Below, piece after piece: positions 1 to 64,000 of a DNA stretch of 64,000 nt. The DNA lies in the NCBI GenBank assembly GCA_903932145.1, contig CAIZFE010000080.1, positions 1 through 64,000 on the forward strand, in the 5' to 3' direction. This DNA comes from an uncultured Rhodopila sp. (GTDB lineage: Bacteria; Pseudomonadota; Alphaproteobacteria; Acetobacterales; Acetobacteraceae). Position 1 is the stretch's first letter, and each line of letters opens with the position of its first letter. The position numbers and the translations under genes were made by a program. Below the pieces are notes generated by a model that was not told the origin of the DNA, did not search any database, and saw only the letters and a program-made list of their open reading frames with translations.

Positions 1-207
1 ACGGGTGCTTTGTCGAACCAAGGAACATGGCTCAGTCAGCAAGATGACCCTTGCCGAGTAGGCCAGGCGCCGGATACTGTTTCTTGCCCAATGGTGGGTG
101 AGACTGAAAACGCCTCACACACAGAAAAGCTGACACTCCCACGCTCGCTGCGCAGACCAACAGAAGTTCAGCTTCGCACCCCCATCGCGCGCGCTACAAG
201 CCCGAAC
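1..207. other. no gene recognised at left edge
   Basis: This stretch lies downstream of livF. The only open frame across it (10-258, plus strand) has no recognisable domain and overlaps the end of livF on the opposite strand, so I do not call it. No terminator-like hairpin with a T-run stands out. Confidence 0.4.
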
Positions 208-930
208 TCAGTGAGCCGCGCCCAGGTAAGCCGCGCGCACAGCCGGGTCATTCTTTAGCTTCGACGCCTCACCGGAACCGGCGAGCCGGCCGTTTTCCAG
301 CACATAGCCATAATCGGCGATTTCGAGCGCGGCGGCGGCGAATTGCTCGACCAGCAGCATGGTGATCTTGGCCTCTTTCAAACGCCGGATGGTGGCGAAA
401 ACCTCCTCCACCAGCTTCGGCGAAAGCCCCATCGACGGCTCGTCCAGCAGCAGCACCTCGGGTTGCAACATCAGCGCACGGCCCATCGCCAGCATCTGCT
501 GCTCACCGCCCGATAATGTGCCGGCAAGCTGCTCGCGCCGCTCACGCAAGCGCGGAAACAGGTCGAACATCCTCTGCAGGTCGGCGTTGACGTCACCCTT
601 CGGGCGCTGACCGGTCAGACGCGGGAATGCGCCCAGCAACAGATTGTCGGCCACGCTTAATGTGCCGAACACCCGGCGGCCTTCCGGCGAATGTGCCAGG
701 CCAAGGCGGGTAATCTCGTGCGATGATTTACCGGCGATGCTTTGCCCGTTCAGCGTGATCTGACCCGACTCCGGCGCGATCATGCCGGAAATCGCCCGCA
801 GCATGGTGGTCTTGCCGGCCCCGTTCGATCCGATCAGCGTCACCAACTGACCCTTCGGAACAGCGATGCTGACCGCGTGCAGCACTTTGACTTTGCCATA
901 GCCGGCGACAAGATTCTTGATCTCGAGCAT
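208..930 (-). CDS. livF: LivF-type ABC transporter ATPase
   Basis: Second ATP-binding subunit of a branched-chain amino-acid (HAAT) importer; it would power uptake at the inner face of the cytoplasmic membrane together with the LivG half of the neighbouring fusion. The 240 residues show a Walker A GSNGAGKT at 34-41, the ABC signature LSGGEQQ at 139-145 and Walker B VLLLDEP at 159-165; the length and the tail are typical of LivF. It is the last gene of the minus-strand livK-livH-livMG-livF set, 107 bp after livMG. The substrate cannot be read from the ATPase: HAAT systems also carry amides, urea and aromatic acids. Confidence 0.93.
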   Translation of the reverse strand: MLEIKNLVAGYGKVKVLHAVSIAVPKGQLVTLIGSNGAGKTTMLRAISGMIAPESGQITLNGQSIAGKSSHEITRLGLAHSPEGRRVFGTLSVADNLLLGAFPRLTGQRPKGDVNADLQRMFDLFPRLRERREQLAGTLSGGEQQMLAMGRALMLQPEVLLLDEPSMGLSPKLVEEVFATIRRLKEAKITMLLVEQFAAAALEIADYGYVLENGRLAGSGEASKLKNDPAVRAAYLGAAH

Positions 931-1037
931 GATCGTAATCCTAACAGCGCGATCGTTTAAGGGTGTCTTTGCCCCAAACGGTGATCACGCGATCAAACAA
1001 ACAGTGCGGGCCATGATCGTTGGTCGATCATGCTCAC

Positions 1038-3041
1038 CTACGCGGCAACGGCGGAACCGCCGAGGTAGGCTTCGATCACGCGCGGGTTCGCCTGCACGTC
1101 GGCGGGCAGGCCCTCGGCGATTTTCTGGCCGAAATCCAAAACGGTGACGGTGTCGCAAATGGACATGACGACATCCATGTGGTGTTCGATCAGGATCACC
1201 GTCATGCCGTGCGCCTTGATCTTGCGAATGATCTCGATCAGATCCTTGATGTCCGGCGCGGTCAGACCGGCCGCCGGCTCATCCAACAGCAGCAATTGCG
1301 GATCCAGCGCCAGGGCGCGGCCGATTTCCAGCAGCCGCATCTTGCCGTACGGCAGGTTGCGAGCCTCCTCATTCGCCAGGCTCTCAAGCCCGACGAACTC
1401 CAGGATGCTGATCGCCCGCTGGCGTGCTTCGTCTTCCTCCCGCCGCGACGCGGGCAGGCCCAGCGCCACCGCCGCCACGCCGCTGGAATAACCGTGATGC
1501 AGCCCGACCATTACGTTTTCAGCGCAGGTGAGTTCGGAGAACAACTGCACGTTCTGGAACGTTCGCGCGATTCCGGCGGCAGCGATCTCGGGGCTGGTCA
1601 GTCCGTTGATTTTGCGGCCTAAAAACGAAATGTCGCCGCCGGTCGGCACATAGATCCCGGTCAACACGTTCATCATCGTGCTTTTGCCCGACCCGTTCGG
1701 GCCGATCAGGCCGTGGATCGTGCCGCGCCTGATATCGAGATCGACCTCGTTGAGCGCCTTCAGCCCGTCGAATTGCATCAGTACATGCTTGGCATCCAGC
1801 AGCGTTGCGCCAACCGCGACCGAACCCTGACCGGTCTGGCCCCAGACTTTCGACTGGTCCGCTTGCCCCGTTACGGTGGCGTGGCGGGACACCAAACGCG
1901 GTGCGACCGTCCCGACCAGTTGCTTCAGATAGCCGATGATGCCGTCGGGCAAGTAATAAACGACGAACAGGATCATCAGGCCGTAGATGGTCAGTTTGTA
2001 ATCGACGATGCGCTCCAGTACCAGGGAGAACCCGAACATCGCGACGCAGAGCGCCACCGGGACCGCAATTGCCTTCCACCGTTCGCGATCTCGCCGCATG
2101 GCGAAACCACCGGCCACAACCGCGATCAGCGCAATCAACGCGGTGGTGTACCGAAACAACGTCAGGTCGGACAGGATGTTCGGCAGGAACACGACGATCG
2201 CCGCACCCAGGATCGGTCCGATCCGCGACTTCCGCCCACCCATCGCGACTGCCAGCAGGAACTCGACCGAGGTGCCGAAACCGAACGCCTCGGGTGCGAT
2301 GTACTGGCGGAAATACGCGTACAACGCGCCAGCCAGCCCGGCGAAACCGGCGCTGAGAACAAACGCCAGAACCTTGTGCTTATAGACGCTGACACCCATG
2401 CAATCGCAGGCGATCGGGCTGTCGCGCAGCGCCTCAAACGCTCGGCCGTAGCGCGAGGCGATCAGCCGGTTGATCACCAGGATCGTGCCGAGCAGCGCGA
2501 TGGCCGAGACATAGTAATATTCGACCTCTTTCATCCGCTTCAGAGAGATTTCGATCCAATCGCGGACGTCGAGGAAAATCGGGGTCCGCAGCTCGATACC
2601 CAGCGGGCCGTTGGTGAGATTGAAGTGCCCGGTCCAGGCGCCGAGATCGGTCATCTCGTTGATCAGGGTCATGACGATGGTGCCGAATGCCAATGTCACC
2701 ATCGACAGGTAAGGACCCGTCACCTTCAACGCGGGCAGCGCCAGCAGGGCGCCGAACAGGGCCGTGACGACCATCGCCGTGGGCAGCGCCGGCCAGAAAC
2801 CGAGGCCTAAATGCCGCCATACCAGGCCCGCGGCATAGGCGCCGAGACCGAACAGTGCGGCATGGCCAATCGAGACCTCACCGGTGTAGCCGAACACGAT
2901 ATCGAGGCCGAGGGCGACGATCGAATAGATGACGATCGTGGTGATCAATGGCAGGTAATAGGATGACGTTACGACCCACGGCACCATCGCCAACGCGACG
3001 ACAACCACGGCGGACGTTAGGAATTTCAAGGTGTTGTTCAT
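1038..3041 (-). CDS. LivM-LivG fusion (permease plus ATPase)
   Basis: One 667-residue polypeptide combining two subunits that are usually separate. Residues 1 to about 375 are a LivM-type permease with many hydrophobic helices and the GYTGEVSIGHAA and GGRKSRIGPILGA motifs. After a polar linker (about 380-415) comes a LivG-type ATPase with Walker A GPNGSGKST (447-455), a divergent signature LPYGKMRLLEIGRAL near 565 and Walker B LLLLDEP near 585. There is no stop or frameshift between the halves. It sits 4 bp downstream of livH, so it is translated within the same operon. Natural LivM-LivG fusions are known in this transporter class. Coupling the membrane and ATPase subunits fixes their stoichiometry. 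Confidence 0.92.
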   Translation of the reverse strand: MNNTLKFLTSAVVVVALAMVPWVVTSSYYLPLITTIVIYSIVALGLDIVFGYTGEVSIGHAALFGLGAYAAGLVWRHLGLGFWPALPTAMVVTALFGALLALPALKVTGPYLSMVTLAFGTIVMTLINEMTDLGAWTGHFNLTNGPLGIELRTPIFLDVRDWIEISLKRMKEVEYYYVSAIALLGTILVINRLIASRYGRAFEALRDSPIACDCMGVSVYKHKVLAFVLSAGFAGLAGALYAYFRQYIAPEAFGFGTSVEFLLAVAMGGRKSRIGPILGAAIVVFLPNILSDLTLFRYTTALIALIAVVAGGFAMRRDRERWKAIAVPVALCVAMFGFSLVLERIVDYKLTIYGLMILFVVYYLPDGIIGYLKQLVGTVAPRLVSRHATVTGQADQSKVWGQTGQGSVAVGATLLDAKHVLMQFDGLKALNEVDLDIRRGTIHGLIGPNGSGKSTMMNVLTGIYVPTGGDISFLGRKINGLTSPEIAAAGIARTFQNVQLFSELTCAENVMVGLHHGYSSGVAAVALGLPASRREEDEARQRAISILEFVGLESLANEEARNLPYGKMRLLEIGRALALDPQLLLLDEPAAGLTAPDIKDLIEIIRKIKAHGMTVILIEHHMDVVMSICDTVTVLDFGQKIAEGLPADVQANPRVIEAYLGGSAVAA

Positions 3042-3045
3042 CGGC

Positions 3046-3945
3046 TCAGACCTTCTTGATCGCGGTCTTGCCGAACAGCCCGGCGGGTTTGAACGAGAGC
3101 ACCAGCAACAGCAAGATCAGGCCGGGCACGTCCTTGTAGCCGGTATCGAAATAGAAGCCGGTCAGGCTCTCGGTGATCCCCAGGATCAGTCCGCCGACCA
3201 CAACGCCGAGCCCGCTCGATAGGCCGCCGATGATGGCGACCGCGAATGCCTTCAGGCCGAGTGCGGCACCCATATTGGCGCCGGTCAGCGTGATCGGGGC
3301 GATCAGCACACCGGCAAGGGCCGCGCTGAGCGATGACAGAGCGTAAGAGAACGTGATCACCTGCGAGGTATTGATGCCCATCAGCCCCGCCGCGTCCCGG
3401 TCGTTGGCAGTGGCGACCACGGCCTTGCCGTAGATCGAGCGCCGGTTGAACAGTTCGACCCCCAGCATCATCGCCAGGGCGCCGAGGACGATGATGATCT
3501 CCATCAGGCGGACCTTGACGCCCCAGAAGTTGAGCGGAACCTCACTGACCGGCGAGGGGAATTTCAGCGGATCCTTTCCCCAGATGTGTTCGGCCATGTT
3601 CTTAAAGATGATGCCCAACGCGATGGTGGCCATGATCCAACCGGCTTCCGACTTGGTGCGGATCGCCTGGCGGACACCGAGCCATTCCACGACCGTGCCC
3701 TGCATCATGCCGAAGACGAACACGATCGGCAGCGCCAGCAGATAGGCCCACAAATTGCCGAACGAAAACCCGATCAGCACACTGACCGCGGTCAGGCCGA
3801 CCAGCGCGCCCAGGGTCAACGCCTCGCCCTGACCGAAATTCAGGGTTTTGGAGGTCGAGAACGTCAATTGATAGCCAAACGCGATGACGCCGTAGATCAT
3901 GCCGACCGAGATGCCGGACACCAATATCTGCAAGAAGTTTTGCAC
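3046..3945 (-). CDS. livH: LivH-type ABC transporter permease
   Basis: Inner-membrane permease subunit of the same HAAT importer, 299 residues, very hydrophobic with about eight membrane segments. The N-terminal segment carries the LivH signature around the TLNFGQGE motif, and a GGLSSGLGVVVGG motif lies in the C-terminal half. The start is GTG at 3945, preceded by an AGGGAAA ribosome-binding site. It follows livK after 261 bp, a gap that holds a short direct repeat, and is followed by livMG after 4 bp. It pairs with the LivM half of the fusion to form the translocation pore. Confidence 0.93.
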   Translation of the reverse strand: MQNFLQILVSGISVGMIYGVIAFGYQLTFSTSKTLNFGQGEALTLGALVGLTAVSVLIGFSFGNLWAYLLALPIVFVFGMMQGTVVEWLGVRQAIRTKSEAGWIMATIALGIIFKNMAEHIWGKDPLKFPSPVSEVPLNFWGVKVRLMEIIIVLGALAMMLGVELFNRRSIYGKAVVATANDRDAAGLMGINTSQVITFSYALSSLSAALAGVLIAPITLTGANMGAALGLKAFAVAIIGGLSSGLGVVVGGLILGITESLTGFYFDTGYKDVPGLILLLLVLSFKPAGLFGKTAIKKV

Positions 3946-4020
3946 GTAAATTTCCCTGAATCAGTCCAAGTGCCGCGATCGGCGGGACGTCCACGCGCCC
4001 TGCCGAGGTGCCTTACTGCG

Positions 4021-4052
4021 TTTGACCGGGCGCCGAATTTGACCGGGCGCCG
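4021..4052. repeat. 15-bp direct repeat between livK and livH
   Basis: TTTGACCGGGCGCCG occurs twice, at 4021-4035 and 4038-4052, separated by two bases, in the livK-livH gap. Such gaps after binding-protein genes often carry structures that lower expression of the permease genes. I see no long hairpin here. Confidence 0.6.
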
Positions 4053-4206
4053 GCCAAAAAGCCAGCACCAAAACGATCCGGGACCGACCTGTATCCGTTA
4101 CAGGCGGGTTATGTCGCTGCATCCCGGATCGGCGTCGCCGCAAAGTGCGGTTACCGTCCGGAATGCACGCGGTTGGACTTCGACCGATCGCGTCGTCCGT
4201 TTCGGT

Positions 4207-5412
4207 TTACGCCTTCGGCTTCAGGCGCAGCGCGTCGGCGCCCTCGACGTCGGCGGGGTTGGCGGGCACCACGCGTCCGCCCTTGACCGTGCCCAGCACG
4301 GGAATGTTGGAGGTGATCGCCTCATGATCGGTGGCGGTGAAGGGATGGTCATAATTGGTGACCACGCCGTCGATCTTGTTGTTCAGGTTTTCCAGCGCCG
4401 CGCGGATCTTCGTGCCGTCGGTGGAATTGGCCTGCTCGATCGCCGCGGTCAGCAGCAAAATCGAGTCGTAACCCTGCGCGGCCGAAACCGGTGAGGGGAT
4501 ACGGTCCACCTTATAAGCAGCCTGATACGCCTCGATGAAGGACTTGCGCTTCGGCGTGGACGGCACCTGGATGAAGGTCTGCGGCATCAGAACGCCTTCG
4601 CTGTTGGCGCCGGCGGCGTCGATGAAGCTGGCCATCGACAGCGTCCACGAGCCCATCACCGGCACTTTCCAGCCCAGCTTGACGACGGCGTTGACGGTCT
4701 GCGCCAGTTCCGGGCCGATCGCGTAGGTCAGCACGACATCGGCGCCGGCGTCCTTGGCACGCAGCGCCTGCGCGGTCATGTCGGTGTCGCCGATATTGAA
4801 TTTCTCAACCGCAACCGTCTTCAAACCGCGCTCGGTCAGTGCCTTTTCCAGGTCAGCCCGGCCCAACTGGCCATAGTTGGTGCTGTCGGCGATGATGGCG
4901 GGCTTGGTGTACCCGGCCTTCTTGACCGCTTCGGCGACCATGGCGGACTGAATGCTGTCATTCGCCGAGGTGCGGAAAATATAATTGAACTTGTATTCCG
5001 GCGGCAGAAATTGGCGCGTGACGATCGTGCCGGTCGCGACGTTATTGATGACCGGAATTTCCGCTTCCTCGTAGAAGCGCTGGGCAGCCAGCGCCACGCC
5101 GGTGTTGATGAAGCCGACCGTGGCGATCACTTGCTCTTTGTTGATCAGTTCCTGGGCGATCTGCACGCCGAGTTCGTTCTTGCCCTCGTCGTCGCGTTCA
5201 ACGAATTGGACCTGACGTCCCAGCACGCCGCCGGCCTTGTTGACTTCGGCCAAGGCCAACTTGGCGCCATCGCGCATGCTGACGCCCATGGAAGCCGACC
5301 CGCCGGTCATCGGGCCGGACAGGCCGATTTTGATCGGCCCGGACTGCGCCATGGCAGCGGTGGACAGCAGAGCGGCCATGGCCGCGCCGGCCAATCGTGA
5401 TTTTAGCATCAT
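4207..5412 (-). CDS. livK: LivK-type periplasmic binding protein
   Basis: Substrate-binding component of the HAAT importer, periplasmic, about 401 residues from the chosen start. The N-terminus (MMLKSRLAGAAMAALLSTAA, ending at AMAQ) is a clear Sec signal peptide, followed by a type I periplasmic binding fold with the typical KIGLSGPMTGG opening. I place the start at ATG 5412 (a second ATG follows at once), preceded by GGGG. An upstream in-frame ATG at 5466 would put 18 unsuitable residues before the signal peptide. As first gene of the operon it should be the most expressed. The ligand could be leucine-type amino acids, amides or aromatic compounds; sequence alone does not settle it. Confidence 0.92.
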   Translation of the reverse strand: MMLKSRLAGAAMAALLSTAAMAQSGPIKIGLSGPMTGGSASMGVSMRDGAKLALAEVNKAGGVLGRQVQFVERDDEGKNELGVQIAQELINKEQVIATVGFINTGVALAAQRFYEEAEIPVINNVATGTIVTRQFLPPEYKFNYIFRTSANDSIQSAMVAEAVKKAGYTKPAIIADSTNYGQLGRADLEKALTERGLKTVAVEKFNIGDTDMTAQALRAKDAGADVVLTYAIGPELAQTVNAVVKLGWKVPVMGSWTLSMASFIDAAGANSEGVLMPQTFIQVPSTPKRKSFIEAYQAAYKVDRIPSPVSAAQGYDSILLLTAAIEQANSTDGTKIRAALENLNNKIDGVVTNYDHPFTATDHEAITSNIPVLGTVKGGRVVPANPADVEGADALRLKPKA

Positions 5413-5542
5413 GAACGATATTCCCCAGAGTAGGCGTATTTGTAACGTTGCAAAAAGATGTGCCAAATTTGCCAGGACAACAGGGGCAGGCTTCTTGCGT
5501 GCTTGCTCCCCGGCATCATTCTAAAATGACATATGTTGCAAC

Positions 5543-5570
5543 GACATAGCTTAAATATCCAGGGTGTCAA
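5543..5570 (-). promoter_or_regulatory. candidate livK promoter
   Basis: On the minus strand a perfect TTGACA (5565-5570) is followed after 16 bp by TATGTC (5543-5548), about 130 bp upstream of the livK start in an AT-richer patch. The -35 box is good and the -10 box weak. No operator is recognised. Confidence 0.35.
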
Positions 5571-6052
5571 CAACAATTTTGAATTGTAAACATGATGAAA
5601 GTCGGATTGGTGTCCGGACCCGGACGGTCCGCAAGGCAATTCTCGAGAACCTTCGTTGGAACGGGAAATGACGGAGCCGTCCAGTGTCGGGTCAACGTGT
5701 CCGCCCAATTGCGCGTCAGGCATCCTGGTGGGCCGGGCCAGTCGCGGGGAAAGCGGCGCTGATCGTGGACGCGCATTATGATCGGGTGGCCTTGGTCACT
5801 GCCACTTTTCCTGACGACGTCGGTGGCGTGAGGGGAGGCATGCACGATTGTCCCGGCGGTGAGCCTTGCCGGAAAGGCGACCGCGCAAAATCGACATTTC
5901 GGTTAATCGGTCGCCGCTCATTTCCCCGGCCAGCGCATAAATCCCATGCCGTCCGGCCCGATTATCATCTTCAACGCCTGCTTCTATCTTCCACCCATCA
6001 AAGCCGAGCAGGATTGCCCGGCATCGGAAAGACGCTGGCGACGGAGGATATC
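5571..6052. other. intergenic, no supported gene
   Basis: Open frames cross this stretch on both strands (for example 5684 onward, plus), but none has a ribosome-binding site, a plausible protein composition or a recognised domain. The divergent promoters of livK and of the small gene at 6053 are expected here. Confidence 0.5.
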
Positions 6053-6214
6053 ATGGCACACGCACTGTTAGGACGCCTCTTCACGGTGAAGACCCTGATC
6101 CGTGTCGCTTCGACCGCCCTGAGTCTGAACTCCATCGCAATCGCGCATTCCCAGCCGGCGTATCAAGCGCCAGCACATAACTACTACCAGAACAATTGGA
6201 TGTCCGGCCGCTGA
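6053..6214 (+). CDS. small exported peptide of unknown function
   Basis: A 53-residue product too short for most gene callers. A strong GGAGG lies 6 bases before ATG 6053, which favours this start over the longer open frame that begins at 5684. Residues about 8-33 form a hydrophobic stretch with small residues ending near AHSQ, which reads as a signal peptide or N-terminal anchor. The mature tail is rich in Tyr, Asn and His (AHNYYQNNWMSGR). I recall similar short proteins with this kind of tail among Acetobacteraceae annotations but know no function. It stands alone between livK and the first copy of the leaderless gene family. Confidence 0.55.
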   Translation: MAHALLGRLFTVKTLIRVASTALSLNSIAIAHSQPAYQAPAHNYYQNNWMSGR

Positions 6215-6326
6215 GGTAGATTCGCTTCTGCGCCGCTGGCAGCAGAGTTTGGGGGCGAGAGGCGCAGCGGCGTGGCGCTACTTCGCGTGAATGGCAGCGG
6301 GCTGAATCTTGGCATACACGCCAGAC

Positions 6327-6355
6327 TTGACATATACTAACGTTAATGTTATCAA
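6327..6355 (+). promoter_or_regulatory. promoter with palindromic operator, copy 1
   Basis: TTGACA at 6327-6332, a 17-bp spacer, and TATCAA at 6350-6355. The spacer holds the imperfect palindrome AACGTTAATGTT (6339-6350). Only 7 bp separate the -10 box from ATG 6363, so transcription would begin at or next to the start codon. The same layout, base for base in spacing, is present at 10652-10688. Confidence 0.6.
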
Positions 6356-6362
6356 AACAGGC

Positions 6363-7157
6363 ATGAAGCATACGGCGCTAACCACATCCCGGCCTGCCCC
6401 GCCCGATCCCGCACAGGACCGGGCCGGTCTCACCGTGGTCACTTTGCCGCAACGCCTCGCCGCCCTGCTGCATGTCGTCCGTGTGCTGCTCGGGCACGGC
6501 CGCCGCCTCGCCGAGACCGTTCCGGACCGCGCCTCCAACGTTGAATTCGCCCCCCCCCTGGCCGCGGTTTGCGGTACCTACAACCTGCCGTCCATTCTCG
6601 CCCGCGTGCAGCGTGGCATCCTGCGTGCCATGGCTTTAGAGCGTTATTTGCTCGCCCGCGCCGAAAAGGGCCGCGAGATCGCCTTCGTGGAATGGCGCGA
6701 GCGTGCGCCGGCCAGGTCACCGGCCTAACCGCCAGAGGGGGCGGAAGAGGAGGCGCAAGAGGCGCCCGCTCCCAAGCGCCGGCCGTGCGATCCGGACGAT
6801 CTTCGCATTCCCACACTCGGAGAACTCGACGCTGAAGTGCGCCGCCGTCCACTCGGCCGCACCATCGCCACGATCTGCATGGACCTCGCCGTCGTTCCCG
6901 GGTTCTGCACCGGCCCATTTTGGAACCAGGTGTTCGAGACGCTACAGGGTTACGGCGGCAGTTTCACTTCGCTGTGTAAGATGCGGGCACATCGCGTGGT
7001 ATCTTTTCAGAAAGAGCGGGACCAGCATCCGGAGTCCTGGGACTGTGCCTGGGAGTTCCCGGGACCAAAGACGGTTCGCCGCATCCTCGGGTGCCTGATC
7101 GGCGAGGCGCCGATCAGGCACCCGCCTGGCCCGAGGCTGGCCACCGCTCCACCCTGA
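6363..7157 (+). pseudogene. unknown family, copy 1, one in-frame stop
   Basis: A full-length paralogue of the 275-residue gene at 10688, aligning from end to end in a single frame. The only break is TAA at 6726-6728, where the intact copy has GAA, so one base change explains it. The N-terminal part keeps the helical core (LLHVVRVLLGHGRRL, ILRAMALERYLL). The C-terminal part keeps CMDLAV, FCTGPFWNQ and VSFQKERD motifs. The stop falls in the charged, poorly conserved linker between the two parts, so two separate peptides could in principle be made. No ribosome-binding site is evident before a GTG at 6837. Function unknown. Confidence 0.7.
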
Positions 7158-7414
7158 TTTCGTCCTCGGACATGCGTTGCACCCTCAGCTTTTGGGCGCG
7201 CTTTCGCGCGCGTATCGGCCCGATCTCGTTCCGGGCGACCCCGGGGCAAGCGGGTGAATGTTCACCACCGAGTCAGCGTTGCCGCCCGGCAAGGGTCACG
7301 GTTAGAGGCCGTTGGTATAAGTCGACCCGGCTTAAACCATTGTCGGCGGCCCATTATGGGTCATATCACTCGTCATCCAAGGCGTAATCTTGTAAGGGTG
7401 AGCCTGCTTGAGTA
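7158..7414 (+). other. 3' flank of copy 1, includes shared hairpin
   Basis: The similarity between the two family copies continues past the stop codon to about 7259 (versus 11583). It includes a GC hairpin GCGCGC-TTTC-GCGCGC at 7196-7211, whose counterpart at 11524-11535 has four paired bases in each arm. No T-run follows, so termination is uncertain. The rest holds nothing recognisable. Confidence 0.5.
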
Positions 7415-8611
7415 TTGACCGCTCTCAATCCCCCTTGCAGGTACCATTTGCCGCCCGGACCCGCACCGATCCGCCGCTATTTGGCTCTCAGGCCAGGCGC
7501 CGCACCCGAAATCGCGCGCTTAGCGGCGAATGCGGTCATCAGTTGCTTAATGTCGCAACAAAGGATTTTAGCCGAACACTACAAGATGGATTATGATCAG
7601 CTTGCGGTCTATCTGGTGATAGCCAATGGCGCGGTGCAGAGATCTATCCGCAAACCAGAGCCCGGATCACACTTGGAAACGTTTGAACCGTTGGAATATG
7701 AGGATCTCGGAGTTGTTTCACGGCGGGCCGTCGCTGAAGCAACAGGTCTGCCGCGCGAAACCGTTCGTCGCATGTTTGACAAAATGACCGCTAATGGACG
7801 ATTGGTTACAGTTACAGATAACAAATCTGGCGAAAAGCTTTTAACTACCGAGTACTTTCCCCTGGAATCGCGACCGACGCGAAAATACACCAACGCCACC
7901 GTGCGAATGGCCAATCAGTTATCGAGGCTGGGAATCGTGACGGTGCAAGATCGTGCTACGGCTATTGTCGTTAGCAAAATCGAAGCTGACGTTTCTCAGG
8001 CTTTTGATCCTGGCCGATCAGGCTCCGCGGCCTTGGACAGCCCCTTCGTCCATGCCGCCGGTCAATCGGCCCGCAGCACACTGGTAGAGGGGAATGCACT
8101 CGATGCGATGATCCTGGCAGAAGAGAACTTCACCTCAAAAGCACGGCTCGTGTCATATGCAACAATCAATGACATCTTAGAACAATTGCGTCTTTTGGCG
8201 GACCACTCGGGTATGAGCTATAATGAGCTTGTCGTTTATATTTGGATTTCATTGGCAACCGTTCAGGAGACAAGCCAGATCGAGGCAGCGGATCAACTGC
8301 CAACGCCGGATTCGCCGATCCCATTCCCCGGCACCGGATCGATCTCGCGACGTGCGGTCGCCGCCGCAACAGGCCTCCCCAGGGAAACCGCGCGTCGTAT
8401 AATCACCGGTCTGCTCGCCAAGGGTCACGTCACCCCGGTTGGGCGTAACTTCGTTGCGTCGCCTTTTCTCACTGAACTGCCCGCGCAAAGCCAGATTATG
8501 AGCTGCTTGGAAAAGGCGGTTCAAATAATCAACACGCTGCTGCGGCTGGACGTCATGGTGTTTAGCGATAGGACAGCGCGTCGCCACCCGTGGCCTGGAG
8601 ATAGTGCTTGA
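7415..8611 (+). CDS. tandem helix-turn-helix protein, unknown
   Basis: The protein is built from two copies of one unit, about residues 35-180 and 230-385. Each unit opens with a helix and a MxYxxLxVY motif (MDYDQLAVY, MSYNELVVY). After a variable loop comes a winged-helix-like element: VSRRAVAEATGLPRETVRR in the first and ISRRAVAAATGLPRETARR in the second. Each ends with a helical segment. This suggests a DNA-binding regulator that carries both half-site readers on one chain. The start is unsure: TTG 7415 gives 398 residues, while ATG 7550 would cut into the first unit. Base composition is visibly more AT-rich than its neighbours, suggesting acquisition. No ligand domain is seen. Confidence 0.7.
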   Translation: MTALNPPCRYHLPPGPAPIRRYLALRPGAAPEIARLAANAVISCLMSQQRILAEHYKMDYDQLAVYLVIANGAVQRSIRKPEPGSHLETFEPLEYEDLGVVSRRAVAEATGLPRETVRRMFDKMTANGRLVTVTDNKSGEKLLTTEYFPLESRPTRKYTNATVRMANQLSRLGIVTVQDRATAIVVSKIEADVSQAFDPGRSGSAALDSPFVHAAGQSARSTLVEGNALDAMILAEENFTSKARLVSYATINDILEQLRLLADHSGMSYNELVVYIWISLATVQETSQIEAADQLPTPDSPIPFPGTGSISRRAVAAATGLPRETARRIITGLLAKGHVTPVGRNFVASPFLTELPAQSQIMSCLEKAVQIINTLLRLDVMVFSDRTARRHPWPGDSA

Positions 8612-8667
8612 TGGTCTTTCCCTGAACCCGGAACTGACCTCCACGATAGGATACGAACGGTGCTGAT

Positions 8668-10311
8668 TTAGCCTACAGTATTACCCATGTCGTCCAGGAG
8701 GCCGCTTGTCAACGCTCGGACAAGCTCGTCGTCATCAACCACGAGTATCTTAGGGTGGCCGTACACCGATGGATCTGGCACGGCGTCATCTGCGTCGTCC
8801 GGTTCCGCAGCATCGTTCCTCGGCAGAAAGATGTCGATAGCCGTGCCCTCGCCCGGCGCGGTACAAATAGCAAGCCCGCCGTTCGACTGGCTGGCAAAGC
8901 TGTGCACCATTGCGAGGCCCAAGCCGGTTCCCTTGCCGACGCCCTTGGTCGTGAAGAACGGTTCCAATGCGCGCGCCACCACATCGGGCGGCATGCCGGT
9001 CCCGGTATCGGCAACCGAGATCACCACGCAGTCCCCTGACGGGCATGCTTCGTCGCGCGGCGCGTCCGCGGGCAGGTTATGAGCCGAAATAGCCAACGTT
9101 CCGCCCCGCGGCATGGCGTCGCGCGCATTTGTCGCCAGATTCAATAGCGCCACCTCCAGGCGATTTTTGTCGGCCACGACAGGCCACAGGTCCGGCGCCT
9201 CTTTAACGATTAGATTGACCTGCGAGCCGACGCAGTGCCTGACGAGTTGCTTCGTTTCCGCAAGAATGGAATTCAGGTCGATCCGCACCGGCTTTACTGC
9301 CTCGCGGCGGGCAAATGCCAGTAGGTGTTCGAATAGTCCTGTCGCCCGCGCGGCGGCCTTCTCGCCAGTATCGGCCCATCGTCGGATCTCACTGTCGGTC
9401 GTTTTTTTTGTGATATGGCGAAGGACATTGGTAAGGATGAACAGGATGTTGTTGCAATCGTGGACTATTCCACTGGTGAGTTGGCCTAGCGCCTCCATCT
9501 TCTGGGTTTGCGCCAACGTAGCCTGTACGAGTTCGCGCCTCTCCATCTCGGCGAGAAGTTCGCGTGCGGTCTCGGTCAGGGCGCAGGTGCGCTCCTGAAC
9601 TAACCGTTCCAGGCGTTCTTCGATTTCAACGGTCGCGGTTATATCCATTACGATATTATACAACCATCTGGTCCCCGGCCGGTGGCTGAACGCAGCGCCC
9701 CGAGCCTTTAGCCACCGCCAACTTCCATCCGGATGCTCCCAGCGAAACTCGATGGCAAAGTTGTTGGAGGCACCACTCCGGATGGAAAGAGCAGCATTCC
9801 AGTAAGCATCCTGGTCTTCCGGGTGAACGCGACGGGCGAATTCCGCTAATTCAGGGCCGTTCATCGAAACTGGGACCTCAGCGGGTAGCACGCCCCCAAC
9901 TATCTCGGATGTCCGTCGGTCTGCCTTGAGCGTCCACGCTTCGTAGTCGAATTCGTAGACGCCGATCCCAGCGGCATCCAATGGCAGACGGAAGCGGATT
10001 TCGCTTTCCTTAACGACCGTCTCGATGACCGAGCATGGTCGATCCTCGCACGGGGGCGGGGTCGCGGGCCGCGCAACGGCAGCGGCGTTTCGATCCAGTG
10101 GCCAGATCTTTTTAAGGCGGCTCAGGAACTGAACACCAACTGAAGAAAGTCGGCTGGCTTCATCTGATTCTTGCAGTAGGGGCGGCACGCGCGTCCTCGT
10201 TCCAGTACTCGTCGTGGGTGTATCAAGCCTGGTTGATTTGATAGCAGAGAGCTTCACAACCGCACTAACAACAAGCGACCCATGTTGGGTCGTTCGTCCT
10301 AATTGCCGCAC
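8668..10311 (-). CDS. PAS histidine kinase with truncated receiver
   Basis: Cytoplasmic sensor kinase of 547 residues. Order: poorly conserved N-terminus (1-100), PAS domain with PAC-type end (about 105-230), coiled coil, dimerisation helix with phospho-accepting His284 in GIVHDCNNIL, then an ATPase domain with N box (LLNLATNARD) and G boxes (DTGTGM, GKGTGLGL). At 521 a receiver domain begins (KILVVDDDELVRALTSGLL) but a stop arrives after only 27 residues, before the phospho-accepting Asp and Lys. The neighbouring kinase at 13058 shows what the full receiver looks like. The ATG lies 136 bp from the displaced comF end. The kinase may still act on other receivers. Confidence 0.85.
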   Translation of the reverse strand: MRQLGRTTQHGSLVVSAVVKLSAIKSTRLDTPTTSTGTRTRVPPLLQESDEASRLSSVGVQFLSRLKKIWPLDRNAAAVARPATPPPCEDRPCSVIETVVKESEIRFRLPLDAAGIGVYEFDYEAWTLKADRRTSEIVGGVLPAEVPVSMNGPELAEFARRVHPEDQDAYWNAALSIRSGASNNFAIEFRWEHPDGSWRWLKARGAAFSHRPGTRWLYNIVMDITATVEIEERLERLVQERTCALTETARELLAEMERRELVQATLAQTQKMEALGQLTSGIVHDCNNILFILTNVLRHITKKTTDSEIRRWADTGEKAAARATGLFEHLLAFARREAVKPVRIDLNSILAETKQLVRHCVGSQVNLIVKEAPDLWPVVADKNRLEVALLNLATNARDAMPRGGTLAISAHNLPADAPRDEACPSGDCVVISVADTGTGMPPDVVARALEPFFTTKGVGKGTGLGLAMVHSFASQSNGGLAICTAPGEGTAIDIFLPRNDAAEPDDADDAVPDPSVYGHPKILVVDDDELVRALTSGLLDDMGNTVG

Positions 10312-10446
10312 GGCAGGAAGGAGCCGCGCTTGCGCACTGGGGCAGCGCCCGTCCGCAAAGTCCTGGCCGGGAGAATCCTCGCGACGCCCCCTAAGAACCT
10401 CTATTCAGAAGATCGGACAGAATACACGTGGCGAGCATCCACCAGT

Positions 10447-10556
10447 CTACCTTAGCCTAGGATCCGGAACCCGCGCCGCCACCAGGACATCCACCGCCGC
10501 TGCCCCTGCCTCCAGCAATACGGACGCGCACGCGCCTGCTGTCGCCCCGGACGTCA
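10447..10556 (-). pseudogene. displaced 3' end of comF
   Basis: On the minus strand this codes for the last 35 codons of ComF, starting inside the PRPP loop (TSGATA) and ending with the same PDPRLR and TAG stop as the intact gene. Most differences from the intact end are synonymous; the only two residue changes are Ser to Gly and Ala to Ser. It therefore comes from a comF that had been under selection, not from a decaying local copy. Upstream of 10556 the homology stops abruptly. Confidence 0.8.
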
Positions 10557-10651
10557 CTCACAGTTGGCCCAGACAGGTCGAGCCAGAACGATGGGGCAAT
10601 GGTGTCCACTTGGCACGGTGATTTTGGGCGCGGTCCATGGACACGCCGGGG

Positions 10652-10680
10652 TTGACATAATTTAACGATAATGTTAGTAA
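10652..10680 (+). promoter_or_regulatory. promoter with palindromic operator, copy 2
   Basis: TTGACA at 10652-10657, 17-bp spacer and TAGTAA at 10675-10680, with the palindrome-like AACGATAATGTT (10664-10675) in the spacer. ATG 10688 follows after 7 bp, as in copy 1. No ribosome-binding site fits between, pointing to a leaderless messenger. Confidence 0.6.
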
Positions 10681-10687
10681 ATGCGCC

Positions 10688-11515
10688 ATGGAGCCTATGA
10701 CGCCAACCATGACCCGGCCGGCCCCGCCCGATCCCGCACTGGACCGGCCCGGCCGCACCATACCAGAACGAATCGCCGCCCTGCTGCATGTCGTCCGTGT
10801 CCTGCTCGGTCACGGTCGCCGCCTCGTTGAAACCGTCCCCGAACGCGTCGCCGACGTTGAATTCGCCGCTCTGGCCGCCGTCTGCGGCACCTACATGCTG
10901 CCGGCCATCCTCGCCCGCCTGCAACGCGGCATTCTGCGGGCGATGGCGTTGGAGCGTTACCTGCTATCCCGCGCCGCAAAAGGCCGCGAGATTGCATACG
11001 TGTACGCGCGCGAGCGCAAGCCGGCCAAGCCCCGCGCGGAACCGTCAGAGGGAACGCAGGCCGGGTCAAAAGAGGAGGCGCGGGACGCGCCCGGACCCAA
11101 GCGCCGGCCGTTCGATCCGGACGATCTCCGTATCCCCACCCTTGAGGAACTCGACGCCGAGGTCCGTCGCCGTCCGATCGGCCGCACCATCCTCTCGATC
11201 TGCATGGACCTCGCCGTCATCCCCAGTTTCTGCACCGGCCCATTCTGGAATCAGATATCCGACACGCTCCAGTCCTACGGCGGCAGCTTCACGACACTGT
11301 TTAAGATACGGCAACACCGCGAGATATCGTTTCAGAAAGAGCGGGACAAGAAACCGGACTCCTGGAGCTTTGACTGGAAGTTCCCGCCACCTGAGACGGT
11401 TCGCCAAGTGCTTGGGTACATGATCGGCGACTCACCCATTTGGGACCCGTTCGATCCGTTACTGGCCACCGCTCCTCCCCGAGTCCCATCGCCGGACATG
11501 CGTGCCACCCTCTGA
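10688..11515 (+). CDS. unknown family, intact copy 2
   Basis: 275 residues, no domain that I recognise. A Pro-rich start is followed by an all-helical N-terminal part (about 25-115) with LLHVVRVLLGHGRRL and ILRAMALERYLL. A charged linker (about 116-145) leads to the Pro/Asp motif FDPDDLRIPTLEELDAE. The C-terminal part (about 160-260) has conserved CMDLAV, FCTGPFWNQI, ISFQKERDKKPDSW and ATAPP. No signal peptide and no clear membrane span. The promoter and ATG spacing indicate leaderless expression, probably with a repressor acting in the promoter spacer. A second copy with one stop lies at 6363, and similarity extends into the flanks, so the unit of duplication was about 0.95 kb. Confidence 0.75.
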   Translation: MEPMTPTMTRPAPPDPALDRPGRTIPERIAALLHVVRVLLGHGRRLVETVPERVADVEFAALAAVCGTYMLPAILARLQRGILRAMALERYLLSRAAKGREIAYVYARERKPAKPRAEPSEGTQAGSKEEARDAPGPKRRPFDPDDLRIPTLEELDAEVRRRPIGRTILSICMDLAVIPSFCTGPFWNQISDTLQSYGGSFTTLFKIRQHREISFQKERDKKPDSWSFDWKFPPPETVRQVLGYMIGDSPIWDPFDPLLATAPPRVPSPDMRATL

Positions 11516-11777
11516 TTCCGGGGGCGCTTTCGCGCGCGCACCGGGCCGATCTCGTTCCGCACGGTCCCGGGGACAATCCGGTGAATAGCGTTTCGCGATG
11601 CACCGGGCCGAGGATCTTATCAGCCCGAAGTGTCAGCACCGCTCGGGCGTCCGGTGCTTGATGTTCGAGCAAGCTCCGAAGGGAAACCCCGGCTTAATGG
11701 CTGGTTCGTGCAATCCTGGCGATCCGATAGGCTGGCAGCGCGTGAGCACGAGTCCGAACCAACCAGGATACGATTTG

Positions 11778-11891
11778 ATGCGCGAGACGACGCTGGAGCC
11801 GTCAGAGTTGCTGAACAGGGTCGTGGATTACGTCCACGCTCGCCGCGTCGTGCTGTTTGGCTCGCGGGCGCGTGGCGAGGTCGAACCATAG
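11778..11891 (+). pseudogene. MntA-type nucleotidyltransferase fragment
   Basis: A 37-codon open frame from ATG 11778 ends with VVLFGSRARGEVEP and a TAG. The GSRARGE motif is the start of the active site in minimal nucleotidyltransferases (MntA antitoxin type), which normally continue with the catalytic Asp pair and run to about 100-140 residues. All that follows is missing, and no HEPN toxin partner is recognisable downstream to 12053. I read it as the remnant of a HepT/MntA toxin-antitoxin pair. Confidence 0.6.
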
Positions 11892-12053
11892 GCCGCGGAT
11901 GCCTGCTTTGCGTCCAGGACGTAAGAAGCCGCGGTCGCGCATGGCGACGCAGAGACAAATGCCAAAATTCGGGAAACTGAGCTAAGCTTGCCAATATCGC
12001 ACTCGGCAGCCGCCATCGTCGAAAGTGACACGGAACCATAATCAGGATCTGGA
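11892..12053. other. remnant DNA before heme oxygenase gene
   Basis: No complete gene. Short frames on both strands carry no recognisable domain. It must contain the promoter and leader of the heme oxygenase gene; no clear boxes are visible. Confidence 0.4.
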
Positions 12054-12668
12054 ATGACACTTCCAATGGAAGCTATCGCACGTCGGGCGTTGCAACAGGC
12101 AACGAAGCCGGCGCACGAACGTCTGCATTCGAATGTCGCGTTTGCGGCACTTCTTCGGGGGGATCTGGAACTGCCGGCTTACCGGCGCCTTTTGGTTTGC
12201 CTGCTCGGACTCCATGAGCCGATCGAGCAAAGCCTGGGACGATTGCGCGCTGACCCGCTGCTCGCCTGGCGCTGTGCGGGCGCTCATATGTCAAGGGCAG
12301 GCCTGCTTTGCACCGACCTCGCCGTGCTGGGATTTGGCCCGCTTGAGATTGAGGCCGCTCCCCGCGCGCATGCGCTGCTCCCGCCACTTCTCGACACCGC
12401 GTCGGCGCTTGGCTGTGCGTGGGTCGTCGAAGGCTCGGCGCTAGGCGGCCGGGTGATGTCGGCGAAGGTCGATGCAATGCTTAGCCAGACGCACGAAACG
12501 GGCGGGGGTGCGTTCTTCTCCTCCGACCCCGACCAGCCCGCACGCTGGCGCGGTTGCTGTGAAGCTGTCGAGGCATGCAGCGCGCAGCCGGATGGCCTTT
12601 CGGCTATGACCCGCGCCGCCATGACCACTTTCGCCGCGTTTGAAACATGGCTCGGCGCATCAAACTGA
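12054..12668 (+). CDS. biliverdin-producing heme oxygenase
   Basis: Cytoplasmic enzyme that opens heme to biliverdin, iron and CO; biliverdin is the chromophore of bacteriophytochromes. The 204 residues fit the BphO/HmuO family: His21 in KPAHERLH is the likely proximal heme ligand, and the distal-helix motif CAWVVEGSALGGRVM (about 121-135) carries the flexible Gly pair GSALGG. It is encoded 2 kb upstream of the bacteriophytochrome on the same strand, with the hybrid kinase between, so its role is most likely chromophore supply rather than iron scavenging. Start at ATG 12054; a second in-frame ATG lies at 12066. Confidence 0.88.
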   Translation: MTLPMEAIARRALQQATKPAHERLHSNVAFAALLRGDLELPAYRRLLVCLLGLHEPIEQSLGRLRADPLLAWRCAGAHMSRAGLLCTDLAVLGFGPLEIEAAPRAHALLPPLLDTASALGCAWVVEGSALGGRVMSAKVDAMLSQTHETGGGAFFSSDPDQPARWRGCCEAVEACSAQPDGLSAMTRAAMTTFAAFETWLGASN

Positions 12669-13057
12669 CCGGGCACCGTTGACGACCAAAGGGACGAGGC
12701 TTGTCGCTTGTCGTTGCGGACAAAAATCCATGCGGAAAATCGCGGTGACTGTGGGCGCCGGTCTGCGATCACGTATTCGGCATCAACCGATGATAGCCCC
12801 ATGTCTCGTCAACAACGGTGGTAAACGAATCGTGCCGCTCCATATATTGTAACAATGTGAATACCCGGGAATTCGCGGTGCGAAGAACAGCGTCCAGAGC
12901 ACTATCACGCTGCGTCTTCGGCACGGCGGGCTGCAATTTGTGAAATCTAATTTTCCTAACTGAAGCGAGACGGTCCGGAGTGCGGCGGGCGCATCACGGA
13001 ATCTGCGTTCCATAATGCGGCTCTCAGTCGGTCTGACCGTGAAAGAAGCTATACTCT
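12669..13057. other. intergenic, no gene seen
   Basis: 389 bp between the heme oxygenase and kinase genes. The right part is AT-richer (near 12940-12965) and may hold a promoter for the kinase-phytochrome pair, but no boxes are clear and no open frame looks coding. Confidence 0.45.
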
Positions 13058-14698
13058 ATGCCTTTCGAGGATCGCCTCGGCCGCACCAGGCTAGATGCAG
13101 ACCATGCGACTTTGCGTGTCATCATGGATTTCACCCTCGACCGCGTTGTGGTGTTAGACGAGGAGGGACACTTTCTTTTCGTCAACCGAAGCGCCTGCCG
13201 CCATCTCGGCGTGAAGGACCCGGATTCTCTGCTCGGCACCGCTTGGCACGAACTTTGGGATACTGATGCGGCTGTCGTCGTCCGGGCGGCGATCGCCCAA
13301 GCGGCAATGGGCGAGAGCGCACGGTTCATCGGGATGATGAACAACTTTGAGGGCTTCCCCGTGTGGTGGGACGTATCAGTCAGTCCCATTCCCGGGATTG
13401 ATGGCCACGGGCGGCGCATCCTTGCCGTCGCACGCGACGTGACCGTGGGCCGTACAGCCGAGGAGAAACTTCGCCTCGCCAACATTTGCCTGGAAGCGAT
13501 CGTTACCGAGAACAAGCAGGCTATGAGCGCTGCAACCAGGGAACTGGCGGTGCACGAGCGAAAGAATAAGGAAATGAGCGAGGCGCTGCTCCAGGCGCAA
13601 AAATTGGAGGCCCTCGGCGAACTCACAGGCAGTGTGGCGCATGACTTCAACAATCTTCTCACCGCTATCCGAGGCAGTTTTGACCTGCTCGTTCGACGCG
13701 TTCACGACGAAGCTGGTCAACGTCTGCTCCGCAACGGCACCGTGGCTTCGCAGCGCGCTGCAGGCCTTGTGCAGAAACTTCTGGCGTTCGCACGACGTGA
13801 GCAAATGGAGCCCGTCCTGGTTGATCTGGCGGACGTGCTGACGAATGCCGGTGATTTGCTCCGACAAGGGGTGGGAAGCAAAGTCAGGTTGGAGGTCAAA
13901 CCCATCCCCGCAGGGCTCTGGAAATTTTGGGCCGAACCGAACGAGATCGAGATCGCGCTGCTGAACCTGGCCGTCAACGCGCGTGACGCGATGCCCGAAG
14001 GCGGCACACTGACGATTTCAGCCTTCAATGCGCCTGGCGGTGCGAAGAACAGGCCGGTTTGGCTGCCGCCGCAGGATTACATCTTGCTGGCGTTGCAGGA
14101 TACCGGAGTGGGAATGTCACCGGAGGTGCTGGCGCGGGCGACCGAGGCGTTCTTCACCACCAAGGAAGCTGGCAAGGGAACCGGCCTCGGATTGCCGATG
14201 GTCGATCGTTTGGCCGAGAAGGCTGGCGGCAAACTCCATATCGAAAGCGTCTTGGGCAGCGGCACGACGATGACCCTTGTGCTCAAGCGCGCCGACGAGC
14301 AGCACGCTGCCATCGCTAAGGAAGACGCTACGATCGATGCCGCCCGACACGGCGATGCAACGCTGTTGATCGTGGACGATGATGAGCAGGTGCGGACGGT
14401 TACAGCAACGTTCTTGCGCGATCTACGTTACCACGTCATCGAGGCAACAAATGGGAGTTCCGGGTTGCTTCTCGCACGGGCGTCTGGCTCGGTTAATCTG
14501 GTCGTGACGGACGCGACCATGCCGGGCTGCGACGGTCCGACGCTAGCTGCTCGTCTGCGAGCAGAGTGGCCCGCACTGCCAATCATTTTTTTAACAGGAT
14601 TTGCTGGGAACCCCTTACTCGCGAATGAAACGGTCATGATGAAACCCTATGCTTTTCCCGAACTGGCGGATCTCGTCGCCGAACGGCTTGGCCGATGA
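13058..14698 (+). CDS. hybrid histidine kinase, PAS-HK-receiver
   Basis: 546-residue cytoplasmic signalling protein. Order: PAS domain (about 15-130), coiled coil (about 135-185), dimerisation helix with phospho-accepting His195 in GSVAHDFNNLL, ATPase domain with N box LLNLAVNARD (301-310) and G boxes DTGVGM (348-353) and GKGTGLGL (372-379), and a C-terminal receiver (about 434-546) with acidic triad DDD (440-442), phospho-accepting Asp485 in VVTDATMPG and Lys529. All catalytic residues are present. Its stop overlaps the bacteriophytochrome start by 4 bp (ATGA), so the two are translationally coupled. It is the obvious candidate to supply the kinase that the phytochrome lacks. No DNA-binding output is present. 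Confidence 0.92.
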   Translation: MPFEDRLGRTRLDADHATLRVIMDFTLDRVVVLDEEGHFLFVNRSACRHLGVKDPDSLLGTAWHELWDTDAAVVVRAAIAQAAMGESARFIGMMNNFEGFPVWWDVSVSPIPGIDGHGRRILAVARDVTVGRTAEEKLRLANICLEAIVTENKQAMSAATRELAVHERKNKEMSEALLQAQKLEALGELTGSVAHDFNNLLTAIRGSFDLLVRRVHDEAGQRLLRNGTVASQRAAGLVQKLLAFARREQMEPVLVDLADVLTNAGDLLRQGVGSKVRLEVKPIPAGLWKFWAEPNEIEIALLNLAVNARDAMPEGGTLTISAFNAPGGAKNRPVWLPPQDYILLALQDTGVGMSPEVLARATEAFFTTKEAGKGTGLGLPMVDRLAEKAGGKLHIESVLGSGTTMTLVLKRADEQHAAIAKEDATIDAARHGDATLLIVDDDEQVRTVTATFLRDLRYHVIEATNGSSGLLLARASGSVNLVVTDATMPGCDGPTLAARLRAEWPALPIIFLTGFAGNPLLANETVMMKPYAFPELADLVAERLGR

Positions 14699-16347
14699 CA
14701 GACACGCCACCGCCCGTGTTCGGCGAGGCAACGCTGTCCAATTGTGACAGTGAGATTATTCATACCCCCGGTGCGATCCAGGCGCATGGCATCCTGCTGG
14801 TGTTGTCCGAACCGGACCTCGTCATCCGGCAGGCCAGTGACAACATGCGCCGTCACCTCGGTCTCGGCACCGCACACATGCTAGGAAAGGAACTTTCCCT
14901 GCTGGTGGATGCGCACGCAATGGATGCCGTCCGATCGGCAATGACGGAAGATCTGGTTGAGCCCGCATACTTGCCGCCACTGACGACCACCGTCGGGCTA
15001 CGCATGGAAGCTCTGATCCATCGCACTGAAGTCGGGCTGATTCTGGAACTTGAGCCATTGGAAGCTGCGCCCATCTTTAACCTGCCATTGGCATTTCGCA
15101 AGATGCTGCACGCCGTCCATGCCGCGCCATCGGTGGTTGCCGCGTGCGCCGAGGCAGCACGGCAGCTTCGCGAGATCACAGGTTTCGACCGCGTCATGGT
15201 CTATCGCTTTCTTGAGGATGACACGGGCACGGTGATTGCCGAGGATCGGCGGAAAGACCTTCCGCCTTTCCTCGGGATGCACTACCCGGCAAGCGACATT
15301 CCGGCCCCGGCCAGAAAGCTGTTCATACTGAAGCCGCTGCGTGTCCTGGTCGGCATCGATAACGCGAATGCTGCCCTGGTGCCGGTTCTGAACCCCACCA
15401 CGGCCGCGCCGCTGGACATGAGCCTCTGCGTATTGCGTGCGCCGTCACCAATCCACGTAGAATATCTTCGCAACATGGGGGTTTCCGCGTCCATGTCGTT
15501 GTCCATACTGCGGGATGGACGTCTATGGGGCATGATCGCGTGCCACCATGATTCCGATCGCCGGGTTTCCCATGCGCACCGCGTGGCCTGTGAGGCTCTG
15601 GGCGACCTGTTGACCGTGCAGATCGAGGCGAAAGAGCTCCAGGACAATTTAGCTGAAACTGTCCGCCTCCATGCCTGGAGCGTTCAGGCATTGTCCCACC
15701 TGGGCCTCGGCGGCGCCTTATTCGATACACTTAAAGGCATGGGCTCCTGGCTTATGCATTTTGTGCCGACGATCGGCGTTGCGGTGCATGTTGACGGTCA
15801 TACTGCAACATTTGGCCAGGTACCTGATGAAGCGACGCTTAAAATACTGATCGATTTCCTCCAAACCAGGACGGTGGAAGGCGTTCTCGCGACACACAAA
15901 CTCGATGGCTACCTGGAGAGCGCGCCGTCGCCGATTTGCGGGCTGCTGGCGGTGCCGGTTTCGCGGGAACCTGGCGATGTGCTGATGTGGTTCCGGCCGG
16001 AAATTGAGCAAACCTTCGTCTGGGCGGGGGACCCGTCGAAGCCAGTTAGCATCGGCCCTTCTGGCGCTCGGCTGACGCCGCGTGGCTCATTCGAGGCTTG
16101 GATTGAGACTGTTCGCGGGCAGTCCGAGCCGTGGAGCGTTACGGAGATGGAAGCGGCACGCGCGTTCGGATTAGCGCTCGTAAAACGTCCTCGTTCGAAT
16201 ACCTCAACCGCCCCGCAGCCGTTGGCAACGGACGCGGTTGAGCAGCGCATCACGGACGCCATTATTCTGTCGCAAGATGCTGGTGAAGCATTGCGCCAGG
16301 TGATCAAGACATTCGACTTGCTGTCCGAACGCCTCGGAGGCCAGTAG
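14695..16347 (+). CDS. bacteriophytochrome core without kinase
   Basis: Red/far-red photoreceptor, 550 residues, PAS-GAF-PHY only. Cys17 (SNCDSEIIHTPGAIQAHG) is the position that binds biliverdin in bacterial phytochromes. The GAF domain has YPASDIP with Asp201, His254 in SPIHVEYL and the ACHHD motif. The PHY domain has the tongue motifs FRPE (433-436) and PRGSF (462-466), so photoconversion chemistry looks intact. After the PHY domain only about 70 residues of helical, Ser/Thr/Pro-linked tail remain: no histidine kinase, GGDEF or other output. Canonical family members continue into a kinase of 200 or more residues. The 4-bp overlap with the upstream hybrid kinase suggests signalling in trans. 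Confidence 0.93.
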   Translation: MTDTPPPVFGEATLSNCDSEIIHTPGAIQAHGILLVLSEPDLVIRQASDNMRRHLGLGTAHMLGKELSLLVDAHAMDAVRSAMTEDLVEPAYLPPLTTTVGLRMEALIHRTEVGLILELEPLEAAPIFNLPLAFRKMLHAVHAAPSVVAACAEAARQLREITGFDRVMVYRFLEDDTGTVIAEDRRKDLPPFLGMHYPASDIPAPARKLFILKPLRVLVGIDNANAALVPVLNPTTAAPLDMSLCVLRAPSPIHVEYLRNMGVSASMSLSILRDGRLWGMIACHHDSDRRVSHAHRVACEALGDLLTVQIEAKELQDNLAETVRLHAWSVQALSHLGLGGALFDTLKGMGSWLMHFVPTIGVAVHVDGHTATFGQVPDEATLKILIDFLQTRTVEGVLATHKLDGYLESAPSPICGLLAVPVSREPGDVLMWFRPEIEQTFVWAGDPSKPVSIGPSGARLTPRGSFEAWIETVRGQSEPWSVTEMEAARAFGLALVKRPRSNTSTAPQPLATDAVEQRITDAIILSQDAGEALRQVIKTFDLLSERLGGQ

Positions 16348-16711
16348 CCAATCGACCCGCTCGCGAACGTGAGCACGGCCGCGCCTGACAATACCTTCCG
16401 GTAAATCCAGAACTCTTGGGTCATCGGTATTCGCAGGCCAAAAGCCGCACAATGGCTATCCGTAAGCTGCGTGCGGTGCGACCGGACCATTTTGCTAAAA
16501 ATTTGAATTTCCGTAGATGAAATCTATAGGTTTTTGTGTTGTATATTTTGGTTTTTGGACCCGTTTCGCGGCTTCGGCAACCGTGCGAGAGGAAACGGCG
16601 GCTCATTAGACACCGGATGGTGGTTGTATGTCCCTCTATCAAACGGCCAAGGAAACTACGATGTCTCACATTTGGTTTTACCCGCCGCCGGAGCCCGGCA
16701 AGGATGATTCT
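16348..16711. other. intergenic between convergent genes
   Basis: 364 bp between bphP-like and comF 3' ends. An AT-rich patch lies near 16500-16555. A short frame from ATG 16661 runs antisense into comF and is not convincing. No T-tailed hairpin was found. Confidence 0.45.
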
Positions 16712-17515
16712 CTACCGCAGCCGAGGATCCGGAACCCGCGCCGCCACCAGCACGTCCACCGCCGCTGCCCCCGCCTCCAGCAACACGGCCGCGCAAGCGC
16801 TCGCCGTCGCCCCGGACGTCATTACATCATCGATCAACAGCACCGTCCGGCCAACAATCCCGCCCGCCCGCGTCGCCCGCACCCGAAACGAGCCGGCAAC
16901 CTCTCGCGTCCGTTCTTCCGGTGATTTCTCGTCCAGCGGAGCGGTTCGGCGTGTCCGCTCCAGCGCATCCGGCAGCACGGTGCGTCCGACCAGCCCGCCA
17001 ACCGCGAACGCCAGCAACGCCGCCTGATTGTATTTGCGGTGAAACAACCGCCGCCGGTGCAATGGCACCGGGATCAGCACGTCCGCGCCCTGTAGCAATG
17101 TCGCCCCTGCCCGCACCATCATCGGCGCCAGGATCGAGGCCAACTCGACCCGGTCGCCATGCTTCAGCGGCAGGATCAGCCGCCGCCCCTGCTGGTCGTA
17201 GCGCAACGCCGCCCTGGCCTGACGGAACACCGGCGGCCGGTCCCGGCACCCCGGACACAGCGCCGCCGCCCCACCTTGCTCAACCGACGCGAACGGCACG
17301 CCGCAGCGCGAACAGAACGGCGCACTGATAAAATTCGTGCCGCCGAAGCACGAAGCGCATAACTGCCCCTGCACCGCGACCGGATTGTCGCAGGCGGCGC
17401 ACCGGGGCGGCAGCAGCAGATCCAGCACCAGCCGCCCAAACCGAGCAAAATCAGGCGGCAGCGTGGGTTTCCCCGGGGATGCCGAATACGACCGTGCCGT
17501 CACGCTCAATCTCAT
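16712..17515 (-). CDS. comF: ComF family phosphoribosyltransferase-like protein
   Basis: ComFC-type protein linked to DNA uptake during natural transformation; cytoplasmic. Four Cys pairs at the N-terminus (CAAC, CASC, CSRC, CPGC) form the expected zinc-binding region, and the C-terminal domain has the PRPP-loop motif LLIDDVMTSGAT. The start is uncertain: ATG 17515 gives 267 residues and overlaps the end of the rhodanese gene by about 65 bp, while a GTG nearer the first Cys pair would give a length closer to the family's usual 230-240. A second copy of its last 110 bp lies at 10447-10556, marking this gene's 3' end as a likely integration site. Confidence 0.88.
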   Translation of the reverse strand: MRLSVTARSYSASPGKPTLPPDFARFGRLVLDLLLPPRCAACDNPVAVQGQLCASCFGGTNFISAPFCSRCGVPFASVEQGGAAALCPGCRDRPPVFRQARAALRYDQQGRRLILPLKHGDRVELASILAPMMVRAGATLLQGADVLIPVPLHRRRLFHRKYNQAALLAFAVGGLVGRTVLPDALERTRRTAPLDEKSPEERTREVAGSFRVRATRAGGIVGRTVLLIDDVMTSGATASACAAVLLEAGAAAVDVLVAARVPDPRLR

Positions 17516-19055
17516 GCACCAGATCGATTTCCCAGGACAGGTAGGCGCGCATCGCGGCCTCGACGCCCGAATTCCGGTCATACGCCCGCAGATAGAAGTC
17601 GATGCAGGCGTCATCCGGCGGGGTCGTCCGGTCCTTGACCAGCGGCCGGCCGAACGCGTGCCATGCGTCGGTGCCGCCATCGAGCACATGCACCGTTGCC
17701 TTGGTCAGCCCCTGCACCTCCGGCACCGCCAAACGCGCCAGCATTCCATCCGGCGAGGTGATAACGACATGCCCGGCGGCGGCAAGCGGCGCCTGCAAAC
17801 CGCCCAGCCTGCTGCGGACACCCCAAATCGCGCCCGGAATATGGCCGTCGCGGTAATCGATACTGCGCCCCAGATCGAGCACCAGCGTATGCGCCGCACT
17901 GTCCAGCAACTGCACCAGCCGAGGCACGTCGATCAGGTTCACCGGCGCCGCCAATTCGGGCACCGGCACAGCGGCGGTGCCGGTTTCGCGCACCGCCTCC
18001 AACCCGCCCTCGACCACGAACACATCGCGATGGCCCATCTGCCGCAGCCATGCGGCGGCCATCCTGGCTCGGACGCCGGTGTCATCGACCAGGACGATTC
18101 GGGCATTGCGCACGCCGACCCAGGTGTCGGTCCCCTGCACAAGCTGGCCGCCGGGGGCGTTGCGGCTGCCGGGGCGATGGCCGGCGCGGAATTCCACCGG
18201 ATCGCGCACATCCAGCACATACAGGGTGCGGTCGGGGTCATCCTCGAACCGCGTCAGGTCCAACGGCCCGATCACGCCGACGCCGGATTCGTCGGCGAAG
18301 GCCCGGGCACGTTGCAGCGCCAGGGCGGCGGTTTTGGGCGTGCCGGGCTGGAATTTCTCGGTGCGGCCGCGGTCGCATTTCAGGCCGGCGAGTTCCCAGC
18401 CCATGGTGCCGTTGCGCAGCGCCACGACCTTGTTGGGGATGCCGGCGCGGCGCAGGCTTTCGGCGCCCATGATGCTGCGGGTGCGGCCGGCGCAGTTGAC
18501 GACCACCAGAGTGTTCGGATCGGGCACCATATCGCCGATGCGATAGGCCAGCTCGCCGCCTGGCACGCTGATCCCGGTGGGGATCGACATGCGGGTGAAT
18601 TCCTCCAGCGTGCGGCTATCCAGCACGACCATGTCGCGGCCCGAGTCGATCCAGGCTTTCAGGTCGGGGGCATCCACGCTTTCGGTGCCGTAGTGGTGCT
18701 CCACCCACTCGCCAAACGCTTTTGACGGGACGTTGACGCCGCTGAACAGCACGTATCCCGCCGCTTCCCAGGCCTTGGTGCCGCCATCCAGGACCGACAC
18801 ATCGGTGCAGCCGATGGTTTCCAGCCACGCCGCCAACGTCTCGGCCAGACCGGTTCCGTCATCGATACAGCACACTCGCGTGGCCACCCGGGGCAGTAAT
18901 GCGCGTGCTCGGATTTCCTTCCGAGCCAGGCCGCATGGGATCGCCCAAAAAAGGTGAGAGGCGCCGAATTCGCCTTCCTCGCGAGCGTCGAGCAGAGCGA
19001 GTTCCTGGCCGTCGGTGATCCAGGCGCGCAGGGTGGCGGGGCTGATACGTTTCAT
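17451..19055 (-). CDS. protein with four rhodanese domains
   Basis: 534 residues with four rhodanese-like domains in tandem (about 5-105, 125-235, 260-365, 380-480) and a C-terminal extension. Only the first (VCCIDDG, Cys62/63) and second (VVNCAGRTRS, Cys188) have a Cys at the active-site loop. The third (VLVDDTGVR) and fourth (VITSPDG) lack it and are probably structural or regulatory. Rhodanese domains move sulfur as a persulfide. The start ATG 19055 is preceded by GGAGG; an upstream ATG at 19169 is less likely. It overlaps comF at its 3' end, so the two are probably cotranscribed. Sulfur donor and acceptor are unknown. Confidence 0.85.
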   Translation of the reverse strand: MKRISPATLRAWITDGQELALLDAREEGEFGASHLFWAIPCGLARKEIRARALLPRVATRVCCIDDGTGLAETLAAWLETIGCTDVSVLDGGTKAWEAAGYVLFSGVNVPSKAFGEWVEHHYGTESVDAPDLKAWIDSGRDMVVLDSRTLEEFTRMSIPTGISVPGGELAYRIGDMVPDPNTLVVVNCAGRTRSIMGAESLRRAGIPNKVVALRNGTMGWELAGLKCDRGRTEKFQPGTPKTAALALQRARAFADESGVGVIGPLDLTRFEDDPDRTLYVLDVRDPVEFRAGHRPGSRNAPGGQLVQGTDTWVGVRNARIVLVDDTGVRARMAAAWLRQMGHRDVFVVEGGLEAVRETGTAAVPVPELAAPVNLIDVPRLVQLLDSAAHTLVLDLGRSIDYRDGHIPGAIWGVRSRLGGLQAPLAAAGHVVITSPDGMLARLAVPEVQGLTKATVHVLDGGTDAWHAFGRPLVKDRTTPPDDACIDFYLRAYDRNSGVEAAMRAYLSWEIDLVHEIERDGTVVFGIPGETHAAA

Positions 19056-19140
19056 TCTGGAATATCCTCCGGTCAGCATGGACCGTACAGCGGCGAAGGA
19101 TGGCTTGGCAACGGCACGCGGGCGGGGCACATGCGGGTTC

Positions 19141-19929
19141 ATGGACTCTATGCTCGTATTTGATCGCACCGCTGTTCGCCTTCACCGTGACCGGGCGGCG
19201 TCCACGGTTGGCACCATGGCGGACGTGCTGCGCGATGCGGCCGAACGGTTGCTGGACCGGCTGGACGACACCAGCCGGCGGTTTGTGGATGCGTTGGACG
19301 TTGGCGGGCGCGGCGTGGTGGCTCCGATGCTGCGAGATCGTGGGATGCGGGTGATCAGTTGCGATCTGTCGCCGGCGATGGCGGCGGTGAATGGGGGGCC
19401 GTGTGTCGCGGCGGACGAGGAATTTCTGCCGTTCGGGCCGGCCAGTTTCGACCTGATCGTTGCCAGCCTGTCGCTGCACTGGATCAACGACCTGCCGGGC
19501 GCGCTGCTGCAACTGCGACAGGCGCTACGGCCGGATGGTTTGCTGTTGGCCAGCCTGCCGGCGCTGGGGACGCTGGCGGAACTGCGGTCGGCGCTGACCG
19601 AGGCGGAGGCGGAGGTCTCCGGCGGCGCGTCGCCCCGGGTATCGCCATTCCCGGAATTGCGGGATTGCGCGCATCTGCTGCAACGCGCGGGCTTCGTGCT
19701 GCCGGTCGCCGATGTGGAGGATATCCGGCTGTTATACGCCAATCCGTTCGCGCTGTTGACCGACCTGCGTGCGGCGGGCGAGACCAATGCAATCCGCCAG
19801 CGCACACGGGTTCCGCCATCGCGGGCATTGTTTCCCGCCGCGTTGACCCGGTTGCCGGTTGAACAGGATCGGGTGGCGGTAACGCTGCGCATGGCGGTGA
19901 TGACGGGCTGGGCGCCGGGCGCCCGTTGA
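19141..19929 (+). CDS. NDUFAF5/BioC-like methyltransferase
   Basis: SAM-dependent methyltransferase of 262 residues, divergent from the rhodanese gene. The N-terminus MLVFDRTAVRLHRDRAA is characteristic of the NDUFAF5 branch, whose mitochondrial member hydroxylates an Arg of a complex I subunit; BioC, in the same superfamily, methylates malonyl-ACP. The SAM fold shows ALDVGGRG, VISCDLSPAM, EFLPFGPASFDLIVASLSLHW. The canonical acidic-Gly motif is altered (DVGGRG). I chose ATG 19141 because the conserved FDR motif follows directly; ATG 19150 is also possible. Known alphaproteobacterial members are usually annotated only as methyltransferases. Confidence 0.8.
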   Translation: MDSMLVFDRTAVRLHRDRAASTVGTMADVLRDAAERLLDRLDDTSRRFVDALDVGGRGVVAPMLRDRGMRVISCDLSPAMAAVNGGPCVAADEEFLPFGPASFDLIVASLSLHWINDLPGALLQLRQALRPDGLLLASLPALGTLAELRSALTEAEAEVSGGASPRVSPFPELRDCAHLLQRAGFVLPVADVEDIRLLYANPFALLTDLRAAGETNAIRQRTRVPPSRALFPAALTRLPVEQDRVAVTLRMAVMTGWAPGAR

Positions 19930-19996
19930 GCCATCGGTGATGGACGATTTCAGGCTGGTGTGACAGAAACCCGCCTTTACGGAGACCCCGCCTGCC

Positions 19997-20779
19997 ATGT
20001 TCGACCCCAGACTGACAGTGTCCCGCGACGGCACCATCGCCATCGTCACGTTCAACCGGCCGGAGCGGCGCAATGCGTTCGACCTGTCGATGTGGCGCGG
20101 CCTGCAAGCGATCATGGAAGACCTGTCCGGCAACGACGATCTGCGCTGCGTCGTGTTGCGCGGCGGCGGCGAGAAGGCGTTCTGCGCCGGGGCGGATATC
20201 GGCGCCTTCGAAGCCGAACGCGGCACCGTCGAACGCGAGGCCGAATACGCGCAGGTGCTGGACGACAGCATGCAGTCGATCCGGCTGTGCCAGCATCCGG
20301 TCGTGGCGATGATCATGGGCTACTGCCTCGGCGGCGGTGCCGGAATCGCGACAATGTGCGATTTTCGGGTTGGCGGCGAAAGCATGCGCATGGGCATAAC
20401 CGCGCGCAACCTGGGCGTCTGGTATCCGTATGCCGAGATCGACCCGATCATCACGCTGGTGGGAACCGGCGTCGCGTCCGAAATGCTGATCGAGGGCCGC
20501 ATCTTCAACGGCCGCGAAGCCTACGAAAAGGGCCTGTTATCCCGCGTGGTTCCCGATGGTCTGGTCGAATCGGAAGCCATGGCGCTGGCTCGGCGTATCG
20601 CCGAGGGAGCCCCGTTATCGGCGCGCTACCACAAGGCGGCGATCCGCAAGCTGCGCGGTGAGCTGCCGGTGACGCGCGCGGAAGAGGCGGCGACCAGCGA
20701 TTTCACCAAAACCGAGGATTTTCAGAACGCCTGCCGGTCGTTCATGGCGAAGGAAAAACCGGTGTTCAAGGCGCGGTGA
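19997..20779 (+). CDS. enoyl-CoA hydratase/isomerase family protein
   Basis: Crotonase-fold enzyme of 260 residues acting on CoA thioesters in the cytoplasm. The oxyanion-hole regions are visible (GEKAFCAGADIGAFE near 56-70 and MGYCLGGGAGIA near 103-114). Glu residues sit in the expected region, but the second catalytic Glu of true hydratases is not obvious, so isomerase, hydrolase or decarboxylase activity is also possible. It lies 67 bp after the methyltransferase gene, same strand, and is followed by the orphan HigA. The substrate cannot be read from the sequence. Confidence 0.85.
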   Translation: MFDPRLTVSRDGTIAIVTFNRPERRNAFDLSMWRGLQAIMEDLSGNDDLRCVVLRGGGEKAFCAGADIGAFEAERGTVEREAEYAQVLDDSMQSIRLCQHPVVAMIMGYCLGGGAGIATMCDFRVGGESMRMGITARNLGVWYPYAEIDPIITLVGTGVASEMLIEGRIFNGREAYEKGLLSRVVPDGLVESEAMALARRIAEGAPLSARYHKAAIRKLRGELPVTRAEEAATSDFTKTEDFQNACRSFMAKEKPVFKAR

Positions 20780-20798
20780 TGCTTTGACATCACGCGGA

Positions 20799-21104
20799 AT
20801 GACCCGAGTGACCACCCATCCCGGCGAGGTCCTGCTTGAGGAGTTCATGAAGCCGCTTGGCCTGAGCGCGAGTGCGTTGGCTCGGGATCTGGACGTCCCG
20901 GCCAACCGGATTACCGGAATCATCGCCGCAATCGATCCGCGTGCGGTCACACCCGACACCGCCCTGCGGCTTGAACGGCATTTCGGGATGGATGCGCAGT
21001 TCTGGCTAAATCTGCAATCCGAATACGACCTCACGAAGACCATCGCCGAGAAAGGCGAGATGATCAAAGAGCGCGTGCGTGTACGAACCCCATCCGCGGC
21101 GTAA
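20799..21104 (+). CDS. higA: HigA-type antitoxin without toxin gene
   Basis: 101-residue XRE-type DNA-binding protein of the HigA family: THPGEVLLEEFMKPLGLSASALA, a helix-turn-helix at about 25-60 ending in NRITGIIAA, and the diagnostic HFGMDAQFWLNLQSEYDL segment. HigA normally binds and silences the RelE-like RNase HigB encoded just upstream. Here the upstream neighbour is an enoyl-CoA hydratase gene ending 19 bp before, and no HigB-like frame is present. ATG 20799 is chosen over a TTG at 20784. It may be a stand-alone regulator or the residue of a lost toxin-antitoxin pair. Confidence 0.85.
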   Translation: MTRVTTHPGEVLLEEFMKPLGLSASALARDLDVPANRITGIIAAIDPRAVTPDTALRLERHFGMDAQFWLNLQSEYDLTKTIAEKGEMIKERVRVRTPSAA

Positions 21105-21120
21105 ATCAGGCGGCCCGCTT

Positions 21121-21852
21121 TCAGGCGTTCGTGATTCCACCATCGATCGTGATCGTCTGACCGGTGATATACGATGCATCCGGCGAACACAGGAACCGGA
21201 TCACCGACGCCACCTCCGACGGTTTGCCGAAACGTTTCAGCGGGATTTCCTGCCGGTATGCTTCGCCGCGCTCCGCAACGATCGGGTCGGACATTTTCGT
21301 TTCGATTAGGCCGGGCGCGATGGCGTTGACCAGAACATCCGGCGCCAGTTTCCGGGACAGGGCTCGCGTCAGCCCGACGATGCCGCCCTTGGCCGCCGCG
21401 TAGGGCACCCGATCCGCACTACCGCGCCGATACGCGATAGAACTGGTCAGCACAATCCGAGCCGGCTCCCGCCGGTCGAACCGAGTGGAGAACGCAACGG
21501 CCATATCGTAGGCGTTCGTCAGGTTGGCCGCGATGGCGCGGTTCCACACGCCGTGGTCATCAGGATCGAGTTCGTCGCGTTCAAACAAACCGGCCAGATG
21601 CACCAACGCATAAACGGGCGCGCCGGCGGCCTCGATAACCCGCGCACATTCGGCTGGCGTATCGAGGGCGGAGGCGATGGTGGCAAGGCGAACACGGCCC
21701 AGCAACGCTTGCGCGCGCTCCAGTGCCGCTTCGTCGATGTCGGCCATGATGACGTGGCCGCCGTGGTCCATAAAACCACGCACCGTTTCGATGCCAATGC
21801 CGCCCGCGCCGCCGGTGACGACGATGCGCTTACCGGTAAAGGTGGAGGACAT
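21121..21852 (-). CDS. SDR oxidoreductase
   Basis: NAD(P)-dependent short-chain dehydrogenase/reductase, 243 residues. It shows the cofactor motif TGGAGGIG, the catalytic Ser in [17 protein letters not shown] for the Tyr-Lys pair, and the PG and DGG elements of the C-terminus. Asp in MADIDEAAL at the end of the second strand favours NAD over NADP. The chosen ATG 21852 lies one base after the TauD stop (TGA G ATG), so it is the last gene of the five-gene minus-strand operon that begins at 25166. Longer upstream starts inside the TauD gene are ignored. Confidence 0.88.
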
Positions 21853-21853
21853 C

Positions 21854-22738
21854 TCAGGCCACCAGCGCCGGGTAATCGAGTGTCGCCATAACCTGGGCTC
21901 TCCGCATGTAACGATGTTCATTTGGCATGTAGTCTGCAATCGCATTGTGAACCGTGCCGATATTGTCCCACATCAGCACGTCGCCGACGGCCCAGTGATG
22001 CGCATAGAGGAAATCAGCACGTTCCTGATGGCGAAACAGATATTCGACGATCGTATCGCTCTCGGCGCGGTCCATGCCGTCGATCCACATTGTGTAACCG
22101 GGGTTGGCGTAGAGGACTTTGCGGCCGGTGATCGGATGGATGCGCACCAGCGGTTGCGACACCGGAGGCTTCTTACGCTTTTGTTCCTCGGTCAGCGGAT
22201 TGCGGCGAGAGCCGGGGCGCAGGCGCATCACCTCCCAGAATTTCTCAAAGTCATGCGTCGCGGTGCGGCCTTCGATCTTGTGTTTGATGGCGTCGGGCAG
22301 TTCATCGTAGGCCGCATGCATGTTGCGGAACTGGGTTTCACCCACGGATTTACCGTTGCGCACCGGCACCGCCTGCGCATGCAGCACGTTCGCCAGGGCG
22401 ATGTCCTTGCTGTACGACATGTCGGTGTGCCAGCCCTGGCCCGCATCGTTCAGCCCGACGGGCTTGCCATCCGAACCGATCTGGTTCGACAGGATCATGA
22501 TCTCCGGGAAACCGGGCTCGAAATACAGGTTGGCGACGTTGACTTCCAGGTCACCGAACCGGCTGGCGAACGCCCGGAATGCGGGCGTTTCGAACGTTTG
22601 CTTCGGGAAACACAGGACGCCATGCTGACCGAGTGCACGCAGCACATTTTGAAAATCGCTGTCCGGCAGCGGGTTCGCCAGATCGATGCCTTCGACCCGC
22701 GCCCCCAGGGTCTGGCCGCTCGGAATTATGTCCATCAT
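21854..22738 (-). CDS. TauD/TfdA-type 2-oxoglutarate dioxygenase
   Basis: Fe(II)/2-oxoglutarate oxygenase, 294 residues. The metal triad is His104 and Asp106 (WHTDMSY) with His264 (GTVHNA), and an Arg at about 279 (HRYMRRAQ) should bind 2-oxoglutarate. Family members hydroxylate taurine, 2,4-D, alkyl sulfates and other compounds next to heteroatoms, often releasing an aldehyde. An SDR directly downstream and a hydrolase 19 bp upstream suggest a pathway in which the oxygenated product is further oxidised and hydrolysed. Strong GAGAAGGAG ribosome-binding site before ATG 22738. The substrate is not deducible. Confidence 0.9.
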
Positions 22739-22757
22739 TGCTTCTCCTTCTCCGAGT

Positions 22758-23645
22758 CTATGCCACTGTGGTCAATTGCACGACCGCCGCCACGACGTCG
22801 TTCGGGTTTTCCCGCGACAGGAAGTGCCCTGCACGCGGGGTCAAATGCCGGGTCATTCCGCCGGTGAACAACCGGTCGCGCGGGATCGAACTGGCTGGCG
22901 CACCGACACCGTCTTCCTCGCCATGCAGAACGATCGTTGGCACGGAGATAGGCGGTAACGCTGCCAGTGCGGATTCGATCGCGTCGTAGGCAGGGTCACC
23001 AGGGGCATTGCCATAACGGTGCCGATAGGACTGGATGGTCACATCGACGAAGTCCGAATTGTCGAAACTGGCAACGGTTGCCTGCAACGTTGCGTCGTCG
23101 AACGCCCAGTTCGGCGACCATAGCCGCCACAGCAACCGGGTCAGCTCCGCCCGGTTCATTGTCAGCCCCGCACGTCCGCGTTCGGTATGGAAATACCACT
23201 GATACCAGTAACGATGTTCCTGTTCCGCCGACGCGGGTTTTCCCGATGCCGCAATGTCCTGGATACCGTAACCTGTGATGGAAACCAGCCCGGTTACTCG
23301 TTCTGGCCACAGCGCCGACACAACGCACGCCGCTCGGCCACCCCAGTCATAGCCGACCAGGATCGCCTTCGGAATCGACAGCGCATCCATAAAATCCCGG
23401 ACATCGGCGCCCAGGGCCGCTTGCTGTCCGCTGCGCGGTGTGGTCGCGGACAGGAACCGGGTTTCGCCGAATCCGCGCAACCAGGGAACCAGCACGCGAT
23501 ATCCGGCGGCAGCCAGTGGCGGCGCGACGCCGTCGTAGTCGTGCACATCCGACGGCCAGCCGTGCAGCAGGATCACCGCCGGGCCGTCGGCCGGACCGGA
23601 TTCCAGATACGCGATCTCCAGAACCGGGGTACGGATCGTTTTCAT
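22758..23645 (-). CDS. epoxide hydrolase/dehalogenase-like hydrolase
   Basis: Alpha/beta hydrolase of 295 residues. Asp100 in VGYDWGG is the nucleophile position used by epoxide hydrolases and haloacetate or haloalkane dehalogenases, unlike the Ser of esterases. The oxyanion motif HGWPSDVHDY lies at 29-38, and the catalytic His is in PRAGHFLSRENP near the C-terminus. It overlaps the preceding SDR stop by 4 bp (ATGA) and precedes the TauD gene by 19 bp, so it belongs to the catabolic operon. Whether it opens an epoxide or removes a halide cannot be decided by eye. Confidence 0.87.
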   Translation of the reverse strand: MKTIRTPVLEIAYLESGPADGPAVILLHGWPSDVHDYDGVAPPLAAAGYRVLVPWLRGFGETRFLSATTPRSGQQAALGADVRDFMDALSIPKAILVGYDWGGRAACVVSALWPERVTGLVSITGYGIQDIAASGKPASAEQEHRYWYQWYFHTERGRAGLTMNRAELTRLLWRLWSPNWAFDDATLQATVASFDNSDFVDVTIQSYRHRYGNAPGDPAYDAIESALAALPPISVPTIVLHGEEDGVGAPASSIPRDRLFTGGMTRHLTPRAGHFLSRENPNDVVAAVVQLTTVA

Positions 23646-24364
23646 AGCGCCAGGAATCCGCCATCGACCGGCAGAGTCACGCCGGTCACGTAACGGGCCA
23701 GATCGGATGCCAGGAACACCGCCGGGCCGGCGATATCGGCTGGCTCGCCGAGACGCCCGAGCGGAATGCGTTGGGCGAAGTTGGCCATGTAGTCGGGGTT
23801 TTCGCGGGCTTTCGCGTTCAACGGCGTGGCGATCATTCCAGGGCCGATGGCGTTGACCCGCACGCCCTGCGGCGACAATTCGATCGCCAGGGCTTTTGTT
23901 AATGCTCGCACGCCGCCCTTCGACGTGGTGTACGCCGCGGAGTTCGGCAGCGCAATGAACGACTGAATCGATCCAATATTGATCACCGATCCTTTTGTCG
24001 CCTTCAACTGGTCCAGGAACGCGGTGACCATGTTGTATGGACCATCCAGGTTCACCGCCATCGTGGCGTCCCAGTCGGCGCGTGCGGTGTCGGATTCCAG
24101 CTTGCCGCGCCGGATGATGCCGGCGTTGTTCACGAGGATGGAGATCGGGCCGATCTTCTTCGCCAGTGCATCGCAGGCGGCGCGGTCGGATACGTCCAGG
24201 ACATGGTGCTCGCCGCCGATTTCAGCCGCGACGCGGGCTGCGCCGTCGGCGTTCACATCGGCAACGATCACGCGGGCGCCATTTTCGGCCATTGCGCGTG
24301 CGATCCCTTCGCCGATCCCCGAACCGCCGCCGGTGATCAGCGCCAATTTTCCTTGCAGCAACAT
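23642..24364 (-). CDS. SDR oxidoreductase
   Basis: Short-chain dehydrogenase/reductase, 240 residues, with GGGSGIGEG cofactor motif, VADVN acidic NAD selector, NNAGIIRRG, Ser in NIGSIQSFIALP, Tyr-Lys in YTTSKGG and DGGFLAL C-terminus. FabG- and UxuB/KduD-like sugar dehydrogenases look similar; the IIRRG segment is common in the KduD-like group. ATG 24364 lies one base after the stop of the upstream SDR, the same TGA-G-ATG junction as at 21852, showing tight operon packing. Confidence 0.88.
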   Translation of the reverse strand: MLLQGKLALITGGGSGIGEGIARAMAENGARVIVADVNADGAARVAAEIGGEHHVLDVSDRAACDALAKKIGPISILVNNAGIIRRGKLESDTARADWDATMAVNLDGPYNMVTAFLDQLKATKGSVINIGSIQSFIALPNSAAYTTSKGGVRALTKALAIELSPQGVRVNAIGPGMIATPLNAKARENPDYMANFAQRIPLGRLGEPADIAGPAVFLASDLARYVTGVTLPVDGGFLAL

Positions 24365-24365
24365 C

Positions 24366-25166
24366 TCAGCGCACCAGATTGGCGGTGACGGCGCCGCCGG
24401 TAGCGGTGCGGCCGCCATCGACGACATATTGCGCACCTGTGATGTTCGATGCGAGGTCCGACGACAGAAAAATCACCAGGTTGGCGACTTCCTCGGCCGT
24501 GCCGTAACGGCCGATCGGGATGTTGGCCTGGTAACGGGTGCCGACGCTGTTCGGATCGTCCGGGCTCAGCATCGATTCGAGCGAATGGATCATCCGCGTA
24601 TCAATGGGTCCGGGGCAGACGCAGTTCACCCGGACACCGGATCTTGCGACCTCGCCGGCCGCCGTTTTGGTCAATCCGATGACGGCATGCTTGGAGGCGA
24701 CATACGCGGGCATACCCGGCGAAGCGACCAAACCGGCCACCGAGGCGGTGTTCACCACCGAACCGCGTCCTTGTTTGATCATGACCGGCAGCACATGCCG
24801 CATGCCGAGGAACACGCCTTTGACGTTCACCGCCATAACGCGGTCGAACATGTCCTCGTCGTATTCGTGGGTTGGGGCGACACTGCCCTCGATCCCGGCG
24901 TTGTTGTAGAAGCAGTCGATGGAGCCGTATTTTTCCAGCGCCAACTTCACGTAGTTCTGAACATCGGCGGATTGGGTGACGTCGGCGGCGACGAAATGCG
25001 CCTCGCCGCCCTGTTGGCGGAGGATGCCGGCGGTGGCCTCACCGGCCGCCTGATCGCGGTCCACGATGACGACCTTGGCGCCGCGTGAGGAAAAACCGAG
25101 CGCGGTGGCTCGGCCAATGCCGTTGCCGGCACCTGTGATCAGGGCGACTTTTCCTTGGAAGTTCAT
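24366..25166 (-). CDS. SDR oxidoreductase, first gene of operon
   Basis: Short-chain dehydrogenase/reductase of 266 residues with TGAGNGIGRA, IVDRDQAAG (Asp selects NAD), NNAGIEG, Ser in VNTASVAGLVAS and YVASKHAV. The C-terminal DGGRTATGGA is longer than in the other two SDRs of the operon. The three SDRs differ enough to be non-redundant, so they probably act on successive or alternative alcohol groups. It starts at ATG 25166 behind GAGGAA; no regulator gene is adjacent. Confidence 0.88.
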   Translation of the reverse strand: MNFQGKVALITGAGNGIGRATALGFSSRGAKVVIVDRDQAAGEATAGILRQQGGEAHFVAADVTQSADVQNYVKLALEKYGSIDCFYNNAGIEGSVAPTHEYDEDMFDRVMAVNVKGVFLGMRHVLPVMIKQGRGSVVNTASVAGLVASPGMPAYVASKHAVIGLTKTAAGEVARSGVRVNCVCPGPIDTRMIHSLESMLSPDDPNSVGTRYQANIPIGRYGTAEEVANLVIFLSSDLASNITGAQYVVDGGRTATGGAVTANLVR

Positions 25167-25339
25167 CGTTTCCTCGCTTGCTTGTTGGCGTTGCGAGGAA
25201 GGCTAGACCATCCGGGCGCGGACGGGAATTGTCCGGCGTCAACCGGTGTCCGGTTTCTGGCCAGATGCCAAATATTACCCGCTATTACCGCTTCGCAGCG
25301 TGGCTATCGCGATTGGAAACCCTGGCGAGACCTTAAGCC

Positions 25340-25534
25340 TCAAGCCCGACGAAGCTGCGCCTCGTCAACAACACGCTCGTGATTATCCAGCGCGCTTTTT
25401 GCCCGATACTGGCAGCCCTGGGAGGAGGCCGGCATTCTACGGACGATCGTGTAAATTCCGGGGCGAACATTGACGTTCGAGCTGTTCGTCATCAGTGCGA
25501 CTTTGTCGCCAATAGTGAACTTGAACTCGGCCAA
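25340..25534 (-). CDS. small conserved hypothetical protein
   Basis: 64 residues from TTG 25534, chosen because AAGGAG lies 5 bases upstream; an ATG at 25555 lies before that site. The sequence has FKFTIGDKVALMTN, VRPGIYTIVR and YRAKSALDNHERVVDEAQL, a small beta-rich fold. Short proteins with this pattern are, to my recollection, widespread in alphaproteobacteria without a known role. It is 53 bp downstream of the cold-shock gene on the same strand and may be cotranscribed. Confidence 0.65.
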   Translation of the reverse strand: MAEFKFTIGDKVALMTNSSNVNVRPGIYTIVRRMPASSQGCQYRAKSALDNHERVVDEAQLRRA

Positions 25535-25587
25535 TGAAGCTCCTTCCAGAAGCACTAAAGGCGGCGCACGAGGCGCCGCCCGAAATG

Positions 25588-25797
25588 TTAGCTCGCCTGG
25601 AGGTTGACGGCAGAGGTCTTACCCTGCTGGCCACGCTCGAGGTCGAAGCTGATCGTCTGACCTTCGTTGAGGGTCTTGAGTCCAGCGCGTTCAACGGCCG
25701 AAATATGGACGAAAACGTCCTTGGAGCCGTCGGCCGGCTGAATAAAACCAAAGCCTTTTTGTGGGTTGAACCACTTAACTGTACCTGAAGTAGCCAC
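25588..25797 (-). CDS. cspA: cold-shock domain protein
   Basis: 69-residue single cold-shock domain that binds single-stranded RNA or DNA and acts as an RNA chaperone. Both RNP motifs are present (KGFGFIQP and VFVHISAV). The C-terminal part [21 protein letters not shown] is typical of alphaproteobacterial Csp proteins. Translation probably begins at GTG 25797 behind GGAG; the longer frame from 25833 has unrelated residues in front of the conserved domain. The 183 bp upstream may hold the long leader common to csp genes. Confidence 0.9.
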
Positions 25798-25980
25798 GTG
25801 AAGTCTCCGCAATTGGCCAAATCCCGCGCACATGCGGGATATCCTTACTTTTCAATTGGGGAGAGAACAGCGCGACGCCCAATCCAAAGGATTCGGTGCG
25901 GCGCGAAATAGGGATCTTGCCCCGGCTGAAAAGTTCAGCCGTTCAATCTTCATACAGGAGCCGTCCCGATTAAGACAGCA

Positions 25981-28900
25981 CTATTTTGAACGGCCCGACT
26001 CGGCCTGAACGTCCACGAATTCCACACGCGACTCCTCCAGACACGCCCGCACGTAGGGCATCAGGGATCGCGCCACATCAAGGTGGAACACCTCGGGGGC
26101 GATGCGCCACAACACGATCTCGGCAGCCCCCAGCAGCGTCCGCGTACACATTCCGACCGGAAACGCGTGCAGGTCCAGGTCCAGCGCGCAGAACGCATTC
26201 AGGCACCACGCGGCACGCGGACCGGCGACCTCCAGCCCACCCGATCGCTGCGAAACGTCGATGATGCTGACTGGATGTTCGCCAGCGGCTTGCCGAGCGA
26301 GGGCGGCCAGTTCGGACGCGCTGTCCGGCGCCACAATCAGCCACTCATCCGGTCCCAGCCACAGTGCCGCTCGGTTTCGCGTGATGACGGAGCGGCAAGG
26401 CACGGTCGGCATCAGCACACCCAACGCCAGCCCGATCGCGGTGCCGGCGGCCGAACCGGCGCGAACCGACAGGCGGGTGACCGGCGCCAGGGTCACCAAT
26501 TCGACGGCGGGACAAGCGCGGGCGACCGGCGCTTGCTGCTCCGCCAGCGGCAAAAGCGGCTGTGCTGACGAAAACGTGATCGCCTTCAACCGATCCTTGG
26601 GCTTTTCCAGGAAGACCGGAGCGGTGACCGTCACCGGTCTATCGCCACCCGCCGCCGCGACAGACAGTTGCAGTCCGATCCGGGACCGGCCGCCTGCCAC
26701 CAAGGCCAGCGCGAAACCGCGGTTCAAGCCGGGGCTGTGATAGGATGAGGTGACGTGACCGACGCTCAACGCACCCCGTGTCCGCACGGATGCATTAGAC
26801 AGAACGTCCCAGGCCGAAGGGGCAGCGGTCACCTGAGCCCCTTCCTCCAGAACGACCGTCGGATCGAGTGGTAGCAAACCGACAAGCTGTTTGCGATCCG
26901 CCCGCTTCAGGTCCGGCAGCGACAGCGACCGCTTGCCGATGCAATCGGCACCGCGGATCGTCCATCCCAGGCCGACATCGCCGGGAGTGACCGTGCCATC
27001 GGTTTCCTGCCCGATCATGATATAGCCCTTCTCCGCGCGCAGCACATGCATCGCGTCGGTTCCGAACGGGGTCACATCACGCTGCCGCAGCGTATCCCAC
27101 ACACGCTGGGCGTGGTCCGGCGGCAGGTTGATCTCGAACCCGGTCTCACCGGTGAAACTGACGCGGAGGAGAACGACGGCAACGTCGCCGATATGGCCGG
27201 TGCGGACGCTCATGGGCGGCATGGCGCCGGGATCGATGTCGGGCAGGAAGGGTGCCAGGACCTCGGCCGCCCGTGGGCCCTGCACCGCGATGACCGCCCA
27301 TTGTTCGGTGACCGAGGTCAACCAGACCCGCATCCCGACAAACTCAGTTTGCAGGTAGTCTTCCATGTGGTGAAGGACGAAAGCGGCGCCCGCGGTTGTC
27401 GTCGTGACATGGAAACGATCCGGCGCGAGCCGGGCGATGATGCCGTCGTCGCGAATGAAACCGTCTTCTCCCAGCAGCACGCCGTAACGGCATTGTCCGG
27501 ACGCAAGATCGGTGAAATCGCCGGTGTAGATCCGGCTGAGGAACGCCGCCGCATCGGGTCCCTCCACCGCGATTTTGCCCAGCGTGCTGGCGTCCAGCAT
27601 CCCGGCATCGTTGCGCACAGCGAGACATTCGCGGGCGACCGCCGCCGCGATTGTTTCGTTGGCCTGCGGAAAACACCGCGCCCGCTTCCAGGTGCCGACA
27701 TTTTCCAGCACCGCGCCCGGGGTGGCGATCGGCGGCACCCGGATCGGGGCGAACAGATCGCCGCGCACCGATCCGGCGAGGGTGCCGAAAGTGACGGGCG
27801 TATAGGGAGGGCGGAACGTCGTCAGGCCGGTGGCTTCGACACCCTGCCCGGTCAGTGCCGCGATGGCCGTCAGAGCGTTCAAATTGGATGTCTTGCCCTG
27901 GTCCGTTGCCATGCCGGTGGTGGTGTAGCGCTTGACGTGTTCGACCGAAACGAACCCCTCGTCCGTCGCGATAGCCAGGTCTTTCGTGGTGACGTCATTC
28001 TGGAAGTCCACGAACGCGGCCCGATGCGGCTTCGCTGCGACCGGCGGTTCGCCTGCGGTCATCGCTTGTATGCCGAGGACCGCGAACGACCGTGTTTCGC
28101 CACCGAAGGCCCTGGCGCCGTCGCGCAGACAGGTCCCGAGATCAAACACCCCGGCACAGGCGCCGACTGCGTCTTCTGTCGGCAGCCAGGTGCCGGATGC
28201 AGAGTCGAAAATCAGCGCGCGCCGCGACTGGCTGAACAGATGCACCGATGGCGTCCAGCCACCCGACATCAGGATCGTATCGCAGGGAATAAGGCCGGTG
28301 CCATCCGAAAGCCTGGCGGAATGAACCCGCAAACGCCCCTCTGTGCCGCTGATCGTCATCCCCCGATGGATGGGGATGCCCAGCGCACGCGCGGCCTGTA
28401 CGGCCTCGCTATCGGGTGCGGAGCGCCGGTCCACGATGCCGGCGACCGCGACACCCGCCGCATGCAGGTCGGTTGCCGTCCGATAGGCACTGTCGTCAGC
28501 AGTGGCGATCACGACGCGCTTGCCGACGGTCACGCCATACCGGTGTAAATACGTGCGCGCGGCACCCGCCAGCATGATGCCGGGACGATCGTTACCGGGA
28601 AAAACCAAAGGCCGTTCGATCGCCCCGGTCGCCAGCACGACGCGTGCGGCGCGCACTTGCCACAGGCGTTCCCGTGGCCGATGCGATCCCGGATCGGCGA
28701 GATGATCGGTCACCCGCTCCGCCAATCCGATCATGTTGTCCGGATACCAGCCGAACGCGGTGGTGCGTGGCAGCAGCGTGACCGACCCGTTCAGGGTACC
28801 AATGGCCTCCCGCACCCAATCCGGCGCGGGCCATCCGTCGATCGTGGCGTTGGGTTCGTCCAGCAGGCCGCCGCCCAATTCCGCCTGCTCGTCGCACAGG

Positions 28901-29490
28901 ATCACTCGGGCACCGGTGGCGGAGGCTCCCAGGGCAGCCGCGAGACCCGCGGCTCCACCGCCGATGATCAGGATATCGCAATGGGCGTATCGGGTCTGGT
29001 ATTGGTCCGGATCGGCCTCGGCCGGTGACCGGCCCAGCCCGGCGGCGGCGCGTATCGCCGGCTCATAAAGCCGCTTCCAAAACGACGGCGGCCACATGAA
29101 AGATTTATAGACAAACCCCGGTGGCAGCAGCGGCGCCGCCCATCCCGCCAGTGCACCAAAATCGAAACGAAGCGATGGGAATCGGTTTTGACTGCGTGCG
29201 GTCAGGCCGTCGTACAGTTCGACGCTGGTGGCCCGCAGATTGGGTGTGATCCGCCCTGCCCCGCGATCGATGGTGACCAGCGCGTTCGGCTCCTCCGACC
29301 CGGCGGACAGGATGCCACGCGGACGGTGATATTTGAACGAACGTCCGACCAGATGAACATCGTTGGCCAGCAGCGCCGAGGCCAAAGTGTCGCCCGCGTA
29401 GCCGGTCAATGGCCGCCCGTCGAAAGAAAACTGAATCCGGTCGGATCGATCTATCCGGCCCCCCGCGGCGGTTCGAAATGGCTGCGTCAT
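25981..29490 (-). CDS. sarcosine oxidase alpha-gamma fusion
   Basis: 1,169 residues. Residues 1 to about 100 match the N-terminal ferredoxin-like domain of heterotetrameric sarcosine oxidase alpha. A dinucleotide fold (ILIIGGGAAGLAAALGAS near 173-190) follows, then the aminomethyltransferase (GcvT-like) C-terminal half that loads the one-carbon unit onto tetrahydrofolate. From about residue 994 (nucleotides 25981-26511) the chain continues without a stop into the gamma subunit, recognisable by WLGPDEWLIV and IDVSQRSGGLEVAGP. Gamma is normally a separate protein of about 190 residues. The start overlaps soxD by 4 bp. Reaction: oxidative N-demethylation of sarcosine to glycine. Confidence 0.92.
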   Translation of the reverse strand: MTQPFRTAAGGRIDRSDRIQFSFDGRPLTGYAGDTLASALLANDVHLVGRSFKYHRPRGILSAGSEEPNALVTIDRGAGRITPNLRATSVELYDGLTARSQNRFPSLRFDFGALAGWAAPLLPPGFVYKSFMWPPSFWKRLYEPAIRAAAGLGRSPAEADPDQYQTRYAHCDILIIGGGAAGLAAALGASATGARVILCDEQAELGGGLLDEPNATIDGWPAPDWVREAIGTLNGSVTLLPRTTAFGWYPDNMIGLAERVTDHLADPGSHRPRERLWQVRAARVVLATGAIERPLVFPGNDRPGIMLAGAARTYLHRYGVTVGKRVVIATADDSAYRTATDLHAAGVAVAGIVDRRSAPDSEAVQAARALGIPIHRGMTISGTEGRLRVHSARLSDGTGLIPCDTILMSGGWTPSVHLFSQSRRALIFDSASGTWLPTEDAVGACAGVFDLGTCLRDGARAFGGETRSFAVLGIQAMTAGEPPVAAKPHRAAFVDFQNDVTTKDLAIATDEGFVSVEHVKRYTTTGMATDQGKTSNLNALTAIAALTGQGVEATGLTTFRPPYTPVTFGTLAGSVRGDLFAPIRVPPIATPGAVLENVGTWKRARCFPQANETIAAAVARECLAVRNDAGMLDASTLGKIAVEGPDAAAFLSRIYTGDFTDLASGQCRYGVLLGEDGFIRDDGIIARLAPDRFHVTTTTAGAAFVLHHMEDYLQTEFVGMRVWLTSVTEQWAVIAVQGPRAAEVLAPFLPDIDPGAMPPMSVRTGHIGDVAVVLLRVSFTGETGFEINLPPDHAQRVWDTLRQRDVTPFGTDAMHVLRAEKGYIMIGQETDGTVTPGDVGLGWTIRGADCIGKRSLSLPDLKRADRKQLVGLLPLDPTVVLEEGAQVTAAPSAWDVLSNASVRTRGALSVGHVTSSYHSPGLNRGFALALVAGGRSRIGLQLSVAAAGGDRPVTVTAPVFLEKPKDRLKAITFSSAQPLLPLAEQQAPVARACPAVELVTLAPVTRLSVRAGSAAGTAIGLALGVLMPTVPCRSVITRNRAALWLGPDEWLIVAPDSASELAALARQAAGEHPVSIIDVSQRSGGLEVAGPRAAWCLNAFCALDLDLHAFPVGMCTRTLLGAAEIVLWRIAPEVFHLDVARSLMPYVRACLEESRVEFVDVQAESGRSK

Positions 29491-29744
29491 CGCGGGCCGA
29501 TCTTCGACGTATTAGAGATCCGGTCGGTCACGGTGTCCCGCTCGCAGTTGAAAAACCGACCGCAACCCGGCTGGTGGCGCCACCGCTCCTGATGCCGGCC
29601 CTTCGGGTTATTGCGAAGATACAGATACGCGCTCCACGTTGCGTCATCCGCCGACGCCGCGGGCCGGGTCAGACCAGCCTGACCACCGTAACGGAATTCG
29701 TTCTCCGGCCGCGGGCCGCACCAGGGACACGAGATCAACAACAT
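29487..29744 (-). CDS. soxD: sarcosine oxidase delta subunit
   Basis: 85-residue zinc-binding delta subunit of heterotetrameric sarcosine oxidase. CPWCG at 6-10 and the later GCGRFFN and His residues supply the metal ligands; EFRYGGQA and LYLRNNPKGRHQERW are family hallmarks. It starts at ATG 29744, overlapping the soxB stop by one base, and its stop overlaps the alpha-gamma start by 4 bp. This B-D-A order, with G following, is the standard one. Confidence 0.92.
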   Translation of the reverse strand: MLLISCPWCGPRPENEFRYGGQAGLTRPAASADDATWSAYLYLRNNPKGRHQERWRHQPGCGRFFNCERDTVTDRISNTSKIGPR

Positions 29745-31000
29745 CAGTGTGCCACCGCCGCCGCCGCTTCCTCGTTGATCATGCGTCCGGACAGGAAACG
29801 GTCCAGGCTGAACGGTGCGGCGATCGGATGCGGTTCGCCGCGCGCAATGGTGGCCGCGAAGATATGTCCCGATCCTGGCGTTGCCTTGAATCCGCCGGTG
29901 CCCCAGCCGCAGTTGACGAATAACCCTGGCACCGGCGTCAGCCCGATGATGGGTGAGCGATCCGGCGTCGTATCGACGATACCGCCCCAGTTGCGCAGCA
30001 TTTTCAGGCGCCGGAACGACGGGAACAGTTCGCATATCGCCGCCAGCGTTTCACGCGTCACATGCAGCCCGCCAGCCTGACTGTACGACGCATAGACATC
30101 CGTGCCGCCGCCGATCACCAGTTCGCCCTTGTCGGACTGGGAGATGTAGGCGTGGACGGTGTTCGACATCACCACGCACGGCAGCACAGGCTTGACCGGT
30201 TCGCTGACCAACGCCTGCAACGGGAACGATTCCAGCGGCATCCGCACGCCGGCCATCGCCATCACCACGCTGGTGTGTCCCGCCGTGACGACGCCAACGC
30301 GTCCCGTCTCGATCGGGCCTTTTGTTGTTTCGACCCCTGTTACCGCTCCGTCGGCGCCACGGGAAATCCCGGTCACCGCGCAATTCTGGATGATGTCCAC
30401 GCCCAACGCGCTGGCCGCCCGAGCATAGCCCCAGGCGACGGCGTCGTGGCGGGCCACGCCGCCGCGACGTTGCAACGCCGCGCCCTGAATTGGGTAGCGG
30501 ACATCAGGACTGACATCCAACGGCGGGCAGAACGCCTTGGCCTGCGCCGGGGTCAGCCACTCGTTATCGATCCCTTGCAGCCGATTGGCATGCACATGGC
30601 GCTTGAACACCTGCACGTCGTGATGCGTGTGCGCCAGCATCAGCACGCCACGCGGCGAGTACATGACGTTGTAGTTCAGCGTCTGCGACAAGGATTCCCA
30701 CAGCTTCAGCGCGTGCTCATATAAAGCCGCACTCTCGGGCTGCAGGTAGTTCGACCGGATGATGGTGGTGTTGCGACCCGTGTTGCCGCCACCGAGCCAG
30801 CCCTTATCCAGCACCGCGATATCGCGAATACCGTGCTCCCTGGCCAGATAATAGGCCGTCGCCAAACCGTGCCCACCGGCGCCCACGATTACCACGCCGT
30901 ACGACGCCTTAGGGTGCGCGTCCCGCCACTGCCTGTCCCAGACCTTGCCGGCCCCGTGCCGGAGCAGGGACAGAAAGGAGAATCGTGTCGAGTCGCCCAT
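29744..31000 (-). CDS. soxB: sarcosine oxidase beta subunit
   Basis: FAD-linked amine oxidase of about 418 residues; beta carries the catalytic flavin and oxidises the N-methyl group. It shows VVIVGAGGHGLATAYYLA for FAD, VLDKGWLGGGNTGRNTT (the His-flavin segment region is GRNTT), and the C-terminal CGWGTGGFKATPGSG. I start at ATG 31000, preceded by AAGGA, because the family begins close to the FSFLSLLRHG segment; an ATG at 31021 is the alternative. First gene of the soxBDA(G) operon. Folate genes that often accompany the operon (glyA, purU) are not nearby. Confidence 0.92.
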   Translation of the reverse strand: MGDSTRFSFLSLLRHGAGKVWDRQWRDAHPKASYGVVIVGAGGHGLATAYYLAREHGIRDIAVLDKGWLGGGNTGRNTTIIRSNYLQPESAALYEHALKLWESLSQTLNYNVMYSPRGVLMLAHTHHDVQVFKRHVHANRLQGIDNEWLTPAQAKAFCPPLDVSPDVRYPIQGAALQRRGGVARHDAVAWGYARAASALGVDIIQNCAVTGISRGADGAVTGVETTKGPIETGRVGVVTAGHTSVVMAMAGVRMPLESFPLQALVSEPVKPVLPCVVMSNTVHAYISQSDKGELVIGGGTDVYASYSQAGGLHVTRETLAAICELFPSFRRLKMLRNWGGIVDTTPDRSPIIGLTPVPGLFVNCGWGTGGFKATPGSGHIFAATIARGEPHPIAAPFSLDRFLSGRMINEEAAAAVAH

Positions 31001-31102
31001 CGCGCGGCATCCTTGCCACACCGTCCGCTGAGGTCAAAGCCGCAAGCCTTCCAAGCCGCCGGAGCGAAGGCTATAGCGGAGTCACAAACGGGGGATGAGA
31101 CG

Positions 31103-32716
31103 ATGGCCGAGTTCGACTACATCATCGTGGGCGCCGGATCGGCGGGCTGCGTGCTGGCAAACCGACTGTCGGAAGATCGACGCTCGACGGTGCTGCTGCT
31201 GGAAGCCGGGCCGCCTGACAGTTCCATGTGGATCAAAATCCCGGCCGGCTTCACCAAGTTGCTCAACAACCCGAAATACAACTGGAATTTTGAGAGCGAG
31301 CCGGAACCCAACCTCAACAACCGCACCATCCCGATCCCGCGCGGCCGCACACTTGGCGGCTCCAGCGCGATTAACGGTATGCTGTACGTGCGCGGCAACC
31401 CGTTGGATTATAACACCTGGTCGCAGTTCGGGAACCGCGGCTGGGGCTATGACTCGGTGTTGCCGTATTTTCGCAAAGCCGAGAACTTCGCCCCCGGTGG
31501 CGATGAATCGCGCGGTCGCGGCGGGCCGTTGCAGGTCGAACATATGCGCGAGCGGGCCGAACTGCTGGACGCTTTCATCGATGCCGCCGTGGACCAGGGC
31601 TATCCACGCAACAAGGATTACAACAACGGCCACCAGGAGGGTTTCGGATATTTCCAGGTCACTCAGAAGGGTGGCGAACGCTGGTCGTGCGCGCGCGGGT
31701 ATCTCGACCCCATCCGCAACCGACCCAACCTGAAGATCGAGACGGACGCGCTGACGACGAAGGTGCTGCTGAAAGACAAGCGCGCCACCGGCGTCGCCTA
31801 CACGCAAGGCGGCATGGCCAAGACCGCGTATGCCAACCGGGAAGTCATCCTGTGCGCCGGCGCGGTGAAGTCGCCGCATATCCTGGAGTTGTCGGGCATC
31901 GGCAATCCGGACATCCTGTCGCCGCTGGGCATTCCGGTGGTACACGCCCTGCCCGGCGTCGGCGAAAACTACCGCGACCACTACGCCCCGCGCATGAACT
32001 GGCGGGTCAAGCTGCCGGTGACGCTGAATGAGCGCAGCCGCGGCCTCGCCTTGGCGAAGGAGGTGTTCAAATACTACACCCAGCGGCGGGGCATCCTGAC
32101 CTTCACCGCCGGAATCGCGTTCGGCTTCATCAGAACACGGCCCGAACTGGAGGAGCCCGACGTTCAGTTCCACTTCGCCCATGCCAGCTATGGCAGCGCC
32201 CAAAAGCGCGACCTGGAGACCGAACCGGGCATGACCCTGACGGTGTATCAATGCCGCCCGGAATCGAAAGGTTCCATCCACGCGAAGTCGAACGATCCGG
32301 CAGCGGCGCCGGCGATCCGGCCGAATTATCTGGCCGATCCGATCGATCAGCGCGTCCTGGTGGAGGGCATGAAGATCGGCCGCGGCATCATCGGCAACCG
32401 CGTGCTGGACAAGTATCGGGCCTATGAGATGAACCCTGGCGACAAGGTTCAGACCGATGCCGAGTGGCTACAATTTGCCCGTGAGAACGGCCAGACGACC
32501 TATCATGTGATCGGCACCTGCAAGATGGGACCTGATCCGATGGCCGTGGTGGATGACCGGCTGCGCGTGCATGGGATCGCCGGACTGCGCGTGGTGGATG
32601 CGTCCATCATGCCGACAGTGCCGTCTGGCAATACGAATGCGGCAGTGATCATGATCGCGGAAAAAGGGGCGGACCTGATCAAGGCGGGGACGGCTGAAGC
32701 TTTGTTGGCGGCATAG
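31103..32716 (+). CDS. GMC oxidoreductase (choline dehydrogenase-like)
   Basis: FAD-dependent alcohol dehydrogenase/oxidase of 537 residues. The FAD fold opens with [20 protein letters not shown] and is followed by the two GMC signatures ([19 protein letters not shown] and the ILELSGIGN region). The active-site His-Asn pair lies in [10 protein letters not shown] and the C-terminal [18 protein letters not shown]. BetA-type choline dehydrogenases and many aliphatic or aryl alcohol dehydrogenases share this layout. It is divergent from soxB. A choline-glycine betaine-sarcosine route would be a logical link, but no betaine aldehyde dehydrogenase is present here. Start ATG 31103 with GGGGATGA upstream. 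Confidence 0.9.
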
Positions 32717-32722
32717 TAAGCG

Positions 32723-32818
32723 CGGGGCTTTGCCCCGAACCCCACCAAGGGGCGGCGCCCCTTGGAACCATGGGATCAAAGGGGCTTGCCCCTTTGCGGG
32801 TGCGGGCAGAGCCCGCCC
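32723..32818. repeat. four tandem hairpins between convergent genes
   Basis: Between the 3' ends of the GMC and dnaA genes four stem-loops follow one another: 32723-32737, 32745-32765 (9-bp stem CCAAGGGGC), 32778-32795 (AAAGGGGC stem) and 32802-32816. None has a T-run. They may serve as bidirectional termination or messenger-end protection; similar GC hairpin blocks recur between genes in related genomes, as I recall. Confidence 0.6.
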
Positions 32819-32823
32819 TTCGC

Positions 32824-34329
32824 TTAAGACTCCAGCAGCCGGCGCAACAGCTCGACGTCCTCGGCAAAAGTGCCGTCGCGTTCCATTAGTTCGGTCACCC
32901 GCGACACCGCATGCATCACCGTAGTGTGATCGCGATTGCCGAACTTTCTGCCAATCTCCGGCAGACTGCGGCTGGTGAGTTGCTTCGCCAGATACATTGC
33001 AACCTGACGCGGCCGAGCAACAGCGCGGGCTCGACGGGCGGACGACATGTCGGTGAGGCGGATGCTGAAATGTTCTGCCACTTTTTTCTGGATTTCCTCG
33101 ATGGTCACGCGCCGATCATGCGACTTCAAAATATCGTGAAGTACTTCATGCGTTGACTCCAGAGTAACCGGACGTCCGAACAAGTTAGCGTGCGCTACCA
33201 ACCGGTTTAACGCACCCTCCAACTCACGGACATTTGATGTAATCTTATGGGCGAGAAATTCCAGTACCTTCGGCGGCACCGCAACGCCGGCCCGAGAGGC
33301 TTTGGCCTCCAGAATAGAAATGCGCAGTTCGTACGTAGTGGAGTGCAGATCCGCCACCATGCCGCAACCCAAACGGGTGCGCAGACGATGTTCTAATCCG
33401 TTCAGATCGGACGGCGACTTGTCGGCGGAGACGACGATCTGCTTGCCCTGCTCCACAAGATAATTGAACGTGTGGAAAAATTCTTCCTGCGTATTATCCT
33501 TGCCGATCAGGAATTGCAGGTCGTCGATCATCAGGACATCGACGCTGCGGAGGTTTTCCTTGAACTCCATGGTCGATTGGCTGCGGATCGCGGCAATAAA
33601 GCGATACATGAACTTCTCGGCTGACATGTACGCGACCGACACCGGATTGCTGGTCCGATTGGTCAGTTCCCAGGCAATCGCATGCATCAGATGGGTCTTG
33701 CCCAGTCCGACGCCGCCGTACAGGAACAGCGGATTGAACCCCGGGCTGGACGGCAGTTCGGCGACCCGGCGCGCGCAGGCATAGGCAAATTCGTTAGGTT
33801 TTCCAACGACAAAGCCCTCGAACGTAAAGCGCGGATCGAGTGGCGCGGCCAGATCGGAGCGCGATTCCACCCGGTCCTCGACCATCGCCGGCGCGGCACG
33901 GATCGGCGCGGGGACCGGATCGGCAAAGCTCTCCCGGGCTGCTGCAAAGGAGCTGGGGGCCACGGGGCCGGGCGCCAAGGGGCCGGCGCTGGCCATCGGG
34001 GCGAACCGAAGCGGGGACACGGTTTCCGGCAACGGAGCGGGCGGAGTGACCGTCGCGCCGACGCGGATGTCGATGCGGCGAATATCGGGATTTTCGGCCT
34101 GCCATAAGGCTTTCAGGCGGTCACCGTAGCGCGTCGATACCCAGTCACGCAGGAAGCGGGTCGGCAAGGTAACTGTGATTTCGTCGCCATCCTGGCCTGC
34201 CAAACTCATTTGCCGCAGCCACGTGCGATATTCGACGTCACCGACCTCTGCCTGCAACCGCCCCCTGATCCGCGTCCACTGGACGGACAATTGTGGCATG
34301 TCCACGATATCAGCCTCTGCCGTGGTCAT
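32824..34329 (-). CDS. dnaA: chromosomal replication initiator DnaA
   Basis: 501 residues. Domain I about 10-90, a Pro/Ala-rich domain II about 95-160, the AAA+ domain with Walker A GGVGLGKT (205-212) and Walker B VLMIDDLQF, and the C-terminal DNA-binding domain with the signature around RPRQVAMYLAKQL and GNRDHTTVMHA. It binds DnaA boxes and opens the origin. ATG 34329 with GGGGAGGA upstream is preferred; TTG 34335 is two codons earlier. rpsT lies upstream in the same orientation. No cluster of DnaA boxes is seen, so the origin is probably elsewhere. Confidence 0.97.
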   Translation of the reverse strand: MTTAEADIVDMPQLSVQWTRIRGRLQAEVGDVEYRTWLRQMSLAGQDGDEITVTLPTRFLRDWVSTRYGDRLKALWQAENPDIRRIDIRVGATVTPPAPLPETVSPLRFAPMASAGPLAPGPVAPSSFAAARESFADPVPAPIRAAPAMVEDRVESRSDLAAPLDPRFTFEGFVVGKPNEFAYACARRVAELPSSPGFNPLFLYGGVGLGKTHLMHAIAWELTNRTSNPVSVAYMSAEKFMYRFIAAIRSQSTMEFKENLRSVDVLMIDDLQFLIGKDNTQEEFFHTFNYLVEQGKQIVVSADKSPSDLNGLEHRLRTRLGCGMVADLHSTTYELRISILEAKASRAGVAVPPKVLEFLAHKITSNVRELEGALNRLVAHANLFGRPVTLESTHEVLHDILKSHDRRVTIEEIQKKVAEHFSIRLTDMSSARRARAVARPRQVAMYLAKQLTSRSLPEIGRKFGNRDHTTVMHAVSRVTELMERDGTFAEDVELLRRLLES

Positions 34330-34743
34330 GCGCAACGTCCTCCCCGGTAACTGGCCGAAGCCAAAATCTCTTGTATAGACCGACAGTTTTTCATTGCCCC
34401 AGATATCCCTGTCTTGGCCCTTTCCGGACGCGGTTATCCACCCCTTAACAAGGTTGGAATTCAGCCATCACTGCTGTCCGGCTGACCCAGCAAATATGGA
34501 TCAAAGCATAGGGTTGAGGCAATCATAAATTCACGGCGCTCAGTGAAATCAAAATATACGAAACAACATTGCCCCGCCTGATTGCCGCGCGCACAAACGC
34601 ACGACCCGGCTTCGCTAACAGCGAGACAGATCGTACTGGGATATTAAAAAATGGAGTATAGTAACGAAATTACGTACGGGTCGCGATTTTGATGGCCCCG
34701 AAGGCGCCGGTCAACCCCCGCGGGGATTGACCGGCCTACGCAA
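34330..34743. promoter_or_regulatory. dnaA upstream region with one DnaA box
   Basis: 414 bp between rpsT and dnaA. TTATCCACC at 34434-34442 matches the DnaA box TTATCCACA in eight of nine positions, consistent with autoregulation of dnaA. AT-rich sequence at 34520-34560 and 34640-34670 could hold promoters. No second box of equal quality was seen. Confidence 0.5.
34706..34735 (-). terminator. stem-loop after rpsT
   Basis: A strong inverted repeat directly downstream of rpsT: GCCGGTCAA at 34706-34714 pairs with TTGACCGGC at 34727-34735, and the stem extends into the C/G runs between them. No T-run follows on the minus strand, so it may stabilise the messenger end rather than terminate by itself. 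Confidence 0.5.
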
Positions 34744-35022
34744 TCAGACGGCGGCGGCAGCCGGCAATGACTTGATCCGGGCTGACAGGCGGGACAGCTT
34801 ACGCGCCACGGTATTGGCGTGAATGACGCCCTTACCGGAGGCGCGCTGCATTTCCGGCTGCGCTTCCCGCAACGCCACGGCCGCTGCTGTCTTGTCACCG
34901 CTGGCGATCGCGGTTTCCACCTTCTTGACGAAGGTCCGCATACGCGACTTGCGGGCGCTGTTACGCGCCGTGCGGGTGACAGATTGGCGGATGCGCTTGC
35001 GCGCTGATGCGGTATTGGCCAT
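34744..35022 (-). CDS. rpsT: 30S ribosomal protein S20
   Basis: 92-residue S20, which binds 16S rRNA early in small-subunit assembly. The N-terminus [13 protein letters not shown], the basic helix [17 protein letters not shown] and the conserved [16 protein letters not shown] segment are diagnostic. ATG 35022 is chosen; the 12 extra residues of the longer frame (from 35058) do not belong to the family. It precedes dnaA, an arrangement seen in several Acetobacteraceae. Confidence 0.96.
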
Positions 35023-35185
35023 GCGTTCTTCGATCACAACGTTAAGAAGCCAAACCAACCCGGGGCCGAGGACCCGGTCAGGTTTGGCGGAAGACGGGGG
35101 TTCTACGCATCGGCACCGGGCGAGTCAAGGTTGTTACCCCGGATCAACACCAGGGTTTCATGGTCGATCGGCATCGACCTCCCGC

Positions 35186-36073
35186 TCAAAGCACCCGGAC
35201 ACCGCCCTGTTTGGCCTTTTCCTCCGGCTCGACATGAATGGTAATCATCAGGTGAGCCATCTCGGCCTTCAACGCATCCTCGATTCGGTCGCAAATCTGA
35301 TGCGCCACGGCGACCGTCATGCTGCCCGGGACAACCAGGTGGAATTCCAGGAAAGTCAGCCGGCCGGCATGGCGGGTCCGCAGATCATGCGCCTCTATGG
35401 CGCCTGCCGCGCTGCTGGCGACCAGTGCCTTGATCCGGTCCACGATCGCCGGTTCCGGCGCGGTGTCCATCAGGCCGCTGACGGACGTGGAGATCATCCG
35501 GATACCCGACCATAAGACATAGACGCCCGTGGCGGCGGCCAGCAGCGGGTCGAGTATCCAATAGCCGGTGAATACCGCCAGGAACACGCCCGACGCGATC
35601 CCGAAAGAGGTGACGACGTCCGCCAACAGATGGCGTCCATCCGCCGCCAGCGCCGGTGACCGCAGCCGGCGGCCGGCAGCGATCATGACCCACGACCAGA
35701 CGGCGTTGATCGCGGTCGCTGCACCATTCAGGGCGATCCCCTGAAATGGTGCCTCAAGCGGCTGTGTCCGCGGCCAGCTCTGCCACGCCTCATCGAAAAT
35801 CAACAGAGAGGCGACGGTGATCAAGACCCCCTCGATCACCGCGGCGAAGAATTCAACCTTATCGTGCCCGTATGGATGATTGGCATCCGGAGGACGCGCG
35901 GCGAAGCGAAGGGCCGCCCAGGCGATCAGGCTGGCCGCGACGTTGACGGTGCTTTCCAGCGCGTCCGAATACAACGCGGCGCTGCCGGTAAGCCACCAGG
36001 CAGCACCTTTCAATCCCAGCACGAGGCAGCCAGCAACCATGCTGCCGAGCGCGAAGCGTTCTCCGCCTGTCAT
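35186..36073 (-). CDS. cation diffusion facilitator (FieF-like)
   Basis: Metal cation/proton antiporter of the inner membrane, 295 residues, six predicted membrane helices and a C-terminal cytoplasmic domain. The metal site is visible: Asp in LYSDALESTVNV (helix 2) and HxxxD in DGRHLLADVVTS (helix 5), with the HPYGHDKVEFF loop between. FieF and ZitB homologues export Zn or Fe; the Asp-Asp/His-Asp pattern fits FieF best. ATG 36073 is preferred to the ORF's first start at 36106 because the latter adds a Cys/Gly-rich tail. No metal regulator is adjacent. Confidence 0.88.
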   Translation of the reverse strand: MTGGERFALGSMVAGCLVLGLKGAAWWLTGSAALYSDALESTVNVAASLIAWAALRFAARPPDANHPYGHDKVEFFAAVIEGVLITVASLLIFDEAWQSWPRTQPLEAPFQGIALNGAATAINAVWSWVMIAAGRRLRSPALAADGRHLLADVVTSFGIASGVFLAVFTGYWILDPLLAAATGVYVLWSGIRMISTSVSGLMDTAPEPAIVDRIKALVASSAAGAIEAHDLRTRHAGRLTFLEFHLVVPGSMTVAVAHQICDRIEDALKAEMAHLMITIHVEPEEKAKQGGVRVL

Positions 36074-36150
36074 CCAACCCCCACCGCAACCGGCGCGGCG
36101 TAGCACATCGCCGCCCCGGCGTCAGTGGCCGCGGCTAAGTCGGCGAATGC

Positions 36151-37443
36151 TCAGCCGGGCTGGACGGCGGCGTCCGCGCCCTTCTGCATCTGCCGAATCC
36201 GCATTGGTTTCAGGACGAACAGTGCCAACACCACCACCACGACATTGGTCGCACTGGCTACCGCGAAGACCGCCAGCCAGCTTCCGGTGGCGGTCGTCAA
36301 CACGTTGGCCAGCGGCACCAGGAAAGCCGCGGTGCCTTTGGCGGTGTATAGCAGGCTGGCATTCGTGGTGGCGTATTTCGGCCCGAACGTGTCCGTGCAG
36401 GTCGAGGGGAACAGCGAGAAAATCTCTCCCCAGGTGAAAAAGATCAGTCCGAAGCACACCACGAAAGCCCAGGGCGAGTGTCCGAACAGGACCACTGCCC
36501 CATAGCTGGCGGCACCGAGCGCGAACGCCACCCCCATGGTCTTTTCACGCCCGATGCGATCCGACACCGCGCCGAAGAACGGCCGCGCGAGGCCATTCAT
36601 GACGTTATCGAACACGAGAGCTACGCTCAGTACCGTGCCGCCCAACAGGATCGGCTTATCGGAAATGCCGTAATCCCAGGCGATCGTTCCAAGCTGTGCC
36701 GTCGCCATCAGCCCGCTCGCGGACACGCCGATGAACATCAGATACAGCAGCCAGAACACCGGCGAGCCTAGCATCTCGGTCGCGGTGAAACTGCGCACGC
36801 TTTGCGCCAGCTCGCGGTTGGCCGGACGGGCCAACACGGCCGGCCGCTCCGGCCCGCGTAAAACGCCGGCAACCACCAGCAACACGAGACCCTGGCCGAG
36901 TCCGAACCACAGGAACGCGGTGTCATAGCCGGCCGCGGCGATGGTCATGCGGATCGGGATCACGGTAAGGGCGGCGCCAGCGCCAAACCCGGCGGCCGTC
37001 AGACCCACCGCGAAGCCGCGCCGATCCGGGAACCACTTCACCGCGTTACCGACGCAAGTGGCGTAGATCGCACCGGCCCCGGTTCCGGATACCGCGGCAC
37101 CGAAATAGAGCAGCGACAGGGAGTCTGCATAGGCGTTGACGACCCATCCGGTGCCCACCAGCAAACCTCCGGCGGCGATCATCACCCGCGGGCCGGCCTT
37201 GGGTCCCAGGCGATCCACGATGCTGCCGGCCACCGGCGTTAGCCATGTTTCGGTCGCGATGAAGATGGTGAACGCCCACTGAATCTCCGGGAAGCTCCAG
37301 CCCCGGGTCACATGCATGGGATCAACGAACAGGGTCCAGGCATATTACAGATTGGCGATCAAAGCCATGCACAGCACGCCCAGCCACAGTTGCACCCAGC
37401 GTCCGGCCGGAGCGGGCGCTATAGATCGATTATCAGACAACAA
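36151..37443 (-). pseudogene. OxlT-like MFS transporter with nonsense codon
   Basis: Twelve-helix major facilitator of the oxalate/formate antiporter family. The frame from 36151 is open to ATG 37317, but the homologous N-terminus (RWVQLWLGVLCMALIANL) continues upstream in the same frame to TTG 37440 or 37443 behind GGGAGG, broken only by TAA at 37345-37347. That codon replaces a Gln (CAA) in the ANLxYAWTLF motif, a position conserved as Gln in OxlT. The Lys of SLLYTAKGTAAF and Arg of NGLARPFFGA, which in OxlT face the substrate, are intact. The gene is either freshly inactivated, read through, or a sequencing error. A 388-residue product from 37317 would lack helix 1. Confidence 0.8.
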
Positions 37444-38131
37444 AGGCCTCCCTGTTTATCATTAGACGTGCGTTGGGCCCGCCTGAAAAATTTGTCCGGA
37501 CGATCCCGGTTGTTTTCGCAGCATCGGCTTACCTGTTTTGGAATTGTTCCGAAAGTGGCAAATTGCTGTTTTTAGCTTGACAGTCACTCTTATCGCGAAC
37601 CGCTTTGCCGGCATTGTCCGCGATCAGCGGGTCGGGCAGTGCTTTCCGGAGAAACGACCGGCTGTAACATCGGTTTGCATTTACGCGTGACACAACAGTA
37701 TGCGCAGTCCGCGGTGATTAACCGCCGGCTGCTACTTTAAACAGAATCGCCCGAAAATAATTTTATCATAAGTCAGCATTTGGTCGTCCGGCGCCCAAAA
37801 CAGGATCAAACGCCGAATTTAGGATGACGAGTGAAACCGTTCTCCGCGGTTTGAGAAACCCCGCACGTTAGACGTCGAAACGCGATGCCAGTTTCGGCAG
37901 CGGCCTTGCGGATCATTGCACATGATATCATTTTTGATCACAACGCCGTCAATTTCGGTTTATTTTCTTATTCCTCTTTATTTATTATGAGGCAATGATG
38001 TCAATCCAGTCAGGCAAATAATCACAGTTCGGCCTTTTCCGATCATTGGCCGGTTGCCGATTGTCGATTGCCGATGGCGGCATGTGCCGGGGCAGGCTAT
38101 TCAGTGCCCGATGTTGATCAAGGAGAATCCG
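37444..38131. other. AT-richer intergenic region, no gene seen
   Basis: 688 bp upstream of two divergent genes. It contains a hairpin AAACCG-(7)-CGGTTT at 37834-37852 and a T-rich stretch near 37940-37985. A TTGACA at 37578 lacks a convincing -10 box. No open frame looks coding and no tRNA or known ncRNA pattern was found. Confidence 0.45.
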
Positions 38132-38644
38132 ATGCGTCGTCTCGTGGGTGCTATCACCGCACTGACCATTCTGTCCGCCCAACCGGTGCGGGCGGAGCGT
38201 CAATGCACGTCTGTCGCGGACCAGTCGGCGTTCGAGGTGCAGGCCTTGCGCAGCGAGTTGATGGTGCTGGCGACCGGCTGCCACGACGATGAGCGTTACA
38301 ATGCCTTCATCCGGCGCTTTCAGGGCGACCTGCAAGCCAACGAACGCACGATCAACGCCTATTTCCAGCATCGCTATGGACGGATGGCGCAAACCGAACA
38401 CGACCGGTTCGTGACCGACCTCGCCAATGCGATTTCGCACCAGGGCACCGACATTGGCGGCGACTTCTGTCCGCGCAACGGGATGATCTTTAACGAGGTT
38501 CTGGCGCTGACCGCCGTTTCCGAACTACCGGATTTCGCGGCCGGCAAGAATTTGGTGCCGGCGTCGGTGGAGATTTGCACGCCCATGCCATCCAGCGCCG
38601 CGACTGTGCGGAAGGCCGCGTCGGTGGCGGCGAAGAAGAAGTAA
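38132..38644 (+). CDS. exported protein of unknown function
   Basis: 170 residues from ATG 38132, which has AAGGAGA upstream; the longer frame from 38054 is not supported. Residues 1-22 are a Sec signal peptide ending at VRAE. The mature part has three Cys (near 25, 50 and 113) and a helical YNAFIRRFQGDLQANERTI region, and ends in a Lys-rich tail AAKKK. It is probably a small periplasmic or secreted protein. No domain recognised and no operon partner. Confidence 0.75.
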   Translation: MRRLVGAITALTILSAQPVRAERQCTSVADQSAFEVQALRSELMVLATGCHDDERYNAFIRRFQGDLQANERTINAYFQHRYGRMAQTEHDRFVTDLANAISHQGTDIGGDFCPRNGMIFNEVLALTAVSELPDFAAGKNLVPASVEICTPMPSSAATVRKAASVAAKKK

Positions 38645-38685
38645 TATCCGCGGCCGTTGCCATTGACGGCCTGCCGTTGCACGCC

Positions 38686-38725
38686 GTCATGGCCCTCCCC
38701 CGCTTGATCGGGGGAGGGCCATGAC
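38686..38725. repeat. perfect 17-bp stem-loop
   Basis: GTCATGGCCCTCCCCCG (38686-38702), loop of six, and its exact reverse complement (38709-38725). It lies 42 bp after the exported-protein gene and has no T-run. The CATGGCC core echoes short CATGGCCCGGC segments found near 42787 and 62868, so it may be a member of a dispersed intergenic repeat. Confidence 0.65.
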
Positions 38726-38787
38726 GATGAGGCGCACGAGTCGTGATCAACGGCGGTTGGCATAACCACCCGCGACGAACACGGCAC

Positions 38788-38816
38788 AAAAAAGGGCGGG
38801 GACAATCCCCGCCCTT
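38788..38816 (-). terminator. Rho-independent terminator of BI-1 gene
   Basis: Inverted repeat with 11-bp arms (38792-38802 and 38806-38816, AAGGGCGGGGA type), three-base loop, and on the minus strand a run of six T. It lies 26 bp after the stop of the BI-1 family gene. Confidence 0.85.
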
Positions 38817-38841
38817 CGAATCCCGCCCGTTGAGGGACCGG

Positions 38842-39609
38842 TTAGTTGTTGTTCCGGTTGCCCAGAAGCTGCAGCAGCATCATGAACAGGTTGATGAAGT
38901 TCAGATACAGCGCCAAGGCATCGTAAACGCTACGCTTCGCGGCGCCGTCGGTGCCCTCGGCATAGGCATACTGCAGGTAGCTGCTCTTGATCCGCTGCGT
39001 GTCGTAGGCAGTCAGGCCGGTGAAGACGATGACGCCCACGATGCTGAGCGCGAATTGGAGCGCACTGCTCTGGAAGAACATGTTCACCAGGCTGGCGATG
39101 ATGATCCCGAACAGGCCCATCATCATGAAACTGCCCATACGGGACAGGTCGGCCTTGGTGGTATAGCCATACAGGCTGGTCGCGGCGAACGTCGCGGAGG
39201 TGATGAAGAACACCCGCACGATCGACTCACTGGTGTACACCAGGAAGATGCTGACCAGGCTGGCTCCCATCGCGCCGCAGAACACCCAGAACAGGCTCTG
39301 CGCGGCGGATGTCGATAGCTTGTTCACGCCCAGAGACAACACCAGCACGAACGCCAATGGTGCGAACATCGCGATCATCGCGAGGCCGGTCGCGTGATGC
39401 TGGAAGCCGAACGGGGTCGGCACCAGCGGGTAGAAGGCGTTGATCAGGCTGGTGTTGGCGATCGCATAAGCGACCGCTCCGGTCACCAGCAGGCCGGACG
39501 CCATCCAGTTGTAAACCCGTAGCATGTAAGCCCGTAGCCCGGCGTCGAAGACAGCCGTGGTAGCGGCGGATGCCTGTGGGTAGGCCCCGAATTGCGGACT
39601 GTAAGCCAT
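38842..39609 (-). CDS. Bax inhibitor-1 family membrane protein
   Basis: 255-residue inner-membrane protein with seven hydrophobic helices, YccA/YbhL type. Hallmarks: the N-terminal LRAYMLRVYNWMASGLLVTG, TSLYGYTTKADLSRMG in the middle, and GLTAYDTQRIKSSY followed by ALALYLNFINLF near the end. Known bacterial members include a pH-sensitive calcium leak channel and YccA, an FtsH modulator. ATG 39609 is chosen since the family starts right before the region; the longer frame is not supported. It has its own terminator. Confidence 0.92.
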   Translation of the reverse strand: MAYSPQFGAYPQASAATTAVFDAGLRAYMLRVYNWMASGLLVTGAVAYAIANTSLINAFYPLVPTPFGFQHHATGLAMIAMFAPLAFVLVLSLGVNKLSTSAAQSLFWVFCGAMGASLVSIFLVYTSESIVRVFFITSATFAATSLYGYTTKADLSRMGSFMMMGLFGIIIASLVNMFFQSSALQFALSIVGVIVFTGLTAYDTQRIKSSYLQYAYAEGTDGAAKRSVYDALALYLNFINLFMMLLQLLGNRNNN

Positions 39610-39750
39610 GGTTCCTTGTTTCCTTTCGAGCGCAAGCTCGCGTTGATTATACCCGATTGCTCTGCCCTTAGATAGCAGGGGGAAGAAACCCAACCAGGCC
39701 GGTTTGCGTTTGGTCCGTCAGCGGGGCCGGACGGAAACCATTCAGCTGCG

Positions 39751-42255
39751 CTACTCGTTCCTCAGGAGTGACGCCGGCCTAGCCCGCAGAGCCGCTGCTG
39801 TTCCAGCATACCCGAACAGCAGCATAAGTGCGAGTGCTCCCGCAAGGGTGTAAATAAGCGTGAGCGGCAGGAAAATCCAGTCTGTGTGCAGAATGTAATG
39901 TGCCACGCCATAGCTGGCAGCCGACCCGACCGCAGCGGCGATCACGCCCGCGACAAGGCCAAGCAGGCCGAACTCCGTCAGCCATGCGGCTCGGATTTGG
40001 GCGCGGGTGGCGCCGAGGGTCCGCAGGATGACGGCTTCGCGGACACGCCGGCGCTGACCGGCGGCAACCGCCCCGATCAGGACGAAGGTGCCAGCGAGCA
40101 GGGTCAGCGCGCCCGTCACGGTCAGGGCGGCGGCGACCTGACCGAGCAAATCGGAGATGGCGGACAGCACGTCCGCTACTCTGATGCCGGTGACATTGGG
40201 CAGTGCGTCGGTGACGGCGCGCAGCAATGCCCCCTGCCCCGCATCCGCGATCCGAACCGTCGCGATGTGGGTGTGAGGTGCGTGCGCCAGCAGACCGGGG
40301 CTGGCGACCATGAAGAAATTGATCGATAGCGACTGCCAGGCGATATTTCGAAAATTGGCGATCTTCAGGTCGATGTCGCGCCCGAGCACATTCACCCGAA
40401 TGATGTCGCCGAGTGCCACGTGCCAGCCTTTGGCCAGAGCGGCATCGAACGACACGAGCGGCGGGCCGTCGTAATCGCGTGGCCACCAGGTGCCGGCGAC
40501 GAGGCGGGTACCCTCGGGTGGCGTGGCGGCATAGGTCAGGCCGCGGTCGCCTTTCAGGGCCCAGGCGGTTTCCGGTGTGGTTTCGGCCTTATCGACGGGC
40601 ACGCCTTTGATGGCGACGATCCGGACTCGCATGGACGGCACCTGATGCATGTCCTCGACGCCGGGTTGGGCACGCACCACGGCCTCGAATTGCGGAAGTT
40701 GGTCGTTCTGGATGTCGATGAAGAAGAAGCTGGGGGCGTTGCCGGGCAGTTGCTCCTGGATCTGATGCTGCATGTTGCCCTGGATCAGCGCGACCGCCGC
40801 CAGCGTTGACAGTCCCAGACCGGCCGACAGCAACAGCAACGGCGTGGACGTGCCGGGACGGTACAGGTTGCCGATGCCCAGGCGGATCGAGGGAAACCGG
40901 GAAGCCGGCGCCAGCCGCGCGAGGCGCATCACCATCGATCCGCCTGCTCGGAACAGCACCAGTGTCAGTCCGGCGGCGATGCAGAAATACAGTGCGAAGG
41001 ACCGATCCGCGGCGGTTGCGACAGTCAAACCGATCAGAGCCAGCGCCAGTCCGGCGTTCACCGCGATCAGGGCGGCGGACGGCCGCGTCGCCTCCGGCAT
41101 CAAACCGTCGCGGAACAGGGCACCACCCGGAATCCTCGCCGCCCGGCCCAACGGCCACAGGGCGAAACAGAGCGCGATCAAAAGGCCGTATGTGGCGGCC
41201 AGCAGCAGCGGGCCTGGATAGAGTCCGAGAACAGGCGGCACCGGCAGGATGCCGGCCAAAAAGCGGGCACCCAGTAGCGGGACGATCGCACCCGCCGCGA
41301 CCCCCAATGCGATCCCGGCGGCCGCGAGTGTCAAAACCTGGATCAGGCACACGGCGAAGACCAGACCAGCAGACGCGCCAAGGCAGCGGAGAATGGCGAT
41401 CGTTTTGGCCCTCGCATCGAGCCAGGCTCGCACGCCATTGGCGACGCCGATGCCGCCGACGAGCAGCGAGGTCAGGCCGACCAGCGACAGAAAGGTCGCC
41501 GTCTGGTCGATGAAGCGGCCGACTGCCGGGGCGGCCTCGGACGGGTCACGGATGCGCCAGCCCTGGTTGGGAAACGCCGTCCGGATGTCGCGGATGGTTG
41601 CCGAAGGGTCGGGTGTGGTGACACGGATCGCGTAGCGGATCATGGCGCCAGGCGCGATCAACCCGCTGGAGGGCAACGCCTCGGCGGAGATCAGCACGCG
41701 GGGTCCCATGATCGAGGCGGTGGCGACGCGATCCGGTTCGGCTGTCAGCGTGCCGGCCACACGGACGGTCGCGGTGCCAAGCCGGGCTTTGTCGCCGGGA
41801 TGCAGTCCGAGACGGTCAAGCACGACCTGTTCGGCCAGTATCCCGTATGCGCCGTCTTTTAGCCCGAGCGCCTCGGGCAATGGCTGCGATGGTTCGCTGG
41901 TGGCGTTACCGACCAAAGGCCAGCGGGAATCCACGGCTTTTAGCTCGACCAACTGCCTTTCACCGGATGCGGCGACCAGCATGGAGCGCATCTGGACGAC
42001 ATCGGACTCGGCGGCGCCTCGGGCGTGCAGCCAGTCGCGCAGTTGGTCCGGAAGGGGTTGCGAGCCGCCATCGACCTCCAGGTCGCCGCCCAACAAGGCG
42101 CGGCCGTCGGCCGCCAGACCGGCATTGACGGCGGAGCGTAACGTGCCGACGGCAGCGATGACGCCGACGCCGAGGGCGAGGCACATCAGGACGATCCACA
42201 AGCCTCGGACGCCGCCGCGTAGTTCGCGACGGGCAATGGTCAGGGCAAGGATCAT
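39751..42255 (-). CDS. ybbP: YbbP-like ABC transporter permease
   Basis: 834-residue FtsX/MacB-type permease: an N-terminal helix, a large periplasmic domain, four central helices, a second periplasmic domain (about 490-690) and a C-terminal three-helix FtsX block with LGATRAQIRAAWLTEFGLLGL. It belongs to the YbbAP type, predicted to extract lipids or hydrophobic compounds from the inner membrane. Its ATPase partner YbbA is encoded upstream on the same strand, and tesA next to that. In most genomes ybbA and ybbP are adjacent, but here 610 bp with an inverted-repeat element separate them. Confidence 0.88.
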   Translation of the reverse strand: MILALTIARRELRGGVRGLWIVLMCLALGVGVIAAVGTLRSAVNAGLAADGRALLGGDLEVDGGSQPLPDQLRDWLHARGAAESDVVQMRSMLVAASGERQLVELKAVDSRWPLVGNATSEPSQPLPEALGLKDGAYGILAEQVVLDRLGLHPGDKARLGTATVRVAGTLTAEPDRVATASIMGPRVLISAEALPSSGLIAPGAMIRYAIRVTTPDPSATIRDIRTAFPNQGWRIRDPSEAAPAVGRFIDQTATFLSLVGLTSLLVGGIGVANGVRAWLDARAKTIAILRCLGASAGLVFAVCLIQVLTLAAAGIALGVAAGAIVPLLGARFLAGILPVPPVLGLYPGPLLLAATYGLLIALCFALWPLGRAARIPGGALFRDGLMPEATRPSAALIAVNAGLALALIGLTVATAADRSFALYFCIAAGLTLVLFRAGGSMVMRLARLAPASRFPSIRLGIGNLYRPGTSTPLLLLSAGLGLSTLAAVALIQGNMQHQIQEQLPGNAPSFFFIDIQNDQLPQFEAVVRAQPGVEDMHQVPSMRVRIVAIKGVPVDKAETTPETAWALKGDRGLTYAATPPEGTRLVAGTWWPRDYDGPPLVSFDAALAKGWHVALGDIIRVNVLGRDIDLKIANFRNIAWQSLSINFFMVASPGLLAHAPHTHIATVRIADAGQGALLRAVTDALPNVTGIRVADVLSAISDLLGQVAAALTVTGALTLLAGTFVLIGAVAAGQRRRVREAVILRTLGATRAQIRAAWLTEFGLLGLVAGVIAAAVGSAASYGVAHYILHTDWIFLPLTLIYTLAGALALMLLFGYAGTAAALRARPASLLRNE

Positions 42256-42343
42256 GGGGCGGGGCCGCTGGCGGCCTCAGCCCGTTGCCAATCGACGGTG
42301 GCGATCACGGGGCGACAGGCGCTCAGGCCAGCAAGAAAGTAGA

Positions 42344-42619
42344 ATTTTACCACGGAGAAAGTCTGAGGATCACGGAGGGCCAGGGAGACGATAAAGGACG
42401 ATACTTCACGCCCTGCGAGCCTGGTATGCCCGATATCGATCAGGGCTGAGCCACACTGGACTATGTCAGGGAATTTTGTTGATAATCGGTCTGGACGCTG
42501 TTCGGATGAAAATCGGAGCACGATCACTGAGGGAACTGAACCAACATGGAGTTGCACGGCCCGCCACGCTTTTCGGCTCCGTGGTCCTCCGTGGTTCTCG
42601 GTGTTCTCCGTGGTAAAAT
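42344..42619. mobile_element. MITE-like element between ybbA and ybbP
   Basis: A perfect 16-bp inverted pair, ATTTTACCACGGAGAA at 42344-42359 and its complement at 42604-42619, bounds 276 bp without a credible gene. Inside, CCACGGAG-type words are repeated (42352-42387 and 42577-42613). The apparent long frames across it translate to threonine-glutamate-asparagine repeats known as artefacts of such DNA. No target duplication is evident. Confidence 0.45.
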
Positions 42620-42865
42620 GCTTCCGGCTTCCTTGCTTTGATGTGCACCCAACCAGATCCCGCGTGGCCAGAGACGCCAGCCGCCGTTGAAGTTGACGTG
42701 CTGCCATTCCACATCCGTCATAGCCCGGCTCGTCCCGGCCACCTGTGACTCGACGGTGCCGCAACAGGCGGCTCGGACAAGCCGGGCCATGACGATGAGG
42801 GGCGAAAGTCGGCCTCAGTGGCCGCTGGTATGGCATCGATCCCGAACCCGATAATGCGGACGGGA
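42620..42865. other. intergenic remainder downstream of ybbA
   Basis: No gene. An imperfect inverted pair of CATxGCCCGGCT-type words lies near 42719-42735 and 42772-42792, resembling the dispersed intergenic word at 38686 and 62868. Confidence 0.4.
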
Positions 42866-43582
42866 TCATACCCCCACGACCTCGTTCACCCGGCCGTCTG
42901 CCATATGCACCTGCCGGTCGCAGCGAGCGGCCAGATCGCGGTCATGCGTGATCAACAGCAGCGTCGTGCCCATGCGCTGCCGCAGCGCGAACAGCAGATC
43001 GATCACCGCCTCCCCGGTTGCGTGATCCAGATTGCCCGTGGGTTCGTCGGCCAGCAGCAAGGCCGGCTCCGGCGCGAAGGCGCGCGCCAGGGCGGTGCGT
43101 TGTTGCTCGCCGCCGGACAATTGGCCGGGCAGATGGGTCAGGCGATGGCTCAGGCCAACCGCGTCCAGAGCCGCCCGGGCACGCACATCGGCGTCGCGGA
43201 CACCCGCCAGTTCCAGGGGGATCGAGACGTTTTCCAGCGCCGTCATGGTTGGAATCAGGTGAAAGGACTGGAACACGATGCCGACTTTCTCCCGGCGCAG
43301 TCTCGCCAGCGCGTCCTCGTTCAGGCGCGTGATCTCCTGCCCGTCCAGCGCAACGCTACCCGATGTCGCGCGTTCCAAACCCGCCAGCACCATCAGCAGA
43401 CTGGTCTTACCCGACCCGGATGGACCAACCAGACCCACCACCTCCCCCTTGTCGATATCAACATCGACCCCACGCAATATGTTGACCGGCCCGGCGGCGG
43501 ACGGCACGGTCAGATACAGGTCCCTGATCCGCACGAGCGGTGTGATCGGTTCGATGAGCGGAGAGAGCGGTATGGCATCCAT
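42866..43582 (-). CDS. ybbA: YbbA-like ABC transporter ATPase
   Basis: 238-residue LolD/MacB-type ATPase with Walker [10 protein letters not shown]-loop, signature [15 protein letters not shown] and Walker [13 protein letters not shown]. Together with YbbP it should form a membrane-lipid or toxic-compound extraction ABC complex. ATG 43582 precedes the family's usual N-terminus; the frame upstream to 43720 has unrelated residues. It is divergent from the tesA homologue, the neighbour it has in Escherichia coli too, with 55 bp or less between start codons. Confidence 0.9.
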
Positions 43583-43637
43583 GGACCCCGTATATTGTGA
43601 TCCGGGTCGTTCGCGTAAGGGCTGGTATGGGATTGCA

Positions 43638-44249
43638 ATGGTGTTAGCCGTTACCGTAGCGACGCTCTCGGCCCCCCGGGCTTCCCCACCGCGGCTCCTG
43701 GTATTGGGGGATTCCCTCACCGCCGGTTACGGACTCACGCACGACGACGGGTTCGAGGTCCGGTTGCAAAAGGCGTTGGCCGCGAGCGGGCACGATGTGA
43801 CGATTATCGATGGCGCTGTTTCGGGTGACACCAGCGCGGGCGGACGCGCAAGACTGGACTGGACGCTGGGCGATGGCGGGGCGGACGCGGCGATCGTTGA
43901 ACTGGGTGCCAACGACGGCCTGCGTGGCGTGGACCCCAAGGACATGGAGGCGAATCTGACCGCCATCCTGGACACCCTGGCCGCTCGGCATATCCCGGTA
44001 CTGCTCACCGGCATGTTCGCCCCGCCGAACCTGGGGCCGGATTACCAAACCGCGTTTCGCGCGGTGTTCGACCGTCTCGGAAAACGTCCCGGCGTGCTGT
44101 ATGATCCGTTCTTTCTGGAGGATGTGGCGATGCATCCCGATCTGATCCAGGCGGATGGTCTGCATCCGAATCCCGAGGGCGTGAAGGTCGAGGTTGCGCG
44201 ACTCCTGCCCATGGTGAAACAGTTGCTGGCCGAGACCCATCCCGCATGA
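43638..44249 (+). CDS. tesA: TesA-like GDSL arylesterase/lysophospholipase
   Basis: SGNH hydrolase of 203 residues from ATG 43638. Block I GDSLTAGYG gives the nucleophile Ser26, block III GANDG holds Asn92, and block V DGLHPNPEG gives Asp173 and His176. The first 15 residues are hydrophobic and are probably a signal peptide, so the enzyme acts in the periplasm on thioesters, esters or lysophospholipids. A longer start at ATG 43581 would overlap the divergent ybbA start. It is followed after 9 bp by thpR on the same strand. Confidence 0.9.
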   Translation: MVLAVTVATLSAPRASPPRLLVLGDSLTAGYGLTHDDGFEVRLQKALAASGHDVTIIDGAVSGDTSAGGRARLDWTLGDGGADAAIVELGANDGLRGVDPKDMEANLTAILDTLAARHIPVLLTGMFAPPNLGPDYQTAFRAVFDRLGKRPGVLYDPFFLEDVAMHPDLIQADGLHPNPEGVKVEVARLLPMVKQLLAETHPA

Positions 44250-44258
44250 GGTGACAGC

Positions 44259-44795
44259 ATGAGACTCTTTGTTGCCCTCGATCTGCCCTGGACGCTGCGG
44301 GACCGGCTGTCGGCGCTGGCCAGCTTCGGTCTGCCGGGCGCGCGGTGGGTGCCGCCGGAAAACTACCACATGACGCTGCGGTTCATCGGCGAGACGCCCG
44401 GCCATCGTGCCGAGGATATCGACACGGCGTTGATGGGACTGCGTGCGAAACGGTTTTCGGTGATGCTGGCCGGGGTCGGCACGTTCTCCAAGGGCGGGCG
44501 GAGCACCGCGCTGTGGGTGGGCGTGGAACGCAACCCGCAACTGGAGCATCTGCAAAACAAGATCGAAACGGCACTGCAACGCTGTGGCCTGGAACCGGAG
44601 CGCCGCCGCTTTCAGCCGCACATCACGCTGGCGCGGCTGGACAACGCGCCGGAGGTGAAACTGGCGGGGTTCGTGCAGACTCACAACCTGTTCCGAGCGG
44701 ACCCGGTGCCGATGGAGCACTTCACGCTGTTCAGCTCGCAGTTGGGGAAAGAGGCTTCGGTTTATACGCCGGAAGTGGAATACGCTTTGGCCTGA
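44259..44795 (+). CDS. thpR: RNA 2',3'-cyclic phosphodiesterase
   Basis: 178-residue 2H-phosphoesterase (formerly 2'-5' RNA ligase). The two HxT motifs are HMTL (His37, Thr39) and HITL (His121, Thr123), spaced as in the family. It opens 2',3'-cyclic phosphates at RNA ends. GAGGTGA ribosome-binding site; 9 bp after tesA, so probably cotranscribed, though no functional link is known. Confidence 0.93.
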   Translation: MRLFVALDLPWTLRDRLSALASFGLPGARWVPPENYHMTLRFIGETPGHRAEDIDTALMGLRAKRFSVMLAGVGTFSKGGRSTALWVGVERNPQLEHLQNKIETALQRCGLEPERRRFQPHITLARLDNAPEVKLAGFVQTHNLFRADPVPMEHFTLFSSQLGKEASVYTPEVEYALA

Positions 44796-44834
44796 GACGC
44801 GTTATCGCGGCTGCCGCGCCCGGGCGGGCACCAG

Positions 44835-44915
44835 TCACGCCACCAATGGCAACAGGGCGATGTATGTGCCCAACAAGCCCAGGATGATGCCAACAGCCTT
44901 GAGATAAGATCGCAT
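44835..44915 (-). CDS. 26-residue hydrophobic membrane peptide
   Basis: MRSYLKAVGIILGLLGTYIA followed by six more residues (LLPLVA) and TGA. A GGAGG sits 5 bases before ATG 44915, which is better than many genes here. The product is a single membrane helix with a basic N-terminus. Too short for automatic callers. It could be a regulatory membrane peptide or a type I toxin-like peptide; no antisense RNA promoter was identified. Confidence 0.5.
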   Translation of the reverse strand: MRSYLKAVGIILGLLGTYIALLPLVA

Positions 44916-45085
44916 GGTAGCCTCCATCTGCATGGCGGCGAACATGCCTGCCTCGGGGGGCCGGCGCTGTGTCGCGGGTCACAGAAGGACGCTAATTTTT
45001 CCAGGTGGCAGCGGCGGGGAGATAGCAGGGTAAGATTGTGGCAGCGTCCTGCCTGCTGTTTTCAGCCATATCGAGCCATAGCAAT

Positions 45086-45910
45086 CTACCCGGCGACAGA
45101 ATCCCATGCCGGGGCGAACGGAGGGTTGACGCAGCGAAGCGACTTCGGCAGCGCCGCGATCGCCGCCCGATCCGCATCGTCCAGCCGTAGCTTTGCCGCT
45201 TCGAGGTTCGCGCGTTGGCTGTCCGGCCGAGCGGCTTTCGGAATGACCGCCACGTTTGGTTGATCCAGCAGCCAAGCCAGCGCGATCTGCGCGGCAGTGG
45301 CTCCGTAGCGGCGTCCGATCCGCGCCAATGTTTCGTTTTCGGCCAATTTCCCCTGTGCGAGCGGCACGTGTGCGATCACAGAAAGTCCGTGCGCGTGCAT
45401 GTAATTCAGGATCGGGGACTGGTCGATCATCGCATGGTACTCGATTTGATTACAGACGATCGGTGCCTGAACCTCCTCGATCGCCTGCCGCAGGTGCGCG
45501 ACGGTGCAGTTGGCGACACCGATTTGCCGCACCAGCCCGGCCTGCTTCAGCTCCATCAGCGTTTCCAGGGCGGCTGGCAGGTTCGTGCCGGGACGAGGCC
45601 AATGCAGCATGTATAGATCGAGATAATCCGTCCTCAACAACTGTAGGCTTTCAGCGCAGGCGGCGCGGAATTCATCGGGAGTCTGGATGCTGTGATGCCC
45701 TTTGCTGGTCAGATGGAAATCACCGCGTGCGACACCAGACGCGACCCAGCCATTGCCGACCGCGTCCTGGTTGCCGTACATCTGTCCGGTGTCGAGGTGG
45801 CGGTAGCCAAGCTCCAGCGCCGATTCCACGGCGGCCTGGCAAGCAGCCCCCGTCATCCGGAAGGTGCCGAGACCCAGTCGGGGCATGCGCAAGCCATGTG
45901 CGGTGATCAT
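45086..45910 (-). CDS. aldo/keto reductase
   Basis: NADPH-dependent (beta/alpha)8 reductase, 274 residues, DkgA/YafB-like. The catalytic tetrad is Asp40, Tyr45 (DTGQMYGNQ), Lys70 (LTSKGHH) and His103 (LHWPRPG). The cofactor segment includes VAVIPKAARPDSQRANLEA. It begins at ATG 45910, overlapping the stop of the upstream NMT1-type gene by 4 bp, so the two are one transcription unit. Substrate unknown; 2,5-diketo-gluconate and small aldehydes are typical. Confidence 0.9.
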   Translation of the reverse strand: MITAHGLRMPRLGLGTFRMTGAACQAAVESALELGYRHLDTGQMYGNQDAVGNGWVASGVARGDFHLTSKGHHSIQTPDEFRAACAESLQLLRTDYLDLYMLHWPRPGTNLPAALETLMELKQAGLVRQIGVANCTVAHLRQAIEEVQAPIVCNQIEYHAMIDQSPILNYMHAHGLSVIAHVPLAQGKLAENETLARIGRRYGATAAQIALAWLLDQPNVAVIPKAARPDSQRANLEAAKLRLDDADRAAIAALPKSLRCVNPPFAPAWDSVAG

Positions 45911-46818
45911 GCCACGCCCTCGGCCACGACCTGTTCGGCGAGGCTGTTGTCCACGCATGCCTCGAACGGAACGTCTCGCTTCAGCGCGCCACCGGAACGC
46001 ATCGCGGCGGCGAGGCTATGGAAGCCCTCGGGCCGGGTGACCGGATCGGGTCCGTACAGATCCAACGCGCGATACCGGTCGATCGCGGCCGCATAGATGG
46101 CGGGCGGCACATCGGAAAAATATGACGCCAGAGCGCGCTGGATTTCCACCCCGGGAGTCGCCCTGATCCAGCGCAGCGTCCGATACATCGCCCTTACCAT
46201 CGCCAGCAATTCGTCTCGCTTTCGGTCGATAACCGACCGCCGCGTCACCAGGGTCGTATAGGCCGTCAGGCCCCGGTTGGCGGCGGCATACCACAGGTGC
46301 CCGACGCCCGAGGCCAGAAGCGCCTCCGCATAGGGTTGAAACACCTGCACGGCATCGAGACGCCCCTCGCGCAGGGCTTCAGCGTTCGCGGCCATCGTCC
46401 CATCGGTGACCCGTTGAACCGCCGCCGGGTCGGCACCGTCGCGGCGGATGTCATCCTGCAGGCACAGCCAGGGGGTCGGCACTTCGGACACCGTGCCCAA
46501 CCGGACGGTTGTCAGGTCGGCCGCCCGAAAGGACGGCCGGGGTTCGCGCCCGATCACGAAGAACGGGTCGCGCGCCACCACATCGCAGAAACACACGACC
46601 TCCGACGCGGGGTCGGCATCATGTGCCAGCAGAACGCGCAACGGACCACCCCACATCACTTCGACCTCCCCGGACCGCAAGGCCTCGGCGGTGCGGGCCG
46701 GGTCAGAGGACGACCGCAATTCGACCTCGACGCCCTCCTTCGCATACGCGCCGATGGCATGGGCGGCGTAGAACGGAGTGTAGAACAGGGCACGAAAATT
46801 CTCGGACAACGTGATCAT
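45907..46818 (-). CDS. NMT1/THI5-type substrate-binding protein, no signal
   Basis: 303-residue protein with the fold of NMT1/SsuA binding proteins (FYAAHAIGAYAKEGVEVELRS at the start, SGEVEVMWGGPLR, and a second lobe from about 95). Such proteins are usually periplasmic parts of ABC importers or, in fungi, THI5 pyrimidine synthases that use their own His as substrate. Here the sequence begins directly with the mature domain: no signal peptide, no in-frame upstream ATG, and no permease or ATPase nearby. It therefore seems cytoplasmic. Coupling to the aldo/keto reductase suggests a metabolic or sensing role. Confidence 0.75.
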   Translation of the reverse strand: MITLSENFRALFYTPFYAAHAIGAYAKEGVEVELRSSSDPARTAEALRSGEVEVMWGGPLRVLLAHDADPASEVVCFCDVVARDPFFVIGREPRPSFRAADLTTVRLGTVSEVPTPWLCLQDDIRRDGADPAAVQRVTDGTMAANAEALREGRLDAVQVFQPYAEALLASGVGHLWYAAANRGLTAYTTLVTRRSVIDRKRDELLAMVRAMYRTLRWIRATPGVEIQRALASYFSDVPPAIYAAAIDRYRALDLYGPDPVTRPEGFHSLAAAMRSGGALKRDVPFEACVDNSLAEQVVAEGVA

Positions 46819-46934
46819 GCGAGGTCCCTCGAACGACTGGAACCGGCACGATGCACCAGCTCTGGCTTCGACAACAGGTGCCGGCGAGGCGATAAGGAGT
46901 ATTTTAGATATTGCTTTCAGGACGCGCCAAGCTT

Positions 46935-46957
46935 AAGGTGTATCCACGATACATCTT
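46935..46957. promoter_or_regulatory. probable NsrR operator
   Basis: A 23-bp palindrome: AAGGTGTATC (46935-46944), three central bases, GATACATCTT (46948-46957), with nine of ten positions symmetric. NsrR sites have AAGATG-type outer arms with AT-rich inner parts. It ends 9 bp before the first gene of the operon that encodes NsrR, so it would block transcription or translation start until NO reaches the cluster. Confidence 0.7.
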
Positions 46958-46966
46958 GGTGCCATC

Positions 46967-47125
46967 ATGAACGTAGCCACGAAAATCTTCTTCCTTCCCG
47001 GCGATCTGGTTTCCGATCTGATCGGAGCAACCAAAGCGGACGACCGGATGATGATCCGGATGTTCGTCGATATGCTGTTCTGGAGTTGCGTCGTCGTCAT
47101 CGGTGCCTGGATGGTGTTCCGATGA
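46967..47125 (+). CDS. small membrane protein of NO operon
   Basis: 52 residues, missed by length filters. An amphipathic N-terminal part (KIFFLPGDLVSDLIGA), a short charged loop with ADDRMM, and one membrane helix (MLFWSCVVVIGAWMVF). Its stop overlaps the haemoglobin start by 4 bp (ATGA), and it begins 9 bp after the palindrome, which leaves no room for a long leader. Role unknown; it may anchor or partner the haemoglobin at the membrane. Confidence 0.72.
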   Translation: MNVATKIFFLPGDLVSDLIGATKADDRMMIRMFVDMLFWSCVVVIGAWMVFR

Positions 47126-47556
47126 GCACGCGCCACGACTCAATAACGGAAGCAACGATCCGCTGCCTGATCGATGCCTTCTACGCTCGCGTTCGCAACG
47201 ATCCGGCGCTGGGTCCGGTTTTCGCCAATGCCATTGCGGATGCCGCGTGGCCGGGCCATCTACAAAAGATGTACGCGTTTTGGTCCTCGGTGATGCTCAC
47301 CAGCGGCCATTATAAGGGAAACCCGGTCGCCGTTCATCACCACGTCGCCGGTATCGCACCGCCGCTGTTCGGCAATTGGCTAGATCTGTTCGAAGAAGTC
47401 GCCACAGAGATCTTCGTTCCCGATATCTCGAATCGTTTCTTACAAGCCACTCGGCGTATCGCGGAAAGCCTGAAACTGGCACTGTTTTTTCGACCGGATC
47501 AGCCATGGCCCGATGATCTGCGTCAACGGCCCGGGGGCAGCGCGTCATGCGCCTGA
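47122..47556 (+). CDS. group III truncated haemoglobin
   Basis: 144-residue globin of the short 2-on-2 fold. ITEATIRCLIDAFYARVRNDP, VFANAI, WPGHLQKMYAFWSSVML and the GNPVAVHHHV segment with the proximal His are typical of group III. FGNWLDLFEE carries the conserved Trp. Such globins bind NO and O2 and are linked to NO detoxification. It is translated from an ATGA overlap with the small membrane protein and overlaps nsrR by 10 bp, so all four genes form one unit. Confidence 0.92.
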   Translation: MSTRHDSITEATIRCLIDAFYARVRNDPALGPVFANAIADAAWPGHLQKMYAFWSSVMLTSGHYKGNPVAVHHHVAGIAPPLFGNWLDLFEEVATEIFVPDISNRFLQATRRIAESLKLALFFRPDQPWPDDLRQRPGGSASCA

Positions 47557-47996
47557 CCACCTTCAGCGACTATACGTTGCGAACTTTGATCTATCTGGCA
47601 TTACGCCCGGACCGGTTATCCACGATTGAGGACATCTCAGTTGCGTACGGCATCTCCGCCAACCATCTGACGAAAGTGGTGTACCAGGCCGCACAGGCCG
47701 GAGACGTCCTGACGTTACGTGGTCAGCACGGCGGCTTGCGCCTGGCCCGAGCGCCGGAGGATATCAATATTGGCGCGGTCCTGCGGAGGACGGAGCCGGA
47801 CTGGGATGTCGCGATGTGCTTTGGCTCCGACAAAGCCTGCGCGATCCAACCAGCCTGTGTTCTGCAATCCGCATTGGGAGAAGCGCTGGCGGCCTTCCTT
47901 GCTGTGATGGATCGAAAGACGCTGGCGGATATGGTTCTGCCCAAGCGGCAACTCTCGGCATTGTTACGGTTTCAGGATCAGGGAGCATCCGCATGA
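47547..47996 (+). CDS. nsrR: NO-sensing repressor NsrR (Rrf2 family)
   Basis: 149-residue winged-helix regulator. The N-terminal helix-turn-helix reads MRLTTFSDYTLRTLIYLAL and YGISANHLTKVV; wing GQHGGLRLAR. Cys91, Cys98 and Cys104 (CFGSDKACAIQPAC) have the spacing of the iron-sulfur cluster ligands in NsrR. NO destroys or nitrosylates the cluster and releases DNA. The palindrome upstream of the first gene makes autoregulation likely. IscR-type members differ in cluster spacing. Confidence 0.92.
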   Translation: MRLTTFSDYTLRTLIYLALRPDRLSTIEDISVAYGISANHLTKVVYQAAQAGDVLTLRGQHGGLRLARAPEDINIGAVLRRTEPDWDVAMCFGSDKACAIQPACVLQSALGEALAAFLAVMDRKTLADMVLPKRQLSALLRFQDQGASA

Positions 47997-48412
47997 CCTT
48001 CGACCCGGACCAGTTTGCCATCGAACTGTTGAACGCAATGCCCGACGCGGTCGTCTATGCCGATGCGGCTGGCCGGATCAGGTTCTGGAACGAGGGTGCC
48101 GAACGGATCTTCGGTTTCCAAAAAGCCGAGGCGCTGGGCCAATCGCTCGATATCATCGTGCCGGAGACATTGCGTGGCCGGCATTGGGACGGATACACGA
48201 AGACCATGGAGTCCGGCGTAACCCGTTTCGGTAGCGGAGACCTTCTCTCGGTGCCGGCCATCCGCAAGGACGGCTCCCGCCTGTCCATCGAATTCACCAT
48301 CGTTCCATTTCATGATGATGCCGGCCGCATCGCCGGGATCGCCGCCATTTTGCGAGACGTCACCGCGCGGTTTGAGGAAATGAAGGCACTGCGCAACCGG
48401 GCGCGCGGCTGA
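47993..48412 (+). CDS. PAS-domain protein without output domain
   Basis: 139 residues, one PAS domain (about 10-115: LLNAMPDAVVYADAAGRIRFWN at the start, GFQKAEALGQ, and the PAC end GIAAILRDVTARFEEMK). No kinase, cyclase or DNA-binding part follows. ATG 47993 overlaps the nsrR stop by 4 bp. In PAS proteins this pocket may hold heme, flavin or nothing; conserved heme His or flavin Cys are not obvious. As part of the NO operon it could act as a partner or sensor for another protein. Confidence 0.85.
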   Translation: MTFDPDQFAIELLNAMPDAVVYADAAGRIRFWNEGAERIFGFQKAEALGQSLDIIVPETLRGRHWDGYTKTMESGVTRFGSGDLLSVPAIRKDGSRLSIEFTIVPFHDDAGRIAGIAAILRDVTARFEEMKALRNRARG

Positions 48413-48472
48413 TCGGCTTGCGGGAAACGCGGCGATGCGGCAGGGATTGCTCCGGTCAACGGAGGAAATACC

Positions 48473-49441
48473 ATGCGCGTGGTGCTGATTGGCGTGTCTC
48501 ACTGGCATACACCGTTCTTTCTTGATCCGTGCCTGGAGATCCAAGGCGTCACCATCGTCGGCATCAGCGATGCGGACCTGTCCCGCGCCGAACCCGCCGC
48601 TGCCAAGGCAGAATGCAAAGCGTTCACCGACTATCGGGAGATGTGTGCGGTCCTCAAACCCGACTTCGCGTTCGCCCTCGCTCGGCACTCCGACATGGCC
48701 GAACTGGCGCGCTTCCTGATCGATCAGCGCATTCCGTTTGCCATGGAGAAACCATGCGCGATTAACGCGACCGAGGCCGCCGATATTGCCGCCCGCGCAG
48801 AGGCCGCCGGGTTGTTCGTGGCCGTGCCCTATGTGATCCGCTACAGCCCATTAGTCGAAACGATCCTGTCGATGAACGAACCCGTGCAATACACGATGTT
48901 CAAGTTCATCGGCGGCATGGTCGATCGTTACCATCAGCAGAAGGTCGAGTGGGTGATCGACCGCAAGACCTCCGGCGGCGGTCCGTTGCTGAACCTTGGC
49001 GTGCATTTCATGGATTTGTGCCGTGTGTTGCTGCAAGGCGCCGAGTTGACCGTTACCGGGGCGATGATGTCGAACCGCAACGCCCATCTGACCATCGAGG
49101 ACCACGCCGTTGTGCTGATGCAGGGCGGCGGTGCGAGTTGCATGGTCGAAACGGGGTATCTGTATCCGGCGCCAAACTCGGTATTCGATTTGCATTATTC
49201 TATCCGCACGGAGAATCATTACTTCGCGGCGCGCGACGACAGCACGCTGGAGATCGTCAGCAACGACCGCCAGCGGACGATCGTGCCGATGAAACTGACC
49301 AATGTGCATTTCTACACGACGTTCGTGCGCGACACGTTGCAGCGGTTGAAGGACGGCCGGAAACCGATCGCCGACCTGACCGACAACGCGGCGGCGGTGG
49401 CGTTGGTGGAGGCAGCTTACGCGATGTCGCCGCTGGGGTAG
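48473..49441 (+). CDS. Gfo/Idh/MocA family oxidoreductase
   Basis: NAD(P)-dependent sugar or polyol dehydrogenase-like protein of 322 residues. N-terminal nucleotide fold (VVLIGVSHWHTPF, altered from the usual GxGxxG), EKPCAINATEAADI with the conserved EKP, and a C-terminal domain containing GGGPLLNLGVHFMDL with the expected Asp/His pair. The loss of the canonical Gly motif makes cofactor binding less certain. GGAGG before ATG 48473; 60 bp after the NO operon but probably separate. Confidence 0.85.
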   Translation: MRVVLIGVSHWHTPFFLDPCLEIQGVTIVGISDADLSRAEPAAAKAECKAFTDYREMCAVLKPDFAFALARHSDMAELARFLIDQRIPFAMEKPCAINATEAADIAARAEAAGLFVAVPYVIRYSPLVETILSMNEPVQYTMFKFIGGMVDRYHQQKVEWVIDRKTSGGGPLLNLGVHFMDLCRVLLQGAELTVTGAMMSNRNAHLTIEDHAVVLMQGGGASCMVETGYLYPAPNSVFDLHYSIRTENHYFAARDDSTLEIVSNDRQRTIVPMKLTNVHFYTTFVRDTLQRLKDGRKPIADLTDNAAAVALVEAAYAMSPLG

Positions 49442-49454
49442 CGAAACCCGGCAC

Positions 49455-49949
49455 TCAGGCGGTGAGCCAGCGCAGACCGACGCTTTGACGGACCCGGTCC
49501 AGTCTGGCGACCACACCATCCAGGCCCCAGACATGGCCGGCGCGCCTGACGATGAGAAGTCCCAGCGCCAGCGCAATGATCACATGTTCGTCGATCAGCA
49601 GGTTGTTGACGTTATCGATATACGGAAAGTCCATATGGCCCGTCCAATACAGCAGCATCAGCAGGATCGCGAATGGGGCGCTTGCCCGGACCATGAGACC
49701 GGAGATCAGCGACAATCCGATCAGAAGATGTCCATATTCGACGCAGAATGAAATCACCGGCAGCCACGCGGAGCGCGGGAGACCGCCGTAAACCGAATGA
49801 AATGTCTTGGTACGGGACAGGAAGCCCGCGACATAACCACTGTCGCCAAAATGATTGATGGCAGCCCACAAAAACAGCCACCCCAGTGACAGCCGCAATA
49901 CAAAAATCAGCGTCCGCTCCGCCTTGGAGCCCTGGTCAACATCCGGCAC
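49455..49949 (-). CDS. DoxX family membrane protein
   Basis: 164 residues from GTG 49949, preceded by GGAAGGAC; a longer frame starts at 50003. Four hydrophobic helices. The N-terminal helix LRLSLGWLFLWAAINHFGDSGYVAGFL, the EYGHLLIGLSLISGLMVR motif and GHMDFPYIDNVNNLLIDEH are DoxX-like. DoxX proteins act in quinone-linked redox chains (thiosulfate:quinone oxidoreductase subunit) or in membrane stress complexes. Convergent with the Gfo/Idh gene. Confidence 0.82.
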   Translation of the reverse strand: MPDVDQGSKAERTLIFVLRLSLGWLFLWAAINHFGDSGYVAGFLSRTKTFHSVYGGLPRSAWLPVISFCVEYGHLLIGLSLISGLMVRASAPFAILLMLLYWTGHMDFPYIDNVNNLLIDEHVIIALALGLLIVRRAGHVWGLDGVVARLDRVRQSVGLRWLTA

Positions 49950-50063
49950 AGTCGTTGTCCTTCCGGCAAGCCAGCCCCCACCGGTCTGGCGAAATGATAT
50001 CACCGGGGTCGGATTGCATTGGCATTGATCCTCGTCAACCTCTTTCCGGGGGGCCGTCCTTAA

Positions 50064-50978
50064 CTAACCCAGCATGCCCAGGAATATCTGCAACGCTGGC
50101 ACCACGACCTCCGGCGCATCCTCCTGGATGTAGTGCCCTGCCCCCGGCACCTGGATCACCGGCGCATTCGGCCAAAGCCCGGCAAAATCCGCCAACGCCA
50201 GGGCAGGTGGAATCGCCCGGTCGAGCATGCCCTCGATCATCAGCGCCGGTTTGTCCCGCAACGCCGCCACGCCGGGCGCACCCGCGCGCACAAAATCCCG
50301 GATGCGTCCCAGCGCCACATCCAACGGAAAACCGAGCGCCCCGATGCAGTCCGCGGGGGTTGGGAAGGCGGCGCCGTAGGCTCGGATGAACGTCGGCGTG
50401 ACCCGGTCCAGACGCTCCAACCCGACGATCTGCATCACCGACAGGATGGTGGACCCGAGTTGCGACAGCACCGCCTCCGTCCGCCCGGTCGGCAGGCCGT
50501 CTCGGATCCAGCGGAACCAGGGCGTTTCGACAGGGTTTGGCAGGTCGCGCCGCCCGGCGGAGCCGTAGCCGACGACCGTGTTCATCAGCACGAGGCTGTG
50601 AATGCGTTCCGGATGCCGCACCGCGTAGCCGACGCCGATCGGACCGCCCCAGTCCTGCATCACCAAGGTGATGTCGCGCAGGTCCAAAGCCTCGATCAGA
50701 GCGGTCAGATTCTCGACGTGGGTCCGCAGTGTGTAATTGCGGTCCGGCGGAGTCTCGCTTTTGCCGAACCCCATATGATCCGGGACGATCACCCGGTGAG
50801 TCGCGGCCAGAGCCGGAATGAACGCGCGCCAGATATAGCCCCAGGTCGGCTGGCCGTGCAGCAGCAGGACCGGACGGCCGGAACCTTCATCCACATAGTG
50901 TTGGCGAAACCCGGCGGCCTCGCAGAACCGCGGCATGAATGGCCAGGTGCCGTCGAAATTTTCGTCAGCCGGTATCAT
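50064..50978 (-). CDS. haloalkane dehalogenase-like hydrolase
   Basis: Alpha/beta hydrolase of 304 residues with HGQPTWGYIWR (oxyanion region), nucleophile Asp109 in VMQDWGGP, and His in GAGHYIQEDAPE. These are the features of haloalkane dehalogenases, including the Trp after the nucleophile that binds halide. The acid residue is probably in EGMLDRAIPP. Not part of an operon with catabolic genes, so it may be a housekeeping or generalist enzyme; fluoroacetate dehalogenase and epoxide hydrolase are alternatives. Confidence 0.85.
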   Translation of the reverse strand: MIPADENFDGTWPFMPRFCEAAGFRQHYVDEGSGRPVLLLHGQPTWGYIWRAFIPALAATHRVIVPDHMGFGKSETPPDRNYTLRTHVENLTALIEALDLRDITLVMQDWGGPIGVGYAVRHPERIHSLVLMNTVVGYGSAGRRDLPNPVETPWFRWIRDGLPTGRTEAVLSQLGSTILSVMQIVGLERLDRVTPTFIRAYGAAFPTPADCIGALGFPLDVALGRIRDFVRAGAPGVAALRDKPALMIEGMLDRAIPPALALADFAGLWPNAPVIQVPGAGHYIQEDAPEVVVPALQIFLGMLG

Positions 50979-51063
50979 CGTTGTCGCCTCCCGTTGTTGC
51001 GGTCAGTGTGCCGCCGCCCGGCCATTGGGGAAAGACCCCGGCATCCCGGCAACAGAGACTCGG

Positions 51064-51837
51064 TTACACCCGCCCGGACATGCCCGCGATCACCACGGCC
51101 GCCCGGTCGCCAAATCGCCGCGGCATCGCCACCGCCGGCCACGCCGCCAGATCCCGGCGCGCCAGCACAGCCGGTAAGGCCGCGGCCACGAATGCACGCG
51201 GCACCCGGCCGGCCGCTGCGAGCAATGCCCTTCCTTCGTGCACGACGTCGTCGAGCACCGCCCGTCCCGCCACCGAACCGGGGTCGTCGATAAACGCCTC
51301 TGGCGACAGGCCATGCCGAACCAGTAAGTCCCGGGGCAACAGACAGGTGCCCTGCCCAGCCAACACGCCGGTTGCCCGCAGCACACCGGCCGCACCATAC
51401 GCGGCCCCGTAGAGGCGGAAAGCTTCCGGCTCCGGTGAGCCCAACGCCGATGCGGCGGCGACGGCAAGGCCACCCGCCCCGGTCAGCAGCCATGCGCGCC
51501 AATCGGCTGTTGTCTCGAACTCCCCATAAACCTCGGTTTCGCGGGCTTCGATCAACGGCAGCAGGTGGGCCGGGTTCAACCCACCGGCCGCGATGGCCCC
51601 GGACAGCGGAGTCGCCACCTCGTGCCGCTTGATCTCGCCCTCCACCACTTCCCGCCACCATTGCAGCCGGATCAGCGCCAGCGGCGGCTCGCTGGCGACC
51701 TCACGCGCTCGGGCCAGTTCGTGATTAAACGCATACAGCGTCAGCAACACATCGCGCCGGTCGGGCGCGGCGAACAGGGCGGTTAGAAACCTGTCAGGGT
51801 CGTGGCGGCGAACCAGGGCGGCAATTGAGTCGTTCAT
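51064..51837 (-). CDS. squalene/phytoene synthase-like, NDUFAF6 type
   Basis: 257 residues with the all-helical fold of squalene/phytoene synthases (RFLTALFAAPDRRDVLLTLYAFNHELAR, LQWWREVVEG, YGAAYGAAGVLR). The Asp-rich DxxxD motifs that bind prenyl diphosphate are absent: the first region has Glu/Arg (NHELARAREV) and the second lacks Asp. This fits the NDUFAF6 group, a complex I assembly factor in mitochondria, rather than a carotenoid enzyme. It stands alone before sodB. Confidence 0.82.
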   Translation of the reverse strand: MNDSIAALVRRHDPDRFLTALFAAPDRRDVLLTLYAFNHELARAREVASEPPLALIRLQWWREVVEGEIKRHEVATPLSGAIAAGGLNPAHLLPLIEARETEVYGEFETTADWRAWLLTGAGGLAVAAASALGSPEPEAFRLYGAAYGAAGVLRATGVLAGQGTCLLPRDLLVRHGLSPEAFIDDPGSVAGRAVLDDVVHEGRALLAAAGRVPRAFVAAALPAVLARRDLAAWPAVAMPRRFGDRAAVVIAGMSGRV

Positions 51838-51999
51838 GGGCGGGAGGTGACGCGGTTCGCCGGCCGATGCAAGACACCCCGCTTCGTTGATCCCTATGGG
51901 GCCCCCAGGGTTGACGACCCGCCGGGCTGGCCATAGCTAACGGTGTGTTCCCGCGCGCGTCCGCGTCGCTTCGCCACAACTGCAATCTGGAGGAATCCC

Positions 52000-52593
52000 A
52001 TGGCTTTCGAACTGCCGACACTTCCGTATTCCAAGACCGCCCTCGGGGCGAAAGGCATGTGCGAGGAAACCCTCGACCTGCATCACGGCAAGCATCACCA
52101 GGCCTATGTCACCGCGCTGAACGGTTTCGTCGAGAAGGACGCCTCGCTTCAGGGCAAGTCACTGGAAGAGATCGTGAAGTCCACCGCCGCCGCTGGTGGT
52201 CCGGTGTTCAACAATGCCGGCCAGCATTGGAACCACATCGTATTCTGGGAATGCATGAGCCCGAACGGCGGCAAGATCCCGACCAAGCTGGAAGCGAAGA
52301 TCAACGAAGACCTTGGTGGCGTGCAGAAGTTCAAGGACGACTTCAAGGCCGCCGGCATCAGCCAGTTCGGTTCGGGCTGGGCGTGGCTGGTTCTCGGCAC
52401 CGACGGCAAGCTGAAGGTGACAAAGACCCCGAACGGATCGAACCCGCTCGCCACCGGCGAGGGCAAGGTTCTGCTGGGCTGCGACGTGTGGGAACATGCG
52501 TATTACCTGGACTTCCGCAATGTTCGCCCGAACTACCTGCAAAACTGGCTGGATAACCTGGCCAACTACGAATACGCCGAAGCGCAACTGTAA
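52000..52593 (+). CDS. sodB: iron superoxide dismutase
   Basis: 197 residues. Metal ligands His28 (LHHGKHHQAY), His79 (HWNHIVFW), Asp162 and His166 (DVWEHAYYLDF). Gln75 in the FNNAGQHWNH motif is the position that marks iron-type enzymes. Cytoplasmic; converts superoxide to H2O2 and O2. Start ATG 52000 with GGAGG 7 bases upstream; longer frame starts are rejected. No terminator with T-run is evident downstream. Confidence 0.96.
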   Translation: MAFELPTLPYSKTALGAKGMCEETLDLHHGKHHQAYVTALNGFVEKDASLQGKSLEEIVKSTAAAGGPVFNNAGQHWNHIVFWECMSPNGGKIPTKLEAKINEDLGGVQKFKDDFKAAGISQFGSGWAWLVLGTDGKLKVTKTPNGSNPLATGEGKVLLGCDVWEHAYYLDFRNVRPNYLQNWLDNLANYEYAEAQL

Positions 52594-53895
52594 TTGCGCT
52601 GGTCTCGGGCGGGGTTGGTCCCTGCCCGGGATGCCTTTCCGGTGACTGCCTTGTCCCGGTCGTCAGGTCGCGGCATGTGTCTAAACACAATTCGGCGCAT
52701 AACCCTTGTTTTCAGCCTGGCCCCGAGCTAATTGTCTTTTGCGCCGAGGCCCGGTCCGCTCTGGCGGGGACGTTAGCTTTCAGGGGGTGGGATACGCGGA
52801 ACGCCGTCGCGATCCTGCCAGCATGAAGGCCCCTCAGACCTTTTCGCGCTATTTTACTCCCCGGGACTTGAACATCGTCAGGAACGCTATTGGGGTCCGT
52901 CTGACCCTGGCCTCAAGAACGACTTGATATCGCACGCGGCCGATGAATTTTGTCACCACGACCCGGGAACCGCCGCGACTGCCGCTCTCGCTGTCCATGA
53001 CGGTGTCCGGGTTGCCAACAATCCGAGCCAGACAGCGGTAATCGTCGCGATCGACAGCAAGCTGTCCACGATCATGACGAACTCAGTCACGTCTAATCCT
53101 GCCTTCAGTCGCACGATATCCTCCCGTTCACCGGGCTGAACCCGGCGGAACGCATTGTTGTAACGGGCTGCGTGCGTTACCGGGCCAATAACGTGGACCC
53201 TCGGCCGATCCCCGCAGGGCGCGTCAAGGAACTGTCGCAACGCGCGCGACGCTTCAGCATACCGGCGCTCTTCGGCCGACCCACTCTTCCAATCACCCAC
53301 AGATTGCTCCGGACGCGCATTACGGCCGGAACGATAACACGCCAGATGTTAAGAAACGGTTTACGTGGTTGCTGAATTTACTTCCGCATTGACTGCCTTC
53401 GCGGACAGAAAGCCCTGCCTCATGCGGCAACCCGCTTCATGGACTCGATGTCCTTCGGCGTGTCCGACCGGAAATCGTCCGGCAACCCGCCGGCGAGGCA
53501 AACGCCAGCGGGCACTCCGCCGGAAGCGATCGCACCGCAGCCATCGGCGCCGGTTCGATCCGGTACTCAATTCAGGGCGGATCGCGGTGGGGCGTTTCCA
53601 ATATCTGGCATCGCGATTCGGTTGGCGATCACATCAGAGGCAGGCCGATTCGTGAACGGGCTGCCCCTCGTCCCTGCCTCTTCCAGCTTTGGTTTCCGCT
53701 CGGTTCCGCGCAGCCCCCGAAACGCATCGCATACGTCATCCCGGCAGGAACGATGCAGCGCCAGCGCCGCTTCCCGCAAACTCCGGACACATAGAAACTC
53801 ACGACAAACCCATTGCCAAACCCCCAAAATAAACTATTTGTGCCGTAATAACAGGCCGTCACCATAACTGGATGGCCACAGGGAGAGAGCGACGA
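52594..53895. other. 1.3 kb without a supported gene
   Basis: Frames on both strands are short or low in protein character. The best is 52953-53300 (minus, 115 codons), which ends with a hydrophobic stretch (VMIVDSLLSIATITAVWLGL) that could be one membrane helix; it has no clear ribosome-binding site and no recognised homologue. A T-arm-like segment at 53549-53565 is not part of a tRNA. The region may contain decayed genes. Confidence 0.4.
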
Positions 53896-55221
53896 ATGGC
53901 GAGCACGACCGTATCCAGCGGATTGTCTGACAGCGACCACAGCAAGCAACTGCGCAAAGCCGTGATCGCCGCGACGGTCGGCACCACCATCGAGTGGTAC
54001 GACTTCTTTATCTACGGAACCGCCGCCGGGTTGGTCTTCCCCAAACTGTTCTTCCCGAATCAGTCTCCGCTGATGGGCGCGCTGGCCGCATTCAGCACCT
54101 ACTTCATCGGCTTCGTTGGCCGCCCGATCGGCGCCGCGATCTTCGGGCATTGGGGTGATCGCATTGGCCGCAAGGCGACACTGATCTCAACGTTGCTGTT
54201 GATGGGCATCGCCACCTTCCTGGTCGCGTTCGTTCCCGGGTATGATTCCATCGGTATCTGGGGTGCCGTCATCCTGACCGTGCTGCGCACCCTGCAAGGC
54301 ATCGGCGTCGGCGGTGAATGGGGCGGATCGGTGCTGATCGCAATGGAATGGTCGAAGGGCCATAAAAACCGCGGGCTGGTAGCCTCGTGGCCACAGTTCG
54401 GCGTGCCGTGCGGCTTGTTCCTGTCGAACCTCGCGATTCTGGCATTCAGCGCCTGGTCGGGTTCGGAGTTCCTTAACTGGGGCTGGCGGGTGCCGTTCAT
54501 GCTCAGCATCGTGCTGGTCGGCGTCGGCCTGTGGATCCGGATCGGCATCCTGGAAACGCCGGTTTTCAAGGAACTCGTTGAGAGCAAGAAGACCGAAAAG
54601 GCACCGGTGCTGGAAGCGATCAAGAAGCACCCGAAGGAAATCATCCTCTCCGCCCTGCTGCGGATGTCCGAGCAGGCACCGTTCTACATTTTCACTGCGT
54701 TTATCTTCACCTACGGCACCGGCACGCTGCATATGTCACGCGATCTGGTGCTGACGGCGGTGCTGGTGGCGTCGTGCGTGTCGTTCTTCACCATCCCGAT
54801 CTCGGGCCACATCTCCGACCTGATCGGCCGGCGGAAGATGTACATGATTGGGGCGGCGGCAACCGGGATCTTCGGTTTCATCTATTTCACGATGCTGGGC
54901 AGCGGGTCGGTGACCCTGGTGTTCCTCGCCATCGTGCTGTCGCTGATCCCGCATGACATGCAGTACGGCCCGCAGGCCGCGCTGATCGCCGAGGCCTTCA
55001 CCCCGCGCCTTCGTTACAGCGGAGCATCCATCGGCTACCAGCTCGCGTCCATCATCGCCGGCGGTCCTGCCCCGCTGATCGCGACGGCGCTGTTCGCGGC
55101 GTATCACAGTGGCTACGCGGTTGCGATCTACATCGCCGCCTGCGCGGTGGTCAGCCTGGTGGCGACCTGGATGATGCCGGACCACACCGGCAAAGACATC
55201 TCTGCCGAATACGACGCCTGA
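53896..55221 (+). CDS. MFS metabolite:proton symporter (MHS family)
   Basis: 441 residues, twelve membrane helices. IEWYDFFIYGTAAGLVFPKLFFP and GRPIGAAIFGHWGDRIGRK are hallmarks of the metabolite:H+ symporter family (ProP, ShiA, KgtP, citrate). The intracellular loop GHISDLIGRRKMY and LRTLQGIGVGGEWGGSVL are also present. ATG 53896 with GGGAGAG upstream is preferred to 53872. Substrate not determinable; ShiA or YhjE-type carriers look most similar by eye. A GC palindrome follows at 55239. Confidence 0.88.
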   Translation: MASTTVSSGLSDSDHSKQLRKAVIAATVGTTIEWYDFFIYGTAAGLVFPKLFFPNQSPLMGALAAFSTYFIGFVGRPIGAAIFGHWGDRIGRKATLISTLLLMGIATFLVAFVPGYDSIGIWGAVILTVLRTLQGIGVGGEWGGSVLIAMEWSKGHKNRGLVASWPQFGVPCGLFLSNLAILAFSAWSGSEFLNWGWRVPFMLSIVLVGVGLWIRIGILETPVFKELVESKKTEKAPVLEAIKKHPKEIILSALLRMSEQAPFYIFTAFIFTYGTGTLHMSRDLVLTAVLVASCVSFFTIPISGHISDLIGRRKMYMIGAAATGIFGFIYFTMLGSGSVTLVFLAIVLSLIPHDMQYGPQAALIAEAFTPRLRYSGASIGYQLASIIAGGPAPLIATALFAAYHSGYAVAIYIAACAVVSLVATWMMPDHTGKDISAEYDA

Positions 55222-55238
55222 GACTGCCGCCTTGCGTT

Positions 55239-55262
55239 CCGGCCGGATCGACTTCCGGCCGG
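55239..55262. terminator. stem-loop after MFS gene
   Basis: CCGGCCGG twice (55239-55246 and 55255-55262), self-complementary arms around an eight-base loop, 17 bp after the stop. No T-run, so only terminator-like. Confidence 0.4.
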
Positions 55263-55323
55263 GTTGCGGAACGCGCTTGTGGTTGTATGGGAGAGGATTG
55301 CCCGACAACAACGGACCGACACG

Positions 55324-55833
55324 ATGCCAAGTCTGCATGACCTGCGCGCCCAGCGCGCCAATCTTGAACACCTGATCGAGGCTCGCCAGCGCGCCCTCGG
55401 AGCCGATCACCCGGACCTCGCCGACGATCTGCGCGATCTGGGCCGCCTGTCGCACGAGCTGGGCGACATGATGGATGCGCAGGCGCAGTTACACCGAGCG
55501 CTGGCTCTGCATACCGAGACTTTTGGGGCGGACCATCCGGAAGCCGCCACCGACGTCAACCATATCGGCCTGATCCTGCACGATCTGGGCGACCTGGACG
55601 GGGCCCATGCCGCGTTCGAACGCGCCCTGGCGATCGATGAGGCGGCGCTCGGCCACGAGCATCCAAGCGTGGCCCGCGACGCCAACAACCTGGCCGGTGT
55701 GCTGAAAGATATGGGAGACGGTTTTTCCGCTCGGGAGGCCCTGAACTGGGCCCTGTCAATCTACATGAAGACGCTCGGGCCGGACCATCCGACGACGAAA
55801 TCCGTAGCGCGCAACCGGGCCGGGCTGGACTAA
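55324..55833 (+). CDS. kinesin light chain-like TPR protein
   Basis: 169 residues with about three tetratricopeptide repeats of 42 residues (HPDLADDLRDLGRLSHELGD, HPEAATDVNHIGLILHDLGD, HPSVARDANNLAGVLKDMGD) and a fourth partial unit. TPR of this TPR_12 type mediates protein contact. No signal peptide or enzyme domain. ATG 55324 is chosen; the frame opens at 55264 with unrelated residues. Partner unknown. Confidence 0.78.
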   Translation: MPSLHDLRAQRANLEHLIEARQRALGADHPDLADDLRDLGRLSHELGDMMDAQAQLHRALALHTETFGADHPEAATDVNHIGLILHDLGDLDGAHAAFERALAIDEAALGHEHPSVARDANNLAGVLKDMGDGFSAREALNWALSIYMKTLGPDHPTTKSVARNRAGLD

Positions 55834-55906
55834 TACCAGTTCGCCCGTGATGCCCTGGGTTGTCCGGTCCAAGATGATGGGGCGGACTGGTGTAAGCCGG
55901 CCGGGA

Positions 55907-57322
55907 TCACCTTCGCGTGGCCAACAGCCGCGCCAGCGAGGCCGCGCTGTCCATCTGTTCCGCCTCCATCACATGCGCGATGATCGCATCGACCTGAGCG
56001 GTATCGATGCGGCGCGACGCCAATTTGCGAAATTTTCCGATCACATCGTCAGCACTCGCGAATGAGTGCTCGCTGCCGCGCCCGGCCTCGACCGTTTCGT
56101 CCAGGGTGGTGCCGTCCTGAAGCGTGACGGTGACATGCACCATATGGCGAAAACGGGAGCCTCGGGCGGTGATCTCCGCGTCCTCGGCGACCGCGACCTT
56201 GGCCGCGATGCGCATCCGGTCCGGATCGGCAATCTTATCTTCGGTGAACTGATCGACGAACACGTCCCCGTCCAGCAGCAGCGTGGCCACGCAATACGGC
56301 AGGTTCAACTGGGCGGAGGTCATGCCCTGCGGCACATACGGCCAGCCGACGTGATCCATCGTCACGCGCGACCCGCGCACCAGCACTTTGGCCACATCCT
56401 CCGCCCCGAACGGATGCCGTTCCTGCATCTTTCGAATCGCGTCCAGAGTGGTGTGATTACTGCCGACGCACGAGTAGAATTTCAGCGCGATGCCCATCGT
56501 TTCGAATTTCGTGCCGAGGCCGGCCGTCAGTTTCGTGCGATCGAACCGGTCGGTCGAACGGGAGAACGTCGTGCAAAACCCGCCGTACTCGTTCTCGAAC
56601 AGATCGACGATGCCGGTGAAGCCCCGTGCCGCCAGCAGCGCGCCATACAGGCCGCTTTGCGCCGATCGTCCGGCATGCATGCGCTTCACCATCGCGCCGA
56701 ACTGCGCCGCCATCAGGCCCGCGGACTGGGTGCCGGTGATCCCCAGCGCGTGGACAACCTGATCGGCCGGCAGCTTCAGCGCAGCCGAGGCGCCGGCACA
56801 AGCGGAAAAGACGCCAACGGTGGCGCCGGAGTGCCAGCCTTGGCCGATGTGTTCGGGACCCATGCACATACCGACGCGCGGCCCGATTTCGTATCCGGCG
56901 ACGCAGCCGGTCAGGAAGTCTCGGCCAGTCATGCCAGGGTTCATTTCGGCGATGGCAAGCACGGGCGGCAGGGTGACGGCACCGACATGCAGCACCCCAA
57001 CGCGGTGGACGTCATCGAGTTCAAAACTCTGCACCAGCGTGCCGTTTACCAGCGCGGCGTGCGGCGCGGATAACTTCTTGCCGGTTCCCCAGACGGTGGT
57101 GCCGGTGGACGTGTCCACCGCTGACAACGTGTCCAGCAGGATCTGGCTCCACGGCAGATCGGCCCCGAAAATGGCACAGCCGAGGCTATCCAGGATCAGC
57201 AGTTTAATGCGGGCGATGACCTCGGGCGGGATATCGTCATAGCGCAGACCGGCTACGAAGTTGGCGATGCCCTGTGTATACTGGTTATCCGATGTCGCGT
57301 GCTGGTCCACGTTTCCGTCCAA
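55907..57322 (-). CDS. MmgE/PrpD family protein
   Basis: 471 residues of the MmgE/PrpD fold (2-methylcitrate dehydratase and related isomerases). N-terminal helices with IPPEVIARIKLLILDSLGCAI, FELDDVHRVGVLHVGAVTLP, the Gly-rich SGATVGVFSACAGAS and KFYSCVGSNHTTLDAI are conserved. No prpB or prpC is nearby, so a methylcitrate cycle role is not supported; many family members act on other carboxylates. ATG 57322 assumed. Confidence 0.85.
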   Translation of the reverse strand: MDGNVDQHATSDNQYTQGIANFVAGLRYDDIPPEVIARIKLLILDSLGCAIFGADLPWSQILLDTLSAVDTSTGTTVWGTGKKLSAPHAALVNGTLVQSFELDDVHRVGVLHVGAVTLPPVLAIAEMNPGMTGRDFLTGCVAGYEIGPRVGMCMGPEHIGQGWHSGATVGVFSACAGASAALKLPADQVVHALGITGTQSAGLMAAQFGAMVKRMHAGRSAQSGLYGALLAARGFTGIVDLFENEYGGFCTTFSRSTDRFDRTKLTAGLGTKFETMGIALKFYSCVGSNHTTLDAIRKMQERHPFGAEDVAKVLVRGSRVTMDHVGWPYVPQGMTSAQLNLPYCVATLLLDGDVFVDQFTEDKIADPDRMRIAAKVAVAEDAEITARGSRFRHMVHVTVTLQDGTTLDETVEAGRGSEHSFASADDVIGKFRKLASRRIDTAQVDAIIAHVMEAEQMDSAASLARLLATRR

Positions 57323-57393
57323 TCGTTTGCTGGTGCTTGCGTCATCAATACCGCGATCGGAGGTTGTTTCAAACGGGGCCTACTCTTCGGGGG

Positions 57394-58068
57394 TCATGCG
57401 GCCTTGAGAAGGTCGAGCAGTTTCTCGCTGACCGCCACGTAGTCCGCGCTTCGACCGGTTGCGGCGCTGACCGCGATTGCCGCGCGTTCGGCGGATTCAT
57501 CCGGGTTTTGCGAGACCAATGCAGCACTTTCAGCAGCCAGGGCGGCACTCTCGGCAATCCAGGAGGCGCTTGCCGGCACGGCCTTCTCTGCCAGTAGCGC
57601 CGCGGTCCCGGCCAATGCCGCCGCACGTTGGGCAACGTCTGTATCGACCGGGCGACCTTCAGCCAGTGGCTGCAACACATCGGCGCATTGCCGCACCGCA
57701 TCGGCGACGGCCGGATGGTCGAGATCCCCGGGGTGACCATCCGTCAAAATCCAATGCAGCAATTGCCATGCGACGCGGGACAGGTCTTTTCCCGGCTCTA
57801 TGGATGACAGGAACCGCTCCGGCCAGGTCTTCGCCAGCCGGTTGGGCAACCCCTCGAAGATGACATCCTCCAACCATGCCAAAATCCGGGGAATGCCGAG
57901 TTCGGTTTCAAAATCGGCATGCGAGTCACCATGGATGGTGCAACCGACCGCGCAGCCTTTCCCGGCCTCCCAGTAGCGTCCCTTGATGATCTCGTCAGCT
58001 TCGGCATGGCCTTCCACCCGAGCGAGGTATTTGGCCTTGATCGCGGGATCGGAATGATAGGACAACAT
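57394..58068 (-). CDS. hypothetical protein with Ala-rich helical tail
   Basis: 224 residues from ATG 58068. The N-terminal half has a distinctive conserved look (YHSDPAIKAKYLARVEGHAE, GRYWEAGKGCAVGCTIHG, ETELGIPRILAWLEDVIFEG) and the C-terminal half is Ala-rich helix (AALAGTAALLAEKAVP). I recall similar proteins, often in or near phages and with long Ala-Trp-Arg repeats, all of unknown function. Cys and His in CAVGCTIHG might bind metal. No operon partner. Confidence 0.7.
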   Translation of the reverse strand: MLSYHSDPAIKAKYLARVEGHAEADEIIKGRYWEAGKGCAVGCTIHGDSHADFETELGIPRILAWLEDVIFEGLPNRLAKTWPERFLSSIEPGKDLSRVAWQLLHWILTDGHPGDLDHPAVADAVRQCADVLQPLAEGRPVDTDVAQRAAALAGTAALLAEKAVPASASWIAESAALAAESAALVSQNPDESAERAAIAVSAATGRSADYVAVSEKLLDLLKAA

Positions 58069-58260
58069 GCTGCATTCCTGTTGGTGAGAACTGGCGACGC
58101 ACGCTTCCGGTCCGCGCCGCCCGGCATCGGGCACTCATCTTTTCGGTGACGCAACCCAGCGTTACCCGGGGCAGGCTTCCGGTCGGTGTGTGGCTGATGT
58201 AAACCCCCGCACTGCCAGACGTTACCACAATCGACGACCGCCCCTGAAGCCGGAGCCTGT

Positions 58261-58956
58261 ATGACCGCCCCCTTTCCTGCCTCGGCCTTCGCGCCGGACG
58301 CGACGACGCCGTTGATCCTGGCGCTGCCCAAGGGGCGCATCCTGTCGGAATGCGGGCCTCTGCTGGCGCGCGCCGGCATCGTGCCGTCCCCCGACTACGC
58401 CGATGAGGACAGCCGCCGCCTGCGCTTCCCCACCGAGAATCCGCTGCTGGACGTGGTGCGTGTGCGCCCGTTCGATGTCGCCACCTTCGTCGCCTTCGGG
58501 GCCGCGCATATCGGCATTTGCGGCGCCGACGTGTTGATGGAGTTCGACTACCCCGAGGTTTACGCCCCCCTCGACCTGGGCATCGGCCGCTGCCGGGTCT
58601 CGGTCGCCGAACCGGTGGAGACCGCCGGCATGGACGATTCCTCCCGCTGGAGCCAGATCCGAGTCGCGTCCAAATACCCCAACATCGCCCGCCGCCACTA
58701 TGCCAGCCGTGGCATCCACGCCGAGGTCGTGCATCTGAATGGCGCGATGGAATTGGCGCCTGGGCTGGGCCTGTGCCGGGTGATCGTCGATCTGGTGCAG
58801 ACCGGGTCCACGCTGAAAGCCAACGGGCTGGTCGAAACCGAGGTTATTGCCCCGGTCACCAGCCGCCTGATCGTCAACCGCACGGCGCTGAAGACGCAGC
58901 CCGAGGCCGTCGGTGCCTGGATCGCGAAGTTCCGGGCGGCGTTGGAGGCGGCATGA
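58261..58956 (+). CDS. hisG: ATP phosphoribosyltransferase, short form
   Basis: First step of histidine synthesis: ATP and PRPP to phosphoribosyl-ATP. 231 residues, lacking the C-terminal regulatory domain, so the short form that needs HisZ. ALPKGRILSE near the N-terminus, FGAAHIGICGADVLMEF and the PRPP loop LVQTGSTLKANGL are family motifs. hisZ is not in the window. It overlaps hisD by 4 bp (ATGA). Confidence 0.95.
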   Translation: MTAPFPASAFAPDATTPLILALPKGRILSECGPLLARAGIVPSPDYADEDSRRLRFPTENPLLDVVRVRPFDVATFVAFGAAHIGICGADVLMEFDYPEVYAPLDLGIGRCRVSVAEPVETAGMDDSSRWSQIRVASKYPNIARRHYASRGIHAEVVHLNGAMELAPGLGLCRVIVDLVQTGSTLKANGLVETEVIAPVTSRLIVNRTALKTQPEAVGAWIAKFRAALEAA

Positions 58957-60242
58957 TCCGCCTTTCCGTCACCGACGCCGACTTCGAAACGCAGTTCATC
59001 GAACTGCTCGGTCAGGCGCGCGAGACCACCGAAACCGTCGATCGCGCGGTGTCCGACATCATCACCGCCGTCCGGGCGCGCGGCGATGCGGCGTTGATCG
59101 ACTTCACCGCACGCTTCGACCGGCTGGTGTTGACGGCGGATCGGTTGCGTATCTCCACCACCGAGATCGATGCCGCGGTCGCCGCGATCCCGGCCGAACT
59201 GGCCGCCGCGCTGGACCTCGCCGCGACGCGGATCGAGGCGTTCCATCAGGCACAATTACCGCAGGACCTGCGGATGACCGACGCGGCCGGCGTCACCATG
59301 GGCATGCGCTGGAACGCGCTGGATGCCGTTGGATTATACGTTCCCGGCGGTAAGGCGGCGTATCCGTCCTCCGTTCTGATGAACGCCATCCCGGCGCGCG
59401 CGGCCGGTGTGTCGCGGATCGCCATGTGCGTGCCGACGCCCGATGGCATTCTGAACCCGCTGGTGTTGGCAGCGGCTCGCCGAGCGGGGGTGACGGAAAT
59501 CTATCGGGTGGGCGGCGCTCAGGCGGTCGCGGCGTTGGCCTACGGCACCGCCAGCATTCCGCCGGTGGACCGCATCGTCGGACCCGGCAACGCCTATGTC
59601 GCCGAGGCGAAGCGTCAGGTGTTCGGCCGCGTCGGCATCGACAACATCGCGGGTCCGTCGGAGGTCGTCGTGCTGGCCGATGCGGATAATGACCCGCGCC
59701 GGATCGCCGTCGATCTGCTGGCTCAGGCGGAACATGACGAGGCGGCGCAGTCAATCCTGATCACCGACGATGCCGCGTTCGCCGATGCTGTGGCGGCCGC
59801 CGTGCTGGCCGAACTCCCGACCCTGCCCCGTGCCGGGATCGCAGCCGCAAGCTGGGAGGCTCACGGCGCTGTGATTTTGGTGCGGAACTGGGACGAGGCC
59901 ATCGCGTTGGTCGATCGCCTCGCTCCGGAACATCTGCAACTGATGCTGCGCGATCCGGAGTCCGTGTTCGCCCGCGTGCGCCATGCCGGGGCGGTGTTCC
60001 TGGGTCAGTTCTGTCCGGAAGCGGTCGGCGATTACGTGGCCGGGCCGAACCATGTGCTGCCGACGGGACGCACGGCACGGTTCGCCTCCGGACTGTCGGT
60101 TTACGACTTCCTCAAGCGCACGACCTTCGTTTCGGCCACGCAGGCGGCTTTGAACGCGGTTGGTCCGGCGGGCGTGGCGCTGGCGGAAGCCGAGGGCTTG
60201 CAAGCCCACGCCCGCAGCATTGCGTTGCGCCTGGGCGGTTAG
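58953..60242 (+). CDS. hisD: histidinol dehydrogenase
   Basis: Last two steps of histidine synthesis, oxidising L-histidinol to L-histidine with two NAD and a zinc ion. 429 residues; GLYVPGGKAAYPSSVLMNAIPA, RVGGAQAVAALAYGT, RIVGPGNAYVAEAKR, GPSEVVVLAD, LLAQAEHDEAAQSIL, APEHLQLM are all conserved blocks including the zinc ligand His in AEHD and the catalytic Glu-His pair in PEHL. ATG 58953 is fixed by the hisG overlap. Confidence 0.96.
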   Translation: MIRLSVTDADFETQFIELLGQARETTETVDRAVSDIITAVRARGDAALIDFTARFDRLVLTADRLRISTTEIDAAVAAIPAELAAALDLAATRIEAFHQAQLPQDLRMTDAAGVTMGMRWNALDAVGLYVPGGKAAYPSSVLMNAIPARAAGVSRIAMCVPTPDGILNPLVLAAARRAGVTEIYRVGGAQAVAALAYGTASIPPVDRIVGPGNAYVAEAKRQVFGRVGIDNIAGPSEVVVLADADNDPRRIAVDLLAQAEHDEAAQSILITDDAAFADAVAAAVLAELPTLPRAGIAAASWEAHGAVILVRNWDEAIALVDRLAPEHLQLMLRDPESVFARVRHAGAVFLGQFCPEAVGDYVAGPNHVLPTGRTARFASGLSVYDFLKRTTFVSATQAALNAVGPAGVALAEAEGLQAHARSIALRLGG

Positions 60243-60348
60243 CTCGGCGTGACGCCGGGGCCATTGACGCCCCGGGTCTGGTAACCAATCCTGCCCCCCG
60301 AAGCCAACCACGCCGCAAGAGCGTGAGCGACAAAGGGAGAGGGCCGCA

Positions 60349-61647
60349 TTGAACACCATCGAACCGATCGAGACCGCCAGCGTCGATGAACTGCGAGCCC
60401 TGCAACTCGGGCGGATGCGTGACGTCGTCCGCCGCGCCTACACGCAGGTGCCGCACTACACGGCCGCCTTCGACGCCGCCGGCGTGCATCCGGACGACCT
60501 GGTCCGCCTGGAGGATATTGCGAAGTTCCCTCTGACCGCGAAAGAGCACCTGCGGCAGAACTACCCTTACGGCATGTTTGCCGTGCCGATGGAGCAGATC
60601 GTCCGGATCCACGCCTCCAGCGGCACCACCGGCAAGCCCACCGTCTGCGGCTACACCAAAAACGATATCGATACCTGGTCGCACCTGATGGCTCGGTCGA
60701 TCCGAGCGGCCGGGGGCCGGTCGTCGGACAAAATCCATGTGGCGTTCGGATACGGATTGTTCACCGGCGGGCTCGGCGCGCATTACGGCGGCGAATATCT
60801 GGGCGCCGCGGTCATTCCGGTCAGCGGCGGATTCACCGAACGTCAGGTGCAGATCATCGTCGATTTTAAACCCGATATCATCATGGTCACACCGTCCTAC
60901 ATGCTGGCCATCGCCGACGCGTTCGAACAGCAGGGCCTGACCGCCCGCGATTGCAGTCTCCGCATCGGAATTTTCGGCGCGGAACCCTGGGGCGAGGGCA
61001 TGCGCGCCGATATCGAACGCCGCATGGGACTACAGGCGCTGGACGTGTACGGCCTGTCCGAAATCATGGGTCCCGGCGTCGCTCAGGAGTGCATCGAAAC
61101 CAAAGACGGCCTGACGATATGGGAGGACCATTTCTTCCCCGAGATCATCAACCCGGAGACCGGCCAGGTCGTGCCCGACGGCGAACACGGCGAACTGGTC
61201 ATTACGACATTGACCAAAGAGGGCATGCCGCTGATCCGTTACCGGACCCGCGATCTGACGCGGCTATTGCCGGGCACCGCGCGCACCATGCGGCGGATCG
61301 ACCGCATCGGCGGCCGCAGCGACGACATGCTGATCATTCGCGGCGTCAACGTGTTCCCGTCGAATATCGAATCCGTTCTGGCCAGAGAAGAAAATCTCTC
61401 ACCGCATTATCTGCTGGAACTGCGCCGGCCGGGCAATCTCGACGAACTTGATGTGCTGGTGGAAACCAAAGCCGCGTTGGCCGGCAAATTACGGGGCGCC
61501 GATCTGGCGGCCCTGGAACGGCGCGCCGAACATGCGATAAAAGTGTTCGCCGGAGTCACCACGAAAGTGCGTGTCGTCGAACCCGGAACCCTCGAACGCT
61601 CGCAAGGTAAGGCGAAGCGAGTCCTCGACCTTCGGCCCAAGGATTGA
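60349..61647 (+). CDS. paaK: phenylacetate-CoA ligase-like protein
   Basis: Adenylate-forming acyl-CoA ligase of 432 residues. Phosphate loop SSGTTGKPT (90-98), YGLSEIMGPGV and RYRTRDLTRL are hallmarks of PaaK. TTG 60349 start with AGGGAGAGGG upstream. No paaABCDE or other ring-opening genes are around; the next gene is a DpgC-like protein starting 5 bp after the stop, so the ligase may activate a different aryl-acetic or aryl acid. Benzoate-, 3-hydroxyphenylacetate- or anthranilate-type substrates are possible. Confidence 0.88.
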   Translation: MNTIEPIETASVDELRALQLGRMRDVVRRAYTQVPHYTAAFDAAGVHPDDLVRLEDIAKFPLTAKEHLRQNYPYGMFAVPMEQIVRIHASSGTTGKPTVCGYTKNDIDTWSHLMARSIRAAGGRSSDKIHVAFGYGLFTGGLGAHYGGEYLGAAVIPVSGGFTERQVQIIVDFKPDIIMVTPSYMLAIADAFEQQGLTARDCSLRIGIFGAEPWGEGMRADIERRMGLQALDVYGLSEIMGPGVAQECIETKDGLTIWEDHFFPEIINPETGQVVPDGEHGELVITTLTKEGMPLIRYRTRDLTRLLPGTARTMRRIDRIGGRSDDMLIIRGVNVFPSNIESVLAREENLSPHYLLELRRPGNLDELDVLVETKAALAGKLRGADLAALERRAEHAIKVFAGVTTKVRVVEPGTLERSQGKAKRVLDLRPKD

Positions 61648-61652
61648 AGTCC

Positions 61653-62843
61653 ATGCAGTTCCATGATCGTGCCGCCCGAGACCTGTTTCTGCGGTGCCAC
61701 ACAGAATCGGTTTATAGTGCGCTGACCGACGGTTTCACCCGGTTCGTTCGGATCGAGGACATCGTGGCGCGCGCCGCCGAAGCGTTTCCCGGGCTTGTGC
61801 CAACGCTGGCGCACCTGGCTGACGAGGCCGGCCTAAAGTTGAAGGACAAGCAAGGACTGGAGAAGGACCAGAGCCTGCTTTTGTCTCACATCCTGGCGCA
61901 TCCGCGCTGCGGCACGCATCTGTGCCACGCGATGCTGCTGCCGCGTCCGGAAACAGCGGCGGCCCTCGCCACTCTGCAGGCACAAGGATACGTCGATCTC
62001 GGTCCCGTTCGGGTGGAACGCCACGGGCGGGCGGTGCATCTGCTCAGCACCAACCCGCGCTATCTGAACGCCGAGGATCAGGCGACGATCGATGCGATGG
62101 AGATCGGTGTCGATGTTGCGACACTGGACCCTGGCACCGACATCGCCGTGCTGCGCGGGCAGCCGGTGCAGAACGCCAAATACGCCGGCCGCCGCATCTT
62201 CGGCAGCGGCATCAACCTGACGCATCTGTATCAAGGGACCATCCCGTATCTGTGGTATGTGCAGCGCGAACTCGGCTTCATCCACAAATATTTCCGCGGC
62301 GTCGCGACGCCAGACATCCTGCCAGATGACGTCAACGGTGCCGGTATCGAAAAGCCCTGGATCGCGGTCGTCGAGGGCTGGGCGATCGGCGGCCACTGCC
62401 AAATCCTGCTGACCATGGACTACGTGCTGGCGGCGCAGGACTCCTACATGACGTTGCCAGCGCGTAAGGAGGGCATCATCCCCGGCGCCGCCAACATGCG
62501 GCTGCCCCGCTTCACCGGCGACCGTCTGGCGCGGCAACTGATCCAGGCCGAACGCCGCCTGGACTGCGACAGCACGGAGGGCCGCCTGATTTGCGACGAA
62601 ATTGTCCCTGCCGGAGACATGGATGCGGCGATCGAACGCACGGTGGAGATGCTGACCAGCGCCGGCGCTGTCGGCGCCATCGGCAACCGCCGGGCGTTCC
62701 GGGTCGCGGTGGAACCGCTGGATCTGTTCCGGCGGTATTGCGCGGTTTACGCGCGGGAGCAGGCATCCTGCCATTTCAGCCCGGCGCTGATCGATAATCT
62801 CGAACGCAACTGGGGGGCCGCGGACGCGACGCGGAGGAAATAG
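61653..62843 (+). CDS. DpgC-like crotonase-fold protein
   Basis: 396 residues: an N-terminal helical domain (about 1-160) followed by a crotonase fold, the layout of DpgC, a cofactor-free dioxygenase that converts 3,5-dihydroxyphenylacetyl-CoA to the glyoxylate. EGIIPGAANMRLPRFTGDRLARQLI and the long N-terminal domain are the strongest similarities. It follows the CoA ligase gene by 5 bp, so ligase plus oxygenase could process an aryl-acetyl-CoA. ATG 61653 with AAGGA upstream preferred to TTG 61644. A simple hydratase cannot be excluded. Confidence 0.72.
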   Translation: MQFHDRAARDLFLRCHTESVYSALTDGFTRFVRIEDIVARAAEAFPGLVPTLAHLADEAGLKLKDKQGLEKDQSLLLSHILAHPRCGTHLCHAMLLPRPETAAALATLQAQGYVDLGPVRVERHGRAVHLLSTNPRYLNAEDQATIDAMEIGVDVATLDPGTDIAVLRGQPVQNAKYAGRRIFGSGINLTHLYQGTIPYLWYVQRELGFIHKYFRGVATPDILPDDVNGAGIEKPWIAVVEGWAIGGHCQILLTMDYVLAAQDSYMTLPARKEGIIPGAANMRLPRFTGDRLARQLIQAERRLDCDSTEGRLICDEIVPAGDMDAAIERTVEMLTSAGAVGAIGNRRAFRVAVEPLDLFRRYCAVYAREQASCHFSPALIDNLERNWGAADATRRK

Positions 62844-62885
62844 CGTCCTCCGCGACGGCGACCCCCGTCATGGCCCGGCTTGGTC

Positions 62886-63272
62886 TTAAGCCCGCTGAAC
62901 CAGTTCGATCTTGTATCCGTCGGGATCTTCGACAAACGCAATGACAGTCGTCCCGAATTTCACCGGGCCGGGTTCGCGGGTAACCTTGGCGCCGAGGCCG
63001 CGCAGCGTCTCGGTGGTGGCATAGACGTCCGGCACGCCGATCGCGAGGTGCCCGAACGCGGTGCCCTGATCGTAGGCTTCGGTCCCATAGTTATAGGTCA
63101 GTTCCAGCAGGGTGTTGCTTTCCTCGGGACCGTAACCGACGAACGCCAGGGTGTACTTGCCATCGGGCACGTCGCGGCGGCGGATTTCCATCATGCCGAA
63201 GCCCTTGGTGTAGAAATCGAGGCTGCGTTGCAGGTCGCCGACGCGCAGCATGGTGTGCAGAAACTGAGCCAT
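62886..63272 (-). CDS. gloA: lactoylglutathione lyase (glyoxalase I)
   Basis: 128-residue VOC enzyme that isomerises the methylglyoxal-glutathione hemithioacetal. Metal ligands are His6 in [11 protein letters not shown], Glu in NTLLELTYN, His in FGHLAIGV and Glu in YKIELVQ. The sequence [29 protein letters not shown] is typical of GloA. Convergent with the DpgC-like gene. Confidence 0.94.
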
Positions 63273-63296
63273 AGGAAGTCCCTTCCAATTTTATGT

Positions 63297-63315
63297 CCGG
63301 CCCCGACGGGGCCGG
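63297..63315. terminator. stem-loop between lpxI and gloA
   Basis: CCGGCCCC (63297-63304), three-base loop, GGGGCCGG (63308-63315), 9 bp after the lpxI stop. No T-run on the minus strand, so it is only a weak terminator candidate. Confidence 0.4.
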
Positions 63316-63324
63316 TATCTGGTG

Positions 63325-64000
63325 TTACGCAAAGGTCGCCGGGTCGAGGCCCAGCAAAAACAAACCTGCCGCATCGGCTGCGGCAAGACAGGCATCACGC
63401 TCCGCCAGGATGGTGGCCCCGGCTTCAAACGCAAGACCTCTTAACCCGGCGGCAGCGGCATGGCGAACTGTGTCCGGCCCGATCGTCGGCAGATCGGCCC
63501 GTTTTTCCTGGCCGGGCTTGGCCAATTTCACCAAAACGCCACCGATCCCGTCCCGCCGCAACGCACCGGCGCGAGCCAGCATCGCGTCGGTGCCCTCGAT
63601 CGCCTCGACCGCCAGAACCAGCCCCTGCTGCACGACGCATCCCTGTCCGACGTCAGCCGCCCCAAGCAGTCTGGCGACCTGGACGCCGCGTTGGATATCG
63701 GTCATCGCCCTGGCATCCGGTGCCGTCCTGGTCATCAACCCGCTCGGTGCCACGGCCTCCCGCATGATGTCGTGGAAGCCGATGACGGAAAATCCCTCCT
63801 CCGTCAGCACCCGTATCACCGCCGCCAACAGCCCGTCGTCTCCGGCGAATGCCGCCCGGCCGACCCGAGCCAATAGCTTGGCCCCCTCGGCGTCTGGCCG
63901 CAGATCCAGCAGCGACGGCCGGCGCACCGGACCGATCATCACCAGATCCTGACACTTATTTTCTTTTAACGCCGCGATGATCCGGCCGGCGGCACCCAGC
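63325..64000 (-). CDS. lpxI: LpxI, lipid A pathway hydrolase (partial)
   Basis: Partial gene running off the right edge; the frame is open to the last base. About 225 codons are present of roughly 280. LpxI hydrolyses UDP-2,3-diacylglucosamine to lipid X in lipid A synthesis, replacing LpxH in many alphaproteobacteria. Recognised by LGAAGRIIAALKEN, MIGPVRRPSLLDLRPD, VIGFHDIM, DIQRGVQVARLLGAADVGQG and DLPTIGPDTV. The apparent start at 63942 (GTG) is internal to the family sequence, so the true start lies outside the window. Confidence 0.93.
   Translation of the reverse strand, partial: LGAAGRIIAALKENKCQDLVMIGPVRRPSLLDLRPDAEGAKLLARVGRAAFAGDDGLLAAVIRVLTEEGFSVIGFHDIMREAVAPSGLMTRTAPDARAMTDIQRGVQVARLLGAADVGQGCVVQQGLVLAVEAIEGTDAMLARAGALRRDGIGGVLVKLAKPGQEKRADLPTIGPDTVRHAAAAGLRGLAFEAGATILAERDACLAAADAAGLFLLGLDPATFA

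Follow-up and report, generated by a model that had tools for sequence, protein, structure and literature searches.

A second comF 3′ end beside light-sensing genes in a Rhodopila genome, possibly a decayed insertion scar

Results

Genes and features of the comF region

The window, that is, the whole stretch of DNA analysed, comprises bases 1–64000 of an 88.8-kb contig (C80) of an uncultured Rhodopila genome (6.66 Mb in 115 contigs). Between two blocks that are conserved in relatives, ABC transporter genes at 208–5466 and the comF-rhodanese-methyltransferase genes, lies a patchwork that holds a second comF 3′ end and a set of light-sensing genes. The features are as follows (evidence in brackets).

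5467–16711, no strand: variable patchwork of about 11 kb between the two conserved blocks
6310–7259, plus strand: copy A of a dispersed gene cassette, its ORF broken by a stop codon (genome search and alignment)
7415–8611, plus strand: crpA, with helix-turn-helix matches in two places (Pfam; GC3 0.574)
8668–10311, minus strand: HK1, a PAS histidine kinase (Pfam; GC3 0.651)
10447–10556, minus strand: duplicate of the comF 3′ end (110 bp, of which 98 bases are identical) with its stop codon retained (sequence comparison)
10560–10625, no strand: short intergenic repeat, with diverged copies at several other places in the genome and in the closest relative, G011
10641–11543, plus strand: cassette copy B, with an ORF of 275 aa at 10688–11515 (genome search and alignment)
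12054–12668, plus strand: heme oxygenase (Pfam)
13058–14698, plus strand: PAS-HisKA-HATPase-receiver hybrid kinase (Pfam)
14695–16347, plus strand: bacteriophytochrome photosensory module (PAS-GAF-PHY), kinase-less (Pfam)
16712–17457, minus strand: comF, double zinc ribbon plus phosphoribosyltransferase (ORF call and Pfam)

An earlier note on this DNA had placed a heme oxygenase, a hybrid kinase and a kinase-less phytochrome between the two comF ends, and all three are confirmed by Pfam. In the phytochrome, PAS_2, GAF and PHY were each found above the Pfam cut-off, and residues 11–492 aligned with the BphP of PDB 6bap (E 6e-101), including the positions of the Cys (NCD), PASDIP and PRxSF motifs. 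NCDSEIIH is aligned with NCDREPIH of that protein, so that the predicted biliverdin cysteine, an N-terminal residue which we take to be the point of attachment, is present. The match to the BphP equivalog NF041576 covers the first 500 of 622 positions and scores 290.7 bits against a cut-off of 1040, far below that of a full-length BphP because the kinase part is absent. The best other match in the genus is 44% identical, and 12 of 33 genus genomes (this one included) harbour a match at E 1e-60.

The first 4 bp of the phytochrome gene coincide with the last 4 of the hybrid kinase gene, and this translationally overlapping kinase is the likely output partner of the phytochrome. The heme oxygenase would make biliverdin, and the kinase-less phytochrome would sense red/far-red light. 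Among 80 named loci with phytochrome relatives, a heme oxygenase match lies directly upstream of the phytochrome relative in several, and the order heme oxygenase, hybrid kinase, phytochrome was seen in none. A short ORF at 11777–11891 resembles the beginning of a nucleotidyltransferase, with GSRARGE as what is presumably a nucleotidyltransferase motif; it has no Pfam match.

The comF repeat diverged mostly as coding sequence

The mechanical comF ORF spans 16712–17689, with the start inferred at about 17457 and the stop codon at 16712–16714 on the minus strand. About 6.2 kb downstream lies the second comF 3′ end in the same orientation, so that 10446–10556 and 16711–16821 form a gap-free direct repeat of 89% identity. 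Similarity stops 1 base beyond the stop codon at one side, and at the other just ahead of the codons for TSGAT, which we take to be the PRPP-loop motif. The copies differ at 12 of 110 bases (8 third and 4 first codon positions), their longest identical run is 27 bp, and the TAG stop is retained in both. Ten of the 12 mismatches are synonymous; the other two change Ser to Gly and Ala to Ser. The repeat thus stands as the earlier note had described it: 110 bp, gap-free, with about 12 mostly synonymous mismatches and the stop codon included.

A whole-genome search placed the repeat at two sites (E 1.6e-35) and at no third one; a genome-wide dispersed repeat, the outcome that the note itself had named as adverse, was therefore rejected. 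Chance similarity or an assembly artefact is extremely improbable: the genome does consist of 115 contigs, yet the E value is very low, 12 sites distinguish the copies, both are far from the ends of the 88.8-kb contig, and the genome is rated 100% complete and 0.13% contaminated.

When 12 changes were placed at random, at least 10 were synonymous in 0.010–0.015% of 20,000 draws, the simulation being repeated at each of three transition weights. Because 10 of the 12 observed changes are synonymous, the fragment diverged mostly as working comF sequence, and on the same ground simple duplication followed by neutral decay was rejected as the main account. The fragment matches its own genome's comF at 98 of 110 bases and that of G011, the best among 20 relatives, at 90 of 110 (G011 against own comF, 94 of 110). 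Being nearest to the own comF and then to G011, the fragment should therefore derive from a near sister lineage.

When G011 serves as outgroup, we assign 7 changes (5 synonymous) to the fragment branch and 3 to that of the own comF by our own reading, with 2 ambiguous; changes on both branches mean that both copies have changed. Taken alone, the 5 of 7 on the fragment branch are weak (about 0.04 by hand calculation). Both nonsynonymous changes occurred at sites where the 14 relatives compared (the 20 less the six most distant) are all alike, which indicates that the fragment has ceased to evolve as coding DNA. At one position the fragment carries the base of 11 of the 14 relatives and the own comF deviates.

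No hairpin beyond chance was found to the right of the fragment, and the junction at 16340–16720 has no additional copies. At 16661–16711, about 17 codons (MSHIWFYPPPEPGKDD...) that begin with a start codon, preceded by a plausible ribosome-binding site, run into the comF 3′ end; they may be the 5′ part of a truncated gene, and no other copy of this stretch was found in the sequences compared.

The comF 3′ end is the edge of conserved gene order

The search with whole comF covered 59 genomes and gave a match in 30 of the 32 other genomes of the genus (that in G023 being weak). Twenty same-genus comF loci were read, 17 of them with more than 6 kb downstream; the within-locus repeat search covered L042 and L043 in part only. 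Upstream of comF the order is conserved, with the rhodanese in 19 of 20 loci and methyltransferase matches in 17. Downstream, the genes vary among relatives, as followed with six marker genes:

Markers A/B: L034, L037, L039, L040 and L042; B also in L052
Markers C/D: L033, L035, L036, L041, L042 and L044
Marker X: L046–L049
None of the six: L038, L043, L045, L050 and L051, three of these with little sequence

As the upstream side is kept and the downstream side differs, the comF 3′ end is the edge of conserved order. None of the 20 loci harbours unkB, heme oxygenase, phytochrome, crpA or HK1 at E ≤ 1e-5 or the left flank of the fragment (10446 leftward), and the hybrid kinase gave one weak match at E ≤ 0.01. 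A relative that carried these genes next to comF and had no repeat would have spoken against the earlier proposal, and none is among the 20 loci. Nor was there what it had hoped to see in close relatives: neither an empty site nor other cargo with a duplicated end was found in these loci, and a search of 397 family genomes gave no second genome with two ends.

G011 has an inverted order, and a truncated gene is joined a few bases from the comF end; this junction is another rearrangement exactly at that end. The comF-downstream block of G011 corresponds to positions 8188–17403 of contig C54 in this genome, where the gene continues and no comF piece lies beside it.

Near 12415–12445 of the G011 locus (L033, G011:C8), comF has an altered last codon and stop and is fused to the truncated gene, which is longer in this genome (C54:7790–8310 region).

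The last 62 comF codons were matched in 368 of the 397 family genomes (E ≤ 1e-5), and among the matches listed for these, two comF 3′ ends occur only in this genome, in a search that would overlook fragments much shorter than this one. As the other 367 have no second end, comF is not a recurrent site. A seemingly doubled comF end in G041, from another family of the class, was rejected: the two contigs (L297 on C534 and L298 on C489) share a terminal overlap of 606 bp with 88% identity, stop codon and flank included, and therefore represent two strains or a mixed assembly and no scar. In G019, G003 and G034, comF is split across contigs or frames.

The fragment lies inside probably foreign DNA

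The transporter genes at 208–5466 are collinear in G001, G003, G026 and G004, where the match stops near 5350. Conserved neighbours have a GC3 of 0.73–0.83 (comF 0.734, rhodanese 0.803, transporter genes 0.81–0.82), and that of the heme oxygenase, hybrid kinase and phytochrome is 0.673, 0.682 and 0.679, respectively. The light-sensing genes between the comF ends were probably acquired. As crpA and HK1, to the left of the fragment, are equally low, the fragment sits inside foreign DNA and does not mark an island edge, contrary to the earlier note. HK1 stops about 29 residues into what reads as a receiver-like stretch, with no match to a receiver domain, and the short repeat at 10560–10625 begins 4–9 bp from the truncated end of the fragment.

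The locus could also be the scar of a rearrangement with no integrative element, in which a former additional comF, either a tandem copy or one transferred from a sister lineage, was deleted except for its last 110 bp and the space between the ends is a repeat-rich gap where breakpoints recur. Such a history is a possibility that we hold in second place and regard as rather doubtful. The differing comF 3′ flanks of relatives and the truncated gene at the comF end of G011 agree with it, as do the short dispersed repeat next to the truncated end, the truncated HK1 and broken cassette copy nearby, and the confinement of the repeat to 1 of 368 genomes. By itself, however, it does not explain why the surviving piece should be just the terminal 110 bp of the gene, up to its stop codon, and the genome holds no further remnant of a second comF.

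A dispersed gene cassette

The gene of unknown function that the earlier note had counted as cargo of a module proved to be a genome-wide dispersed repeat. It gave 65 matches in the genome, and the 62 matches listed fall in about 47 places, some of them at contig ends where they may be halves of one copy. It is present in 15 of 33 genus genomes; across the order, 7 of the 299 genomes searched have it, and these seven belong to this genus. The window copy has no match in Pfam, NCBIfam, PHROGs or PADLOC, none of 28 members of the family has a Pfam match at E ≤ 0.1, and no transposase was recognised. A profile search with the protein against PDB sequences gave a best E of 0.64, and its single-sequence structure model has a pLDDT of 43, too low to be informative.

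Of 38 copies read, among them copy B, 36 have an open frame of at least 240 codons counted from the aligned start; a contig end cuts one of the other two. Differences concentrate at third codon positions (6504 versus 2980 and 2488; 80 pairs). TTGACA lies upstream in 37 of the 38 and a TAAC...TTAG/A palindrome in 34; copy B has the TTGACA promoter and TAAC-N7-TTAG. Many copies have a common core, and most flanks become unrelated at about 55 bp on the upstream side and 60 bp on the downstream side, with subsets alike over up to a few hundred bases more. In a midpoint-rooted tree (FastTree, 50 sequences), 31 of 34 own-genome copies fall in one group, for which no support value was read, and the two of G011 fall outside.

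No report of a Rhodopila repeat, gene family or paralog of this kind was found in the literature covered; the family is undescribed and represents one lineage-specific burst. It may be a self-spreading cassette of about 0.9 kb with its own promoter, a possible repressor palindrome, the 275-residue gene and a downstream hairpin-like stretch. The fuller proposal, that the gene is a copy of such a cassette which burst to about 47 copies, two of which may have helped to build the comF patchwork, is tentative, and we consider it somewhat unlikely as a whole.

Integrases and possible vectors

Eight Phage_integrase (tyrosine type) matches were found in the genome at E ≤ 0.001, 7 of them above the cut-off. 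None is on contig C80, in line with the earlier remark that no integrase remains, and the Pfam matches of the scanned proteins include no integrase. The genus has 245 integrase matches at E ≤ 1e-8; among the matches listed, just one is on a contig with comF, 20.6 kb away from it (G008). In phage and plasmid records, the comF end has short partial matches at most, none covering 80%, and no viral contig encodes it. Reports of the comF 3′ end as an integration target were not found in the literature covered, which included few subscription journals.

Homologous (Campbell-type) integration of a circle carrying a comF 3′ fragment would produce the same structure with no site-specific enzyme, and recombination within mosaics of the 110 bp, with their 27-bp identical run, is permitted. 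However, 110 bp at 89% identity is a poor substrate for homologous recombination, and the phage, plasmid and viral records offer no carrier of the comF end. We consider such an integration unlikely.

Discussion

The best of several close readings, to which we give slightly less than an even chance, is that an old insertion into the 3′ end of comF has decayed to a scar. Incoming DNA would have brought with it a comF 3′ end from a sister lineage, one nearer to this genome than the nearest available species, and would have recombined with the corresponding end of the resident gene. This would most likely have happened in an integrase-type, gene-preserving way as with e14 at icd, leaving comF with its full reading frame and one end behind. 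The integrase and most of the element would have been lost afterwards, and other DNA (two cassettes, short repeats, kinase and regulator genes) may have come and gone to give the patchwork at 5467–16711. Against this reading stand the lack of an integrase match on the contig, of an empty site and of a second comF end in the other 367 matching family genomes, the weak synonymous excess on the fragment branch alone, the two changes at invariant sites, the position of the fragment inside low-GC3 DNA, and the G011 comF-downstream block, which lies on another contig here with no comF piece beside it.

The signature of an integrative element, as claimed in the earlier note, holds in part: the mostly synonymous divergence resembles that of e14 and icd and the composition is atypical, and neither integrase nor empty site was found. 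Its mobile photoreceptor module is not supported, as no integrase match is on the contig, only 1 of 368 genomes has two ends and no empty site was found. The repeat is a scar in one genome and gives no evidence for a travelling light-sensing module. It would be a further likely case of a protein-gene 3′ end serving as recombination target with the gene preserved; in this instance the bacteria are purple-bacterial relatives and the gene is linked to DNA uptake. More novel is a by-product, the repeated gene family. Proof of its mobility would give it greater weight, as a genus-specific, transposase-less route for one gene to fill a genome.

The light-sensing genes share with known BphP/BphO systems the PAS-GAF-PHY module, with the heme oxygenase here two genes upstream. 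They differ in that the phytochrome bears no kinase and the gene that overlaps its start encodes a separate PAS hybrid kinase.

The closest parallel for the repeat is e14 at icd of Escherichia coli K-12, where a duplicated 3′ end of 165 bp shows 12 nucleotide changes and 2 amino-acid changes (PMC11148124, PMC6379469). Here too the 3′ end of a protein gene is directly duplicated with its frame kept, over 110 bp, and the ends differ mainly synonymously, likewise by 12 changes and 2 amino acids. The e14 prophage carries phage genes and an integrase gene, and strains that lack it are known, whereas none of these, and no other cargo in relatives, was found here.

ComF (ComFC) is a different protein from ComFA. 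Mobile elements are known in competence genes, with prophages in comFA, comK and comYC and islands in comM (PMC4774983). The comF locus resembles these in that the target is a competence-related gene; those elements disrupt the gene internally and carry integrases, whereas here comF is intact.
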